The notes beneath the pieces are model-generated. The model was not told where the DNA came from. It saw only the letters and a program-made list of their open reading frames with translations, and ran no database searches. From a virus: a DNA stretch of 48,382 bases. The position numbers and the translations under genes were made by a program. The DNA lies in IMG/VR virus record IMGVR_UViG_3300030060_006037, positions 1-48,382 of that record. The stretch is one strand, 5' to 3'. Below, piece after piece: positions 1-48,382 of this stretch (the first letter of the stretch is position 1; every line of letters begins with the position of its first letter).

Positions 1-3000
1 GGTGGAGATTTAGGAAGTGTAACTTTAACGGGTAATGTAAGTGGTTCATCAACCTCAACTGGTTCGTTTGGTAGGTTGATGCTTGGCGGACAAACTATAA
101 AAAGCACAACAGAGGGTATTGCAATAGTCAATGATTCTGAAGCCTATACATTGTTATCACCACCTGCTGCTTTTCAAGTCGTTTCTGAAGTTGATAATCA
201 ATGGTTTGCTTATTTTAGAAATAACGAATCAACCTCTGGTCGTAATTACGGTCTTTATGTAAGAGCTGGTACTAACAGTACAGACTCACCATTTAAGATT
301 GCTGATAAAGACGATTCTACTATACTAAGAGTTTCAGGTGAAGGAACACTTGGTATAAATACAAATAGCCCGCAATCAGGACAAAAACTTCATGTTGTTG
401 GAGATTCATTTTTTACTGGTAATGTAAGTGGTTCAGCGACATCAACCGGTTCATTTGGAAAATTATCTGTTGGCGGTGGTAATATAACAACTTCAGGTAA
501 TATGATACTTGATGCTGATGGTGCACAGATTAGATTACAAGATGGTGGAACAGAGTTTGGTAGGATAAGTAGAGTTTCTTCAGACTTAGTTTTAAAATCA
601 ATGAGTAATAATAATGATATCTTATTTAAAGGTGTCGATGGTGGTGCGACTATAACTGCATTACAATTAGATATGTCAGAGGGTGGTAATGCAATATTCA
701 ATGGAAATGTTCAAGTAGCAAGTGGTGGATTTGTATTTTCAGCAGGAGCATTAACACTACAATCCGGTGGTGGTGCTAATTTAGTATTAGATGCAGGTGC
801 TGGTGCTGATGAGATAACCTTATCAACAAGTGCTTTTACAACCGCAGTTCCAATAATTGGTACTGGTGATTTAGACCTGTATGCTGGTGGTGGAACTAAA
901 GTTGTTAGTTTGACAACATCTGCAATTAGTCTACTTAAAAATACGAGTATAAGTGGTAATTTAGCTGTTGATACTAACGTATTATATGTTGATTCTTCTG
1001 CAAATAAAGTTGGAATAAACAGAATTGACCCCCAATTTGATTTAGATGTTATCGGTGATATAAGAGCTACTGGTGATGTTATTGCAAGAAGGTATGTAAT
1101 TAGTTCTTCGGTAAGTCATATTACATCAAGCTTTTCAAGTGGTTCAACAATTTTCGGTGATACTATTACCGATACACATCGGTTTACAGGCTCATTGAGT
1201 GTAACCGGTAGTGGTTTAAGACTTGGTAGGTCTATACTGTCAAATGTATATCAGGGTAATCTTGTAATAGGTTCAAATGCACCTGCAATTTTTCTTGATG
1301 ATGGGGATGTTAGTAATCTACGACATTCCATTATAGGTGGTGGTAATGCTGGTTTAGAGATATCAGCTGATATACATAATGCTACAACTGGTTATATAAA
1401 CTTTGGAGTTGGTGGAAGTACAGTAGCCAGAATGATAGAGGGTGGTAATGTAGGCATCGGCACAACAAGTCCTGAAAGTATACTTCACATAGCTGATGGT
1501 TCAAGTGGTGCTATAGGTGCAAAATTAATAATTGATAATAATGTTAGTGATGCTGATGGAAATGGAACAGAAATATCATTCTTTAATGCTGCTGGTGCAT
1601 CTGCCGCTGGTGTTGCCAACTCAAGAATCAGATCAGTTGCTTCTGGTAATACCAACGGTTATTCACAACTACAATTTTGGACATACCATGCAAGTGAAGC
1701 TCAGAGAATGGTTATTACATCAACTGGTAATGTCGGCATCGGCACCACAGACCCTTCAAATTATGATTCTTCGGCTGATAATCTGGTTATACGTCAAGCT
1801 TCAGGTCATGGTGGTATAACAATCGTAACCGATGCAAGTAGTTATGGAATATTAAGTTTTGGTGATGGAACAGGTGCTGCTTCTTATAGAGGAATAATTT
1901 CATATCTACATAGTGCTGATAGTATGCAATTCCAAACAGCAGGTGTCGAAAGGATGAAATTAGATAGTAGCGGTATTTTGAAAAATATGGCTGGTGTAAG
2001 TGGTTCAGCAACATCAACTGGTTCATTTGGTAGATTAGAAATAGCAGACAATGCTAAATTTGGAACTTCAAACGGAGATATTCAAATAGGTAGTGGTGCA
2101 GGATTAAACATTACACATGATAATTCTGGTTTGACAGTTGTTACTTTAAATCATTTATATGCTACTACAAATGCAGGTGCTCAGATGAAATTACAATCTG
2201 GTTTCCTAACATTTCATACTGGCACATCAAATACTGAAAGAGTTAGAATAGATGCGTCAGGTAAAGTCGGCATCGGAATGACTCCAACTCATAACTTTAA
2301 TTTGAGAAGTGCTGGTAATGTTGAATTTAGAATACAATCTACGGATGATGATGCTAGATTACAAATTAGTTCGGATAATGATGAAGGTCAAGATTCAATA
2401 TTAGAATTTTTATCAAATACATCTACAAGAGGTTCGATATTATATGACCACAACACAACTGCCGCAAGTCAGAAAATGGATTTTAAAGTTGGTGATAATG
2501 CAGTAACTGCGATGACTATTCTTGGTGATGGCAAGGTCGGCATCGGAAATACAAGTCCTGCTACACACCTACACATAAACGGTTCTCATGTAGCCGCAAG
2601 AGGACTGATGAGTTTGGAGTCAACAAATCATGCAGCAATCAATTTGAGATCGGCCGCTGGTTCAAATGTAGCAGGTTTAGAACTTTTTAATGGTACAAAT
2701 CAAAAGTGGGGTGTTGCTAATCGTGGAGATGCAAGTGATAAATTTCAGATTAGAAGAGGTAGTGATGACGCAGTAGCGATTTCTGTCGACCAATCAATAA
2801 ATACAGAATTTGGAGGTAATGTAAGCGGTTCATCAATTTCATCTGCTTCATTCGGTAGAATTGATGTAGCAGGCAAATTGTTTGTAGGTGGTTCTCAAGT
2901 AGGTGCCGGTGGTGGTGGAAGTGCAGATAACTTAGGTAATCATACTGCAACACAAGATTTAGATTTAAATAGTAATTCAATCAAAAATGTGACTCATATC

Positions 3001-6000
3001 ACAGGTAGTGGAAATATAAGTGGTTCTACAACAACCACAGCATCATTTGGAAGTTTACAGTTACATGGAAAAACAATACATACTACTGCCGCGAGCAAGG
3101 TTGGATTAGGTACAACTAACCCGTTAGGAAATAAACTTCACGTCTATGTTGGAGAATCAGGCACAGATACCGTTACAACCAACAGTAGTTTAGTAATAGA
3201 AAGTAATACTAACAATTATATACAAATGTTGAATCCAAATGGAAATAATAGTGGTATCATATTCGGTGAACATAATGATATAGATATTGCAAGTATATTA
3301 CATGACGGTGGTGATAATTCATTAAGATTTAAAGTTGCAGCCGCAGAAGTAATTAGAATAAATGGCTCAGGCAATGTCGGCATCGGGACAACAGGTCCTT
3401 CAAACAAATTAACTGTAGAAGATACTATTGGAATTAAAAGAAGTGGTGTTGCGGCTATAACTACTTTACAGATGGCTGGTAGTGGATTAATTGTAAATGG
3501 TCATAGTGGTTATCATCCGTTAATAATACAAGCAAACGGCACTGAAGTTATGAGAGTCACTCAGGATAATAAGATAAGTGGTTCAGCTACCTCGACTGGT
3601 TCGTTTGGTTCGTTGGTTATTTCCGATGCTATTCAAGGAGGTGGGAATGTTAAAGGTGGAGACTTTCAAATTAGTGCGAATGATTTAGTAGTAGACGGTT
3701 TGGCGAATGCCACAGAAAGAGGTTTAGTGATTAAACATAGTGGTATGACTAGCAATACGGTTTCCTTAGTTCAAGATGCGAACAATTCAAGGGGTGAATT
3801 GAATACAAAAAACAGGTCACTTTTTATTCAGGCAGGAACTGACGGTTTTGGTTCTGGTGAGAAGTTTAGAATATTGGTGAACCAAATCGCGAGTTTAGAT
3901 ATTTTAAATGATGGGACAGTATTATTTCCTGTTGCTAACCAAAAAATAAGTGGTTCAGCAACTTCAACTGGTTCGTTTGGTAGAATCCAAGCTGCTGATA
4001 AATTGGTAGTAGGTACAGGCACACCAACAGCAGACTTTCATGTTTTTAAACAAACAGTAAGAATTGCTGCTGATACTCCAGAAATAGTTTTACAAGATAC
4101 AAGTGCTTTTTCTGCTGGAACTGGTCCATCAATTTTTTTTCAAGGATTACAAACAGGAGAATCTCTACAAACATTTGCCGCAATTCAAGGGCAATCTGTT
4201 GGTTCTGGAACTGGTGCATTAGCTTTTAAAACACGACAAACCGGTACTACGGGTACTAAAATGTATTTAGATGAAGATGGAAAATTAGGCATTGGAACTA
4301 CTGATCCAGGTGCACAATTGCATGTTGTTGGAAATTCATTTTTTCAAGGAAGTAAAGTAAGTGGTTCATCACACTCAACAGGTTCGTTTGGTTCAGTTGT
4401 TGCTGGTGGCACAGGTGTAAATTCATTTACAGGTAATGTCGGCATTGGAGTTACAAGTCCTGATAGTAAATTAGAAGTCAATGGAACAGATTTAATAGGA
4501 AATTTTGCAGGAAGTAATGCTGGATTCTACATTAGAAATAACACACCAGACTATATAAGTTTTCAAGGTTATGGTAATGATGGTTTTATATTTAAAGACG
4601 GTGGGAATGAAAGAATTAGATTCGAATCAGGTGGTAATGTCGGCATGGGAATTACCGCACCAGTTGGTAGATTACATTTAAAATCAAACGGAAGTTCACC
4701 ATCAGGTTCAATAGCAATTCAACATTCAGGAAATACTGTCAATATCGTAGAGATAGGACAAAGTGATAATGGAAATAGTGGTGGTGCTATTGTAATGGAT
4801 AAGGCCAATGGCGTAAAATCAATCCACATAGACGCACATGGAAAGTCACGCTTCAATGGTGGAAATGTTGGATTTGGTACGGAAGTAGATGCTGATACAA
4901 CAATACATTTGCAAGAAACCGATCATGTATACCTAACTATAGAGTCACAAAATACAGGTGCTGCAAGAGAAGCCGCAATCAAATATCAAAACTATAGTTC
5001 TGGAACAGATTTTTGGTGGGTAGGTATGAATGATGGAAATGATCCTGCTTATTCAATAGCTTATGGTAGTGCTTTAAGTAATGCTAATACAAAACTTATA
5101 GTATTAGATTCAGGCAATGTTGGTATTGGAACTACCTTTCCTGGTCATAAATTGCATGTCGTAGGTGATATAAGAGCAACAGGTGATATAATTGCAAACA
5201 GATTGGTCGTTAGTTCTTCAGTCAGTCATATAACTGCATCCTTTAGTAGCGGTTCAACCATATTCGGTGATACTTCAGATGATACTCATCGATTCACAGG
5301 TTCATTAAATGTTGATGGAAATATACAAAGCACTTCAGGTGATAATTTAAGTATCGGTACATCTTGGTCACCCGCTGGAACTTATGGAGTAGGCCGCTTT
5401 CATGGAGCACATAACGGTGGTGGTACTCGTGTTATGTTCAGTAATGCTAATAGTAGTGTTAGATATGGTATAGTAATGCACGGTTCAGATACAGGAACTG
5501 CCGATAAGTTAGGTATTGGTTTGTTACTGAATGAGAATGCTACTTATGCAAATGCATCTCCAGCAATGACGATAGATTCTAGTAAAAATATCGGAATGGG
5601 AACTCAAAGTCCTTCAAATAAACTTCATGTTTATGCAAATGTATCAAGTGAATATACTGCTCTTATAGAAAACGACCAGGCAACAAGTGGTCATGGATTA
5701 CAAGTTCATAGTGATGGTAATGGGACTGGAACAATACTATTTGATGTAGATGCAGCTGGTTCAAGTAGATTTAGAGTCAGAGGTGATGGTAGCGTATTGG
5801 TTGGATTTACAACATCTCAAGCTGAAAAGTTAGCTGTCAATGGTGATTTCAGGGCAACTGGAAACATAAGTGGGTCAGCAACCACGACTGGTTCATTTGG
5901 TGCATTATCTGTTCCTGGACAGGCCACCATAGGTAGTGTGGTAGAAGCATCTTCTATTATGTATAAAGAAAATGTTAAACAGATAGAAAGTCCATTAGAA

Positions 6001-6249
6001 AAGATTACAAAACTTCGTGGTGTAGAATTTGATTATAAAAAAACTAATGAACATAGTATAGGTATGATTGCAGAAGAAGTAAATGAAATATTTCCTGAAC
6101 TGGTTGCAAAAAATGAAGATGGGGATGTGACTGCAATGTCTTACACAAGAATGACTGCGGTGCTATTAGAAGCGGTAAAAGAATTGTCTGCAGAAGTTAA
6201 AGAACTTAGGAAACTTAATAATTATAGTAAATCAGGAGATAAAAAATAA
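1..6249 (+). CDS. Giant tail fibre/adhesin 1, S74-type C-terminal chaperone domain (5' end cut)
   Basis: The frame is open from base 1, so the gene begins before the window; the first ATG at 76 is internal, because the repeat SGSSTSTGSFG is already encoded at 40-72. About 2082 residues are visible. They are low in Cys and rich in Gly, Ser and Thr, with many beta-repeat units ending in GNVGIGTTSP-like turns and nine copies of the SGSATSTGSFG linker. The last ~95 residues (from SSIMYKENV, through GMIAEEVNEIFPEL, to a short coiled coil) match the peptidase S74 / intramolecular chaperone domain, which in other phages trimerises the fibre and may cut itself off. Role: an elongated trimeric host-binding fibre (inference from family). 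The stop overlaps the next start as TAATG. The true length and N-terminal virion attachment part cannot be seen. Confidence 0.88.
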   Translation, partial: GGDLGSVTLTGNVSGSSTSTGSFGRLMLGGQTIKSTTEGIAIVNDSEAYTLLSPPAAFQVVSEVDNQWFAYFRNNESTSGRNYGLYVRAGTNSTDSPFKIADKDDSTILRVSGEGTLGINTNSPQSGQKLHVVGDSFFTGNVSGSATSTGSFGKLSVGGGNITTSGNMILDADGAQIRLQDGGTEFGRISRVSSDLVLKSMSNNNDILFKGVDGGATITALQLDMSEGGNAIFNGNVQVASGGFVFSAGALTLQSGGGANLVLDAGAGADEITLSTSAFTTAVPIIGTGDLDLYAGGGTKVVSLTTSAISLLKNTSISGNLAVDTNVLYVDSSANKVGINRIDPQFDLDVIGDIRATGDVIARRYVISSSVSHITSSFSSGSTIFGDTITDTHRFTGSLSVTGSGLRLGRSILSNVYQGNLVIGSNAPAIFLDDGDVSNLRHSIIGGGNAGLEISADIHNATTGYINFGVGGSTVARMIEGGNVGIGTTSPESILHIADGSSGAIGAKLIIDNNVSDADGNGTEISFFNAAGASAAGVANSRIRSVASGNTNGYSQLQFWTYHASEAQRMVITSTGNVGIGTTDPSNYDSSADNLVIRQASGHGGITIVTDASSYGILSFGDGTGAASYRGIISYLHSADSMQFQTAGVERMKLDSSGILKNMAGVSGSATSTGSFGRLEIADNAKFGTSNGDIQIGSGAGLNITHDNSGLTVVTLNHLYATTNAGAQMKLQSGFLTFHTGTSNTERVRIDASGKVGIGMTPTHNFNLRSAGNVEFRIQSTDDDARLQISSDNDEGQDSILEFLSNTSTRGSILYDHNTTAASQKMDFKVGDNAVTAMTILGDGKVGIGNTSPATHLHINGSHVAARGLMSLESTNHAAINLRSAAGSNVAGLELFNGTNQKWGVANRGDASDKFQIRRGSDDAVAISVDQSINTEFGGNVSGSSISSASFGRIDVAGKLFVGGSQVGAGGGGSADNLGNHTATQDLDLNSNSIKNVTHITGSGNISGSTTTTASFGSLQLHGKTIHTTAASKVGLGTTNPLGNKLHVYVGESGTDTVTTNSSLVIESNTNNYIQMLNPNGNNSGIIFGEHNDIDIASILHDGGDNSLRFKVAAAEVIRINGSGNVGIGTTGPSNKLTVEDTIGIKRSGVAAITTLQMAGSGLIVNGHSGYHPLIIQANGTEVMRVTQDNKISGSATSTGSFGSLVISDAIQGGGNVKGGDFQISANDLVVDGLANATERGLVIKHSGMTSNTVSLVQDANNSRGELNTKNRSLFIQAGTDGFGSGEKFRILVNQIASLDILNDGTVLFPVANQKISGSATSTGSFGRIQAADKLVVGTGTPTADFHVFKQTVRIAADTPEIVLQDTSAFSAGTGPSIFFQGLQTGESLQTFAAIQGQSVGSGTGALAFKTRQTGTTGTKMYLDEDGKLGIGTTDPGAQLHVVGNSFFQGSKVSGSSHSTGSFGSVVAGGTGVNSFTGNVGIGVTSPDSKLEVNGTDLIGNFAGSNAGFYIRNNTPDYISFQGYGNDGFIFKDGGNERIRFESGGNVGMGITAPVGRLHLKSNGSSPSGSIAIQHSGNTVNIVEIGQSDNGNSGGAIVMDKANGVKSIHIDAHGKSRFNGGNVGFGTEVDADTTIHLQETDHVYLTIESQNTGAAREAAIKYQNYSSGTDFWWVGMNDGNDPAYSIAYGSALSNANTKLIVLDSGNVGIGTTFPGHKLHVVGDIRATGDIIANRLVVSSSVSHITASFSSGSTIFGDTSDDTHRFTGSLNVDGNIQSTSGDNLSIGTSWSPAGTYGVGRFHGAHNGGGTRVMFSNANSSVRYGIVMHGSDTGTADKLGIGLLLNENATYANASPAMTIDSSKNIGMGTQSPSNKLHVYANVSSEYTALIENDQATSGHGLQVHSDGNGTGTILFDVDAAGSSRFRVRGDGSVLVGFTTSQAEKLAVNGDFRATGNISGSATTTGSFGALSVPGQATIGSVVEASSIMYKENVKQIESPLEKITKLRGVEFDYKKTNEHSIGMIAEEVNEIFPELVAKNEDGDVTAMSYTRMTAVLLEAVKELSAEVKELRKLNNYSKSGDKK
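4037..4190 (+). repeat. 154-base segment duplicated in fibre 3 (copy 1)
   Basis: Pairs with 12291-12444 in fibre 3, same frame, no gaps, about 90% identical by eye. It encodes RIAADTPE(I/L)VLQDTSAFSA and GTGPSI(F/Y)FQGLQTGES. The similarity is much higher than between the surrounding modules, indicating recent copying between fibre genes. Confidence 0.8.
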
Positions 6250-9200
6250 TGTCTATGTTTATATCAAGTTCTAAAGCAGCCACAGGTTCATTTGGTCATG
6301 TACTACAAAATGGTAAAGGTTTATTACCACAATTTACGACAGGTAGTTCTATATTCATTGGTGAAAATGCTGGTGCTTCTGATGATGGTTCTAATAATAG
6401 AAATATCGGAATTGGTAAAAATGCTTTAGATGCCGCTACTACAGGACAATTGAACATCGCTATCGGCGATGATGCTCTAACCGATGTTACAACAGGCAAT
6501 TATAATGTAGCAATCGGATTTGAATCACAAAAAGATACTACAGGTGGACAGAATGTATCTATTGGATATAACTCACTAGAATTTAACACGTCAGGAAACA
6601 ACAATACGGCTATCGGTTACGCCGCTGCGGGTGGATTTACTTATTCTGGAGTTAGTAACATCGCTATAGGATATACAGCTCTTGGTGGAGCTAGTGTGTC
6701 AGGTGATTATAATATCGCTATTGGACATGCTGTAATGGGAAGCATCACAACCGCAGACGACAATTTAGCAATTGGGGATTTTGCTCTTACTAGTATCCAA
6801 ACTTCTACTAGAAATATTGCCATAGGTTCTGAAGCCCTAAGATATATTAAAGATGTTGGCGGAACACATGGATTTAATAATACTGCTTTAGGTTGGAATG
6901 CAGGAAAAAGATATGGAGATAATGCAGGAAACTTAGTAAGTGCAAGTTTTAGTGTATACATTGGACACACAACTTATCCACTTGAAGATAATTCTCAAAA
7001 CGAAATATTAATAGGTAGTCAAGTAAGAGGTAAAGGTTCGAATACGGCCACAATAGGTGATGGTAATATTACAGACATTTATTTGAGTCAAGACCAAGGT
7101 GCAACTGTTCATACAGGTAATGTAAGTGGTTCAGCAACCTCAACTGGTTCGTTTGGTTCTGCACATATTGCACATAAAGTCGGTATCGGCACTACGGGTC
7201 CTGGTACTGTACTTCCAAGTGGTTGGTCAGGAAATAGACTTTTAGAAATAAGAGCTTCATCAAGTGGTGGAGATGCGGGTTTATTTTTAAGAAGATTTGA
7301 AGGTGATGGTACTTATGGAATGGATTTTTGGACTGACACAAACTCTGCAGATAACTATATTGACAGCAGAGGCGGGATAAGTGCTTCTGAATTATTTATC
7401 AGAGTTGCAACTCATACAACTCCTATAAACGCAGCAAGATTTGATTATTTAGGAAATGTTGAATTTCCAAGTGCAACAACAATAAGTGGTTCAGCATCCT
7501 CAACTGGTTCGTTTGGTAATCTAAGAGTGTTGAACAATAGTAGTGCTTGGTCAAGTGCGGATGATTTCATAATTGGTAACACATCCAAAGCCGTTACCGG
7601 TATGACTTTACAAAGCACGACATCAGGTGAGACCAATATAGCATTTGCTGATGGTATAGAGGGTAATGCAGGTAGATTTGCTGGATACATAAGATATGAC
7701 CACAATGCAACAAAGATGATTTTTTCTACGGAAGGTAGTCAAAGAGTTTTTATAGATGGCTCAGGCAATGTCGGCATCGGAGATTCAACCCCAAGCCATA
7801 AGTTAGAAATAAATGATGCAAATTCTAATTCAACTTGGGAAAGTGTTAAGATAACTAATTCTAATTCTGTTGGTGCTGGATTAACATTAGCTGGTGGTGT
7901 TAAGAATTGGTCAATTATATCAAATGGTTCTGGTGGTGGTGCTGGTGGTGGTAATTTAGGATTTCACAACACAACAGACGGTGGATATAAATTTATAATA
8001 GATAGTGATGCGGCTACTGAATTATTAACTTTAGATGGTAATATAATAAGTGGTTCAGCAACCTCAACTGGTTCATTTGGTGATGGTAGATTTATAGGAA
8101 AGGTCGCCATCTTTGGGTCTGGAAGCAAAACTCCTGATACGCCATTACATATTAGAGGAGATTTCGATGGCTCAGGCGGATTACCTAATACAAATCCAGA
8201 TAAAGGATTAAATATATCGAAGTTTACAGGCCTTCAAAGTGATTACGGAAAAAGTGATAAATTTGGAATAACATTTACGGCTGCGTCTAATGGAACTACC
8301 GATTATGCGTTAGCCGGTATTTATGGACAAGTCACCAATGTATCTAGTTATGTTGGTGGTAGTATAATATTTGCAACCAGATTAGAAACTGAGAGTGCTC
8401 TTACCGCAAAAATGGCGATATCGAGTTCAGGAGATGTAGGCATCGGGACCACAAGTCCTATTAGAAAACTACAAGTAAATGCTAGTTCCTATACAGAAGC
8501 TGGTGGAGCTGATGCAAATATACATTTAAGTGTTGCCAACAGTACCTGGTCAGGTATTGGACTTTTCGGTGGTAGTTCTCAAGGTGGTTTTATAGATTTT
8601 GGTGATACGGATGCTACTCACAGAGGAAGAATTTTATACAGTCATGCAAGTGATTATATGGCATTTAATACTTCTGCAACAGAGAAGGTGCGAATTACTA
8701 GTGGAGGCAATGTCGGCATCGGAGAAACAACACCTACTGAATTATTACATTTAAAGAAAACAGGTAATGATTTTGCAACAATAATCGTAGAGAGTACTGC
8801 AAATGATACTGGTGCTGGTTCTAGCATACAAATCACAAGTAACGATGGTGCGGTATTTTTACAAAATAACTCTACTGCAAGAACTGTAACGAGATATGGA
8901 ATTGCAGTAGGTGGTTTTTTTGAAATACTTGCTCAAAACAGTACAAATGGAATGATGATTGGTAATGGAACTACAAATAAACCAATTATTTTCGGTTTGA
9001 ATAATAAAGAACAGTTAATAATATCTAATAATTCAATAAGTGGCTCATCAACCTCAACTGGTTCATTTGGTGAATTACATATTGCAGATAAAGTAGGCAT
9101 CGGGACCACAAATCCAGCACATTCACTTCATGTTGTGGATTCGAATAACACCGCGGATGGTTCAATCCGTTTAGCTAGTCATGCTTCTTTTTATACAACA

Positions 9201-11666
9201 ATAAGACAGAGAGCCTCATCTACCGGAAAATTTGAAATAGACCATAATGGTGGTAGTAGTACTGCAAAAGGTATGGTATTCAATATAAATGGTACAACTT
9301 CAATGGGTATATTACATGATAGGGATGTATATGTAAACACTAAACTCGGCATCGGTAATTCAGATCCATCAGAAGTATTGGATGTGACTGGTAATATTCA
9401 AGCAAGTGGAAATATAAGTGGTTCAGCAACCTCAACTGGTTCGTTTGGTTCAGTTTTAGCTGCTGGTACTGGAAGAAATAATTTTATAGGTCGAGTAGGT
9501 ATTGGTACTACAGACATAGGTCAAGAGCTACTTGTGCGAGGTGCAAACAATAGTGCAGGTGACACTTTTACTGCAGTCGGTGCTGGAAATGTACCAAACA
9601 TAACAATTCAAAATGCTGGAACTTCCGATGATACAAATTCTGCATTGTTTTTCAAAGATAATGATTCCCATGTTGCTGGGGTGATTTGTAGATACTTAGA
9701 CCATTCCCCAAATTCAGCTGAATTAAGGTTTGCGGTTACAAATAACGGAACATCAAGGGAAAGGGTGGTGATTTCCTCATCGGGTAGTTTGGGTGTTGGG
9801 ATGCCTACATTTCCTGCTACTCATGGTATTGGAAGTATTTATTTTTCAGGAACACAATTAAGTGGTTCATCATCTTCAACCGGTTCGTTTGGTAATGTTC
9901 ACGTTGGAAAGGGTGGTTCTTCTGCACAATTTGCAAATAGTAAATTTTCTGTAGTGGATAACAATAGTACGGAATACGCTCCGATGGGTGGTTCTTCGAA
10001 TACTGCAAACGCTATGGTTCAGTTTACTAATCAAAATACTTCTGCTACTGCTCCACATTCCCTAATACATTTCAGATTAGATAAGAGTGGTGGTGATGGT
10101 TACATGGGATTTATGACATCCACCTCAACAGGTAATATAGAACACTTTGTTGTTGGAAATCAGGTGGATGGAGAAATCATTAGAGGGGCAAGTGGAGGCA
10201 ACGTTGGTATTGGAGATTCGAATCCATCGGGTAAACTTGTTGTTTCTGGTTCAGGTACTATAAATCTACATATAGATAATAGTGGAACAGGTGATACTGG
10301 TTTATTAGGAAAACGTAATGCAACCTCTATATTTGGAATGTTCGATGATGCTAGTGATAGTAAACTAAGAATAGTAAATTATCAAGCAGAACCGATTGAG
10401 TTTAGTGTGGATAGAGGCGGTAGTGAAACCATTGTGATGACAATGCTGAATTCAGGCAATGTCGGCATCGGGACCACGAGTCCTGATACAAATTTACATA
10501 TAGCATCATCTACATCAGATGAACCAGTAGTAACAATAGAAAACACAAATAGTGATGCTACAGGTGGAACATTAAAATTTGAAAAATCTACAACTGATGA
10601 AGCAAACGATGATGTCATAGGTACAATAAACTTTACAGGCAGAAACTCTGCTAACAATGCTAATCAGATTGCAAACATAATAACCAAAGTAGTAGATACA
10701 ACAAATGGTTCTGTTGATGGTTCTATGTTGTTTCAAGTGATAGGAAATGGTAGCTTTACAAATAATTTGTATTTAGAATCAGGTAAGGTCGGCATAGGAA
10801 CTACAAGTCCAAGTGTAGCTTTAGAAGTTCGTGATGCAACTGCAAATAATGGTCATATCGGTGGAAAAATTAATGTAGCTGGTGATTGGAATGAGTCAAA
10901 TATAGCTTACGGAGGAAATAGGTCACCAGGTGTAACTATTCAATCATTAGATTCTACTGCCGGAACATTTGGAACATTAAGTTTTATGAATGCAAATGGA
11001 TATACTGGTGCTACTATTATTGCCAAGCATGTACTACATGGTGCAGGTACTGGTAATATGGATACACAATTACACTTTGGTACAAGAGGTATTGATAATG
11101 TAAATAGTGGTGCTCATAATGTTTCTGCTATGATGATTGATGAAGATGGCAATGTCGGCATCGGTGATAGTAATCCCGCTCAAAATTTAGTAGTAAGTGG
11201 TAGTAGTAAAGGATTGCTATCAGTTGGATTAGTTGGTGGTGGTTCAAGAGTTACTATTGGTGATACCACTACGGATAGTGCACTATATATGAGAAGAAGT
11301 AGTAACGGTGCAGCAAATGTTCAAGTTTTACAATTAGGTAGTTCTCTCTATGTGGGTGCTACGAGTAACGTTATAAATACTGTAATTCAATCAAACACTT
11401 CAGTATTAACAGTCGGTTCAAGTAAAGTAACTTCGAATGTTGCTGTCGAACCTACAGCAGATGCTTCATACAACTTAGGTGCTGCAGATAAAAGATGGGC
11501 AAATATATTTTCTGCTGATTTACAACTATCTAATGAAGGAACTGAAGGAAACGAAGTCGATGGAACTACAGGTTCTTGGACAATACAGGAAGGTGAGGAT
11601 GACTTATATTTATTGAATAGGAAGAATGGTAAAAAGTACAAGTTTAAACTTGAGGAGATAACCTAA
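6249..11666 (+). CDS. Giant tail fibre/adhesin 2 with YadA-like head repeats
   Basis: 1805 residues; the ATG overlaps the stop of the previous gene by one base. Residues ~35-200 hold about seven repeats of roughly 24 residues of the form NxAIGxxAL...TTG, the left-handed beta-roll repeat of YadA/trimeric autotransporter heads. The rest uses the same modules as the neighbouring fibres: six SGSATSTGSFG linkers plus a partial one at the N-terminus, and many GNVGIG turns. The C-terminus differs from gene 1: NLGAADKRWANIF followed by WTIQEGEDDLYLLNRKNGKK, a tip found at the end of many marine phage fibres. Probably a trimeric surface-binding fibre co-translated with its neighbours. Target unknown. 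Confidence 0.85.
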   Translation: MSMFISSSKAATGSFGHVLQNGKGLLPQFTTGSSIFIGENAGASDDGSNNRNIGIGKNALDAATTGQLNIAIGDDALTDVTTGNYNVAIGFESQKDTTGGQNVSIGYNSLEFNTSGNNNTAIGYAAAGGFTYSGVSNIAIGYTALGGASVSGDYNIAIGHAVMGSITTADDNLAIGDFALTSIQTSTRNIAIGSEALRYIKDVGGTHGFNNTALGWNAGKRYGDNAGNLVSASFSVYIGHTTYPLEDNSQNEILIGSQVRGKGSNTATIGDGNITDIYLSQDQGATVHTGNVSGSATSTGSFGSAHIAHKVGIGTTGPGTVLPSGWSGNRLLEIRASSSGGDAGLFLRRFEGDGTYGMDFWTDTNSADNYIDSRGGISASELFIRVATHTTPINAARFDYLGNVEFPSATTISGSASSTGSFGNLRVLNNSSAWSSADDFIIGNTSKAVTGMTLQSTTSGETNIAFADGIEGNAGRFAGYIRYDHNATKMIFSTEGSQRVFIDGSGNVGIGDSTPSHKLEINDANSNSTWESVKITNSNSVGAGLTLAGGVKNWSIISNGSGGGAGGGNLGFHNTTDGGYKFIIDSDAATELLTLDGNIISGSATSTGSFGDGRFIGKVAIFGSGSKTPDTPLHIRGDFDGSGGLPNTNPDKGLNISKFTGLQSDYGKSDKFGITFTAASNGTTDYALAGIYGQVTNVSSYVGGSIIFATRLETESALTAKMAISSSGDVGIGTTSPIRKLQVNASSYTEAGGADANIHLSVANSTWSGIGLFGGSSQGGFIDFGDTDATHRGRILYSHASDYMAFNTSATEKVRITSGGNVGIGETTPTELLHLKKTGNDFATIIVESTANDTGAGSSIQITSNDGAVFLQNNSTARTVTRYGIAVGGFFEILAQNSTNGMMIGNGTTNKPIIFGLNNKEQLIISNNSISGSSTSTGSFGELHIADKVGIGTTNPAHSLHVVDSNNTADGSIRLASHASFYTTIRQRASSTGKFEIDHNGGSSTAKGMVFNINGTTSMGILHDRDVYVNTKLGIGNSDPSEVLDVTGNIQASGNISGSATSTGSFGSVLAAGTGRNNFIGRVGIGTTDIGQELLVRGANNSAGDTFTAVGAGNVPNITIQNAGTSDDTNSALFFKDNDSHVAGVICRYLDHSPNSAELRFAVTNNGTSRERVVISSSGSLGVGMPTFPATHGIGSIYFSGTQLSGSSSSTGSFGNVHVGKGGSSAQFANSKFSVVDNNSTEYAPMGGSSNTANAMVQFTNQNTSATAPHSLIHFRLDKSGGDGYMGFMTSTSTGNIEHFVVGNQVDGEIIRGASGGNVGIGDSNPSGKLVVSGSGTINLHIDNSGTGDTGLLGKRNATSIFGMFDDASDSKLRIVNYQAEPIEFSVDRGGSETIVMTMLNSGNVGIGTTSPDTNLHIASSTSDEPVVTIENTNSDATGGTLKFEKSTTDEANDDVIGTINFTGRNSANNANQIANIITKVVDTTNGSVDGSMLFQVIGNGSFTNNLYLESGKVGIGTTSPSVALEVRDATANNGHIGGKINVAGDWNESNIAYGGNRSPGVTIQSLDSTAGTFGTLSFMNANGYTGATIIAKHVLHGAGTGNMDTQLHFGTRGIDNVNSGAHNVSAMMIDEDGNVGIGDSNPAQNLVVSGSSKGLLSVGLVGGGSRVTIGDTTTDSALYMRRSSNGAANVQVLQLGSSLYVGATSNVINTVIQSNTSVLTVGSSKVTSNVAVEPTADASYNLGAADKRWANIFSADLQLSNEGTEGNEVDGTTGSWTIQEGEDDLYLLNRKNGKKYKFKLEEIT

Positions 11667-14600
11667 TGGCAATAACCACCAAAAAATTAATAGCTGAAGA
11701 ATACGTTGTATCCTCTTCGGTAACCTTAATGACACAATCACTTTCGAGTGGTTCGACTGTATTTGGTGACTCAATGGATGATACTCATAAAATGACCGGT
11801 TCTCTATTTGTTAGTGGTGGAATATCAACAGATGGTAGTGCTGGTGGAACTGCAACATTCAAAGGAAGTTCTACTCAATCTACATTGAATCTCCAAACTT
11901 CTGTAAGTAATTTTGTCGTAGGGATGTCAAACTCATCTGGTAGACTTGATTTAAGACCTGGTGGAACAACAGCACTTACGGTAATTAATTCAGGTAATAT
12001 CGGCATCGGCAGCACAAGTCCTGGACAAAAACTTACCATAAAAGGCGGTAACATAGAGATTACTGGTAGCGGTGGTACAGGTATTTTCTTCACAGGAACC
12101 GCAGATGGTTCAAATAAAAATGCTTTATACTTTAGAACACAAGGAGGAACTGAAAAATTTAGAATAATACACGATGCCTCTGCAGACGGAACTAATGATT
12201 TACAAATCAAAGCAAATGCAAGTAGTGTTATGGTAATGAATATGTTACAAGATGGCAAGGTCGGCATTGGAGGATCACCAACAGCAGGACTTCATGTTTT
12301 TCACCAAACATTAAGAATTGCTGCTGATACTCCAGAATTAGTTTTACAGGACACAAGTGCTTTTTCTGCTGGAACTGGTCCATCAATCTATTTTCAAGGA
12401 TTACAAACAGGAGAATCAATACAAACATTTGCTGAAATTCAAGGAGTATCAACAAGTACTGCCAATCAGGGTGAATTAATATTTAAAACAAGAAAGGATG
12501 GTTCACAAAATGAAGCAATGAGAATAGATCAAGATAGAAATGTCGGCATCGGGACCACAAATCCACAGAAAAAATTAGAAGTAATTGTGCCAGAGAATAA
12601 TTTTGTATCATTTGCCGTTCAACATAGTCCTGGTAGTCATGCTGGTATTCATTTTGGATATAGAGAAAATAATAACCTTTATAGACACTCACAATTAAGA
12701 TTTCAAAGAACCGATAGATTTGCAAATAATGCTATGGGTAGAATAATGTTGATTAATAAAACTGCAACAGATTCAAGTAATCCAGGTGAAAGTGATGCAC
12801 ATCTAACCATAGATGAATTAGGATTTGTAGGTATTGGTAGAAATGTTGGTGGTCATTATAGTACTGGTCCTCGAATTCAAGCACTGCTTCATGTAAGTGC
12901 AAGTAGTGTTGTTGGTTCTGCAACTGCGTCACTTCATGTCGAAGGAAGTGGTTCACTCGTAGTTTCTGTTGATGGAACACAAGGAAGACTATTCTCAATA
13001 TCAGACGAACTATCAGGTAGTTTATTTAGTGCAAACACAATATCTGGTTTGCCTGTAATAGAAGCTTTCTCAGATAATAAGGTAACATTAGGACCATATA
13101 GTAATCCTGTAACAGTTACATCTACAGGTAATGTTGGTATTGGAACTGCGGTGCCTACAGGCCAAAATTCAAATGGACCGGTTTTACACTTGTTCGGAAA
13201 AAATGCCAGCGGTACTTTGAACGAACCACAAATAGTATTTCAACAGACTGGTGAACCAGCGATGTCAATTGGTGTTAATGCAAATTTAGATAGTGGTGCT
13301 GCTATGTTGTTTCAAACGAATAACACTAGCATCAGAATGGTTATTAGAGAGGATGGTACGGTAGGAATTGGTACCGCATTTCCCACAGGTGATTTTGTAG
13401 TTCAAACCACAGCCGCAAGTGTAGATATACCTAATATGGCAAATGGACAGTTAGCTGTTGCAGCTGGTAGTTCTACAATATATGCTGGTATTTTTGGAAA
13501 ACAAACCAGTAATCAGATTGGATTACAACTTATGGCTGCGACACCAGATACAAATTCCTCTACATACGGTGATATGAATTTCAACATAAGAGAGAATGAT
13601 GATTCTGAATTTGCAACAACTTCGGGTAAACCTGGTTTTGTATTTTCAAGATATGGAACTCATTTGATGGCAATTAATAGAACCGGTAATGTTGGCATAG
13701 GAACTACAAATGCTGATGAAGCATTATTACATATGTATAAGGCTGGGGAATCAGCTAATGTTAATTACATACAAATGGAAATGGGTGGTGGTTGGAGTTC
13801 TCATCCAAATTATCTTAAAAACATAACTTGGTCGGATGGTAATGCTGGTAATAAAATAGCTGCGATTGGTGCCGAGTTCGATGGTTCAAGGGGTAACCTT
13901 AGATTTCACAGTTTCTATAATGGTGGATATAATTCTAATGTATTATTTACAATGCGAGGAAATGGTAATTTTGGTATAGGCTCTCATGTTCCATCAGCAA
14001 AATTAGAAATCATAGGTGGTGGTATAACCATATCTGGTTCTAACGATACTTCTCCTATTCAAGCATTATTGATAAAAACAAGTGCCGCTTCATCCCAAGG
14101 ATATTTAGCCGTTGAGGGTAATACTGCAGGAACATTTATAACAGGAACTTTAGCTAGAGCCACAGTTCTAGCATCATCTGCTAATAATACTGCATTGCAG
14201 TTAGGTTCTTCAGGTACGGTTAAAATGACCATTGATGGTGATGGTCATGTATCCATAGGAACAACAGCTACAAATTACAGTTCTAACACAAAAACCTTGG
14301 CAATATTCGGTGGTCAGTCAGATAATTCAAGAGCCGCTATTGATATACTCGGTTCAGAGGTAAATGCCGATGATGCTTTAGGTTCTGTAAATTTTTGGAA
14401 TGTAGGAGCTGGTAATAACAAAATCGGTGCTTTAGTAGTTTCAAGAGATGGTGCTGATAATAGTGGAAAAATGTTATTTCAAACTGCAAATGCTGGCTCT
14501 AATTCAACTAAAGTTGCTATAAAAGCAGATGGCAATGTCGGCATCGGCGAAACAAGTCCTGATGAACTACTACACATAAAATCATCTACAGCATCAGAGC

Positions 14601-17600
14601 CAGTTATAAAGTTAGAAAATGCTGGTGATGTTACAAATGGTGCCCAACTTCATTTTGTAATGTCTACAACTGGTGAAGGTGATAACGATATACCAGGCAC
14701 CATAAGATTCAAAGGGATGAATAGTGCTAACACAGAAACAGAGTTTTCTACGATATACACAAGAAACATAGATGTAACGGATGGTACTGAAGATAGTGAG
14801 ATGCATTTTAGAACGATGAATGCTGGTACTTTAGATTCCCATATGATGATTAAATCAGGTAATGTCGGCATCGGCACCACAACTCCTCCAGTTAAACTTC
14901 AAATAAATGATTCTGGAACTGCACCAACAGCTGCTGGTTCAGGTGATTATGGAACAGGCTTTAATGTAGCCAGAAGTGATGGTTTGATGGGTATGACGAT
15001 GGGATATCAAGCTTCCCCTCAAGCATTTTACATACAAGGTAGAAATTTTACTAATACAGATAAGACAAACTTACTTATCAATCCTTTAGGGGCAAATGTC
15101 GGCATCGGAAATGATGATCCTCAACACGCACTTGATGTTTATGGAACGGATGATGTCACTATGAGAATTCACAGACCTAGTTCAGGACTTGGTTCTAATG
15201 ATAGTTGTGGTATTGGTTTTTCCCATAGAAGTGATACAAATATCTCAACCTCAGATGTAAGAGCTGGTATTTTTAGTATATACAATGGTGAAATGTTTCT
15301 TGCAACAGAATCAGGTGGAAATCTAAACAGTAATCCTATCGACCACGCAAGACTATATATAGATGGTGCAGGTCTTGTCGGCATCGGGACCACAAATCCT
15401 CAATTCAAACTTCATATATCTGGTTCTACTGATTTATTATGGTTACAAGGAAGTGGTGCACCTCAACTTAGGATGACAGATAATAGTGCGACTTCGGATG
15501 GTGATACATTTGCCTTAATAGACTTCGCAGGAATGGATCATGCAGGAGGTTCTCTCGTACTTAATCGTATATCAAATGTGATTGTTGATAATACTCAAGG
15601 TACAACAGATAGTAGGTTAACATTACAAAATAGAGTCAACGGAACACTAACAGAGGTTTTATCAGTAGCCTCAGGCAAGGTCGGCATCGGAACAACTGGT
15701 CCTACACAAATGCTTCATGTACATGCTGGGGATATATTAATGACAGGAGGTCCATCAGATTTAAACCCAATAGCTGCTGTAAGATGGACATATAGTACTG
15801 AATCTGGTTTCGGTACATCTGGAAAAATAGATGTTATAAGAAACGACGCCGATCAAGGTAAGGGTGGAGATATGAGGTTCTTTACCCAAGCAGACAATAC
15901 TTCTGATGGTGGAACTGAGAGATTTAGAATAGATAATACTGGTAATTTAATCATAAGAGCCAATGATAAACATTTATTCGGACTGACAACTGGTAATGCC
16001 ACAATACAGTTAATCGGTGTTAGAGGTGATAATTATGTTGAGATAGGTCATAGTGGTTATGGTGTAGTAACTGGTACTGGTAATTGGGCACTAGATGGCG
16101 CTGACAATATGACTGTTAATGCAAACGCATATTTTGGTGAATATCTATATCATAGTGGAGATACCGACACATATATACAATTTTTACCTGATAGATTATT
16201 ATTATTTGCAGGTGGTGATGAAGTCCTTGATTACGAAGAGGGATCCAATAGTATATTACAGATAGCAAATGGTGGAGAAGCTGATATCAATATCGGTGGT
16301 GGTAATATGTTCATCGGTGGTTCACAAGGTAGTTACGATGCTAGAGTCGGCATCGGAACTACCAATCCTGGCCCTATGTTACAGGTTCAAGGAGCTGCCA
16401 ACGCAAGTGGAACAAACTTAAAACATCATATAACTGTAACCGATGATGTAACTTCATGGAATGGTTATCCTGCGTCCGGTATAGCCTTTGCTGGTAATTA
16501 CAACAGCACACCAAGTCAAATAGAGTTTGGTGGAATTATGGGCAAAAAGCAGAACACTACCCATGGCGATTTACGAGGTCAATTGCAATTTACGACCAAT
16601 ACAAATTCCAATGTACAAACCATAGCAATGACAATTGATTCGTCCCAAAATGTCGGCATCGGAGAATCAAGTCCAGGTGCAAAACTTCATGTATCAACCG
16701 CAGATTCTGGTATAACTCCAAATGCGGTTGCGGATGATTTATTTGTAGAAAACAATACACATGGTGGTATAACGATTGGAACACCAAATAGTGTAAAAGG
16801 TTATTTATTTTTTGCAGATCCTGAAGATAATGCGGGTGCTGGTATAACTTACAATCATGCTACAAATAATATGGCAATAGCCGCTGGTGGTACTACTAGA
16901 ATGGTGATTTCTGGTTCAGGTAGAGTCGGAATTGGTACAGATGCTCCTACCGAAGCCCTTACAATTCGTGGAAACAGTACTGGTACTAATGGATTTGCAT
17001 ATCCTGCAATTGCTGGTTATACTCTTAATACAAAACTATGGTGTTTGGAACAACATTTTGGATATGAAGGTAGAATGGCATTATATGATACGGGTAATTT
17101 AAAAGTATTATTTAGAGCATCAGGTTCTTCATATATTAATACTGGTAGTACATTGAAATTTGGTATAGGAAATTCCAATCCTACATATAAATTAGATGTT
17201 ACTGGAGATTTACTCGTAACTAAAACCTCTGGTAATTTAGCTAGATTTACAGGTGCTGGGGCTTCTTCATTTTACATATCTGCAACAGCTCAAATAACAC
17301 ATACCTCAACAACTGGAAATACTGCTTTTGCAATCAACCAAGCAGGTTCTGGTGATGCATTTTCCGTAGATAGTAGTGCATTGATTGTTAAAGCGGATGG
17401 CAAGGTCGGCATCGGAGAAACAAGTCCCTCAGAAAAACTAGAGGTCGCTGGTGGTATAGCATTTTCAGGTACAGCCACAATGACAGAGGGAACTGATTTA
17501 GGTAAGGCCACTATAGATACCGATGGTACTGATAGGATGCGTTTTCACATGAATGGTGCTAATAACGGAGTTTTCGGTGGATATGAATTCAGACAATCAA

Positions 17601-18742
17601 AAGGTGACCATACCGATGAAAGATTAGTGATGCTTATCGATGAGACAGGTAAGGTTGGTATTGGAATATCAGCCGCAGATGGTAGATTGCATGTATCCGA
17701 TGGATTAGCTGGAGTTGTAACTGCTAACGCAGATGCAGATGAGTTAGTAATAGAGAATGACGGTAATGCTGGTATTTCTATATTAACTCCAGCCAGTTCT
17801 AATGGTGCTATATACTTTGGTGATCCACAAGATAATAATATAGGTATGATTGATTATGACCACGCACTTAATAAACTTTCTTTTACAGCTGCAGCTACTA
17901 CAACACCTGTATTTTCATTAACAGCTTACGTCGCAGAGTTTGGTTCTAGTATAACAACGATAAGTGGTTCACAACATTCAACTGCTTCATTTGGAATGTT
18001 GAGAGTGATGGATATTAAAAGTCAAACTTATGGTAACACATCACCATCAGAAATGATTTCCACACTAAATGTGTATGCAGATAAAGGTGCGGGGCCTGAC
18101 CAGGTGGTAGGACATTTTTTAAACGATGAGGCTGCTGTAAATGATGGTGATTCTATTTTAAGATTAGAATATTCTGATGACTCAAGTATTTCATCGAATC
18201 AAGATTTTATTACTTTCTACAACCAAGCACAAGAGGTAGGTAGTATTAATGACCAAGTTGCTTATTCAACTTTTACCGGTATGCACGTATCACAAAGACC
18301 ATCCGGATCCGATTTTTCCAATTGGAAGCCTGGTATGGTTGTGAAATCAACCGGTAAATTAATTCATACAAGTTCGATATCAAATGCGTGGCCAGAAGTT
18401 GAACTTACATCCACACAGAAAGATAAAGCTTGTGTTGGTGTATTCTCATATACAAGTTCTATGAAAAAAGTTAAAGGTCTCGATTCTACCTTACCACGTA
18501 TTTACTATAATGCAATAGGAGAAGGTTTAGTAAGAGTAACTGATACAGGTGGAAATATTGAGGTAGGTGATTACATATGTTCATCTACGAGAGCTGGACA
18601 TGGTGAAAAACAGGATGACGATTTAATGCATAATTATACAGTTGCAAAAGCAACTCAACCTTACAACTTTGCATCAGCTAGTAATGATAGTGAATTGGGA
18701 TATAAATCTGTACTGATTGGATGTACATATCATTGTGGTTAG
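11666..18742 (+). CDS. Giant tail fibre/adhesin 3 with auto-processing-like C-terminal domain
   Basis: 2358 residues, the longest gene here; ATG overlaps the preceding TAA by one base. The N-terminus (VVSSSV...SGSTVFGD...DTHKMTGSL) matches a module used twice inside fibre 1 (near 1105-1200 and 5210-5310). The body is a chain of GNVGIGTTSP beta units, but with only one SGSxxSTxSFG linker, close to the end (17963-17995). The last ~230 residues are non-repetitive: VGVFSYTSS..., then NAIGEGLVRVTDTGG, GDYICSSTRAGHG, KQDDDLMHNYTVAKATQ. This resembles the C-terminal intramolecular chaperone / peptidase G2-type tips of phage and large-virus fibres; the family assignment is by eye. Likely a third host-binding fibre. 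Confidence 0.85.
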   Translation: MAITTKKLIAEEYVVSSSVTLMTQSLSSGSTVFGDSMDDTHKMTGSLFVSGGISTDGSAGGTATFKGSSTQSTLNLQTSVSNFVVGMSNSSGRLDLRPGGTTALTVINSGNIGIGSTSPGQKLTIKGGNIEITGSGGTGIFFTGTADGSNKNALYFRTQGGTEKFRIIHDASADGTNDLQIKANASSVMVMNMLQDGKVGIGGSPTAGLHVFHQTLRIAADTPELVLQDTSAFSAGTGPSIYFQGLQTGESIQTFAEIQGVSTSTANQGELIFKTRKDGSQNEAMRIDQDRNVGIGTTNPQKKLEVIVPENNFVSFAVQHSPGSHAGIHFGYRENNNLYRHSQLRFQRTDRFANNAMGRIMLINKTATDSSNPGESDAHLTIDELGFVGIGRNVGGHYSTGPRIQALLHVSASSVVGSATASLHVEGSGSLVVSVDGTQGRLFSISDELSGSLFSANTISGLPVIEAFSDNKVTLGPYSNPVTVTSTGNVGIGTAVPTGQNSNGPVLHLFGKNASGTLNEPQIVFQQTGEPAMSIGVNANLDSGAAMLFQTNNTSIRMVIREDGTVGIGTAFPTGDFVVQTTAASVDIPNMANGQLAVAAGSSTIYAGIFGKQTSNQIGLQLMAATPDTNSSTYGDMNFNIRENDDSEFATTSGKPGFVFSRYGTHLMAINRTGNVGIGTTNADEALLHMYKAGESANVNYIQMEMGGGWSSHPNYLKNITWSDGNAGNKIAAIGAEFDGSRGNLRFHSFYNGGYNSNVLFTMRGNGNFGIGSHVPSAKLEIIGGGITISGSNDTSPIQALLIKTSAASSQGYLAVEGNTAGTFITGTLARATVLASSANNTALQLGSSGTVKMTIDGDGHVSIGTTATNYSSNTKTLAIFGGQSDNSRAAIDILGSEVNADDALGSVNFWNVGAGNNKIGALVVSRDGADNSGKMLFQTANAGSNSTKVAIKADGNVGIGETSPDELLHIKSSTASEPVIKLENAGDVTNGAQLHFVMSTTGEGDNDIPGTIRFKGMNSANTETEFSTIYTRNIDVTDGTEDSEMHFRTMNAGTLDSHMMIKSGNVGIGTTTPPVKLQINDSGTAPTAAGSGDYGTGFNVARSDGLMGMTMGYQASPQAFYIQGRNFTNTDKTNLLINPLGANVGIGNDDPQHALDVYGTDDVTMRIHRPSSGLGSNDSCGIGFSHRSDTNISTSDVRAGIFSIYNGEMFLATESGGNLNSNPIDHARLYIDGAGLVGIGTTNPQFKLHISGSTDLLWLQGSGAPQLRMTDNSATSDGDTFALIDFAGMDHAGGSLVLNRISNVIVDNTQGTTDSRLTLQNRVNGTLTEVLSVASGKVGIGTTGPTQMLHVHAGDILMTGGPSDLNPIAAVRWTYSTESGFGTSGKIDVIRNDADQGKGGDMRFFTQADNTSDGGTERFRIDNTGNLIIRANDKHLFGLTTGNATIQLIGVRGDNYVEIGHSGYGVVTGTGNWALDGADNMTVNANAYFGEYLYHSGDTDTYIQFLPDRLLLFAGGDEVLDYEEGSNSILQIANGGEADINIGGGNMFIGGSQGSYDARVGIGTTNPGPMLQVQGAANASGTNLKHHITVTDDVTSWNGYPASGIAFAGNYNSTPSQIEFGGIMGKKQNTTHGDLRGQLQFTTNTNSNVQTIAMTIDSSQNVGIGESSPGAKLHVSTADSGITPNAVADDLFVENNTHGGITIGTPNSVKGYLFFADPEDNAGAGITYNHATNNMAIAAGGTTRMVISGSGRVGIGTDAPTEALTIRGNSTGTNGFAYPAIAGYTLNTKLWCLEQHFGYEGRMALYDTGNLKVLFRASGSSYINTGSTLKFGIGNSNPTYKLDVTGDLLVTKTSGNLARFTGAGASSFYISATAQITHTSTTGNTAFAINQAGSGDAFSVDSSALIVKADGKVGIGETSPSEKLEVAGGIAFSGTATMTEGTDLGKATIDTDGTDRMRFHMNGANNGVFGGYEFRQSKGDHTDERLVMLIDETGKVGIGISAADGRLHVSDGLAGVVTANADADELVIENDGNAGISILTPASSNGAIYFGDPQDNNIGMIDYDHALNKLSFTAAATTTPVFSLTAYVAEFGSSITTISGSQHSTASFGMLRVMDIKSQTYGNTSPSEMISTLNVYADKGAGPDQVVGHFLNDEAAVNDGDSILRLEYSDDSSISSNQDFITFYNQAQEVGSINDQVAYSTFTGMHVSQRPSGSDFSNWKPGMVVKSTGKLIHTSSISNAWPEVELTSTQKDKACVGVFSYTSSMKKVKGLDSTLPRIYYNAIGEGLVRVTDTGGNIEVGDYICSSTRAGHGEKQDDDLMHNYTVAKATQPYNFASASNDSELGYKSVLIGCTYHCG
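12291..12444 (+). repeat. 154-base segment duplicated in fibre 1 (copy 2)
   Basis: Second copy of the segment at 4037-4190, 8 kb away in a different gene. It follows a GTCGGCATTGG core (one-base variant, at 12260) by about 20 bases, the same module order as a typical turn-then-strand unit. Confidence 0.8.
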
Positions 18743-18751
18743 GTTACAGTT

Positions 18752-19438
18752 ATGGCTTTACAATACAATCCAAAAATAGTAACAAAAGGTTTGGTTATGA
18801 ACTTAGATACTGCCGATAAAAACAGTTATCCTGGTTCGGGTACGACTTGGACAGATTTATGTGGTAATGGTTTTAATGCAACATTAGGTAGTAGTGTAAG
18901 TTTTCAGACAGTTCATGGTGGAGTTCTTAGAACGTTAAATTCAGAAACTAATACTAATCAAAAAATAGAATCTGTTAGTTCTATAAATATTGCAGCATGG
19001 AATAAATTTACTTACGAAATATGGTTTAAAAATAATGGTTCACAAGGAGGTGATTGTAGTGCGTTTGGTTTTGACAATGGAAGTATTACCGGTTACGGTG
19101 CTCGATATCAAGGTTCAAGTGTACAAACTTGGATAAATGGAACTTTAGATTTTGGATTGAGTTTTACTGCAAGCACAGAAATTCAACAAATAGTAATAAC
19201 CGGAGATGGACAAACATTTAAGTTGTATAAAAATTCTCTTTTAGCAACAACTCAAACTGCAGATGTAACAAATGCAGGGCCGGATATAACAAGATTCCAT
19301 ATGAATTCAGATACAAGAACTTCTTCCAACAACGGATACAATGGTGACTATGCAATATGCAGAATGTATAATGAAGTACTAACACCAACTGAAATAAAAC
19401 AAAATTACGATGTAAATCGTCCAAGATTTGGAGATTAA
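18752..19438 (+). CDS. LamG/concanavalin A-like lectin-fold structural protein A
   Basis: 228 residues. The pattern GLVMNLDTADKNSYPGSGTT, WTDLCGNGFNATL, then FTYEIWFKNN and a C-terminal YNGDYAICRMYNEVLTPTEI is typical of LamG-type (laminin G / concanavalin A-like) jelly-roll domains, which bind glycans or act as fibre tips. It lies 9 bases after the third fibre and 2 bases before a paralogue, so it probably belongs to the adhesion unit as a receptor-binding or tip protein (inference). No clear Shine-Dalgarno sequence precedes the ATG, so translational coupling with fibre 3 is likely. No signal peptide is seen, as expected for a virion protein. The ligand cannot be predicted. Confidence 0.72.
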   Translation: MALQYNPKIVTKGLVMNLDTADKNSYPGSGTTWTDLCGNGFNATLGSSVSFQTVHGGVLRTLNSETNTNQKIESVSSINIAAWNKFTYEIWFKNNGSQGGDCSAFGFDNGSITGYGARYQGSSVQTWINGTLDFGLSFTASTEIQQIVITGDGQTFKLYKNSLLATTQTADVTNAGPDITRFHMNSDTRTSSNNGYNGDYAICRMYNEVLTPTEIKQNYDVNRPRFGD

Positions 19439-19440
19439 TT

Positions 19441-20151
19441 ATGGCAGTTTCTTCAGGTATTAAAATATCAAATAGTGGTTTAGTTTTCTTAGTAGATGCA
19501 GCCGACAAAAACAGTTATGCCGGTAGTGGAACAACTTGGACAGACTTAACTGGTAATGGGTATAACTTTACAACATCAGACTCTCCGTCTTTTACAACAG
19601 ATTCAGCTGGAAGGCCTTGTTGGGATTTTACAAGTGGTCAAGGTCACTATTTTGATAGCGTGATAAACTCACCATTTACAGGAAATTCATTTGCTATAAC
19701 TGTTCAGGCAGTTGTTAATCAAAATAGTAATGGTAATTATCTTTCTGTATTGTCACAGCATGAAAATGATACTAATGATTCTATGTGTTTTTTATCTTTG
19801 AATGGAAAGTACGGAACAGACCATTGGAATCCTGGTGGATTCAGAATGCAAGCGGCTGCTGCAAATGACGAGATACAGATAGTCACTTGGGCATTAAGTG
19901 CGTGGTCACAGCATACCAGTAATAATGAAGATATTTATTTAAACGGAACTACCCAAACAACTGAAGCATATAGTGCGGACACTGTTGGTTCTCTCGTAGC
20001 AGATGTTTTTAGAATAGGAAACTGGCAGTTAAATAGAACAGATATGGATTGGGACGGACAGATTTATTCAGTTTGTTGTTATGATAGAAAATTATCACAA
20101 AGAGAAGTAATAGACAATGCTAATTCATTTGCATCGAGATTCGCACTATAA
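19441..20151 (+). CDS. LamG/concanavalin A-like lectin-fold structural protein B (paralogue)
   Basis: 236 residues, paralogous to the gene before it: GLVFLVDAADKNSYAGSGTT, WTDLTGNGYNF at the N-terminus and MDWDGQIYSVCCYDRKLSQR at the C-terminus align with the same positions there. The same LamG-type lectin-fold reading applies. The middle, where such domains carry their variable ligand loops, has diverged strongly, so the pair may recognise different surface sugars (inference). It closes the adhesin block; after it comes an A/T-rich gap with a promoter-like element. No catalytic residues of a glycoside hydrolase were recognised. Confidence 0.72.
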   Translation: MAVSSGIKISNSGLVFLVDAADKNSYAGSGTTWTDLTGNGYNFTTSDSPSFTTDSAGRPCWDFTSGQGHYFDSVINSPFTGNSFAITVQAVVNQNSNGNYLSVLSQHENDTNDSMCFLSLNGKYGTDHWNPGGFRMQAAAANDEIQIVTWALSAWSQHTSNNEDIYLNGTTQTTEAYSADTVGSLVADVFRIGNWQLNRTDMDWDGQIYSVCCYDRKLSQREVIDNANSFASRFAL

Positions 20152-20176
20152 AAAAACATTTTTTTTTGTATTTGAG

Positions 20177-20184
20177 ATATTTAT
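20177..20184 (+). promoter_or_regulatory. Promoter-like element before the 104-residue protein (partial match)
   Basis: ATATTTAT begins 42 bases before the ATG at 20219, almost the same distance as before the sheath and tube genes. TTGTATTTGAG is also present (from 20166), but only 11 bases upstream instead of 22, so the pair is not correctly spaced here. Probable but weaker member of the promoter family described at 20561. Confidence 0.4.
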
Positions 20185-20218
20185 TTAATAGTTATTAATA
20201 ACCAAATAGGAGTTACAA

Positions 20219-20533
20219 ATGTCAGAAATTAAATTTTCAGAGGAAGAGTTAAAGTCTCTTCAGGATTTAAGTCAAAAATATCAAGCAATTCAAGCAGGAT
20301 TCGGACAAGCTAAAGTTCAGAAGATGGTTTTAGAACAACAGATGGATAATTTAGAAGAAGCAGAATCCAAGTTAGAATCTGATTGGGTTGAAAATCAAGA
20401 AACTGAAAGGTCTTTAGTTGCAGAACTTACTGAGAAGTATGGTCCTGGTACATTGAATCCTGAAACAGGAGTTTTCGTACCTACACCACAACCTGAAGCT
20501 GAAGCTCAACCAGAAGTTGTAGAAGAATCATAA
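20219..20533 (+). CDS. Small coiled-coil phage protein, probably structural
   Basis: 104 residues, acidic, with a Shine-Dalgarno AGGAG 8 bases before the ATG. Residues ~5-80 are Glu/Lys/Gln-rich heptad-like helix (EEELKSLQDLSQKYQAIQAG and onward); then comes KYGPGTLNPETGVFVPTP and a Pro/Glu-rich tail. I recall similar small proteins near tail genes of marine T4-like phages but know no tested function. Its place directly before the tail sheath, behind its own promoter-like element, suggests a virion or assembly role. No enzyme motif and no membrane segment. Confidence 0.65.
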   Translation: MSEIKFSEEELKSLQDLSQKYQAIQAGFGQAKVQKMVLEQQMDNLEEAESKLESDWVENQETERSLVAELTEKYGPGTLNPETGVFVPTPQPEAEAQPEVVEES

Positions 20534-20560
20534 GAAAAATAAAATAAATTTCTAGCGAAA

Positions 20561-20589
20561 TTGTATTTGAGAAAATTGAATTATATTTA
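20561..20589 (+). promoter_or_regulatory. Bipartite promoter before the tail sheath gene
   Basis: TTGTAT (20561-20566), 17 bases, TATTTA (20584-20589), followed by TATATAAT. The same pair with identical 17-base spacing occurs before thyX (34866) and before the SSB gene (40285; -10 half TACTTA). The ATATTTAT core starts 43 bases before the ATG at 20626. Geometry is that of a sigma70-type promoter with a phage-specific -10. Inferred from sequence only. Confidence 0.6.
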
Positions 20590-20625
20590 TATATAATCTA
20601 ATTTCTAAATTTAAGGAGAAAACAC

Positions 20626-23112
20626 ATGGCAGAGAGAATAGTCAGCCCAGGTGTATTTACTCGTGAAAGGGATTTATCTTTCTTACCAACTGGTGTAGCT
20701 AATATTGATGCTGCAATTGTAGGGCCAACCTTAAAAGGGCCTTCCTTTGTACCAACACAAATTACATCTATGACAGAGTTTGAAAATATATTCGGAGGCT
20801 TTTCGAGTGATATCTACACACCATATACCGTCAATGAATACCTACGTTCAGCCGGTTCAGTTAAAGTAGTAAAAGTAGGATATTTAGGTGGTTACAAAGT
20901 TGCAGGTTTTAATTTAGTTGTATCAGGTACGCTCGGTAATAAATTTACTGTTGCTACATTTTTACCAGCTATTAATAACGTTGAAGGTTCAATAAGTGGT
21001 TCGATAACAAACACCGGAAATGGAGAAGGTCCTGCTTCTGCAAGTGCATTCAATCTAACTATTAATGGTGCAAATGCTACTGCAAGTCTTACCGATTTAA
21101 CAATTTTAGAATCAGGTACTGGTGAGTCTGGTAACTTCTTTGCGTCTAAAATACCAGTTATAGCAACCGGTAAAAAAATAGGTACAACCGATGCACCAGC
21201 TTACATTTACAAACATTTTAGAAGTTCAGTTAGTGAATCTCGTGCAGGAAATTTAATTGGAAATCAAGCATCAATGAGTATAGAAAATTTTGTTGTTGCA
21301 AGTGGATATGATTTTCAATCCGGTACAGAAACAATTACTGAAAATAACAACAGTATTGATATTGCTATATCTGGTAATAGTGATGCATCTTCTGCAAGAA
21401 CACCCTATATTCAAGATCAAAACGGTACTAATCTATTCAAAATTTATATGAGAGCCGATGGTACACATACAAATGAATATTTTGCAGTAATTAGAGATGT
21501 TAAAAAACCAACTAACTCTAATTCAAGTCCAGAATTCGCTCAGTTTGGATTAGCCCTTTACGATTTAAAATCAAATCTAATGGAAAGCTTTTCAAACCTA
21601 AATTTAGATCCTGAATCTGCAAACTTTATTGCTAAAGTCATTGGTGACCAGTTTCAAAGAGTAGACAATGAGGGTAATATCACTATGTATGGTAACTATC
21701 CTAATCTTGCAAGACACATCAGAATTGGTGATTATGATGAAGAGGCGTTCAAATCTAGCAAAACATCTCAACCTATGGGATTTGCAGCTATTCTTGATCC
21801 AGTAAAGTCAACTGCGGCAGTTCCTTCCGCTTCCTTTTCATTAAAACAGGTAGATTTCAAACAGGATGTGAATCAGTATATAGAAGAAGCTCCTTATGGG
21901 TATAGGATAGATGAAAGATTTCATTTAGAGTCTTCACTTGATACTAATAAAGCATTTCTTGCACCGATTCCTAAATCAGAAACAAATGGAAACAATATTG
22001 CTTTTAGTCTATTGAATATGAAGGGATTTGGAAGTGTTACTACATCTCCATCTCTCGCAACATTACAATCTGAGAACTCTAATTTTGCTGGTGCAACCGT
22101 AAATCTTAGTATATCATCATCTGTCAAACAGATGAAGTTTGCAGTTCCATTTCAACATGGGTTCGATGGTATAGATCCTGCAAGACCTCTAAATAGTGGT
22201 AATGCAATAACGTCTACAAATTCGATGGGATTCGATTGTTCAACTACCACTGCTAGTGGTTCGGTTGCCTACAAAAGAGCACTAAATGCTGTTGGTAACC
22301 CAGATGAGATAGATATCAATATGTTGGTTACACCTGGTATGATACATAGTTTACACTCACCAGTAACTAATCATGCTATCAATAAAGTTGAATCTAGAGC
22401 TGATGCTTTCTATGTGATGGATGGTTCAGGATATAGTGCGAATGTAAATGCCGCAGTAAATGATGTGGCAACATTGGATACCAATTATGTCGCTAGTTAC
22501 TATCCTTGGGTTAAGATAGATGATCCAGGTAGGGCTGGTAATATGGTTTGGGTTCCGCCTTCAGTTGTGATTCCTGGTGTGATAGCATTTACTGATAGAG
22601 TAGCACACGAATGGTTCGCACCTGCTGGTTTAAATAGAGGTGGATTGTCTAGTGTAAGAATGGCTAAGAAGAAGTTAACTCATACTGATAGAGATACTCT
22701 TTATGATGGTAGAGTTAATCCAATCGCAACATTTCCAGGACAGGGTGTTGTGGTATTTGGTCAGAAAACACTACAGGCTAAACCATCTGCTTTAGATAGA
22801 ATCAATGTAAGAAGATTGTTAATCAGATTGAAGAAGTTCATCGCCTCATCAAGTAGATTCTTAGTATTCGAACAGAATGATTCATCTACAAGATCCAGAT
22901 TCTTAAATATTGTAAATCCATTTTTGGAATCAGTACAAGCAAATAGTGGTTTGAGTGCATTCAAAGTTGTTATGGATGATTCGAATAATACTCCAGACGT
23001 AATTGATAGAAATCAATTAGTAGGACAAATATTCATTCAGCCGACGAGAACTGCAGAGTTTATTGTACTTGACTTTACAGTATTACCTACTGGTGCAGCA
23101 TTTCCTGAATAA
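20626..23112 (+). CDS. Contractile tail sheath protein (gp18-like)
   Basis: 828 residues. The N-terminus MAERIVSPGVFTRERDLSF with AAIVGPTLKGPSFVPTQI is the hallmark start of T4-type sheath proteins. The conserved C-terminal half includes DGRVNPIATFPGQGVVVFGQ and RINVRRLLIRLKKFIASSSR, and ends with the strand IFIQPTRTAEFIVLDFTVLP. It polymerises around the tail tube and contracts to drive it through the host envelope. It is longer than T4 gp18 (659 residues); the extra length fits variable outer domains in residues ~80-330 (inference). AAGGAGA lies 7 bases before the ATG. It has its own promoter-like element and is followed by a strong terminator, consistent with high, separate expression of a major structural protein. 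Confidence 0.95.
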   Translation: MAERIVSPGVFTRERDLSFLPTGVANIDAAIVGPTLKGPSFVPTQITSMTEFENIFGGFSSDIYTPYTVNEYLRSAGSVKVVKVGYLGGYKVAGFNLVVSGTLGNKFTVATFLPAINNVEGSISGSITNTGNGEGPASASAFNLTINGANATASLTDLTILESGTGESGNFFASKIPVIATGKKIGTTDAPAYIYKHFRSSVSESRAGNLIGNQASMSIENFVVASGYDFQSGTETITENNNSIDIAISGNSDASSARTPYIQDQNGTNLFKIYMRADGTHTNEYFAVIRDVKKPTNSNSSPEFAQFGLALYDLKSNLMESFSNLNLDPESANFIAKVIGDQFQRVDNEGNITMYGNYPNLARHIRIGDYDEEAFKSSKTSQPMGFAAILDPVKSTAAVPSASFSLKQVDFKQDVNQYIEEAPYGYRIDERFHLESSLDTNKAFLAPIPKSETNGNNIAFSLLNMKGFGSVTTSPSLATLQSENSNFAGATVNLSISSSVKQMKFAVPFQHGFDGIDPARPLNSGNAITSTNSMGFDCSTTTASGSVAYKRALNAVGNPDEIDINMLVTPGMIHSLHSPVTNHAINKVESRADAFYVMDGSGYSANVNAAVNDVATLDTNYVASYYPWVKIDDPGRAGNMVWVPPSVVIPGVIAFTDRVAHEWFAPAGLNRGGLSSVRMAKKKLTHTDRDTLYDGRVNPIATFPGQGVVVFGQKTLQAKPSALDRINVRRLLIRLKKFIASSSRFLVFEQNDSSTRSRFLNIVNPFLESVQANSGLSAFKVVMDDSNNTPDVIDRNQLVGQIFIQPTRTAEFIVLDFTVLPTGAAFPE

Positions 23113-23130
23113 TAGGGAGTACTAAAAAAT

Positions 23131-23158
23131 AAAGGGGAGTTTTACTCCCCTTTTTTTT
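23131..23158 (+). terminator. Rho-independent terminator after the tail sheath gene
   Basis: A perfect 9-bp stem AAAGGGGAG / CTCCCCTTT (23131-23139 and 23145-23153) with loop TTTTA, running straight into eight T residues (23151-23158). It is the clearest terminator in the window and separates sheath from tube, which then has its own promoter-like element. The rest of the 23113-23268 gap holds only that element. Confidence 0.9.
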
Positions 23159-23203
23159 ATTCTAAAAAACTATGAAAAAACTAAGAATGAAAATAACATT
23201 CAT

Positions 23204-23233
23204 TTGAATGATTTTTCAATTTCCTTATATTTA
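23204..23233 (+). promoter_or_regulatory. Promoter-like element before the tail tube gene
   Basis: TTGAAT (23204-23209), 18 bases, TATTTA (23228-23233), followed by TATATG. The ATATTTAT core starts 42 bases before the ATG at 23269. It lies just after the terminator, so transcription would be restarted here. Same family as the element at 20561, with one extra spacer base and a -35 variant. Confidence 0.5.
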
Positions 23234-23268
23234 TATATGAGAAATAAATTATTAATAGGAGAACTGAA

Positions 23269-23757
23269 ATGCCAGACTTAATAGATCCTTCAGAAATTAT
23301 GTTCACTCCTTTTGAACCTAAACTAAAAAATAGGTTCATTATGTACATAGAAGGGATTCCTGCATATATAATTAAAAGTGGAAACAGACCACAAATTCAA
23401 TTTGAAGAAATAGTTTTAGATCATATCAATGTACAAAGATATGTTAAAGGAAAGGGTGTCTGGCAACCATTAGATATAATGTTATACGACCCAATTGTTC
23501 CAAGTGGTGCACAATCTGTTATGGAGTGGGTAAGATTGTCACATGAATCTGTTACGGGTAGAGATGGATATTCAGACTTCTATAAAAAAGATATTACTTT
23601 TAATATGTTAGGTCCTGTCGGAGATAAAGTGGAAGAGTGGACACTAAAAGGTGCTTACATTTCAGCAGCTAATTTTGGTACTATTGATTGGTCAGTTAAC
23701 GAATCAGCAGATATCACTTTAACACTCAGATACGATTACGCAATCCTACAATTCTAA
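23269..23757 (+). CDS. Tail tube protein (gp19-like)
   Basis: 162 residues, matching the size of T4 gp19 (163). Features of the gp19-type fold: KNRFIMYIEGIPAYIIKSGN, then EEIVLDHINVQRYVKGKGVW, LYDPIVPSGAQSVMEWVRL and the closing strands WSVNESADITLTLRYDYAIL. It stacks as hexameric rings to form the inner tube through which DNA passes. It follows the sheath as in T4 (18-19 order). AGGAGA lies 7 bases before the ATG. There is little doubt about the assignment. Confidence 0.94.
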   Translation: MPDLIDPSEIMFTPFEPKLKNRFIMYIEGIPAYIIKSGNRPQIQFEEIVLDHINVQRYVKGKGVWQPLDIMLYDPIVPSGAQSVMEWVRLSHESVTGRDGYSDFYKKDITFNMLGPVGDKVEEWTLKGAYISAANFGTIDWSVNESADITLTLRYDYAILQF

Positions 23758-23766
23758 GGAGTTTAT

Positions 23767-23976
23767 ATGAGTTTTTTAAGGGAAATGCTTAGCAGTGATG
23801 CAAAGATTTCAAGTAAAAGATTTGTCGGTTTTATGGCATTCTTTATGTTAATATGTAGTTGGGGTGCTGATACCTTTTCTGCATTTGAGGTAAAAGATAA
23901 GATATTAGAATGTTTTATGTACATTTCAGTCGTTGGATTGGGTGTTACAGCTGCCGAAAAATTTGGTAAAAAATAG
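23767..23976 (+). CDS. Small two-helix membrane protein, possible holin
   Basis: 69 residues with AAGGAG shortly before the ATG. After a polar N-terminus (LSSDAKISSKRF) come two hydrophobic stretches, ~residues 20-35 (VGFMAFFMLICSWGAD) and ~48-62 (ECFMYISVVGLGVTAA), and a basic end (EKFGKK). Size, two predicted transmembrane helices and the ISSKRF lead-in resemble small phage holin-like proteins, but no endolysin gene lies next to it in this window. It sits between tube and tail chaperone genes, so a tail or membrane role unrelated to lysis is also possible. Membrane location is well supported; holin function is a guess. Confidence 0.5.
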   Translation: MSFLREMLSSDAKISSKRFVGFMAFFMLICSWGADTFSAFEVKDKILECFMYISVVGLGVTAAEKFGKK

Positions 23977-24008
23977 TTATAGTTTTTAATTCAATATAGG
24001 AGTCAATT

Positions 24009-24752
24009 ATGGCTGAGAATAAGTTTCCCACAGAGGTGGTTAGTCTGCCTTCGAAGGGATTACTATATCCAAAGGAGAGTCCTCTTTCTAGCGGTGAGGT
24101 AGAAATAAAGTACATGACAGCAAGAGAGGAAGACATCCTTACTTCTGCAAATCTTATTAAAAAGGGTATAGTTATAGATAAACTTTTAGAATCACTTATA
24201 GTGGATAAATCAATAAAAGTAGATGATTTAATGATTGGTGATAAGAATGCAGTGCTGATTGCATCTAGAATTTTAGCTTATGGTAAAGAGTATAAAGTTC
24301 AACATTTAGGAAGAGATGTAACAGTAGATTTAACAAAATTAAAAGATAGAAAGATAGACGAGAAGTCCATCAAAGATGGTAACTTTTTCGAAATGGAGTT
24401 ACCTGCAACAAAAAGAAAAATAGGTTTCAAGTTGTTAACCGCTGGTGATGAAAAAAAGATTGACAAAGAAATTAAAGGTTTAGAAAAAATCGGTGGAGGA
24501 GTTTCTTACACATTAACAACAAGATTTAAACATCAAATAACATCCGTAGATGGAAACCCAGATCAAGCTCATATTAGAAACTTCGTAGATAATGAATTTT
24601 TATCTATGGATTCTATAGCTTTCAGAGAGTATGCAGAGAAAGTTACACCTGATGTAGATATGAGTTGGGAATATGAAAACGAAGAGGGTGTAAGGAGGAA
24701 ATTTACGGTCCCAATGACCGTTACGTTTCTTTGGCCTTCCATTAAATTATAA
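24009..24752 (+). CDS. Tail/baseplate assembly chaperone (T4 gp26-like), frame 0 product
   Basis: 247 residues. The N-terminus has VVSLPSKGLLYPKESPLSSG then GEVEIKYMTAREEDILTSAN, matching the T4_baseplate (gp26-like) family. Gp26-type proteins assist assembly of the tape measure/hub complex. The position between tail tube and tape measure is that of the G/GT chaperone pair in other contractile or long-tailed phages. The frame ends in FLWPSIKL at TAA 24750-24752, while the +1 frame continues with well-formed protein to 24945 (see next entry), suggesting that a longer frameshifted product is also made. Shine-Dalgarno AGGAG lies 7 bases before the ATG. Confidence 0.75.
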   Translation: MAENKFPTEVVSLPSKGLLYPKESPLSSGEVEIKYMTAREEDILTSANLIKKGIVIDKLLESLIVDKSIKVDDLMIGDKNAVLIASRILAYGKEYKVQHLGRDVTVDLTKLKDRKIDEKSIKDGNFFEMELPATKRKIGFKLLTAGDEKKIDKEIKGLEKIGGGVSYTLTTRFKHQITSVDGNPDQAHIRNFVDNEFLSMDSIAFREYAEKVTPDVDMSWEYENEEGVRRKFTVPMTVTFLWPSIKL

Positions 24753-24945
24753 GAAAGAACTACACGAGCAAATATTTCAGATAAGTTTTAACTCACAAGG
24801 TATGTTTTCTTTTACAGAGATGTACAGCATGCCTATATATTTACGCACATTTTATTTTCGAAGATTACAAAAACATTATAAAGAACAGGCTGATGAATTA
24901 GAGAAAGCACGAAAAGGAAGCTCTAAGCCATCGTTTAAAAAGTAA
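24718..24945 (+). CDS. +1-frame extension of the tail chaperone (probable programmed frameshift product)
   Basis: This frame opens after a stop at 24715-24717 and has no ATG, GTG or TTG until ATG 24802, which lacks a properly spaced ribosome site. Yet protein-like sequence runs from before that ATG: YKKELHEQIFQISFNSQG (from 24748), then MFSFTEMYSMPIYLRTFYF and a Lys/Glu-rich helix, stop 24943-24945. The simplest reading is that ribosomes of the upstream gene shift +1 (or -2) near ATT AAA TTA TAA (24741-24752), giving a long form of the chaperone as in G/GT systems. The exact slip site is not proven. Alternative: an independent small gene starting at 24802. Confidence 0.55.
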   Translation, partial: PLRFFGLPLNYKKELHEQIFQISFNSQGMFSFTEMYSMPIYLRTFYFRRLQKHYKEQADELEKARKGSSKPSFKK

Positions 24946-24953
24946 CTTTGTTA

Positions 24954-24961
24954 ATATTTAT
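24954..24961 (+). promoter_or_regulatory. Promoter-like element before the 65-residue protein (partial match)
   Basis: ATATTTAT starts 44 bases before the ATG at 24998, the same distance class as at 20177, 20583 and 23227, but no TTGTAT lies 17 bases upstream (the sequence there is CGTTTA). The downstream bases TATTG also occur after the SSB-gene element at 40307. A weaker member of the family. Confidence 0.35.
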
Positions 24962-24997
24962 TATTGAATCCAAATAAAAATAAACACGGAGATAAGT

Positions 24998-25195
24998 ATG
25001 AAAATATCTGATGCGGATAAAACCAGTCTTTTATTTAGATTATTTGATAAGTGGAAGAAAAAGACAACAAATAAAGTCGCAAAAAAGCTCCTAAAACAAA
25101 ATCCTCAATTAGAAAAAGATTTAAAAAAATTAGATGCTGAGTGGGGAAAGGTTCTCAAAAAACTTGACAGTCAACCCGATTTGACAAAAGACTAA
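24998..25195 (+). CDS. Small Lys-rich helical protein of the tail module, function unknown
   Basis: 65 residues, strongly basic and helical (LLFRLFDKWKKKTTNKVAKK, then LEKDLKKLDAEWGKVLKKLD), with no Cys and no membrane segment. CGGAGA precedes the ATG by 7 bases. It lies between the tail chaperone and the tape measure, 7 bases before the latter, so a role in tail assembly or tape measure binding is plausible. I do not recognise a named family. Confidence 0.6.
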   Translation: MKISDADKTSLLFRLFDKWKKKTTNKVAKKLLKQNPQLEKDLKKLDAEWGKVLKKLDSQPDLTKD

Positions 25196-25202
25196 GTAAA
25201 CT

Positions 25203-26753
25203 ATGGCAAAAACAGTAGAAGAACTGACAAGAGAAAAAGAGATTCTCGAAGAACAGGCCTCAGCACAAAGAACTATCTATGAGAATGATAATAGACGTGC
25301 AACTGCTCTCAGAGAAGCTTTAGTACTTGAAGAAAAAATTCTTAATCTTGAAGATAAGATTTACAAAAGAAGTACAGATGGTTTAGCCGATCAGATATCT
25401 TTACAAAAACAAATTGATTCACTAAATGATAATGTTTTAGGTAGCCTCAACAAACAATTAGGACTTGATACTCATATAATTGCTTTGGAGAAGTTAAAGA
25501 CTAAGGGAACAGAAGAACAGATAAAGAACGCAACCAAAATGACTGAGACCATCGAAAAAACCTTAGATGGTACTCTGGATTTAGAGGCATTAACTAGACT
25601 CTTAGGAGAAGATTTTGGTGAAATGCAGCCAACCTTACAAGAGTTAGTAGAAACAGTAAGAAAGACTCCAGACCTAGCAAAAAAAGCTGCACTTAATAAG
25701 AAAACGGTAGATACAGTAGATAAAATAACAGGTGGATTGTATGGTACAGCAAAAGCAATTTATGCCGCTACGGGACCAATGGGAATTCTTTTAGCATTAG
25801 CGACGGCGGCTGCAAATTATTTTATCGGTTTCGCAAAACAAACATTGGAAGTGAGAAGAAATTTAGGAGTATCTGTTATCGGTGCTACTCAATTATCTTT
25901 TCATATGGAAAAGTCAGCAATTCAGGCAAAGTTACTTGGTGGAGATACTGAAAAAGCAAGAACGTTAGTTAAAGAATTAGCTATGGAGTTTGGTACTGTT
26001 GGAGAAGCAACTTCACTCTCCTCAACAAACGTTGCTCAGTTAACCACACATCTTGGTATTGGTGGTTCTGAAGCTGCAAAATTACTAAAAGCATTTTCTG
26101 ATGTTTCAGGTGAAAGTCTAAATAGTTTGTCAAATCAATTAGAGTTCGAAGCATCTCTTGCAAAATCTGCTGGTATTCCTGTAGCTAAAGTGATGAGTGA
26201 TGTTGCATCAAGCAGTGCATTGTTCGCACGATACGGTGCTGATGGTGCTAGTCAATTGTTTAGAGCTGCAAGAGCTGCTGCTGATTTGGGTACAAGTTTA
26301 TCAGTTGTTGAGGGTATAGCAGACAGCATATTAGATTTAGAAACTTCTATAGCTGCTGAACTAGAAGCAGAATTGTTAACAGGAAGAGATATTAACTTGG
26401 ATAGAGCAAGACAACTTGCACAGGCGAATGATATGGAAGGTTTAATGCAGGAAATTATAAATCAGGCAGGTGGGCCTGCAGCTTTTGCACAATTAGGTAG
26501 AATCGAACAAGGTGCATTTGCAGCTGCATTCGGAGTAAGTATTGCACAACTTACACCATTTTTAGGTGGAAATACATCATCCGCACAAACACAAGTAAAC
26601 ACACCAAAGGTAGCTCAGGACCAACTAACTGGTATAAACAATACTAATAGTATATTATCTAAAATAGAAGAAGGTAATGCAGCTAGACATGAAGAAATGA
26701 TGAATATGAATAGTGAAATGATAAGACACATAAAAAATATACCAATGGCATAG
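25203..26753 (+). CDS. Tape measure protein
   Basis: 516 residues. The first ~120 are coiled coil (LTREKEILEEQASAQRT...). Residues ~180-215 hold a Gly/Ala hydrophobic stretch (GPMGILLALATAAANYFIGF), as in tape measures that insert into the inner membrane. The rest is Ala-rich helix with GIPVAKVMSDVASSSALFAR and RIEQGAFAAAFGVSIAQLTP, motifs I associate with tape measures of marine myoviruses. It sets tail length and fills the tube lumen before DNA passage. Position after the tube and the chaperone supports this. It is somewhat shorter than T4 gp29 (590), which would predict a tail of similar or slightly shorter length (inference). Confidence 0.78.
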   Translation: MAKTVEELTREKEILEEQASAQRTIYENDNRRATALREALVLEEKILNLEDKIYKRSTDGLADQISLQKQIDSLNDNVLGSLNKQLGLDTHIIALEKLKTKGTEEQIKNATKMTETIEKTLDGTLDLEALTRLLGEDFGEMQPTLQELVETVRKTPDLAKKAALNKKTVDTVDKITGGLYGTAKAIYAATGPMGILLALATAAANYFIGFAKQTLEVRRNLGVSVIGATQLSFHMEKSAIQAKLLGGDTEKARTLVKELAMEFGTVGEATSLSSTNVAQLTTHLGIGGSEAAKLLKAFSDVSGESLNSLSNQLEFEASLAKSAGIPVAKVMSDVASSSALFARYGADGASQLFRAARAAADLGTSLSVVEGIADSILDLETSIAAELEAELLTGRDINLDRARQLAQANDMEGLMQEIINQAGGPAAFAQLGRIEQGAFAAAFGVSIAQLTPFLGGNTSSAQTQVNTPKVAQDQLTGINNTNSILSKIEEGNAARHEEMMNMNSEMIRHIKNIPMA

Positions 26754-26761
26754 GAATAATT

Positions 26762-29473
26762 ATGGCACTTAAAGATATAGCAACAAACTTAGAGAATTAT
26801 AAATTCGGTATGAGCGACCCTGAAAAGATTGATACTCAGAAAGCTATTGGTGTAGATTTTTTTGATAATCAAGAAGGTGGTGTCATTAGAGGATTCACAA
26901 CCAATGTTGTAGCTGGTGAACATCAAACTGAATATATAAAATACTATGAAGGTACTCCTGTAGCACCAAAGACTCATAGTGGTACTTTTTATGCAGATTT
27001 GAATCCTATTGCAAGTCGTAGTTCAATTTATAGGGATGAATCTGGTAACTATATCCTGCCAGATACAGGTGTGAATACTAATCCACCTGGTACACAAAGT
27101 GGTATATTGAAGTTTACACCACCACAGATTACTTTGAATTTAGAAGATGGTTTTTCCAATGAACCCTTTTCAGTAAGTGCAAGACCAAGTGATAGCCCTA
27201 CCTTATTGAACAGAATAACTGGTCTTACTTCTAATACACAATATACAGATTTTACAGGATTACCTTGGGATTTCAGAGCACCTAAATATATTATACAAAC
27301 TGCTACAGATAATCAACCAGGTATTACTTGGACTTTTGAAAATTCACCTAACCAACAATTTACAGAAACTTTAGACGGTACAACTCATAGTGCATTGGTA
27401 AATACATTACTTACTTTTGAACCTGAAGGTGATTTATTTGGACAGTTTACAAAAGTACCATCTGGATTAAATGAACAAAATCAATTTGGTGTAGACACAT
27501 TTAGAAATGTTGCAAACACAGGACCTGATGAGGGTAAGAATTTACATCCTATTATTCTCAGACCAATAACATCAACATTCAGAGAAAACAATGGGTTCAC
27601 TAATTTGTTTGGTGTACCGGAGGTGAATAATACTTTCACAACAATATCAATAATAGATAAACAGAGACTTCAAAAGGTCTATGATACTGATATTGAACAA
27701 GGTGAAATAATTATAGGTAAACAAAGACAGTTACAACGATTCAATACTAACGTAAATACTAGGATATTACAACCATTTTCAATTATTGGAATGACAAAAC
27801 ATTTCAATGAGGTGGAAGACCAGGAAAAAACACCATTTTTCTCCCCTACAAGATTTTCTGATGAGATTAAAGTTGAGAGAACAAGTAGAATACAGGACTA
27901 TTTCCTTTTAGATACAGGGTTTGGAGGATTTTCTATACAAGATATTGATGAGCCTCAAACCTCTACAACTTATGAAGAAACAATCAATTTAGAACAAAGA
28001 TTCCCACGTGGAGTTGGACAAAATTCTTTAGGTAGATTATTTAAAAACAAATCGCTAACAGTTAGTTCAATGATAGACGCATACCCTAATAGATACAATA
28101 ATCCAGAGGGTACTGGTGAAATCAAAAGTTCTGCACCAATTACAATTGATAATGGTATTCCATCGTTTGTTGGCTCTTCTGCTGAATTAGCACAGCGTGA
28201 TGTAGATAAAGTTACTAATAATGTGGGTGGAAATTTCAATTCGAATACAAACATATCTACTATTGAAAAGTACGCAACCTTGTCTTACGGTAAATTAAGT
28301 AAGAATTTTAGTTACTCTGAAACATTAATGAGCCCATCCGAAAAACTTGAATTTGATGGTGATTATAATTCAGGTAAAAATGATAATAATTTGGAAACTT
28401 TAGGAAAGAGTGCAGGTGGTGTAGGTGGTGGGGCAGCTGGTATTGCAGCTGGTGCGTCTGCTGGTCTTGCTGTTGGTGGGTTTCAGGGTGCGGTGGTAGG
28501 TGCAGTGGCTGGTGGACTTATTGGTGCTGGAGTTGGTAGTGCGGTTGGTGGTGCGATAGGTGAAGCCGGTGATGATACTACAGGTGTAATCTTAGGTAAA
28601 AGACGGGCAGATGTGAGTGAAAAAGCACAATTTCTTGGTAATCAAGGAAGTCTACAGAAAGGACTACAACAAAATACAAGTGTATTAGGTGTGATAAAAG
28701 GAAATACAAACGGAACAACTGGCCTCTCTGATAGAATAAATATGCTAAGACCACAAGATCCGGATAGGGTGAACGGTGAAGAGATAGATTTACTTGGCGG
28801 TGATGCGAAAGATTTTATAAAATTTAGATTCTACGATGTAATAGGACACAAATACATAATAATGAGAGCTATTCTAAGTGGGATAACAGACGCAGTAACA
28901 GCAGATTATAGTGAAGAAAAGTATATGGGTAGACCAGATAAACTTTACGTTTACAAAGGTGCTGACAGAGATGTTGGTTTCTCATTTAAGGTTTACCCAA
29001 AGACAAAACAAGAGTTTCCTGTCTTGATGGAAAAATTAGACTATGTGATTGGGTTGTGTTATCCTACATTTTCAGAGACAAATAGAATGAAATCGCCGTA
29101 TATTGAATTAACGATTGGTGATATGTTTGTAGACACTCCTGGTATTTTGAAAAGTGTTAATGTAACGGTTGAAGATAATACCACTTGGGAAATAGATGAT
29201 GGTTTACAATTTCCAAAACACATAACTGTACAATGTCAGTTTAGATATATTGGTTCTCATAAACAATCAACTACTGCACAACACTACGGTGGTGTTAGAC
29301 CACATAGAGTGGAGAATCCAACTCAGGAAGAAAATGCAAATAGAATAATTAATCAGTACTTAGGTAATGGGCCTGTAGTGAGTGGTATATTAGATTTTAC
29401 AGAAGATCCGGAAGACTTTGTTGAAGATAGCTTAGAGTCTTTAGGAAACACAATATCAGGATGGTTCGGTTAA
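26762..29473 (+). CDS. Baseplate / tube-initiator protein (gp48/gp54-like C-terminus) with glycine zipper
   Basis: 903 residues. The C-terminal ~200 are conserved: FIKFRFYDVIGHKYIIMRAI, SGITDAVTADYSEEKYMGRP, FKVYPKTKQEFPVLMEKLDY, ELTIGDMFVDTPGILKSVNV, DGLQFPKHITVQCQFRYIG. This tail-tube-like fold occurs in baseplate proteins that cap the hub and start tube growth. Residues ~548-600 are a long Gly/Ala zipper (GGGAAGIAAGASAGLAVGG and onward), unusual in a baseplate protein and reminiscent of membrane-inserting segments. The N-terminal 500 residues are unrecognised. It follows the tape measure by 8 bases and precedes a LysM-like gene, a typical baseplate gene run. Confidence 0.7.
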   Translation: MALKDIATNLENYKFGMSDPEKIDTQKAIGVDFFDNQEGGVIRGFTTNVVAGEHQTEYIKYYEGTPVAPKTHSGTFYADLNPIASRSSIYRDESGNYILPDTGVNTNPPGTQSGILKFTPPQITLNLEDGFSNEPFSVSARPSDSPTLLNRITGLTSNTQYTDFTGLPWDFRAPKYIIQTATDNQPGITWTFENSPNQQFTETLDGTTHSALVNTLLTFEPEGDLFGQFTKVPSGLNEQNQFGVDTFRNVANTGPDEGKNLHPIILRPITSTFRENNGFTNLFGVPEVNNTFTTISIIDKQRLQKVYDTDIEQGEIIIGKQRQLQRFNTNVNTRILQPFSIIGMTKHFNEVEDQEKTPFFSPTRFSDEIKVERTSRIQDYFLLDTGFGGFSIQDIDEPQTSTTYEETINLEQRFPRGVGQNSLGRLFKNKSLTVSSMIDAYPNRYNNPEGTGEIKSSAPITIDNGIPSFVGSSAELAQRDVDKVTNNVGGNFNSNTNISTIEKYATLSYGKLSKNFSYSETLMSPSEKLEFDGDYNSGKNDNNLETLGKSAGGVGGGAAGIAAGASAGLAVGGFQGAVVGAVAGGLIGAGVGSAVGGAIGEAGDDTTGVILGKRRADVSEKAQFLGNQGSLQKGLQQNTSVLGVIKGNTNGTTGLSDRINMLRPQDPDRVNGEEIDLLGGDAKDFIKFRFYDVIGHKYIIMRAILSGITDAVTADYSEEKYMGRPDKLYVYKGADRDVGFSFKVYPKTKQEFPVLMEKLDYVIGLCYPTFSETNRMKSPYIELTIGDMFVDTPGILKSVNVTVEDNTTWEIDDGLQFPKHITVQCQFRYIGSHKQSTTAQHYGGVRPHRVENPTQEENANRIINQYLGNGPVVSGILDFTEDPEDFVEDSLESLGNTISGWFG

Positions 29474-29474
29474 T

Positions 29475-29765
29475 ATGAGATACAGAAATACAAAAATATT
29501 TAGAGATAACAATGGAAAAAGGTATTATAGACCAACTATAGTACCCAATATACCATTAAGGGATAGTGATTTATTTATTTACCCAAAGGTGGGTGAACGT
29601 TTAGATTTATTAGCTCATAAGTTTTATGGTGACTCTAACCTATGGTGGATTATTGCAAAAGCAAATGAACTTACGAATGGAATGATAGGATTAAGTTCAG
29701 AAAAGAAAATAAGAATCCCAACTAAAATCCAACCTATATTGGAGAGTCTACAGAGGGGAGTCTAA
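29475..29765 (+). CDS. LysM-like baseplate protein (gp53/tail protein X type)
   Basis: 96 residues. DLFIYPKVGERLDLLAHKFY, GDSNLWWIIAKANEL and the closing KIRIPTKIQPIL form a LysM-like domain of the kind found in T4 gp53 and tail protein X, where it joins baseplate subunits rather than cutting peptidoglycan. The ATG lies 1 base after the upstream stop, and its own stop overlaps the next start as TAATG, so it is tightly coupled to the baseplate genes on both sides. Confidence 0.8.
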   Translation: MRYRNTKIFRDNNGKRYYRPTIVPNIPLRDSDLFIYPKVGERLDLLAHKFYGDSNLWWIIAKANELTNGMIGLSSEKKIRIPTKIQPILESLQRGV

Positions 29766-32700
29766 TGTCTGTAAAATTTAATAGGATTATTCATCCTAAC
29801 ATTCAAAAAGAACTATATGTAAGACATAAAGCATTAGAAAATAGAAGAGGTAAGTATGTACCAGATACAGGTGTTCATTTCTCAGATATGGCTACCCGTG
29901 CAACTTATGCTATAATGACAACTAACTATGATAATACAAACATAAACAAAGGAATACAAGGTGGAGAGTTCTTTCAAATAGACTCAGAGGTTCGTGTGGG
30001 CAATCTCTTCGAAAGCTTGTTTGGATTCAGAAGAGATGGACAGGGTTCTTACAGAAACACCGCGAGTGATGGTATAAAACCTGTGTGTGGTATAAAAAGT
30101 GTAACAGTTGAAATGAACGATACAACAGGATTAAGAACTGCAACTGTAGATTGGAATGCACCATCCTTAAATTCACTAAATGAATTCGCAGACTTTTTAG
30201 ACTTCGGTACTAATGTTGCAGTTCAATTCGGTTGGGTATATGGTAACAGACAATTTCCTCAAACTTTTATACACTACGATGATGGTTTAGGAATAGTTGT
30301 GAATGATGAATTATTCAATAGTCCTTACAAAAAAATTGTAGAATCATATGGAAATATGGATGCATTAGGTGGAGTGGTATCAAACTTTTCTTCTAAGTTA
30401 AGAGATGATGGTGGTTTTGATTGTCAAACGATTATTATGGGTAAGGGTATTAGCTTTCTGTCGAATATGGATGGTCCAACAGGATTAACTGTTAATGCAA
30501 ATCAGGCTGCGTTGTCGGATAGTAACAGTCAAAACCTTCTTTCTCGACTCGGAGGAGCTATATTTTCTGATCCGTCACGTGAGTCGCCGAGCGAACCCAT
30601 AGACAGAGCTTTAAGATTAGTCACCTACAATGACATCTATCATGCCGTCGCAAATTTAGATTTAATAGTTTCAGAACTTTTAGATAAAGGTGCTGGACGA
30701 ACCGATGATTCGGGTACATCATTGCTTAATATTGGTTCGACTTTAGGTAATTTGGAATCTGTTACAGACGATGTTGATGACTCTTTTGGACCTCTTATAA
30801 CACCAGAAGAACAAGAAGAAATTGATAATCATGATTTAGGATTGAATTTTAGTGGCACATTTGACTTACTAGAAGACGATAAAAAACTTGTACCAGCATT
30901 TGTTGGTAGTGGACAGGATGCCGTTGATGTAAATGGTAATTATCGAATTGAACCAAAAGGTTTTAACTTTTTTGAAGTAAGTAATCTAAGGAGTGTTACA
31001 GAAACATACAATATAGTTGGTGGTTATTCAGCGAATCAAAGCTACAGTAATACAACTGACCTTTATGTGAGATGGGGGTGGTTTGAAGATAATATACTTT
31101 CTAAATATCTTTCGCTTATTAATAGGGCAGGTAGAGTTTCTCAAACTTTTAGAAGCATCCAACATACTCCTAATGGTCGGGTATCTAACTATGTTTCATA
31201 TAATTCAAAAATGATACCAACGGATTTTTCAAAGGTGTTTTGGGCATCTTCTAATTGGAGCTCTGATAAAATGTTTGAAGCGACTGCAACTATCGACACC
31301 AATTTGAAGGCATCTGTCAATACTTTAGATGAACTAAACAGACTTCTATCAAAATATAGAGAGTTTCAAGATGATCAGAATCCAAAATATGGACGCCTAA
31401 GATATTGTTTTATAAATGTAAAAACAATTCAAGAAGCATTTGGATTTGATACTTCAACAATAGATGAAGGAATCAATGGATTTATGAAAACCAGACCAAC
31501 TTTCAATTCAATAGAAAATTCTATTAATATAATTCTAAGGGCGATATCTGAATCACTTTACGGTATTCCTGATTTGAGAATTTCTTCTGAAGCAGATAAC
31601 CTTATGATTATTGATAATAATTTAGAAAATTTAGAGTCACCGAAAGCTTTTTCTAATATTGAAGAAGAGGGTTTTGGTATATTTAAATTTCCTAGTTTTG
31701 AGGAAGGGAGTATAGTAAAGAATCAACAGATGGAAATTAGCATACCAAAAAAACAGGCCTATGCAAGTTATTTAAATGCTGGTGGTGGTATTTCCACAAA
31801 ATCAGATGAGATAAAGGAAGGGTATAGAATATATTCAACATTATCGGGTATACAAAAACACACAGATGTACCTTTGCATTATCAAAAACCAAAATTTGGT
31901 GTACCTAATGGAAATGAAGGTAAAGGATTTAAAGACACAGAGTCAGATAATTACAACTTTTTTGGTGGATTAATAGAATTAGGTAGATGGAGAAAAATAC
32001 CTGAACAAAGTTTTGAAACAAAAAATGAAAAAACCGACAAAAAAGAAAAACAAAGTGTAGAAGATTTCTCTGAAAATTTTTCAATTGATTCAGAGACAGG
32101 TAAGATGCAATATAGACCAGAAGGTTCAAGAGATTCAGATATAGTTATAGACGAAGTAGATAAAACTGTTTACACTGCAGGTGGTGCATTACCAAATTTT
32201 CAAAAAGTGTATAAAAAAATTCCGTTGCCGGAAGGTCCTGCAAGTATGGCCGATATGTTTCTTATGGATGACACACCATCTAATACCTGGTTAGAATCAA
32301 TAAAAATGAAACCAGCGGCACTTCAAATTATGAAAAGTATCTTATTTGATAATAAGAATAAGAGAACAACCGGTGGTGGTAAATCAAAAAGTTTTCGTTT
32401 AAGATTTGTAGATTTAAGTTTAGAGGTAGATGGTATTGGTGGATTAAGACCACTTTCACAATTTAACGTTTCGTATATACAACCAAGGTTCAATACAGAA
32501 ATATTTACAGAAGATGGCAAAAATTTAGGTGCTCCAATATTTTTTGTCATAAAAAACCTAACACAAAAGATAGATAGTTCGGGATGGACAACATCATTTG
32601 GTTCTGTAATGCAACAGAACGCAGAAGCATATAGTTACGGTTTAGATAACGGATTATTTGCAACGAGTAATATGATTGACCCGTTAAGTAGAGAATTTAC

Positions 32701-33970
32701 ACAATTTCAACCTGAAACATTTTTAAATAAAATTAAAAAGTTACTAGAACCACTTAGTGTTGCTAAAAACAAATTTGACAACTTCATGTCAGACGCATTA
32801 GATTACCAAGAACAATTAGAAACGGCTGGTGATATATCCAGTGATACACCCTACTCTGATGCTTATCAACAATGGAAAACAAAAAGAGATGAGAAAAAAC
32901 TAGAAAAAGAAATAGATAAAGATGTAAAAGCGATGTTAAAAAGTCTAGATCATGATGTTATTGGAACTGATTTATCTCCAACTATGAACGATGTTGATTG
33001 GTTAACAGAAGAAAATAGGCTTGAGGCAGAAAGAAAAAAGGTGGGTAAAATGGGAATTACTATTCCAGCACAAGAATTCAGACCTTTGTCTAATGATTTT
33101 ACATTTTCACCTGAACCCGTATCATTGAGTTCTGAAGCAGCTAATAGTATATTTGAACAAAACGAATATGCTGATAATAGAGATTACTTTAATAATCCTG
33201 ATAACTATGAAACAGATGATAAGTACTTGAGTAAGAAAGATCCCATCACCACAATGTTAACCAGTGCAGGTGCTATAGAGATGTCAGAAACAAATTTACC
33301 TGGTTTTGGTAGTGGTGCAGAAGCTGATGTTGAACAGTATACTGCGGAAATGAAAGATGGTTTTAGTGTTTACTTACCAGGTCTTGGACATGACCTACAT
33401 GTAGCTACAGTAAATTCAAAAGCTAATATAACAGAGTTAGAATCCGATAAAGATGCAGGTAGTCAGATAGAACAGAAACGTGGTAAATCAATATTTGCAC
33501 AGGTGAAAGGATTTTTATACAGAAAGAAGAAAGAAGAAGCAGAAGTAAAACAAGCACCACCACCAAGATTTAAACAGTCAGATTTCAATGATATTTATGC
33601 ACAAGCAGAAGAGATTGCTAAAAAGTTTACTGATAAAAGTTATGAAGAATATCTAATGAAAGCAGGAAATGACGTGATACTAAATGACCAACTACAAATT
33701 AGTTTACAAGTGGTTTATGTAGATGGTACACAAAGATACGAAGCTGTTTATTATGGTGAAATATCACATATGATAGATGAACAAACAGAAGTAACTTATA
33801 CACTACCGCAGATAGTCTTCGGAAAAAGAGGTAAAAATAAAGATCAAGTGAAAACTGTGGCCAAAAGCGAGGGGAGGAAGATACAGTTACTAAAATACAT
33901 GAAAGCTCAACTGATGATTAAGATAGGTAAAGAGTATGGAGACTTATTAGGTAATCAGGAGGCTACATAA
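29765..33970 (+). CDS. Very large baseplate hub candidate
   Basis: 1401 residues, far larger than T4 gp27 (391) or gp5 (575). The N-terminal third has hub-like features: SVTVEMNDTTGLRTATVDWN, DFLDFGTNVAVQFGWVYGNR, then GGFDCQTIIMGKGISFLSN, resembling gp27-type domains that describe a local geometry and an off-axis beta barrel. The middle has FRLRFVDLSLEVDGIGGLRP with FNVSYIQPRF. The C-terminal part (from ~residue 1020) is Lys/Glu-rich and ends in a compact domain (LQISLQVVYVDGTQRYEAVY). No lysozyme or peptidase active site was recognised. Position between the LysM-like protein and another structural gene supports a baseplate role. Confidence 0.6.
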   Translation: MSVKFNRIIHPNIQKELYVRHKALENRRGKYVPDTGVHFSDMATRATYAIMTTNYDNTNINKGIQGGEFFQIDSEVRVGNLFESLFGFRRDGQGSYRNTASDGIKPVCGIKSVTVEMNDTTGLRTATVDWNAPSLNSLNEFADFLDFGTNVAVQFGWVYGNRQFPQTFIHYDDGLGIVVNDELFNSPYKKIVESYGNMDALGGVVSNFSSKLRDDGGFDCQTIIMGKGISFLSNMDGPTGLTVNANQAALSDSNSQNLLSRLGGAIFSDPSRESPSEPIDRALRLVTYNDIYHAVANLDLIVSELLDKGAGRTDDSGTSLLNIGSTLGNLESVTDDVDDSFGPLITPEEQEEIDNHDLGLNFSGTFDLLEDDKKLVPAFVGSGQDAVDVNGNYRIEPKGFNFFEVSNLRSVTETYNIVGGYSANQSYSNTTDLYVRWGWFEDNILSKYLSLINRAGRVSQTFRSIQHTPNGRVSNYVSYNSKMIPTDFSKVFWASSNWSSDKMFEATATIDTNLKASVNTLDELNRLLSKYREFQDDQNPKYGRLRYCFINVKTIQEAFGFDTSTIDEGINGFMKTRPTFNSIENSINIILRAISESLYGIPDLRISSEADNLMIIDNNLENLESPKAFSNIEEEGFGIFKFPSFEEGSIVKNQQMEISIPKKQAYASYLNAGGGISTKSDEIKEGYRIYSTLSGIQKHTDVPLHYQKPKFGVPNGNEGKGFKDTESDNYNFFGGLIELGRWRKIPEQSFETKNEKTDKKEKQSVEDFSENFSIDSETGKMQYRPEGSRDSDIVIDEVDKTVYTAGGALPNFQKVYKKIPLPEGPASMADMFLMDDTPSNTWLESIKMKPAALQIMKSILFDNKNKRTTGGGKSKSFRLRFVDLSLEVDGIGGLRPLSQFNVSYIQPRFNTEIFTEDGKNLGAPIFFVIKNLTQKIDSSGWTTSFGSVMQQNAEAYSYGLDNGLFATSNMIDPLSREFTQFQPETFLNKIKKLLEPLSVAKNKFDNFMSDALDYQEQLETAGDISSDTPYSDAYQQWKTKRDEKKLEKEIDKDVKAMLKSLDHDVIGTDLSPTMNDVDWLTEENRLEAERKKVGKMGITIPAQEFRPLSNDFTFSPEPVSLSSEAANSIFEQNEYADNRDYFNNPDNYETDDKYLSKKDPITTMLTSAGAIEMSETNLPGFGSGAEADVEQYTAEMKDGFSVYLPGLGHDLHVATVNSKANITELESDKDAGSQIEQKRGKSIFAQVKGFLYRKKKEEAEVKQAPPPRFKQSDFNDIYAQAEEIAKKFTDKSYEEYLMKAGNDVILNDQLQISLQVVYVDGTQRYEAVYYGEISHMIDEQTEVTYTLPQIVFGKRGKNKDQVKTVAKSEGRKIQLLKYMKAQLMIKIGKEYGDLLGNQEAT

Positions 33971-34863
33971 TGGCACAGGCAACATATTCGGATGACTCAC
34001 AGCAAACTCAAGTAATATCACAAAATCAGATGGAGACTATTGAAGAGAATAAGAAGAAGATTCAAAAAATAGTGGATGCTAAAAATGATAACAAACCTGT
34101 TTTGAACAGAAAAATAGAAATGATAACTAAAAATACTGATAGGGTACTAACCGGTTTTGGTGCATTACCAGGTGAGTTTATTTATGAAAAAACTCGTAAA
34201 CCTGTAAAAAGCAGAACACCATATCACATTCACTTTACAAAAGATTTAGGTATCTATTATATGACTCAAACCAGTCATGACAGTATTCTATCAGAATTGA
34301 TTATCAGGATAGCTAGACAAAGTGCGGTTGAGATTTATAATATATTGAATCAACAACAACCGATGACTATCAATCCATCTATAGTTATACCAACAGAAAA
34401 TCAATATCGTGATGGAAACTTTACAAGATATTTTGCGAAAAAAACAAATGACAAATCGCTTATGTTTGAGATAGCCGAAAAAGATTTTCAAACTTCACCC
34501 CTATATGAGTACACAGAAGTTATCTGGTTTATAACCGGCACTAAAAAATTAGTAAGGGAAAGTAATGAGGTCGCTATTAAGATGGCAGAGGGTGAATCAG
34601 GTTTTGTTGGTTTAAGAAAAATATTACCAGATTTTCAATACTACAGAGAGAATCAAGCCGTATCACCTAAAGAACGGATAGAAAATAAATTAGCAAATGT
34701 TGGTGGTTTTCAGATAAATATACCTGGTGCGGAAACATCAAATCAACAACAACCAATTCAACAACAGGGTGAGGCACCAGCTTACGGAGCTGGTGCGGCA
34801 ACAGGTCCTCCACCTGGTGTGATGACGGGTGGAGCTGGTGGAACTGGCGGTAGTTCATATTAA
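33970..34863 (+). CDS. Structural protein of the baseplate block, function unknown
   Basis: 297 residues; start overlaps the upstream stop (TAATG). The N-terminal ~50 residues are polar and helical; the core (PGEFIYEKTRKPVKSRTPYH, YYMTQTSHDSILSELIIRI, TSPLYEYTEVIWFITGTKKL) looks like a compact alpha/beta domain. The last ~60 residues are low complexity Gln, Pro and Gly (from NQQQPIQQQGEAPAYGAG). I do not recognise the family. Last gene of the baseplate run, ahead of a promoter-like element, so a virion protein is most likely. Confidence 0.55.
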   Translation: MAQATYSDDSQQTQVISQNQMETIEENKKKIQKIVDAKNDNKPVLNRKIEMITKNTDRVLTGFGALPGEFIYEKTRKPVKSRTPYHIHFTKDLGIYYMTQTSHDSILSELIIRIARQSAVEIYNILNQQQPMTINPSIVIPTENQYRDGNFTRYFAKKTNDKSLMFEIAEKDFQTSPLYEYTEVIWFITGTKKLVRESNEVAIKMAEGESGFVGLRKILPDFQYYRENQAVSPKERIENKLANVGGFQINIPGAETSNQQQPIQQQGEAPAYGAGAATGPPPGVMTGGAGGTGGSSY

Positions 34864-34865
34864 AT

Positions 34866-34894
34866 TTGTATTTGGGTATTTTAATTAATATTTA
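34866..34894 (+). promoter_or_regulatory. Bipartite promoter before thyX
   Basis: TTGTAT (34866-34871), 17 bases, TATTTA (34889-34894), followed by TAATAAAATC. The -35 half continues as TTGTATTTGGG, close to TTGTATTTGAG before the sheath gene. The core starts 30 bases before the ATG at 34918, closer than in the tail genes. It would drive the thyX, polymerase and following genes, which overlap without gaps up to 40278. Confidence 0.6.
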
Positions 34895-34917
34895 TAATAA
34901 AATCAAAGGTTATATAA

Positions 34918-35610
34918 ATGAAAAGTCAAGTCTTAGATAAAGGCTTTATTGAGGTTGTTGATTCATTAGGAAATGATTTAACAGTTGTCAATTCAGCTCG
35001 AGTATCATTCGGTAAAAGAAAAACAAAGTTCGATAAATCAGATGAAAGATTAGTTCGTTATCTTGCAAAACACAAACACTATTCTCCATTCAGACATCTA
35101 CAGGTTCAGTTTCATATTAAAGCACCTGAGTTTGTAATGAGACAATGGTACAAGCATGTTGTTGGTATCGAAACATCATCATCTAGTTCTACAAAAGATC
35201 ACGCGTGGAATGAGATAAGTGGTAGGTATGTACCTGTTGAGGACTTCTATGTACCAGAAATTTATAGGGCACAATCTGAAGATAATAAACAAGCATCAGA
35301 GGGTGAGGTTGAGAATCAATCAGATGCTCAAAAACTATGGATGGATGCACATTGGTATGTCGTTGGTTTCTATAATGATTTGTTAGAGATGGGTATGGCA
35401 AAAGAACAAGCCAGAGCTATTCTACCTCTGTCACAATATACAGAAGTTTATTGGACAGCATCATTTCAGGCAGTTATGAATTTTATAGAACTAAGAAATG
35501 AGAAAACCTCACAATGGGAAATACAAGAATATGCAAAGGTATTGTTAGAACAGATGAAAGAAGTATTTCCAAAAACAACTGAACTATGGAGTGAAGCCCA
35601 CAATTGGTAA
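34918..35610 (+). CDS. thyX: Flavin-dependent thymidylate synthase ThyX
   Basis: 230 residues, usual length for ThyX. It methylates dUMP to dTMP using methylenetetrahydrofolate and FAD/NADPH, feeding phage DNA synthesis. Visible motifs: VNSARVSFGK (22-32), HKHYSPFRHLQVQF (52-65), FVMRQWYKHVVGIE (72-85), AWNEISGRY (96-104), and a C-terminal ILPLSQYTEVYWTASFQAVM. The canonical RHRxxSxNExSxRY signature is stretched: RQWYKH is separated from NEISGRY by a Ser-rich insert (residues ~86-92). It is the first gene of a unit also holding DNA polymerase; a second nucleotide enzyme (RNR) lies 10 kb downstream. SD is poor (AAAGGTTAT before the ATG). Confidence 0.92.
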   Translation: MKSQVLDKGFIEVVDSLGNDLTVVNSARVSFGKRKTKFDKSDERLVRYLAKHKHYSPFRHLQVQFHIKAPEFVMRQWYKHVVGIETSSSSSTKDHAWNEISGRYVPVEDFYVPEIYRAQSEDNKQASEGEVENQSDAQKLWMDAHWYVVGFYNDLLEMGMAKEQARAILPLSQYTEVYWTASFQAVMNFIELRNEKTSQWEIQEYAKVLLEQMKEVFPKTTELWSEAHNW

Positions 35611-36899
35611 TAGTTGAATCTCAAAAAGAATGGGATGATTTTTTAGATAAGTTTAAATCTACTTCATCATTGATTGTACCTGTACAATGTGATGATAATA
35701 AACATCCTCTTACTACAAACTTATGTTTATTATATGTTGTTGAATTAGAAGATACTTTTGAGTATATTCTGCCTTTCAATCACACCGATACAATAAACTT
35801 AGATGTAGATTTATTAGGAGAGTTAGAAACAGATGAATCCGTATTCACTTATGATAAGAAAAAGTTAGCACATTTTCTCAAACTTAAAAATGTAAAAGAC
35901 TTACAGATGTTAAAGTATCTAAAAAAGAATGAACCTTTGGTGATAGAAGATACCTTAACTAATGCACATGAACACTTTCATAGAATAAATTGGGGTAAGG
36001 AAAACCTAAATTGTGTTATACCGATTCTAAAACATTTACAGGCATGTAGAAAGGTTGTTGATATAGTAAAGAAATGTGTAATGTATAATACAGATGAACC
36101 TTACGATACCTATAATAATATAGTATTAGATAATCTGCAACGTATAGAGAGTAATGGATTACAAACTACAGATGGTGTGGTTTATTCAGAATACAATCCT
36201 TATACTGCTACAGGTCGCCCATCTAATAGATTCGGTGGTTTGAATTTTGCAGCATTAAATAAAAAAGACGGGAGTCGTAAAAAGTTTATAAGTAGATTCG
36301 GTAGTAAAGGTATGTTGGTTGAGATGGATTATGATGCTTATCATTTAAGGTTAATAGGAGATGTGATAGGTTACAAATTCCCTAATGGTTCTGTACATGA
36401 GCATATGGCGAAGTTCTATGGGGTTGGCTATGAGGAGAGTAAAGGACTATCGTTTCAGTATTTGTACGGACACATACCTGAAGAGGTGTTGAAAATCAAC
36501 CCATTCTTTGAAAAAGTACAAAAATATATAGATAAGGTTTGGTTTACATTTAAAAAGGATAAATTTATATTATCTGATATTTATAATAAGAAGATATTTA
36601 TGGAAAATCTGTCAGACATGAATAAGAATAAACTGTTTAACTATCTTATTCAGCTAACAGAAACAGAAAACAATATGAAGGTATTATCTAAACTGATACC
36701 AAATATAGACAACTTCAAAAGTAGATTAGTTCTTTACAACTACGATAGTTTTCTGTTTGATTTTCACATAGAAGATGGTGTTGATTTTTTGAAGAGGGTT
36801 AAAGATACTATCGAGGATGATGGTAAGTTTCCTGTTAAAATAGCAAAAGGTTGGAACTATCATGAAATGGAAGATATAACGGAGAAGTTTAGTGATTAA
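35604..36899 (+). CDS. Compact family A DNA polymerase
   Basis: 431 residues, starting with TTG inside the end of thyX (7-base overlap); GGAG lies 12 bases upstream and no ATG is near, so TTG is the best start. Polymerase motifs: NPYTATGRPSNRFGGLNFAA (198-217), motif A LVEMDYDAYHLRL (238-250), motif B-like ESKGLSFQYLYGH (278-290) and motif C YNYDSFLFDF (378-387), where the HDE of Pol I reads YDS: one carboxylate kept, one lost. The first ~150 residues look like a shortened 3'-5' exonuclease fold without a clear DxE centre. T4-like phages normally use family B (gp43), so this is a notable difference. Likely the replicative polymerase here, unless a larger one lies outside the window. Confidence 0.8.
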   Translation: MVIVESQKEWDDFLDKFKSTSSLIVPVQCDDNKHPLTTNLCLLYVVELEDTFEYILPFNHTDTINLDVDLLGELETDESVFTYDKKKLAHFLKLKNVKDLQMLKYLKKNEPLVIEDTLTNAHEHFHRINWGKENLNCVIPILKHLQACRKVVDIVKKCVMYNTDEPYDTYNNIVLDNLQRIESNGLQTTDGVVYSEYNPYTATGRPSNRFGGLNFAALNKKDGSRKKFISRFGSKGMLVEMDYDAYHLRLIGDVIGYKFPNGSVHEHMAKFYGVGYEESKGLSFQYLYGHIPEEVLKINPFFEKVQKYIDKVWFTFKKDKFILSDIYNKKIFMENLSDMNKNKLFNYLIQLTETENNMKVLSKLIPNIDNFKSRLVLYNYDSFLFDFHIEDGVDFLKRVKDTIEDDGKFPVKIAKGWNYHEMEDITEKFSD

Positions 36900-37809
36900 A
36901 TTAAAAGATTTAGTGAATGAAAGCAGGTTTGTAAGTAGACTAAAACATTCAGAATGGTATCCTGCACACACTAGAGCTGCATTAGATTGGACATTAACAA
37001 GAAATTATATAGCGTTATATCCAAAACAAATAGAGGACTTATTTGGTAAAGTACCTATAAATTCATTTCACGTTACAAGCCCACAAAACATCAGAACTAT
37101 TACCGATGTCATAGGTAAGAAAAAATCAATATCAACATTTACCAAAGCTAATAAATCTTCTCAACTTGCAAAAGGTCGTGGCGTTCAAACCGGAAGTGGT
37201 GGTGTGATATTTCATATTAAAGGGTTACTACTAGCTCGTAAGTGGCAAGACTTTGATACTGTACCGGATAGAACTGGTCGCAGATGGGTATTGGGTAGAC
37301 ATATATTTGGTGATGCAACAATTTTAACCAATGCATTAGAAAAAGCTGGTTTACCTGGTCACGATGAATGGAATCGCATAGAATATAAAATGGAACAAAA
37401 AATTGAAAACGATCCGAAGTATGAAGACTTACCATTTAGAGAAGTATTAAAGGTGGTTTCAAAAGAATTAGGACCTACAGTTCAAAAACACATTAAAAAG
37501 TATATCGATACTTCAAATAAGTTATTAAAAAAATATAAGGATGAGGTTCAAAAGAACACTCGAAAAAAGAGTTCAAAGAACTCAAGCTGGTGGAATGAGA
37601 TATTAGTTTACAATACAGAGATAATAGATTGTTTTGTACTTCAGAGAGTGTGGGATGATTATTACTTTCAAAAGGACTCATCTGATGAACTAGCACACAA
37701 AAAGTATCTATTGAACATTGTACCTGGTAATAAGATTACAATAGGTTCACCTGCACAATTTAGAAAGTGGTATACTGCCAGAGAGGGGGAGATAACATTA
37801 AATGAATAA
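36892..37809 (+). CDS. Unknown protein with possible ADP-ribosyltransferase-like fold
   Basis: 305 residues, GTG start overlapping the polymerase stop by 8 bases. Suggestive points: SFHVTSPQNIRTITDVIG (58-75), KKKSISTFTKAN (76-87), GGVIFHIKGLLLA (103-115) and, far downstream, WWNEILVYNTEIIDCFVL (233-250). The order (H in a first strand, an S-T segment in a second, a Glu before an ILV strand in a third) is that of ADP-ribosyltransferase-like enzymes, used by T4 (Alt, ModA, ModB) to alter host proteins. This is my inference from pattern only; a Lys-rich helical insert (~residues 165-230) separates the last element. Its start, KLKDLVNES, resembles the N-terminal KLKDLL tags of other marine phage proteins. 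Confidence 0.4.
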   Translation: MIKLKDLVNESRFVSRLKHSEWYPAHTRAALDWTLTRNYIALYPKQIEDLFGKVPINSFHVTSPQNIRTITDVIGKKKSISTFTKANKSSQLAKGRGVQTGSGGVIFHIKGLLLARKWQDFDTVPDRTGRRWVLGRHIFGDATILTNALEKAGLPGHDEWNRIEYKMEQKIENDPKYEDLPFREVLKVVSKELGPTVQKHIKKYIDTSNKLLKKYKDEVQKNTRKKSSKNSSWWNEILVYNTEIIDCFVLQRVWDDYYFQKDSSDELAHKKYLLNIVPGNKITIGSPAQFRKWYTAREGEITLNE

Positions 37810-39877
37810 GATTACTAATCTAAACAAAATATTAGTTGAATGGGCTTACCAAGTTAAAAATGGTAAACCAAATCACAAAAGTACGAGAGATTTAATTGTA
37901 TTGGATTCTGTGTTAAAGGACTTCGGATGGAACTTGGTTGAAAGAAATGAATTAGTAAATAACTTAACAGAGGTAGATATAGTCAAAAATAAAGATAGTG
38001 GTAATATCTATACAGTTCAAAATGTTAATAAAGATAAACATACACTTGTTAAAAAGAATGCTTCTGAAGATGATATAAAAAAGGTAGAGAAAGATAAAGA
38101 AAAGTCAAAAGAAGAACCAGAAGACAAATCTCAAGATAAACCTAAAGTTTCTGTTTCGAATACAATAGATAGGGGCGGAGATAGTAAAGTAAAAAATCAA
38201 GCACTTGAATATGGATTTAAAGAAGTAACAGATGAAAATGGAAATATTATATTTAAACCTGCACCAGGTAATGCGGGTTCTATGTTAAATGAAATTGTAT
38301 CAGGTGAAGTTGCACAGATGTTAGAAGAAAATCCAAACATAAGTGAAGAAGAACTTATTGATGCGTTGTATAAAAGATTTGGTGACAAACCATTATTCAC
38401 AGCAACCACTAAATCTAAAATTGGAAATATGAGTAATACAATCGCAGGTGGTTTAAAAGCTAAGGATATACCCGCCGGTAAGAACAAAGGCCTACATAGT
38501 AAATTAATTTTGGCGGTAAGAAGTGGAAAAAGAAAACACAAAAAAGCAGTAGAGTCTGCGAATAGACAAAATTTTGTAAATCCAAAAATGGAAAATTACT
38601 ATGGTCATTCAGAGTCGTTTGATGCTATGGTAAATGATATTAAGGACAGACAAGTTATAGGTCCTAATGGTGAAGAGATTTCTCAAGATGAGGCAGAACA
38701 ATTAATCAGGTCAGGTGGTGGTGGAGACAATCCATCTGATACCGCTACATTAGTGTTCGATGACGAATCAAATAGAGTCATCATGCTATTTCATTCTGAT
38801 AAAGATAGTACTGAAGCTCTTGTTGCACAATCAAGTCCTAATGCTGAAGCTATAGCAAATGAAAAGAATATCGAAAAATTGGTTAAAGATGGTAAGATAA
38901 CGGAAGAGCAAGCCGAAGCTATAAAAGGTGAAAATAGGGAATTAGTTGACATTATAAATGATACAGAGTCTAAGTTGAAGAAGGTAGTGAATGAACCAGG
39001 TAAATGGTTTCAAAAAAATACTGATATAAACGAAGTCCTTGATAATATCAAAAATGATACAGGACCTAATGGTGAAAAAGACAAAAATCTAACATCAACG
39101 AAGTTCGGAGCTCAACCACCAAAAAATAATACTGGTGCAGTGTTAGATAAAAAAGGTAAACCTAGAAAATATTTAAATAAGTATTTAGAGGCAAAAGGTA
39201 TCGATCCTAATAATGCCACAGAAGAACAAGCTCTCGAATCATTCTTAGAATTTATGGGTGACGATAATAAGGAAGAAGCTCCAAGTGATGACGCAGTTAC
39301 ACTAATGGAAAGAATTAATACAAGGTATTTAGATGAAGGTGCACCTGATATATTTTCTCAATTAGAAGATATCAGAAATCAGACACTTCAGGCACAGAGA
39401 GATTTTACTAAAAACAACGATGAAATAAAAATAGATATTGCTGGACAAGAGGTAGGATTGGGAACATTTCTAGAGGGTGGAACTGTATGGAAACAGTTTC
39501 ATTTAGAGGCTGTGAACCCAAATTCAGAAGTAGGGGTTCATAAATATCCAGGTATGTTTGAAACTAATCATGGTGGACTGGCGGTTGATGGTGAGACTTT
39601 ATCAGGATGTATGGATGGCAAAGTCAAAAGCAGAAACGATTTTGTAACTCGACTAGAGGTTGGTGATATTGAAGAACAAAAAGGGGTTAGTGGTACACAA
39701 AAAGGAAAGACTACAGGTGGTAAACAGATTGTATATGCTATAACTTCAGGTGGTAAGAAAGTCGAGATTGGACAAAAAGTAATGAGAACCAAGACTGGTA
39801 AAACAGGTAAATTACAAACAGTCTACAACTGGTCTAATGATTTCAAAAAGTGTTTCGAAAAAACTGGAAATAGGTAA
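37802..39877 (+). CDS. Large hypothetical phage protein
   Basis: 691 residues; its ATG overlaps the upstream stop by 8 bases and its stop overlaps the next start (TAATG). The N-terminus has ILVEWAYQVKNGKPNHKSTR, a short domain I associate with other marine phage proteins. Residues ~90-120 are a charged Lys/Glu linker. The centre is helical with APGNAGSMLNEIVSGEVAQM and HKKAVESANRQNFVNP. The C-terminal ~150 residues form a globular part (VGLGTFLEGGTVWKQFHLEA, DGETLSGCMDGKVKSRNDFV) with Cys, Gly and basic residues. No known catalytic motif found. Its length and its place with the ART-like candidate could fit a virion-packaged, injected protein (inference, weak). Confidence 0.55.
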   Translation: MNKITNLNKILVEWAYQVKNGKPNHKSTRDLIVLDSVLKDFGWNLVERNELVNNLTEVDIVKNKDSGNIYTVQNVNKDKHTLVKKNASEDDIKKVEKDKEKSKEEPEDKSQDKPKVSVSNTIDRGGDSKVKNQALEYGFKEVTDENGNIIFKPAPGNAGSMLNEIVSGEVAQMLEENPNISEEELIDALYKRFGDKPLFTATTKSKIGNMSNTIAGGLKAKDIPAGKNKGLHSKLILAVRSGKRKHKKAVESANRQNFVNPKMENYYGHSESFDAMVNDIKDRQVIGPNGEEISQDEAEQLIRSGGGGDNPSDTATLVFDDESNRVIMLFHSDKDSTEALVAQSSPNAEAIANEKNIEKLVKDGKITEEQAEAIKGENRELVDIINDTESKLKKVVNEPGKWFQKNTDINEVLDNIKNDTGPNGEKDKNLTSTKFGAQPPKNNTGAVLDKKGKPRKYLNKYLEAKGIDPNNATEEQALESFLEFMGDDNKEEAPSDDAVTLMERINTRYLDEGAPDIFSQLEDIRNQTLQAQRDFTKNNDEIKIDIAGQEVGLGTFLEGGTVWKQFHLEAVNPNSEVGVHKYPGMFETNHGGLAVDGETLSGCMDGKVKSRNDFVTRLEVGDIEEQKGVSGTQKGKTTGGKQIVYAITSGGKKVEIGQKVMRTKTGKTGKLQTVYNWSNDFKKCFEKTGNR

Positions 39878-40278
39878 TGAGAACACAATTACTATGTACA
39901 TTTGCAATTAGGTCTCGTATCGAAGACATCACCAGAATCATTATGGAATGTAATGATATACTGTACAACAAAATATATGTATTCGAAAATCTAAATGACG
40001 ATAGTCAATTAATCTGTACATATAATGTTTCTTATGAGGATGGACATTTATCAGAGGATATTCCTAATACTATATCTTTACATAGAAAGAAGCAAACAAA
40101 TACATTGTATTCAATTAATGCACTTAATGAGGTTATCAGAAGTCTAAACAATGGTGTGTTAGATAAAAAGTTTCCTGTACCTTGGGAACAATACAGTAAT
40201 ACTTTACTACTCACAAACGAAAATGGCCTCAACAAAATACCAACAAAACTTTATCGAATTATTAACACAAAAGCGTAA
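39877..40278 (+). CDS. Conserved-looking small phage protein, function unknown
   Basis: 133 residues, ATG overlapping the upstream stop by one base. LLCTFAIRSRIEDITRIIME, then YNKIYVFENLNDDSQLICTY and a C-terminal VPWEQYSNTLLLTNENG suggest a small alpha/beta domain. I know no assigned family. It is the last gene of the unit that begins at thyX and lies just before the SSB promoter, so a replication-linked accessory role is possible. Confidence 0.6.
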   Translation: MRTQLLCTFAIRSRIEDITRIIMECNDILYNKIYVFENLNDDSQLICTYNVSYEDGHLSEDIPNTISLHRKKQTNTLYSINALNEVIRSLNNGVLDKKFPVPWEQYSNTLLLTNENGLNKIPTKLYRIINTKA

Positions 40279-40284
40279 AAAAAA

Positions 40285-40313
40285 TTGTATTTAACTAAAA
40301 AGTTATATACTTA
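40285..40313 (+). promoter_or_regulatory. Bipartite promoter before the SSB/recombination unit
   Basis: TTGTAT (40285-40290), 17 bases, TACTTA (40308-40313), followed by TTATTGG. The spacing is the same as at 20561 and 34866; the -10 half differs by one base. The core starts 68 bases before the ATG at 40375, leaving a longer A/T-rich leader. It would drive SSB, UvsX, exonuclease, the small basic protein and helicase. Confidence 0.55.
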
Positions 40314-40374
40314 TTATTGGTTACGATAGTAACTTAAAATTAACAATTAACAAATTATATTAGGAGAATAACAA

Positions 40375-41133
40375 ATGGATATTAATTCTATTCGCAAGCG
40401 TCTTAATCAATTACAGACAACAAATAATAGAACATCAAACTTATGGAAACCACAACCAGGTAAACAGGTAATTCGTGTGGTGCCTTACTTACACAATAAA
40501 GATAATCCTTTTATCGAATTGTTTTTTCATTTTGGTTTGAATAATAAATCCTATCTTTCACCTATTTCATTTGGTCGTCCAGACCCAATTGAAGAGTTTG
40601 CTCAGAAATTAAAACAGAGTGGTAACAGAGAAGAGTATCAGATGGCTCGTAAGTTAGAAGCTAAGATGAGAACTTTTGCACCTGTTATTGTTCGTGGTGA
40701 GGAAACGCAAGGTGTTCGTTTTTGGGGATTTGGTAAAACTGTTTACCAAGAACTACTTTCAGTAATCGCAGATCCAGACTATGGTGATATTACCGATCCT
40801 GTAAATGGTCGTGATGTATCAGTAGAGTTTATAACTGCTGAAGAGAGTGGTGCTTCTTTTCCAAAGACATCAATTCGTGTAAAACCAAATCAAACTCCAA
40901 TCGTTAGTGATAAAGCTCAACTTGAGAATATATTGGAAAACCAAAAAGACATTACTGAACTATATCAGGAAAGGTCTTACGAAGAACTTACAGAAGTTCT
41001 AAATGAATGGTTGAATCCTGATGATTCCTCTACTGAAGAATCAAAAGAAGAAACCGTTGCTCCAGCTTCTCTAGCAACATCTACTTCTGTAGAAGATGCT
41101 AGTTCTGCATTTGACGAGTTATTCAGTAAGTAA
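40375..41133 (+). CDS. Single-stranded DNA-binding protein (gp32-like), cysteine-free
   Basis: 252 residues, shorter than T4 gp32 (301). Basic N-terminus (MDINSIRKRLNQLQ) as in the gp32 cooperativity region; core SNLWKPQPGKQVIRVVPYLH, FFHFGLNNKSYLSPISFGRP, VRFWGFGKTVYQELLSVIAD; acidic/Ser-rich tail ending SSAFDELFSK, the segment that recruits partner proteins in gp32. T4 gp32 binds zinc through one His and three Cys; this protein contains no Cys at all, so that zinc site is absent. It would coat ssDNA at the fork and during UvsX recombination. It is followed by uvsX after a structured 97-base gap. AGGAG precedes the ATG. Confidence 0.88.
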   Translation: MDINSIRKRLNQLQTTNNRTSNLWKPQPGKQVIRVVPYLHNKDNPFIELFFHFGLNNKSYLSPISFGRPDPIEEFAQKLKQSGNREEYQMARKLEAKMRTFAPVIVRGEETQGVRFWGFGKTVYQELLSVIADPDYGDITDPVNGRDVSVEFITAEESGASFPKTSIRVKPNQTPIVSDKAQLENILENQKDITELYQERSYEELTEVLNEWLNPDDSSTEESKEETVAPASLATSTSVEDASSAFDELFSK

Positions 41134-41139
41134 TCACTA

Positions 41140-41213
41140 AGTGGGTGTTGAAGCCAACACTAATAAAACCGAGTGTGTGCAAAGGATTCTTTACAAAGCC
41201 GGACACACCCACT
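41140..41213 (+). promoter_or_regulatory. Structured RNA leader between SSB and uvsX genes
   Basis: A perfect 9-bp inverted repeat AGTGGGTGT (41140-41148) / ACACCCACT (41205-41213) brackets the gap, ending 7 bases before the uvsX ribosome site GGAG (41221-41224). Inside, GTGTTG-AAGC-CAACAC (41145-41160) is a perfect 6-bp hairpin that shares bases with the outer stem, so the two cannot fully form together. GTGTGT (41173-41178) / ACACAC (41203-41208) is a third option. This looks like an attenuator, processing site or translational switch; function unproven. Confidence 0.5.
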
Positions 41214-41230
41214 TTTAATTGGAGAAAAAT

Positions 41231-42328
41231 ATGTCAGTAAATGACGAATTAGCAGGAGTCTTAGCAGACTCTTTAAATAAAAAGTTCAAAGACTACAAAG
41301 TAGCATACTTCTTAGATGGTGTTCAAGAAACACCTACAGATATAAAGGAGTTTATCTCTACTGGTTCAACAATGTTAGACTTAGCAATTTCTAATCGGCC
41401 AAATGGTGGTATTGCAGTTGGTAGGATTACAGAGTTGAACGGTTTGGAAAGTAGTGGTAAATCTTTAGTTGGTGCTCATCTTCTAAAAGAAACCCAAAAG
41501 AAAGGTGGTGTTGCAGTTTATATAGATACTGAGACTGCGGTTAGTGAAGATTTCTTAGAGGTTATCGGTGTGGATATAAATAATATGTTGTATCTACATT
41601 TAGAAACAGTAGAAGATATATTCGAAGCCATTGAAGAGATTGTTACAAAAGTAAGAGAATCTGATAAAGATAGACTTGTAACTATCTTAGTGGATTCACT
41701 CGCTGCAGCGACTACTAAGGTGGAGTTAGAAGCTGACTTTGATAAAGATGGTTGGGCTACTTCAAAGGCTATTGTGATTTCTAAAGCTATGAGAAAGATT
41801 ACTCAGATGATTGGTAGACAGAGAATAGCTTTAGTATTTACAAATCAGCTGAGAGTGAAGTTGGGTGCTATGTTTGGAGACCCATACACTACTTCAGGTG
41901 GTAAAGCACTCCCATTTCATGCATCTACCAGAATCCGTTTGAAAAACAAAGGACAGATAAAAGATACCAAAAAGAATGTAATTGGTATGACTATTCTGGC
42001 ACAGGTTATCAAAAACAGATTAGGTCCTCCACTTAGAAAGGCTGAGTTTCCACTCTACTTTGAAAGTGGTGTAGATGATGAAGGTAGTTGGTTAAAGGTT
42101 CTCAAAGACCACAAACTTGTAAAGGTTGGTGGTTCGTGGTATACTATGGAAGATCATGAAGGTAATGAAATAAAATTCCAATCGAAAGATTGGGCTGAAA
42201 AGCTGGAAGATACAGAGTTCAAAGAACATTGTTACAAACTTATTTGTGATAAGGTTATACTGAAATACAGTAAAGCAGATCTAGGTATTGATGATGTAGT
42301 AGTTACAGACGAGGTATTGGGTGACTAA
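41231..42328 (+). CDS. uvsX: UvsX/RecA-type recombinase
   Basis: 365 residues from ATG 41231. A TTG four codons upstream (41219) is in frame, but it overlaps the GGAG ribosome site, so the ATG is the start. Walker A is GLESSGKS (71-78), preceded by GIAVGRITELN; the Glu after the P-loop domain lies in AVYIDTETAVS; Walker B-like segment LVTILVDSLAAATTK; DNA-binding loop region FTNQLRVKLGAMFGDPYTTS with GGKALPFHASTRIRL. It forms filaments on ssDNA and drives strand exchange, and so recombination-dependent replication with SSB, helicase and polymerase. Its stop overlaps the GTG start of the next gene. Confidence 0.93.
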   Translation: MSVNDELAGVLADSLNKKFKDYKVAYFLDGVQETPTDIKEFISTGSTMLDLAISNRPNGGIAVGRITELNGLESSGKSLVGAHLLKETQKKGGVAVYIDTETAVSEDFLEVIGVDINNMLYLHLETVEDIFEAIEEIVTKVRESDKDRLVTILVDSLAAATTKVELEADFDKDGWATSKAIVISKAMRKITQMIGRQRIALVFTNQLRVKLGAMFGDPYTTSGGKALPFHASTRIRLKNKGQIKDTKKNVIGMTILAQVIKNRLGPPLRKAEFPLYFESGVDDEGSWLKVLKDHKLVKVGGSWYTMEDHEGNEIKFQSKDWAEKLEDTEFKEHCYKLICDKVILKYSKADLGIDDVVVTDEVLGD

Positions 42329-43346
42329 TCCTCGCTACTTATCGATACTTAAAGAAATCAAAGATAAAGGCGGTGAACTTCAATCTACAGAGCCGAACGA
42401 TAAGGTATTGATTATAGATGGTCTAAATACATTTATCAGATGTTTTAGTGCTATGCCAACTCTTAACGATGACGGAGCTCATGTTGGGGGAATAGTTGGC
42501 TTTCTCAGATCAATCGGTTATGCCATAAAGACAATTAGACCCACTCGTTGTGTGATAGTATTTGACGGGAAGGGTGGGTCTAACCGTCGCAAAAAAGTTT
42601 TTAGTGGATACAAAGCAAATAGGAATATGTCTAAGAGATTAAATAGAACATATGATTTTAATAGTAAAGAAGACGAACATCAATCTATGATGTTGCAGTT
42701 GACTAGAGTCATTGATTACTTAGAACAATTACCTATAACTACTATAACTATTGAAAACATAGAAGCTGATGATGGTATGGCGTATATCACAAAACAGATT
42801 CTAAAAACTTCTAAGATTGTATTGATGTCTACTGATAAAGATTTTCTTCAATTGGTAAATCATAGGGTAACAGTTTGGTCTCCTACTAAAAAGAAACTAT
42901 ACGACCCACCAAAGGTACTTGAAGATTATGGGATACCATCCCACAATTTCACTATCTATAGAGCAATAGATGGAGATAAATCTGATAACATAGATGGAGT
43001 TCGTGGTTGGGGATTAAAAACTATTCAAAAAAAATTACCACTTTTACTCGAAGACAATATACTTAATATAGATGACATTATTAAAGAAGATGAAAAGCTT
43101 AAAGAAGCAGAGGTTTTATTAAAAAGAAACTATGACTTAATGCAGTTAGACGAGGTTGTAATAAGTTCATCAGCAAAAATGAAAATATTGGATAAAGTAA
43201 ACGAACCAATTAATAGATTAAATAAGATACAATTTCAGAAGAGATTCATAGAAGATAGACTATTTGCTACATTACCAAATATGGATAGTTGGTTAGTTCA
43301 ATGTTTTGGTAAGTTAAACGAAATGGCTGGAAAAACAAATGGGTAG
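42321..43346 (+). CDS. 5'-3' exonuclease / flap endonuclease (T4 RNase H-like)
   Basis: 341 residues, GTG start overlapping the uvsX stop by 8 bases. FEN/PIN-family metal ligands are visible in order: KVLIIDGLNTFIR (28-40), VIVFDGKGGSNRRKKVFSGY (78-97), NIEADDGMAYI (146-156), VLMSTDKDFLQLV (167-179), AIDGDKSDNIDGVRGWGLKT (215-234, with helix-hairpin-helix). It removes RNA primers and 5' flaps during lagging-strand synthesis. Size compares with T4 RNase H (305). It overlaps the following small gene, part of the recombination/replication unit. Confidence 0.9.
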   Translation: MTNPRYLSILKEIKDKGGELQSTEPNDKVLIIDGLNTFIRCFSAMPTLNDDGAHVGGIVGFLRSIGYAIKTIRPTRCVIVFDGKGGSNRRKKVFSGYKANRNMSKRLNRTYDFNSKEDEHQSMMLQLTRVIDYLEQLPITTITIENIEADDGMAYITKQILKTSKIVLMSTDKDFLQLVNHRVTVWSPTKKKLYDPPKVLEDYGIPSHNFTIYRAIDGDKSDNIDGVRGWGLKTIQKKLPLLLEDNILNIDDIIKEDEKLKEAEVLLKRNYDLMQLDEVVISSSAKMKILDKVNEPINRLNKIQFQKRFIEDRLFATLPNMDSWLVQCFGKLNEMAGKTNG

Positions 43347-43518
43347 AAAAAGAAAATATAACTCAGAAGAAGAAAGAAAAGAAGCTCAAAGAAAATGGTC
43401 TATGGAATACTATTACAGAAATCAGGCTTTAGTTCAAGAGAAAGCAAGAGAAAGATATAGAAAGAAAAGAATAATGGAAATAAAAGAAAAACAAATGAAG
43501 GAATTATATGGTGAGTGA
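43339..43518 (+). CDS. Small, highly basic helical protein (59 residues)
   Basis: MGRKRKYNSEEERKEAQRKW, then SMEYYYRNQALVQEKARERY, then a Lys/Arg/Met-rich end to TGA 43516-43518. Evidence that it is real: it fills the only gap between exonuclease and helicase, overlaps both (8 and 11 bases), and is rich in Lys, Arg, Glu and Tyr with a helical pattern. The EEERxEAQRxW...YYxRN...KARERYR pattern resembles short DNA-binding segments seen next to HNH or AP2-type domains. Probably binds nucleic acid or a replication partner (inference). Position is reminiscent of the small replication accessory proteins of T4, but I see no clear match. Confidence 0.65.
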   Translation: MGRKRKYNSEEERKEAQRKWSMEYYYRNQALVQEKARERYRKKRIMEIKEKQMKELYGE

Positions 43519-44866
43519 AAACTTTACTCAGTATGGGCCTTCATTTCAATCTAAGATAATATCATCATTATTATCGGACAATAAATTTATACAAACTATA
43601 AGTGATATATTAGAATCTAAATACTTTGATTCTGATGCAAACAAATGGTTATCAAAAGAAATCAGTAAGTACTTTATGGAGTTTAGAAAAGCTCCTACAT
43701 TGGAAGTATTAAAAGTGAAAATCAATCAGATGGATGACGAGATTCTAAAAGTATCAGTTGTAGAGAATCTCAAAGATTCTTGGAGAAATTTAGAAGCTAC
43801 TGATTTAGATTTTGTAAAGCAAGAGACACTCTCGTTTTGTAAGAATCAGGTTCTGAAGGAAGCTATTACAGATGCTGTAGATTTGTTAGAACAGAAGAAG
43901 TATGATGATATAAAAGTTATAATAGATTCCGCTATGAAGGCTGGAAGTGAAAGAGATTTAGGACATGATTACATCATATCCTTAGAAGATAGACTTACAG
44001 AATCAGTTAGAGAAACAAAACCTACTCCGTGGGATGCTGTTACAAATGTAATGGATGGTGGATTAGCTGGTGGTGAGTTGGGTGTGTTAGTTGCACCTGC
44101 CGGTATTGGTAAGACTTGGTGTTTACAAGCTCTTGCGGCTCACTTAGTTAGAGAGGGTAAAACTGTTGTTCACTATACATTAGAGTTAAATGAAAGTTAC
44201 GTTGGTTTAAGATATGATACTGTATTTAGTGGAACACCAACTGCCAATATAAAGTTCTATCAAGAAGATGTACAAAAAGTTATTGATGGTTTAAAAGGTA
44301 AGTTGATAATCAAATATTATCCTACTCGTTCTGCGTCTGTCAATACTTTATCTTCACATCTTAAACAAATGGAGATACAGGAAATAAAACCTGATGCTGT
44401 AATAGTTGATTATGCTGACATCTTAAAACCAACTACATTCTATAAAGAGAAGAGACATGCAACTGGTGAGACTTATGAAAATCTGAGAGGACTCGCTGGT
44501 GAATTTGATATTCCAATATGGACTGCTTCACAGGCCAATCGTAGTTCGTTAGAGGAAGATGTTATCGATGCTACAAAAGTATCTGAGGATTATAGTAAGG
44601 TTATGACAGCAGACTTTGTTATGTCAGTTAGTCGTAAGGTTGAAGATAAGATTGCAAATACAGGTAGGTTTCATGTAATCAAAAATAGATTTGGTGTAGA
44701 TGGTATTACCTTTCCAGCTAACATCAATACTAATACAGGTTTAATAGAAGTACATGAAGCATCAACTGTTGGTGGAAAACAAGTACAAGGTAAAATGGAC
44801 AATTCGGAAGAATACCTAAGAAAAACTTTATCACAAAAGTATAAAGATTTGGCCGGATTCGAATAG
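43508..44866 (+). CDS. Replicative DNA helicase (DnaB/gp41-like)
   Basis: 452 residues (T4 gp41: 475). N-terminal helical domain (FQSKIISSLLSDNKFIQ) then RecA-like motor: GELGVLVAPAGIGKTWCLQA with Walker A APAGIGKT (196-203), HYTLELNESYVGLRYD, Walker B DAVIVDYADIL (296-306), and the Gln/Arg region IWTASQANRSSLEEDVIDAT. It unwinds the fork as a hexamer and works with SSB and polymerase. ATG overlaps the stop of the small basic gene. No primase was recognised nearby; it may lie outside the window. Confidence 0.9.
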   Translation: MVSENFTQYGPSFQSKIISSLLSDNKFIQTISDILESKYFDSDANKWLSKEISKYFMEFRKAPTLEVLKVKINQMDDEILKVSVVENLKDSWRNLEATDLDFVKQETLSFCKNQVLKEAITDAVDLLEQKKYDDIKVIIDSAMKAGSERDLGHDYIISLEDRLTESVRETKPTPWDAVTNVMDGGLAGGELGVLVAPAGIGKTWCLQALAAHLVREGKTVVHYTLELNESYVGLRYDTVFSGTPTANIKFYQEDVQKVIDGLKGKLIIKYYPTRSASVNTLSSHLKQMEIQEIKPDAVIVDYADILKPTTFYKEKRHATGETYENLRGLAGEFDIPIWTASQANRSSLEEDVIDATKVSEDYSKVMTADFVMSVSRKVEDKIANTGRFHVIKNRFGVDGITFPANINTNTGLIEVHEASTVGGKQVQGKMDNSEEYLRKTLSQKYKDLAGFE

Positions 44867-44889
44867 GAATAGATAGTATATATAATAAT

Positions 44890-44897
44890 TATAAATA
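44890..44897 (+). promoter_or_regulatory. Possible T4 late-type promoter before the ribonucleotide reductase gene
   Basis: TATAAATA, identical to the T4 late promoter -10 sequence, on the coding strand 34 bases before the ATG at 44924 and within a 57-base gap. The octamer also occurs by chance inside a gene near 354, so this AT-rich sequence gives only moderate support. The TTGTAT element is not present here. Confidence 0.35.
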
Positions 44898-44923
44898 GTT
44901 AAATTTGTTACTGAGGAGTTACT

Positions 44924-46933
44924 ATGGAAAAATTTAAGTTGTCAGACAACTTTGTTGCAAAATATAAAAGAAAGAAAGCACCTTTTGGTTTTAATGGATT
45001 AGGTGAGTTGGTTTATATGAGAACCTACTCAAGAATCAAAGAGAACGGAAAGAATGAAAGATGGTGGGAAACGGTTCAAAGGGTTGTAGAGGGAACTTAT
45101 AATATGCAAATGAATTGGATTGAATCACATCAATTAGGGTGGAATCCGTGGCAGGCACAGAGGTCAGCTCAAGATATGTATGAGCGTATTTTTAATATGA
45201 AATTCTTACCTCCTGGTCGTGGACTGTGGGCAATGGGAACGCCAATCACAGAAGAAAAAGGTTTATATGCCGCCCTAAACAATTGTGCTTTCGTATCTAC
45301 GAAAACACTAAAAGAAGATTATGCTAAACCCTTTTGTTTCCTTATGGATGCGAGTATGTTAGGTGTTGGTGTGGGATTCGACACAAAGGGTGCTGGAGAA
45401 ATAACAATCAAAGGTGTGGATGAAAATAAAACTACATCAACCTATGTAATACCAGATACCCGTGAGGGGTGGGTTGAGTCTCTAAAGTTATTATTAGAAA
45501 GTTATTTTCATGGTCTAGGTAAAGTAGAATTTGATTATTCAGAAATAAGAAAAGCTGGTGAACCAATAAGTGGTTTTGGTGGAGTTGCAAGTGGTCATGA
45601 ACCATTGAAAGAGATACATGGTGATATAACAGAGGTATTAAAAAAGAATGTGGGAGAACCAATCTCAATAACAACAATCGTAGATATAATGAATCTTATT
45701 GGTAAGTGTGTTGTAGCTGGTAATGTTAGAAGAACTGCTGAGATTGTATTCGGAGAACCTGATTCAGAAGAATATTTAGACTTAAAAAATTATAAAGTAA
45801 ACAAACACAGAGAAACATATGGATGGACAAGTAATAATAGTATATTCGCTGAATTGGGTATGGATTATACAGAAGCTGCCAAACGAATTGTGGATAATGG
45901 TGAGCCTGGATTTGCGTGGTTGGACAATATGAGAAAGTATTCCCGTATGAAAAATGGTGGGGATAATAAAGACCATAGGGTTGCAGGTGGTAATCCTTGT
46001 TTAGAACAATCTTTAGAGAGTTATGAATTGTGTTGTCTTGTAGAAACATTTCCAAACAATCACGATAGTTTTGAGGATTATGCCAGAACCTTAAAGTATG
46101 CTTACCTATATGCAAAAACAGTTACATTGGGAAGAACCCATTGGGCAGATACCAATAGAGTTATGTTAAGAAATAGAAGAATTGGTTGTTCAGTAAGTGG
46201 TGTTGCTCAGTTTATTACAAATAGAGGTTTGGGAGAATTGAAGAATTGGTTAAATGGTGGATATGATGTGATACAGGAATGGGATAAACAATATTCAGAT
46301 TGGTTTGCTGTTCCTAAGTCGATTAAGACAACATCGGTTAAACCATCAGGAACAGTTTCACTACTTGCAGGAGCGACTCCAGGATTACATTACCCTGAGA
46401 GTCGTTTTTACATTAGGAGAGTAAGGTTGTCTAAACATTCAGAATTGATTGGACCGATGGAAAAATCAGGTTATAAAATAGAACCAGCTTTTGGTTCAGA
46501 GGATACAACAATGGTTGTTGAAGTGCCGGTTGATGTGGGCGAGGGTATAAGAACTGCGGCTGAACTATCCATTTGGGAGCAATTCAGTTTAGCCGCATTC
46601 TTACAAAGACATTGGGCAGACAATCAGGTAAGTTGTACAGTCACATTCAATCCAGAAACAGAGGCAGAACAAATTGCACCAGCATTAAACTACTACCAAT
46701 ATCATCTGAAAGGTATAAGTTTATTACCGAGACATGACTATGGTGCTTATCAACAAATGCCTTATGAGGCGATTGATGAGGATACTTACAAAAAAGAGGT
46801 AAGTAAATTAGGTAAATTATCCTTTGGAGTAATCAAAAATGAGGAAGCCGAAGTAGATAAATTCTGTAACAATGATTCTTGTGAAGTCATTCCTATGACA
46901 GGTGACAATGACGATCAAGATTATGCAAACTAA
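44924..46933 (+). CDS. nrdJ: Class II (adenosylcobalamin-dependent) ribonucleotide reductase, monomeric type
   Basis: 669 residues. It makes deoxyribonucleotides using a radical from vitamin B12 coenzyme, without oxygen or a small subunit. The Cys layout fits the monomeric Lactobacillus enzyme (RTPR): C121 in LNNCAFVST, C359 and E361 in GGNPCLEQSLESYELCCLVE (thiyl radical Cys and its Glu), C370 exactly 11 residues later as in C408/C419 of RTPR, and a C-terminal pair C648/C653 (KFCNNDSCEVI) spaced like C731/C736. Also TTSVKPSGTVSLLAGATPG. No nrdB-like gene follows. GAGGAG lies before the ATG; 18 bases separate it from glutamine synthetase. It works with ThyX in supplying precursors, and depends on host or imported B12. 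Confidence 0.92.
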   Translation: MEKFKLSDNFVAKYKRKKAPFGFNGLGELVYMRTYSRIKENGKNERWWETVQRVVEGTYNMQMNWIESHQLGWNPWQAQRSAQDMYERIFNMKFLPPGRGLWAMGTPITEEKGLYAALNNCAFVSTKTLKEDYAKPFCFLMDASMLGVGVGFDTKGAGEITIKGVDENKTTSTYVIPDTREGWVESLKLLLESYFHGLGKVEFDYSEIRKAGEPISGFGGVASGHEPLKEIHGDITEVLKKNVGEPISITTIVDIMNLIGKCVVAGNVRRTAEIVFGEPDSEEYLDLKNYKVNKHRETYGWTSNNSIFAELGMDYTEAAKRIVDNGEPGFAWLDNMRKYSRMKNGGDNKDHRVAGGNPCLEQSLESYELCCLVETFPNNHDSFEDYARTLKYAYLYAKTVTLGRTHWADTNRVMLRNRRIGCSVSGVAQFITNRGLGELKNWLNGGYDVIQEWDKQYSDWFAVPKSIKTTSVKPSGTVSLLAGATPGLHYPESRFYIRRVRLSKHSELIGPMEKSGYKIEPAFGSEDTTMVVEVPVDVGEGIRTAAELSIWEQFSLAAFLQRHWADNQVSCTVTFNPETEAEQIAPALNYYQYHLKGISLLPRHDYGAYQQMPYEAIDEDTYKKEVSKLGKLSFGVIKNEEAEVDKFCNNDSCEVIPMTGDNDDQDYAN

Positions 46934-46951
46934 TCAATAGGAGAAAAGGTT

Positions 46952-47935
46952 ATGCATAAATTAGAATATCTATGGTTGGATGGTTGTAATCCAACTCAAA
47001 TCAGACATAAAACAAAAATAGTAAAGTCTTTTGGAAGAGATAGTGAAGCACCAATATGGGGCTTTGATGGAAGTTCAACTGAACAGGCAGATGGTGGTAG
47101 TTCCGATTGTGTTTTAAAACCAGTCAGAGTTTATAGCAATCCATTTGAATTAGAGGGTTCAATAGTATTATGTGAGGTCTATAATGTAAATGATACACCA
47201 CATGAAACAAATACAAGAAGAAGGTTAGATGAAATCATTTCAGATGTAGATGATATTCAAGAATGGGTAGGTTTCGAACAGGAATATACTTTATTCAAAG
47301 ATAATAGACCATTAGGTTGGCCAGAAAATGGTGAACCGGCACCACAAGGAGATTACTACTGTGGAAGAAACATTGGAGAAAATATATCGCGAGAACATAT
47401 GGATGCTTGTATTGAGGCTGGTGTAAGTATTTGTGGAACAAATGCAGAGGTGATGTTAGGACAATGGGAATATCAAATCGGTGCTGGTGGTTCAATACAC
47501 ATGAGTGATGATTTATGGGTTGCTAGATGGTTGTTAGAAAGAATTTGTGAAAAGCATGGAGTATTGGTTTCTGTACATCCAAAACCGATTGAGGGAGATT
47601 GGAATGGTGCTGGATGTCATACTAACTTCTCTACGAAGGCGATGAGAGAAGAAGGTGGATATGAAAAGATAATTGAGGCTTGTGAAAAACTATCAGAAAA
47701 TACCAAAAATCATATAGATGCCTATGGTATAGATAACGAAAAAAGACTAACAGGCCTACATGAAACTTGTAGTATTACAGAGTTTAGATATGGAGTATCA
47801 GACAGAGGTGCTTCTATCAGAATACCGTGGCAGGTTGAAAGAGATGGTAAAGGTTATTTAGAGGATAGACGTCCAGCTTCAAATTGTGATCCTTATGTAG
47901 TATCACAGAAGTTAATCCAAACAATATGTCAATAA
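46952..47935 (+). CDS. Glutamine synthetase, type II (GlnII)
   Basis: 327 residues, full length for the short GSII (eukaryotic-type) family; forms glutamine from glutamate, ammonia and ATP. Signature parts: WGFDGSSTEQADGGSSD (36-52), FEQEYTLF (108-115), GTNAEVMLGQWEYQIG (162-177), EGDWNGAGCHTNFST (214-228), LTGLHETCSI (266-275), RGASIRIP (285-292), EDRRPASNCDPY (304-315). Metal and substrate Glu/His/Arg positions look intact, so it should be active. Not a usual phage gene; probably taken from a bacterial host. AGGAGA precedes the ATG, and the gene follows RNR by 18 bases, apparently one transcript. Glutamine is the nitrogen donor for nucleotides, which fits the neighbours. Confidence 0.93.
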   Translation: MHKLEYLWLDGCNPTQIRHKTKIVKSFGRDSEAPIWGFDGSSTEQADGGSSDCVLKPVRVYSNPFELEGSIVLCEVYNVNDTPHETNTRRRLDEIISDVDDIQEWVGFEQEYTLFKDNRPLGWPENGEPAPQGDYYCGRNIGENISREHMDACIEAGVSICGTNAEVMLGQWEYQIGAGGSIHMSDDLWVARWLLERICEKHGVLVSVHPKPIEGDWNGAGCHTNFSTKAMREEGGYEKIIEACEKLSENTKNHIDAYGIDNEKRLTGLHETCSITEFRYGVSDRGASIRIPWQVERDGKGYLEDRRPASNCDPYVVSQKLIQTICQ

Positions 47936-47958
47936 ATTCACATACTTACAAAAAGCGG

Positions 47959-47992
47959 ACAGGCAGACGGCACACCTGTAGAAAAATGTGCC
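47959..47992 (+). promoter_or_regulatory. Putative H-type RNA pseudoknot between glutamine synthetase and receptor genes
   Basis: Interleaved stems: ACAGG (47959-47963) with CCTGT (47975-47979), and GGCACA (47969-47974) with TGTGCC (47987-47992). Loop 1 is CAGAC, there is no base between stems, and loop 3 is A-rich (AGAAAAA), the geometry of classic H-type pseudoknots such as some small riboswitches. TTTTC follows, so the second stem alone could instead act as a weak terminator. It ends about 18 bases before the ribosome site of the next gene, a place suited to translational control. No known riboswitch consensus was recognised. Confidence 0.5.
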
Positions 47993-48022
47993 TTTTCATT
48001 AATGAACAACGAGGAGATTACT

Positions 48023-48382
48023 ATGAGATATCGTAATCTAATCCTTTCAGCAATGATGATGGTTGGAGTTGTCTTTGGACAAGTCGTAACCGGATTTGTT
48101 GGTGAAGGTGATAAACCACTTGTAGGTGCAAATGTTGTAGTTGAAGGTACTACAAAGGGTGGTGTCACAGATAGTGAAGGTAAATTTACTATTGAGACAG
48201 GCTCTGGTACTTTTGATATAACTGCTTCCTACATTGGATACATAACCCAAACTAAATCTGTTAGTGTTGGGGATATAGTGTCCAGCGTTAGTTTCAATTT
48301 AGAAATTGATGTTGTGGCACTTTCAGCTCTTGAAGTTTTGGCTTCTCGTGCTGATGAAAAAACACCTGTTGCTTATACTACG
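48023..48382 (+). CDS. TonB-dependent outer-membrane receptor, N-terminal part (3' end cut)
   Basis: 120 residues to the window edge with no stop. A signal peptide MRYRNLILSAMMMVGVVFGQ (basic start, hydrophobic core, cleavage near GQ) is followed by a carboxypeptidase-regulatory-like beta domain: GEGDKPLVGANVVVEGTTKG, VTDSEGKFTIETGSGTFDIT, ASYIGYITQTKSVSV (~20-95). Then comes ALEVLASRADEKTPVAYTT, the TonB-box/plug entrance typical of TonB-dependent transporters of Bacteroidota/Marinimicrobia type. Such receptors import siderophores, cobalamin or glycans. GAGGAG-ATTACT-ATG closely mirrors the RNR ribosome site (GAGGAG-TTACT-ATG), arguing that it belongs to the same genome. Substrate and barrel lie outside the window; a surface protein with the same N-terminal domain but no barrel is possible. 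Confidence 0.78.
   Translation, partial: MRYRNLILSAMMMVGVVFGQVVTGFVGEGDKPLVGANVVVEGTTKGGVTDSEGKFTIETGSGTFDITASYIGYITQTKSVSVGDIVSSVSFNLEIDVVALSALEVLASRADEKTPVAYTT

Follow-up and report, generated by a model that had tools for sequence, protein, structure and literature searches.

Gene Content of the Window and the Receptor at Its Right End

The window, that is, the whole stretch of DNA analysed, covers 48,382 bases of viral DNA recorded in IMG/VR and has the gene set of a T4-like myovirus, including tail sheath, tail tube, baseplate, gp32, UvsX, exonuclease, DnaB helicase, ThyX, and nrdJ genes. Three huge consecutive frames (at least 2082, 1805, and 2358 amino acids) occupy positions 1-18742, the third of which matches tail-fibre families. 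At the right end, the gene order is nrdJ, a GlnII-type glutamine synthetase gene, and a fragment of a TonB-dependent receptor (TBDR) gene (Table 1). The glutamine synthetase scored 462 bits, slightly below the NCBIfam equivalog cut-off of 500; GlnII-type enzymes occur in at least 228 viral stretches, often between nrdJ and the gene for family-B DNA polymerase (polB), with or without the receptor.

Table 1. Features at the right end of the window, with the evidence used to place them.
Feature	Position	Strand	Basis
nrdJ, B12-dependent (class II) ribonucleotide reductase, left border of slot	44924..46933	+	profile matches; locus comparison
Glutamine synthetase, GlnII type, optional neighbour in same cargo slot	46952..47935	+	profile matches; locus comparison
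H-type RNA pseudoknot in receptor leader, 35 nt	47958..47992	+	covariation; receptor-specific in viral contigs; no Rfam match
Pseudoknot P1, 5 bp	47959-47963/47975-47979	+	
Pseudoknot L1	47964-47968	+	
Pseudoknot P2, 6 bp	47969-47974/47987-47992	+	
Pseudoknot L3, A-rich	47980-47986	+	
Ribosome-binding site GAGGAG	48011..48016	+	sequence; kept in relatives
TBDR gene, 5' part, 120 codons, cut by contig end	48023..48382	+	ORF open to end; Pfam; full-length relatives
Signal-peptide-like N-terminus MRYRNLILSAMMMVGVVFGQ	48023..48082	+	translation; like pattern in phage copies
CarboxypepD_reg-like domain, residues 28-100	48104..48322	+	Pfam match
Pre-plug linker expected to carry TonB box, ALEVLASRADEKTPVAYTT region	48329..48382	+	position before plug in complete relatives

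The initial annotation had described a truncated receptor frame with a CarboxypepD_reg-like domain, and this was borne out. The frame runs without a stop from its ATG to the contig end, and its 120 amino acids matched the Pfam families CarbopepD_reg_2 (PF13715, E = 1.8e-16) and PF13620 (E = 1.3e-10). A second in-frame ATG is located upstream at 48002, and the start conserved among relatives is that at 48023. The N-terminus combines a basic start with a hydrophobic core and resembles a signal peptide in composition, as judged by eye in the window and its relatives. The TonB box would lie at about residues 103-113, a placement made by position, as a conserved stretch precedes the plug in complete relatives. 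Neither plug nor barrel is present within the window itself, so the identity of the receptor rests on complete relatives. Over all 120 residues, the fragment shares 98% identity with L001, 95% with L002, and 88% with L004.

Complete phage copies are approximately 890-945 amino acids long (894-944 from the matched start in the first set) and end in NAEVFLGTPRYFNLGLTVNF or close variants, the last residue being F, a C-terminal aromatic. Their architecture comprises a signal peptide (by composition), a CarboxypepD_reg-like domain, a plug, and a 22-strand-type barrel. The plug family PF07715 was matched in four complete copies (E from 5.5e-14 to 7.8e-15, and 1.5e-13 for L004), and the profile search of the complete copies gave no sequence match to the barrel family PF00593. 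The barrel was modelled by AlphaFold2 for L004 (pLDDT 88.7, pTM 0.84, 108 sequences), and the top Foldseek matches of this model in the PDB were PqqU, Fiu, FhuA, FecA, and BtuB; specificity is not readable from the model. The nearest NCBIfam model was SusC/RagA (TIGR04056), at 46-64 bits over the first ~165 positions only and far under its cut-off of 368, and BtuB (PRK10641) reached 29 bits in one copy against a cut-off of 836. With the plug recognised by sequence and the barrel by model, the complete copies are recognisable as TonB-dependent receptors and would act in TonB-dependent transport.

A first scan of viral contigs recovered 83 relatives of the receptor, and a later scan with a different query found relatives in at least 319 IMG/VR stretches, the majority clearly the same gene. 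Among the 106 phage loci containing both nrdJ and polB, the gap between these genes holds the receptor in 78, together with glutamine synthetase in 20 of those 78; glutamine synthetase stands alone in 25 and neither gene is present in 3, these counts referring to loci and not to independent lineages, since some contigs are near-copies or present twice. In L309 and L310, the receptor-free gap measures 24 bp only. This interval (44924-48382 in the window, and homologous loci) acts as a cargo slot that can hold the receptor, glutamine synthetase, unassigned frames, or nothing. In a minority of phages (L042, L045, L067, and L024-L028), the receptor occupies a different position in the genome, next to an Hsp20 gene, with its pseudoknot leader retained; the gene and its leader move together. 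L067 also encodes a CobT-like protein of 706 amino acids near the receptor. The description of such receptors as rarely carried by phages holds for isolate collections, where 14 of 50,697 phage records had a match, all below 31% identity, but fails for this marine lineage, in which the gene is common.

A Pseudoknot in the Receptor Leader

A 35-nt element precedes the start codon in all phage copies examined whose sequence extends far enough upstream. Its two stems are interleaved with zero nucleotides between P2 and P1, and the first loop mostly opens with CAG. Across 53 distinct pseudoknot sequences, a set gathered partly by a sequence pattern that fixed some columns and left the letters of variable pairs untied, standard pairs occupy 96.9% of stem cells. 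Double changes were observed in 45 cells versus 9.0 ± 2.4 in shuffled alignments, none of 500 shuffles reaching the observed value; when the partner was offset by one to three columns, pairing fell to about 50% or less. The compensatory double changes affect three pairs in P1 and three in P2, as expected of an H-type pseudoknot. In addition, P1 changes from CAGG/CCTG to CTGG/CCAG (an A-U to U-A flip) in pattern-independent loci outside the model, which constitutes an independent compensatory change. Thermodynamic folding of the leader was unremarkable (z = -0.24), as expected of a method that cannot draw pseudoknots. The pseudoknot can be considered real with very little doubt. No intrinsic terminator was called in the leader on the + strand, and the inverted repeat found there corresponds to one half of the pseudoknot. 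In most loci, a conserved ATTCACATAC-like box, perhaps a promoter element or transcript start, lies about 10-14 nt upstream of the pseudoknot (~47937-47945 in the window).

The element is specific to the receptor gene in the loci scanned. The pattern scan of viral contigs matched at least 120 stretches, and among the matches listed, the receptor is the gene following the element in 109 of the 119 examined; in the other 10, the contig ends at most 138 bases further on, after a start resembling the signal peptide of the receptor. Wherever the downstream gene could be read, it was the receptor (more than 100 phage loci among the matches listed). A covariance model detected the element in phage loci with the receptor and gave nothing above noise in nine loci chosen for glutamine synthetase, whose stretch shows no receptor. 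Of 65 additional receptor loci, 62 were recovered by the model, and the remaining three carry the element by eye. In SAR406 bacteria, the pattern produced one weak match in 244 genomes (with two mismatches), and the covariance model produced noise-level matches only in 120 genomes.

Small H-type pseudoknots with an A-rich third loop are also formed by the preQ1-I, SAM-II, and NAD+-II riboswitches. Rfam searches did not link the present leader with any of these, even at E <= 10: no family reached its gathering score over the window, and the relaxed search over 47900-48100 returned implausible matches only. As no nucleotides separate P2 from P1, a ligand pocket like that of preQ1-I is not obvious. 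The pseudoknot in the gene 32 mRNA of phages T4 and T2 is likewise of the H-type, located upstream of a T4-like start codon and followed by an A/U-rich stretch (PMC3014915). That pseudoknot is autoregulatory, and a review of T4 post-transcriptional control presents it as perhaps the sole viral example with a part in translational autoregulation (PMC3014915). The present one fronts a receptor gene and differs in sequence and loops. The element was sought in the gp32 leaders of these phages and none was seen, so that its position at the receptor gene only, in the loci scanned, argues against a gp32 translational operator. Control of translation or mRNA stability is the most likely function of the pseudoknot. 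Tentatively, it could represent a new class of phage regulatory RNA, either a riboswitch or a protein-binding operator, tying the output of a nucleotide importer to the nucleotide pool or to DNA replication, although we hold this to be somewhat less probable than its opposite. Since the element is short, sharply defined, and receptor-specific, it could be tested with a reporter and without the host.

Ancestry of the Receptor and Candidate Host

In a phylogeny against candidate hosts, as the initial annotation had suggested, phage copies form one cluster supported by SH-aLRT and nested inside the core receptor of Candidatus Neomarinimicrobiota (SAR406). This cellular orthologue (for example L160, L164, and L167) is about 60-70% identical to the phage copies over its full length, but it is chromosomal, has other neighbours, and lacks the pseudoknot leader. 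In the three SAR406 genomes for which the default search threshold was used, one orthologue stood at 64-65% identity and the other TBDRs at approximately 23-38%; in a stricter survey, 108 of 199 SAR406 genomes had a strong match. With phage genes on both flanks and cellular descent, the receptor is a phage auxiliary (host-derived) gene. Its nesting in the SAR406 core receptor makes SAR406 the likely host of these phages, which is our best guess from receptor ancestry alone. When SAR406 assemblies were searched for phage contigs that might tie these phages to a host, only distant sheath and tube genes were recovered.

Strict monophyly of the phage copies was rejected (AU test, p = 4e-5), as one SAR406 copy, L158, lies inside the phage cluster. 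It is therefore likely that the gene returned from phages to cells or was captured a second time, and in the case of L158 a transfer from phage to host is possible. A sliding comparison showed no mosaic structure in L158. This receptor comes from a SAR406 metagenome-assembled genome (the same genome as L248), where, by eye, the beginning of another receptor gene stands in tandem with it and a DegT-like gene lies close by.

Substrate and Role of the Receptor

The gene neighbours of cellular relatives provide the main indication of a substrate. A gene for an ENPP-type nucleotide pyrophosphatase/phosphodiesterase (PF01663) directly follows the receptor, or a receptor pair, on the same strand in 16 of approximately 52 non-SAR406 cellular loci, which span at least five phyla (Calditrichota, Ignavibacteriota, Bacteroidota, Chlorobiota, Balneolota, and KSB1 being named). 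In 14 of these 16 loci, 73-506 bp separate this gene from the matched receptor, and a tandem second receptor intervenes in L204 and L235. Within SAR406, ENPP adjoins the receptor in genomes G048 and G101 and lies within ~4 kb of it in G001, G143, G156, and G197. Ten genomes were examined for further ENPP genes, and in each of them no other strong one was found; nine of these genomes were picked because they show the link, while in L160 the ENPP gene is 3.9 kb away. A HAD-IIIB acid phosphatase gene (PF03767) directly precedes the receptor in L200, L225, and L227, and a deoxynucleoside kinase gene (PF01712) directly follows it in L159 (SAR406) and L197. ENPP enzymes liberate nucleoside monophosphates, acid phosphatases of the HAD-IIIB class can yield nucleosides, and deoxynucleoside kinase re-phosphorylates nucleosides; the ENPP class also includes phospholipid-cleaving enzymes. 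By guilt by association, a nucleotide or nucleoside is the simplest reading of these neighbours, and we regard a nucleotide-type substrate as an evenly balanced proposition.

The leading alternative is the import of another nutrient, such as a peptide, an iron chelate, or another organic phosphate or carbon compound, with the salvage genes as incidental neighbours. Siderophore receptors and PqqU are among the best fold matches, and among NCBIfam models SusC/RagA comes closest, albeit far under its cut-off. Moreover, neighbours vary among close SAR406 relatives: many or most of the closest orthologues are flanked by housekeeping genes (such as DnaG, Lon, and peptidase U32) and not by salvage genes, the ENPP link is strongest among more distant relatives, and ENPP and the TBDR co-occur only weakly among SAR406 genomes (odds ratio 2, p = 0.02, ignoring relatedness and completeness). 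On the other hand, three distinct types of nucleotide-salvage gene recur beside the receptor in distant phyla, and neither a SusD-like partner nor iron genes appear among the most frequent neighbour families. Such an alternative nutrient thus seems a good deal less probable than a nucleotide-type substrate, while ranking ahead of the other alternatives.

Import of cobalamin for the B12-dependent nrdJ of the phage, the usual left-hand neighbour, is unlikely. The adjacency of nrdJ and the receptor is conserved, and in two Saprospiraceae loci a cobalamin riboswitch (L193, 8834-9022; L205, 8805-8988) and DUF4465 proteins, known B12 binders (PMC13398666), occur beside the receptor orthologue. However, these riboswitches precede the DUF4465-type genes directly after the receptor; lying downstream, they do not control the receptor. 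The SAR406 orthologues yielded no cobalamin riboswitch, the BtuB score was negligible against its cut-off, and contigs with the receptor at the other site, which are fragments only, show no nrdJ.

That the receptor is a working importer is itself highly probable, judging from how it has evolved. Over 777 pairs of phage copies, dN/dS has a median of 0.185 and a maximum of 0.27, indicating purifying selection. Phage copies retain 4780 of 4785 residues (99.9%) at 165 positions that are nearly invariant in cellular relatives of many phyla, plug residues among those kept, and they differ from the SAR406 clade by only two fixed changes. This retention fits a functioning transporter with the ancestral ligand and makes a working importer likelier than a decoy; nutrient import, one of the roles first suggested for the gene, is accordingly the likelier one. 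The other suggestion was that the receptor alters the infected surface, replacing the entry receptor of the phage or titrating rival phages (superinfection exclusion). TBDRs such as FhuA and BtuB are classic phage receptors, and the gene lies within the replication module. Nevertheless, no positive evidence for this role was obtained, and a receptor so similar to that of the host would give phages one more point of entry instead of taking one away, which, together with the conservation described above, makes a change of surface improbable. Finally, an assembly chimera or host contamination, to which the position of the receptor as the last feature on the contig might point, is scarcely credible, given that many independent contigs hold complete copies internally with phage genes on both sides and that the leader element is confined to phages. 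Complete copies between nrdJ and polB indicate that the gene at the contig end is most probably not a chimeric join; for the receptor family, such a join is ruled out. The initial annotation had asked whether phage genes or bacterial chromosome follow the receptor: at the level of the family, polB follows, and the proposal that the phage encodes the receptor is practically certain.

Receptors of this type are already known from other phages. The marine megaphages Mar_Mega_1 and LR745206 also carry a SusC-like TBDR, proposed to raise uptake during infection (PMC9723777), but they are megaphages outside the present T4-like lineage, and the passage on that receptor describes no leader RNA; the LR745206 receptor shares 27.6% identity with the present one over only 22% of the length. 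Viral contigs from the gut, from viruses of Bacteroides and Alistipes, are likewise enriched for TBDR domains, although their TonB plug and barrel genes are discussed as entry receptors or epitopes rather than in terms of a conserved slot and an RNA element (PMC8857322). Within the literature searched, no report of the receptor cassette and its leader RNA was found, and the conserved cassette with its own RNA element is what appears to be new.

In the reading preferred here, a receptor gene was captured from a Marinimicrobia (SAR406) host and retained as a cassette by a marine T4-like phage lineage. Infected cells would translate the receptor from an mRNA with the pseudoknot folded in its leader; the protein would then be exported by its signal peptide, inserted into the outer membrane, and powered by the host TonB system. 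More of a scarce substrate would thereby be taken up, the likeliest candidates being extracellular nucleotides, nucleosides, or nucleotide-derived phosphorus compounds, which could feed phage DNA synthesis, the gene being located between those for ribonucleotide reductase and DNA polymerase. The computations support the phage location of the gene, its ancestry, the selection acting on it, and the covarying pseudoknot, and from these, transport activity, substrate, and control by the RNA are inferred. Taken as a whole, from the SAR406-derived importer gene and its pseudoknot leader to nucleotide-type uptake, this account stands about as good a chance of being right as wrong.

A common marine virus lineage, apparently infecting uncultured SAR406 bacteria, thus carries a complete outer-membrane importer gene under its own conserved RNA element, which may also be used as a DNA tag to find these phages in metagenomes. 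If the importer is active, viruses would remodel what infected ocean cells take up and not only their metabolism; if it is an RNA-regulated nucleotide importer, the virus would install a regulated nutrient gate in the outer membrane of its host.
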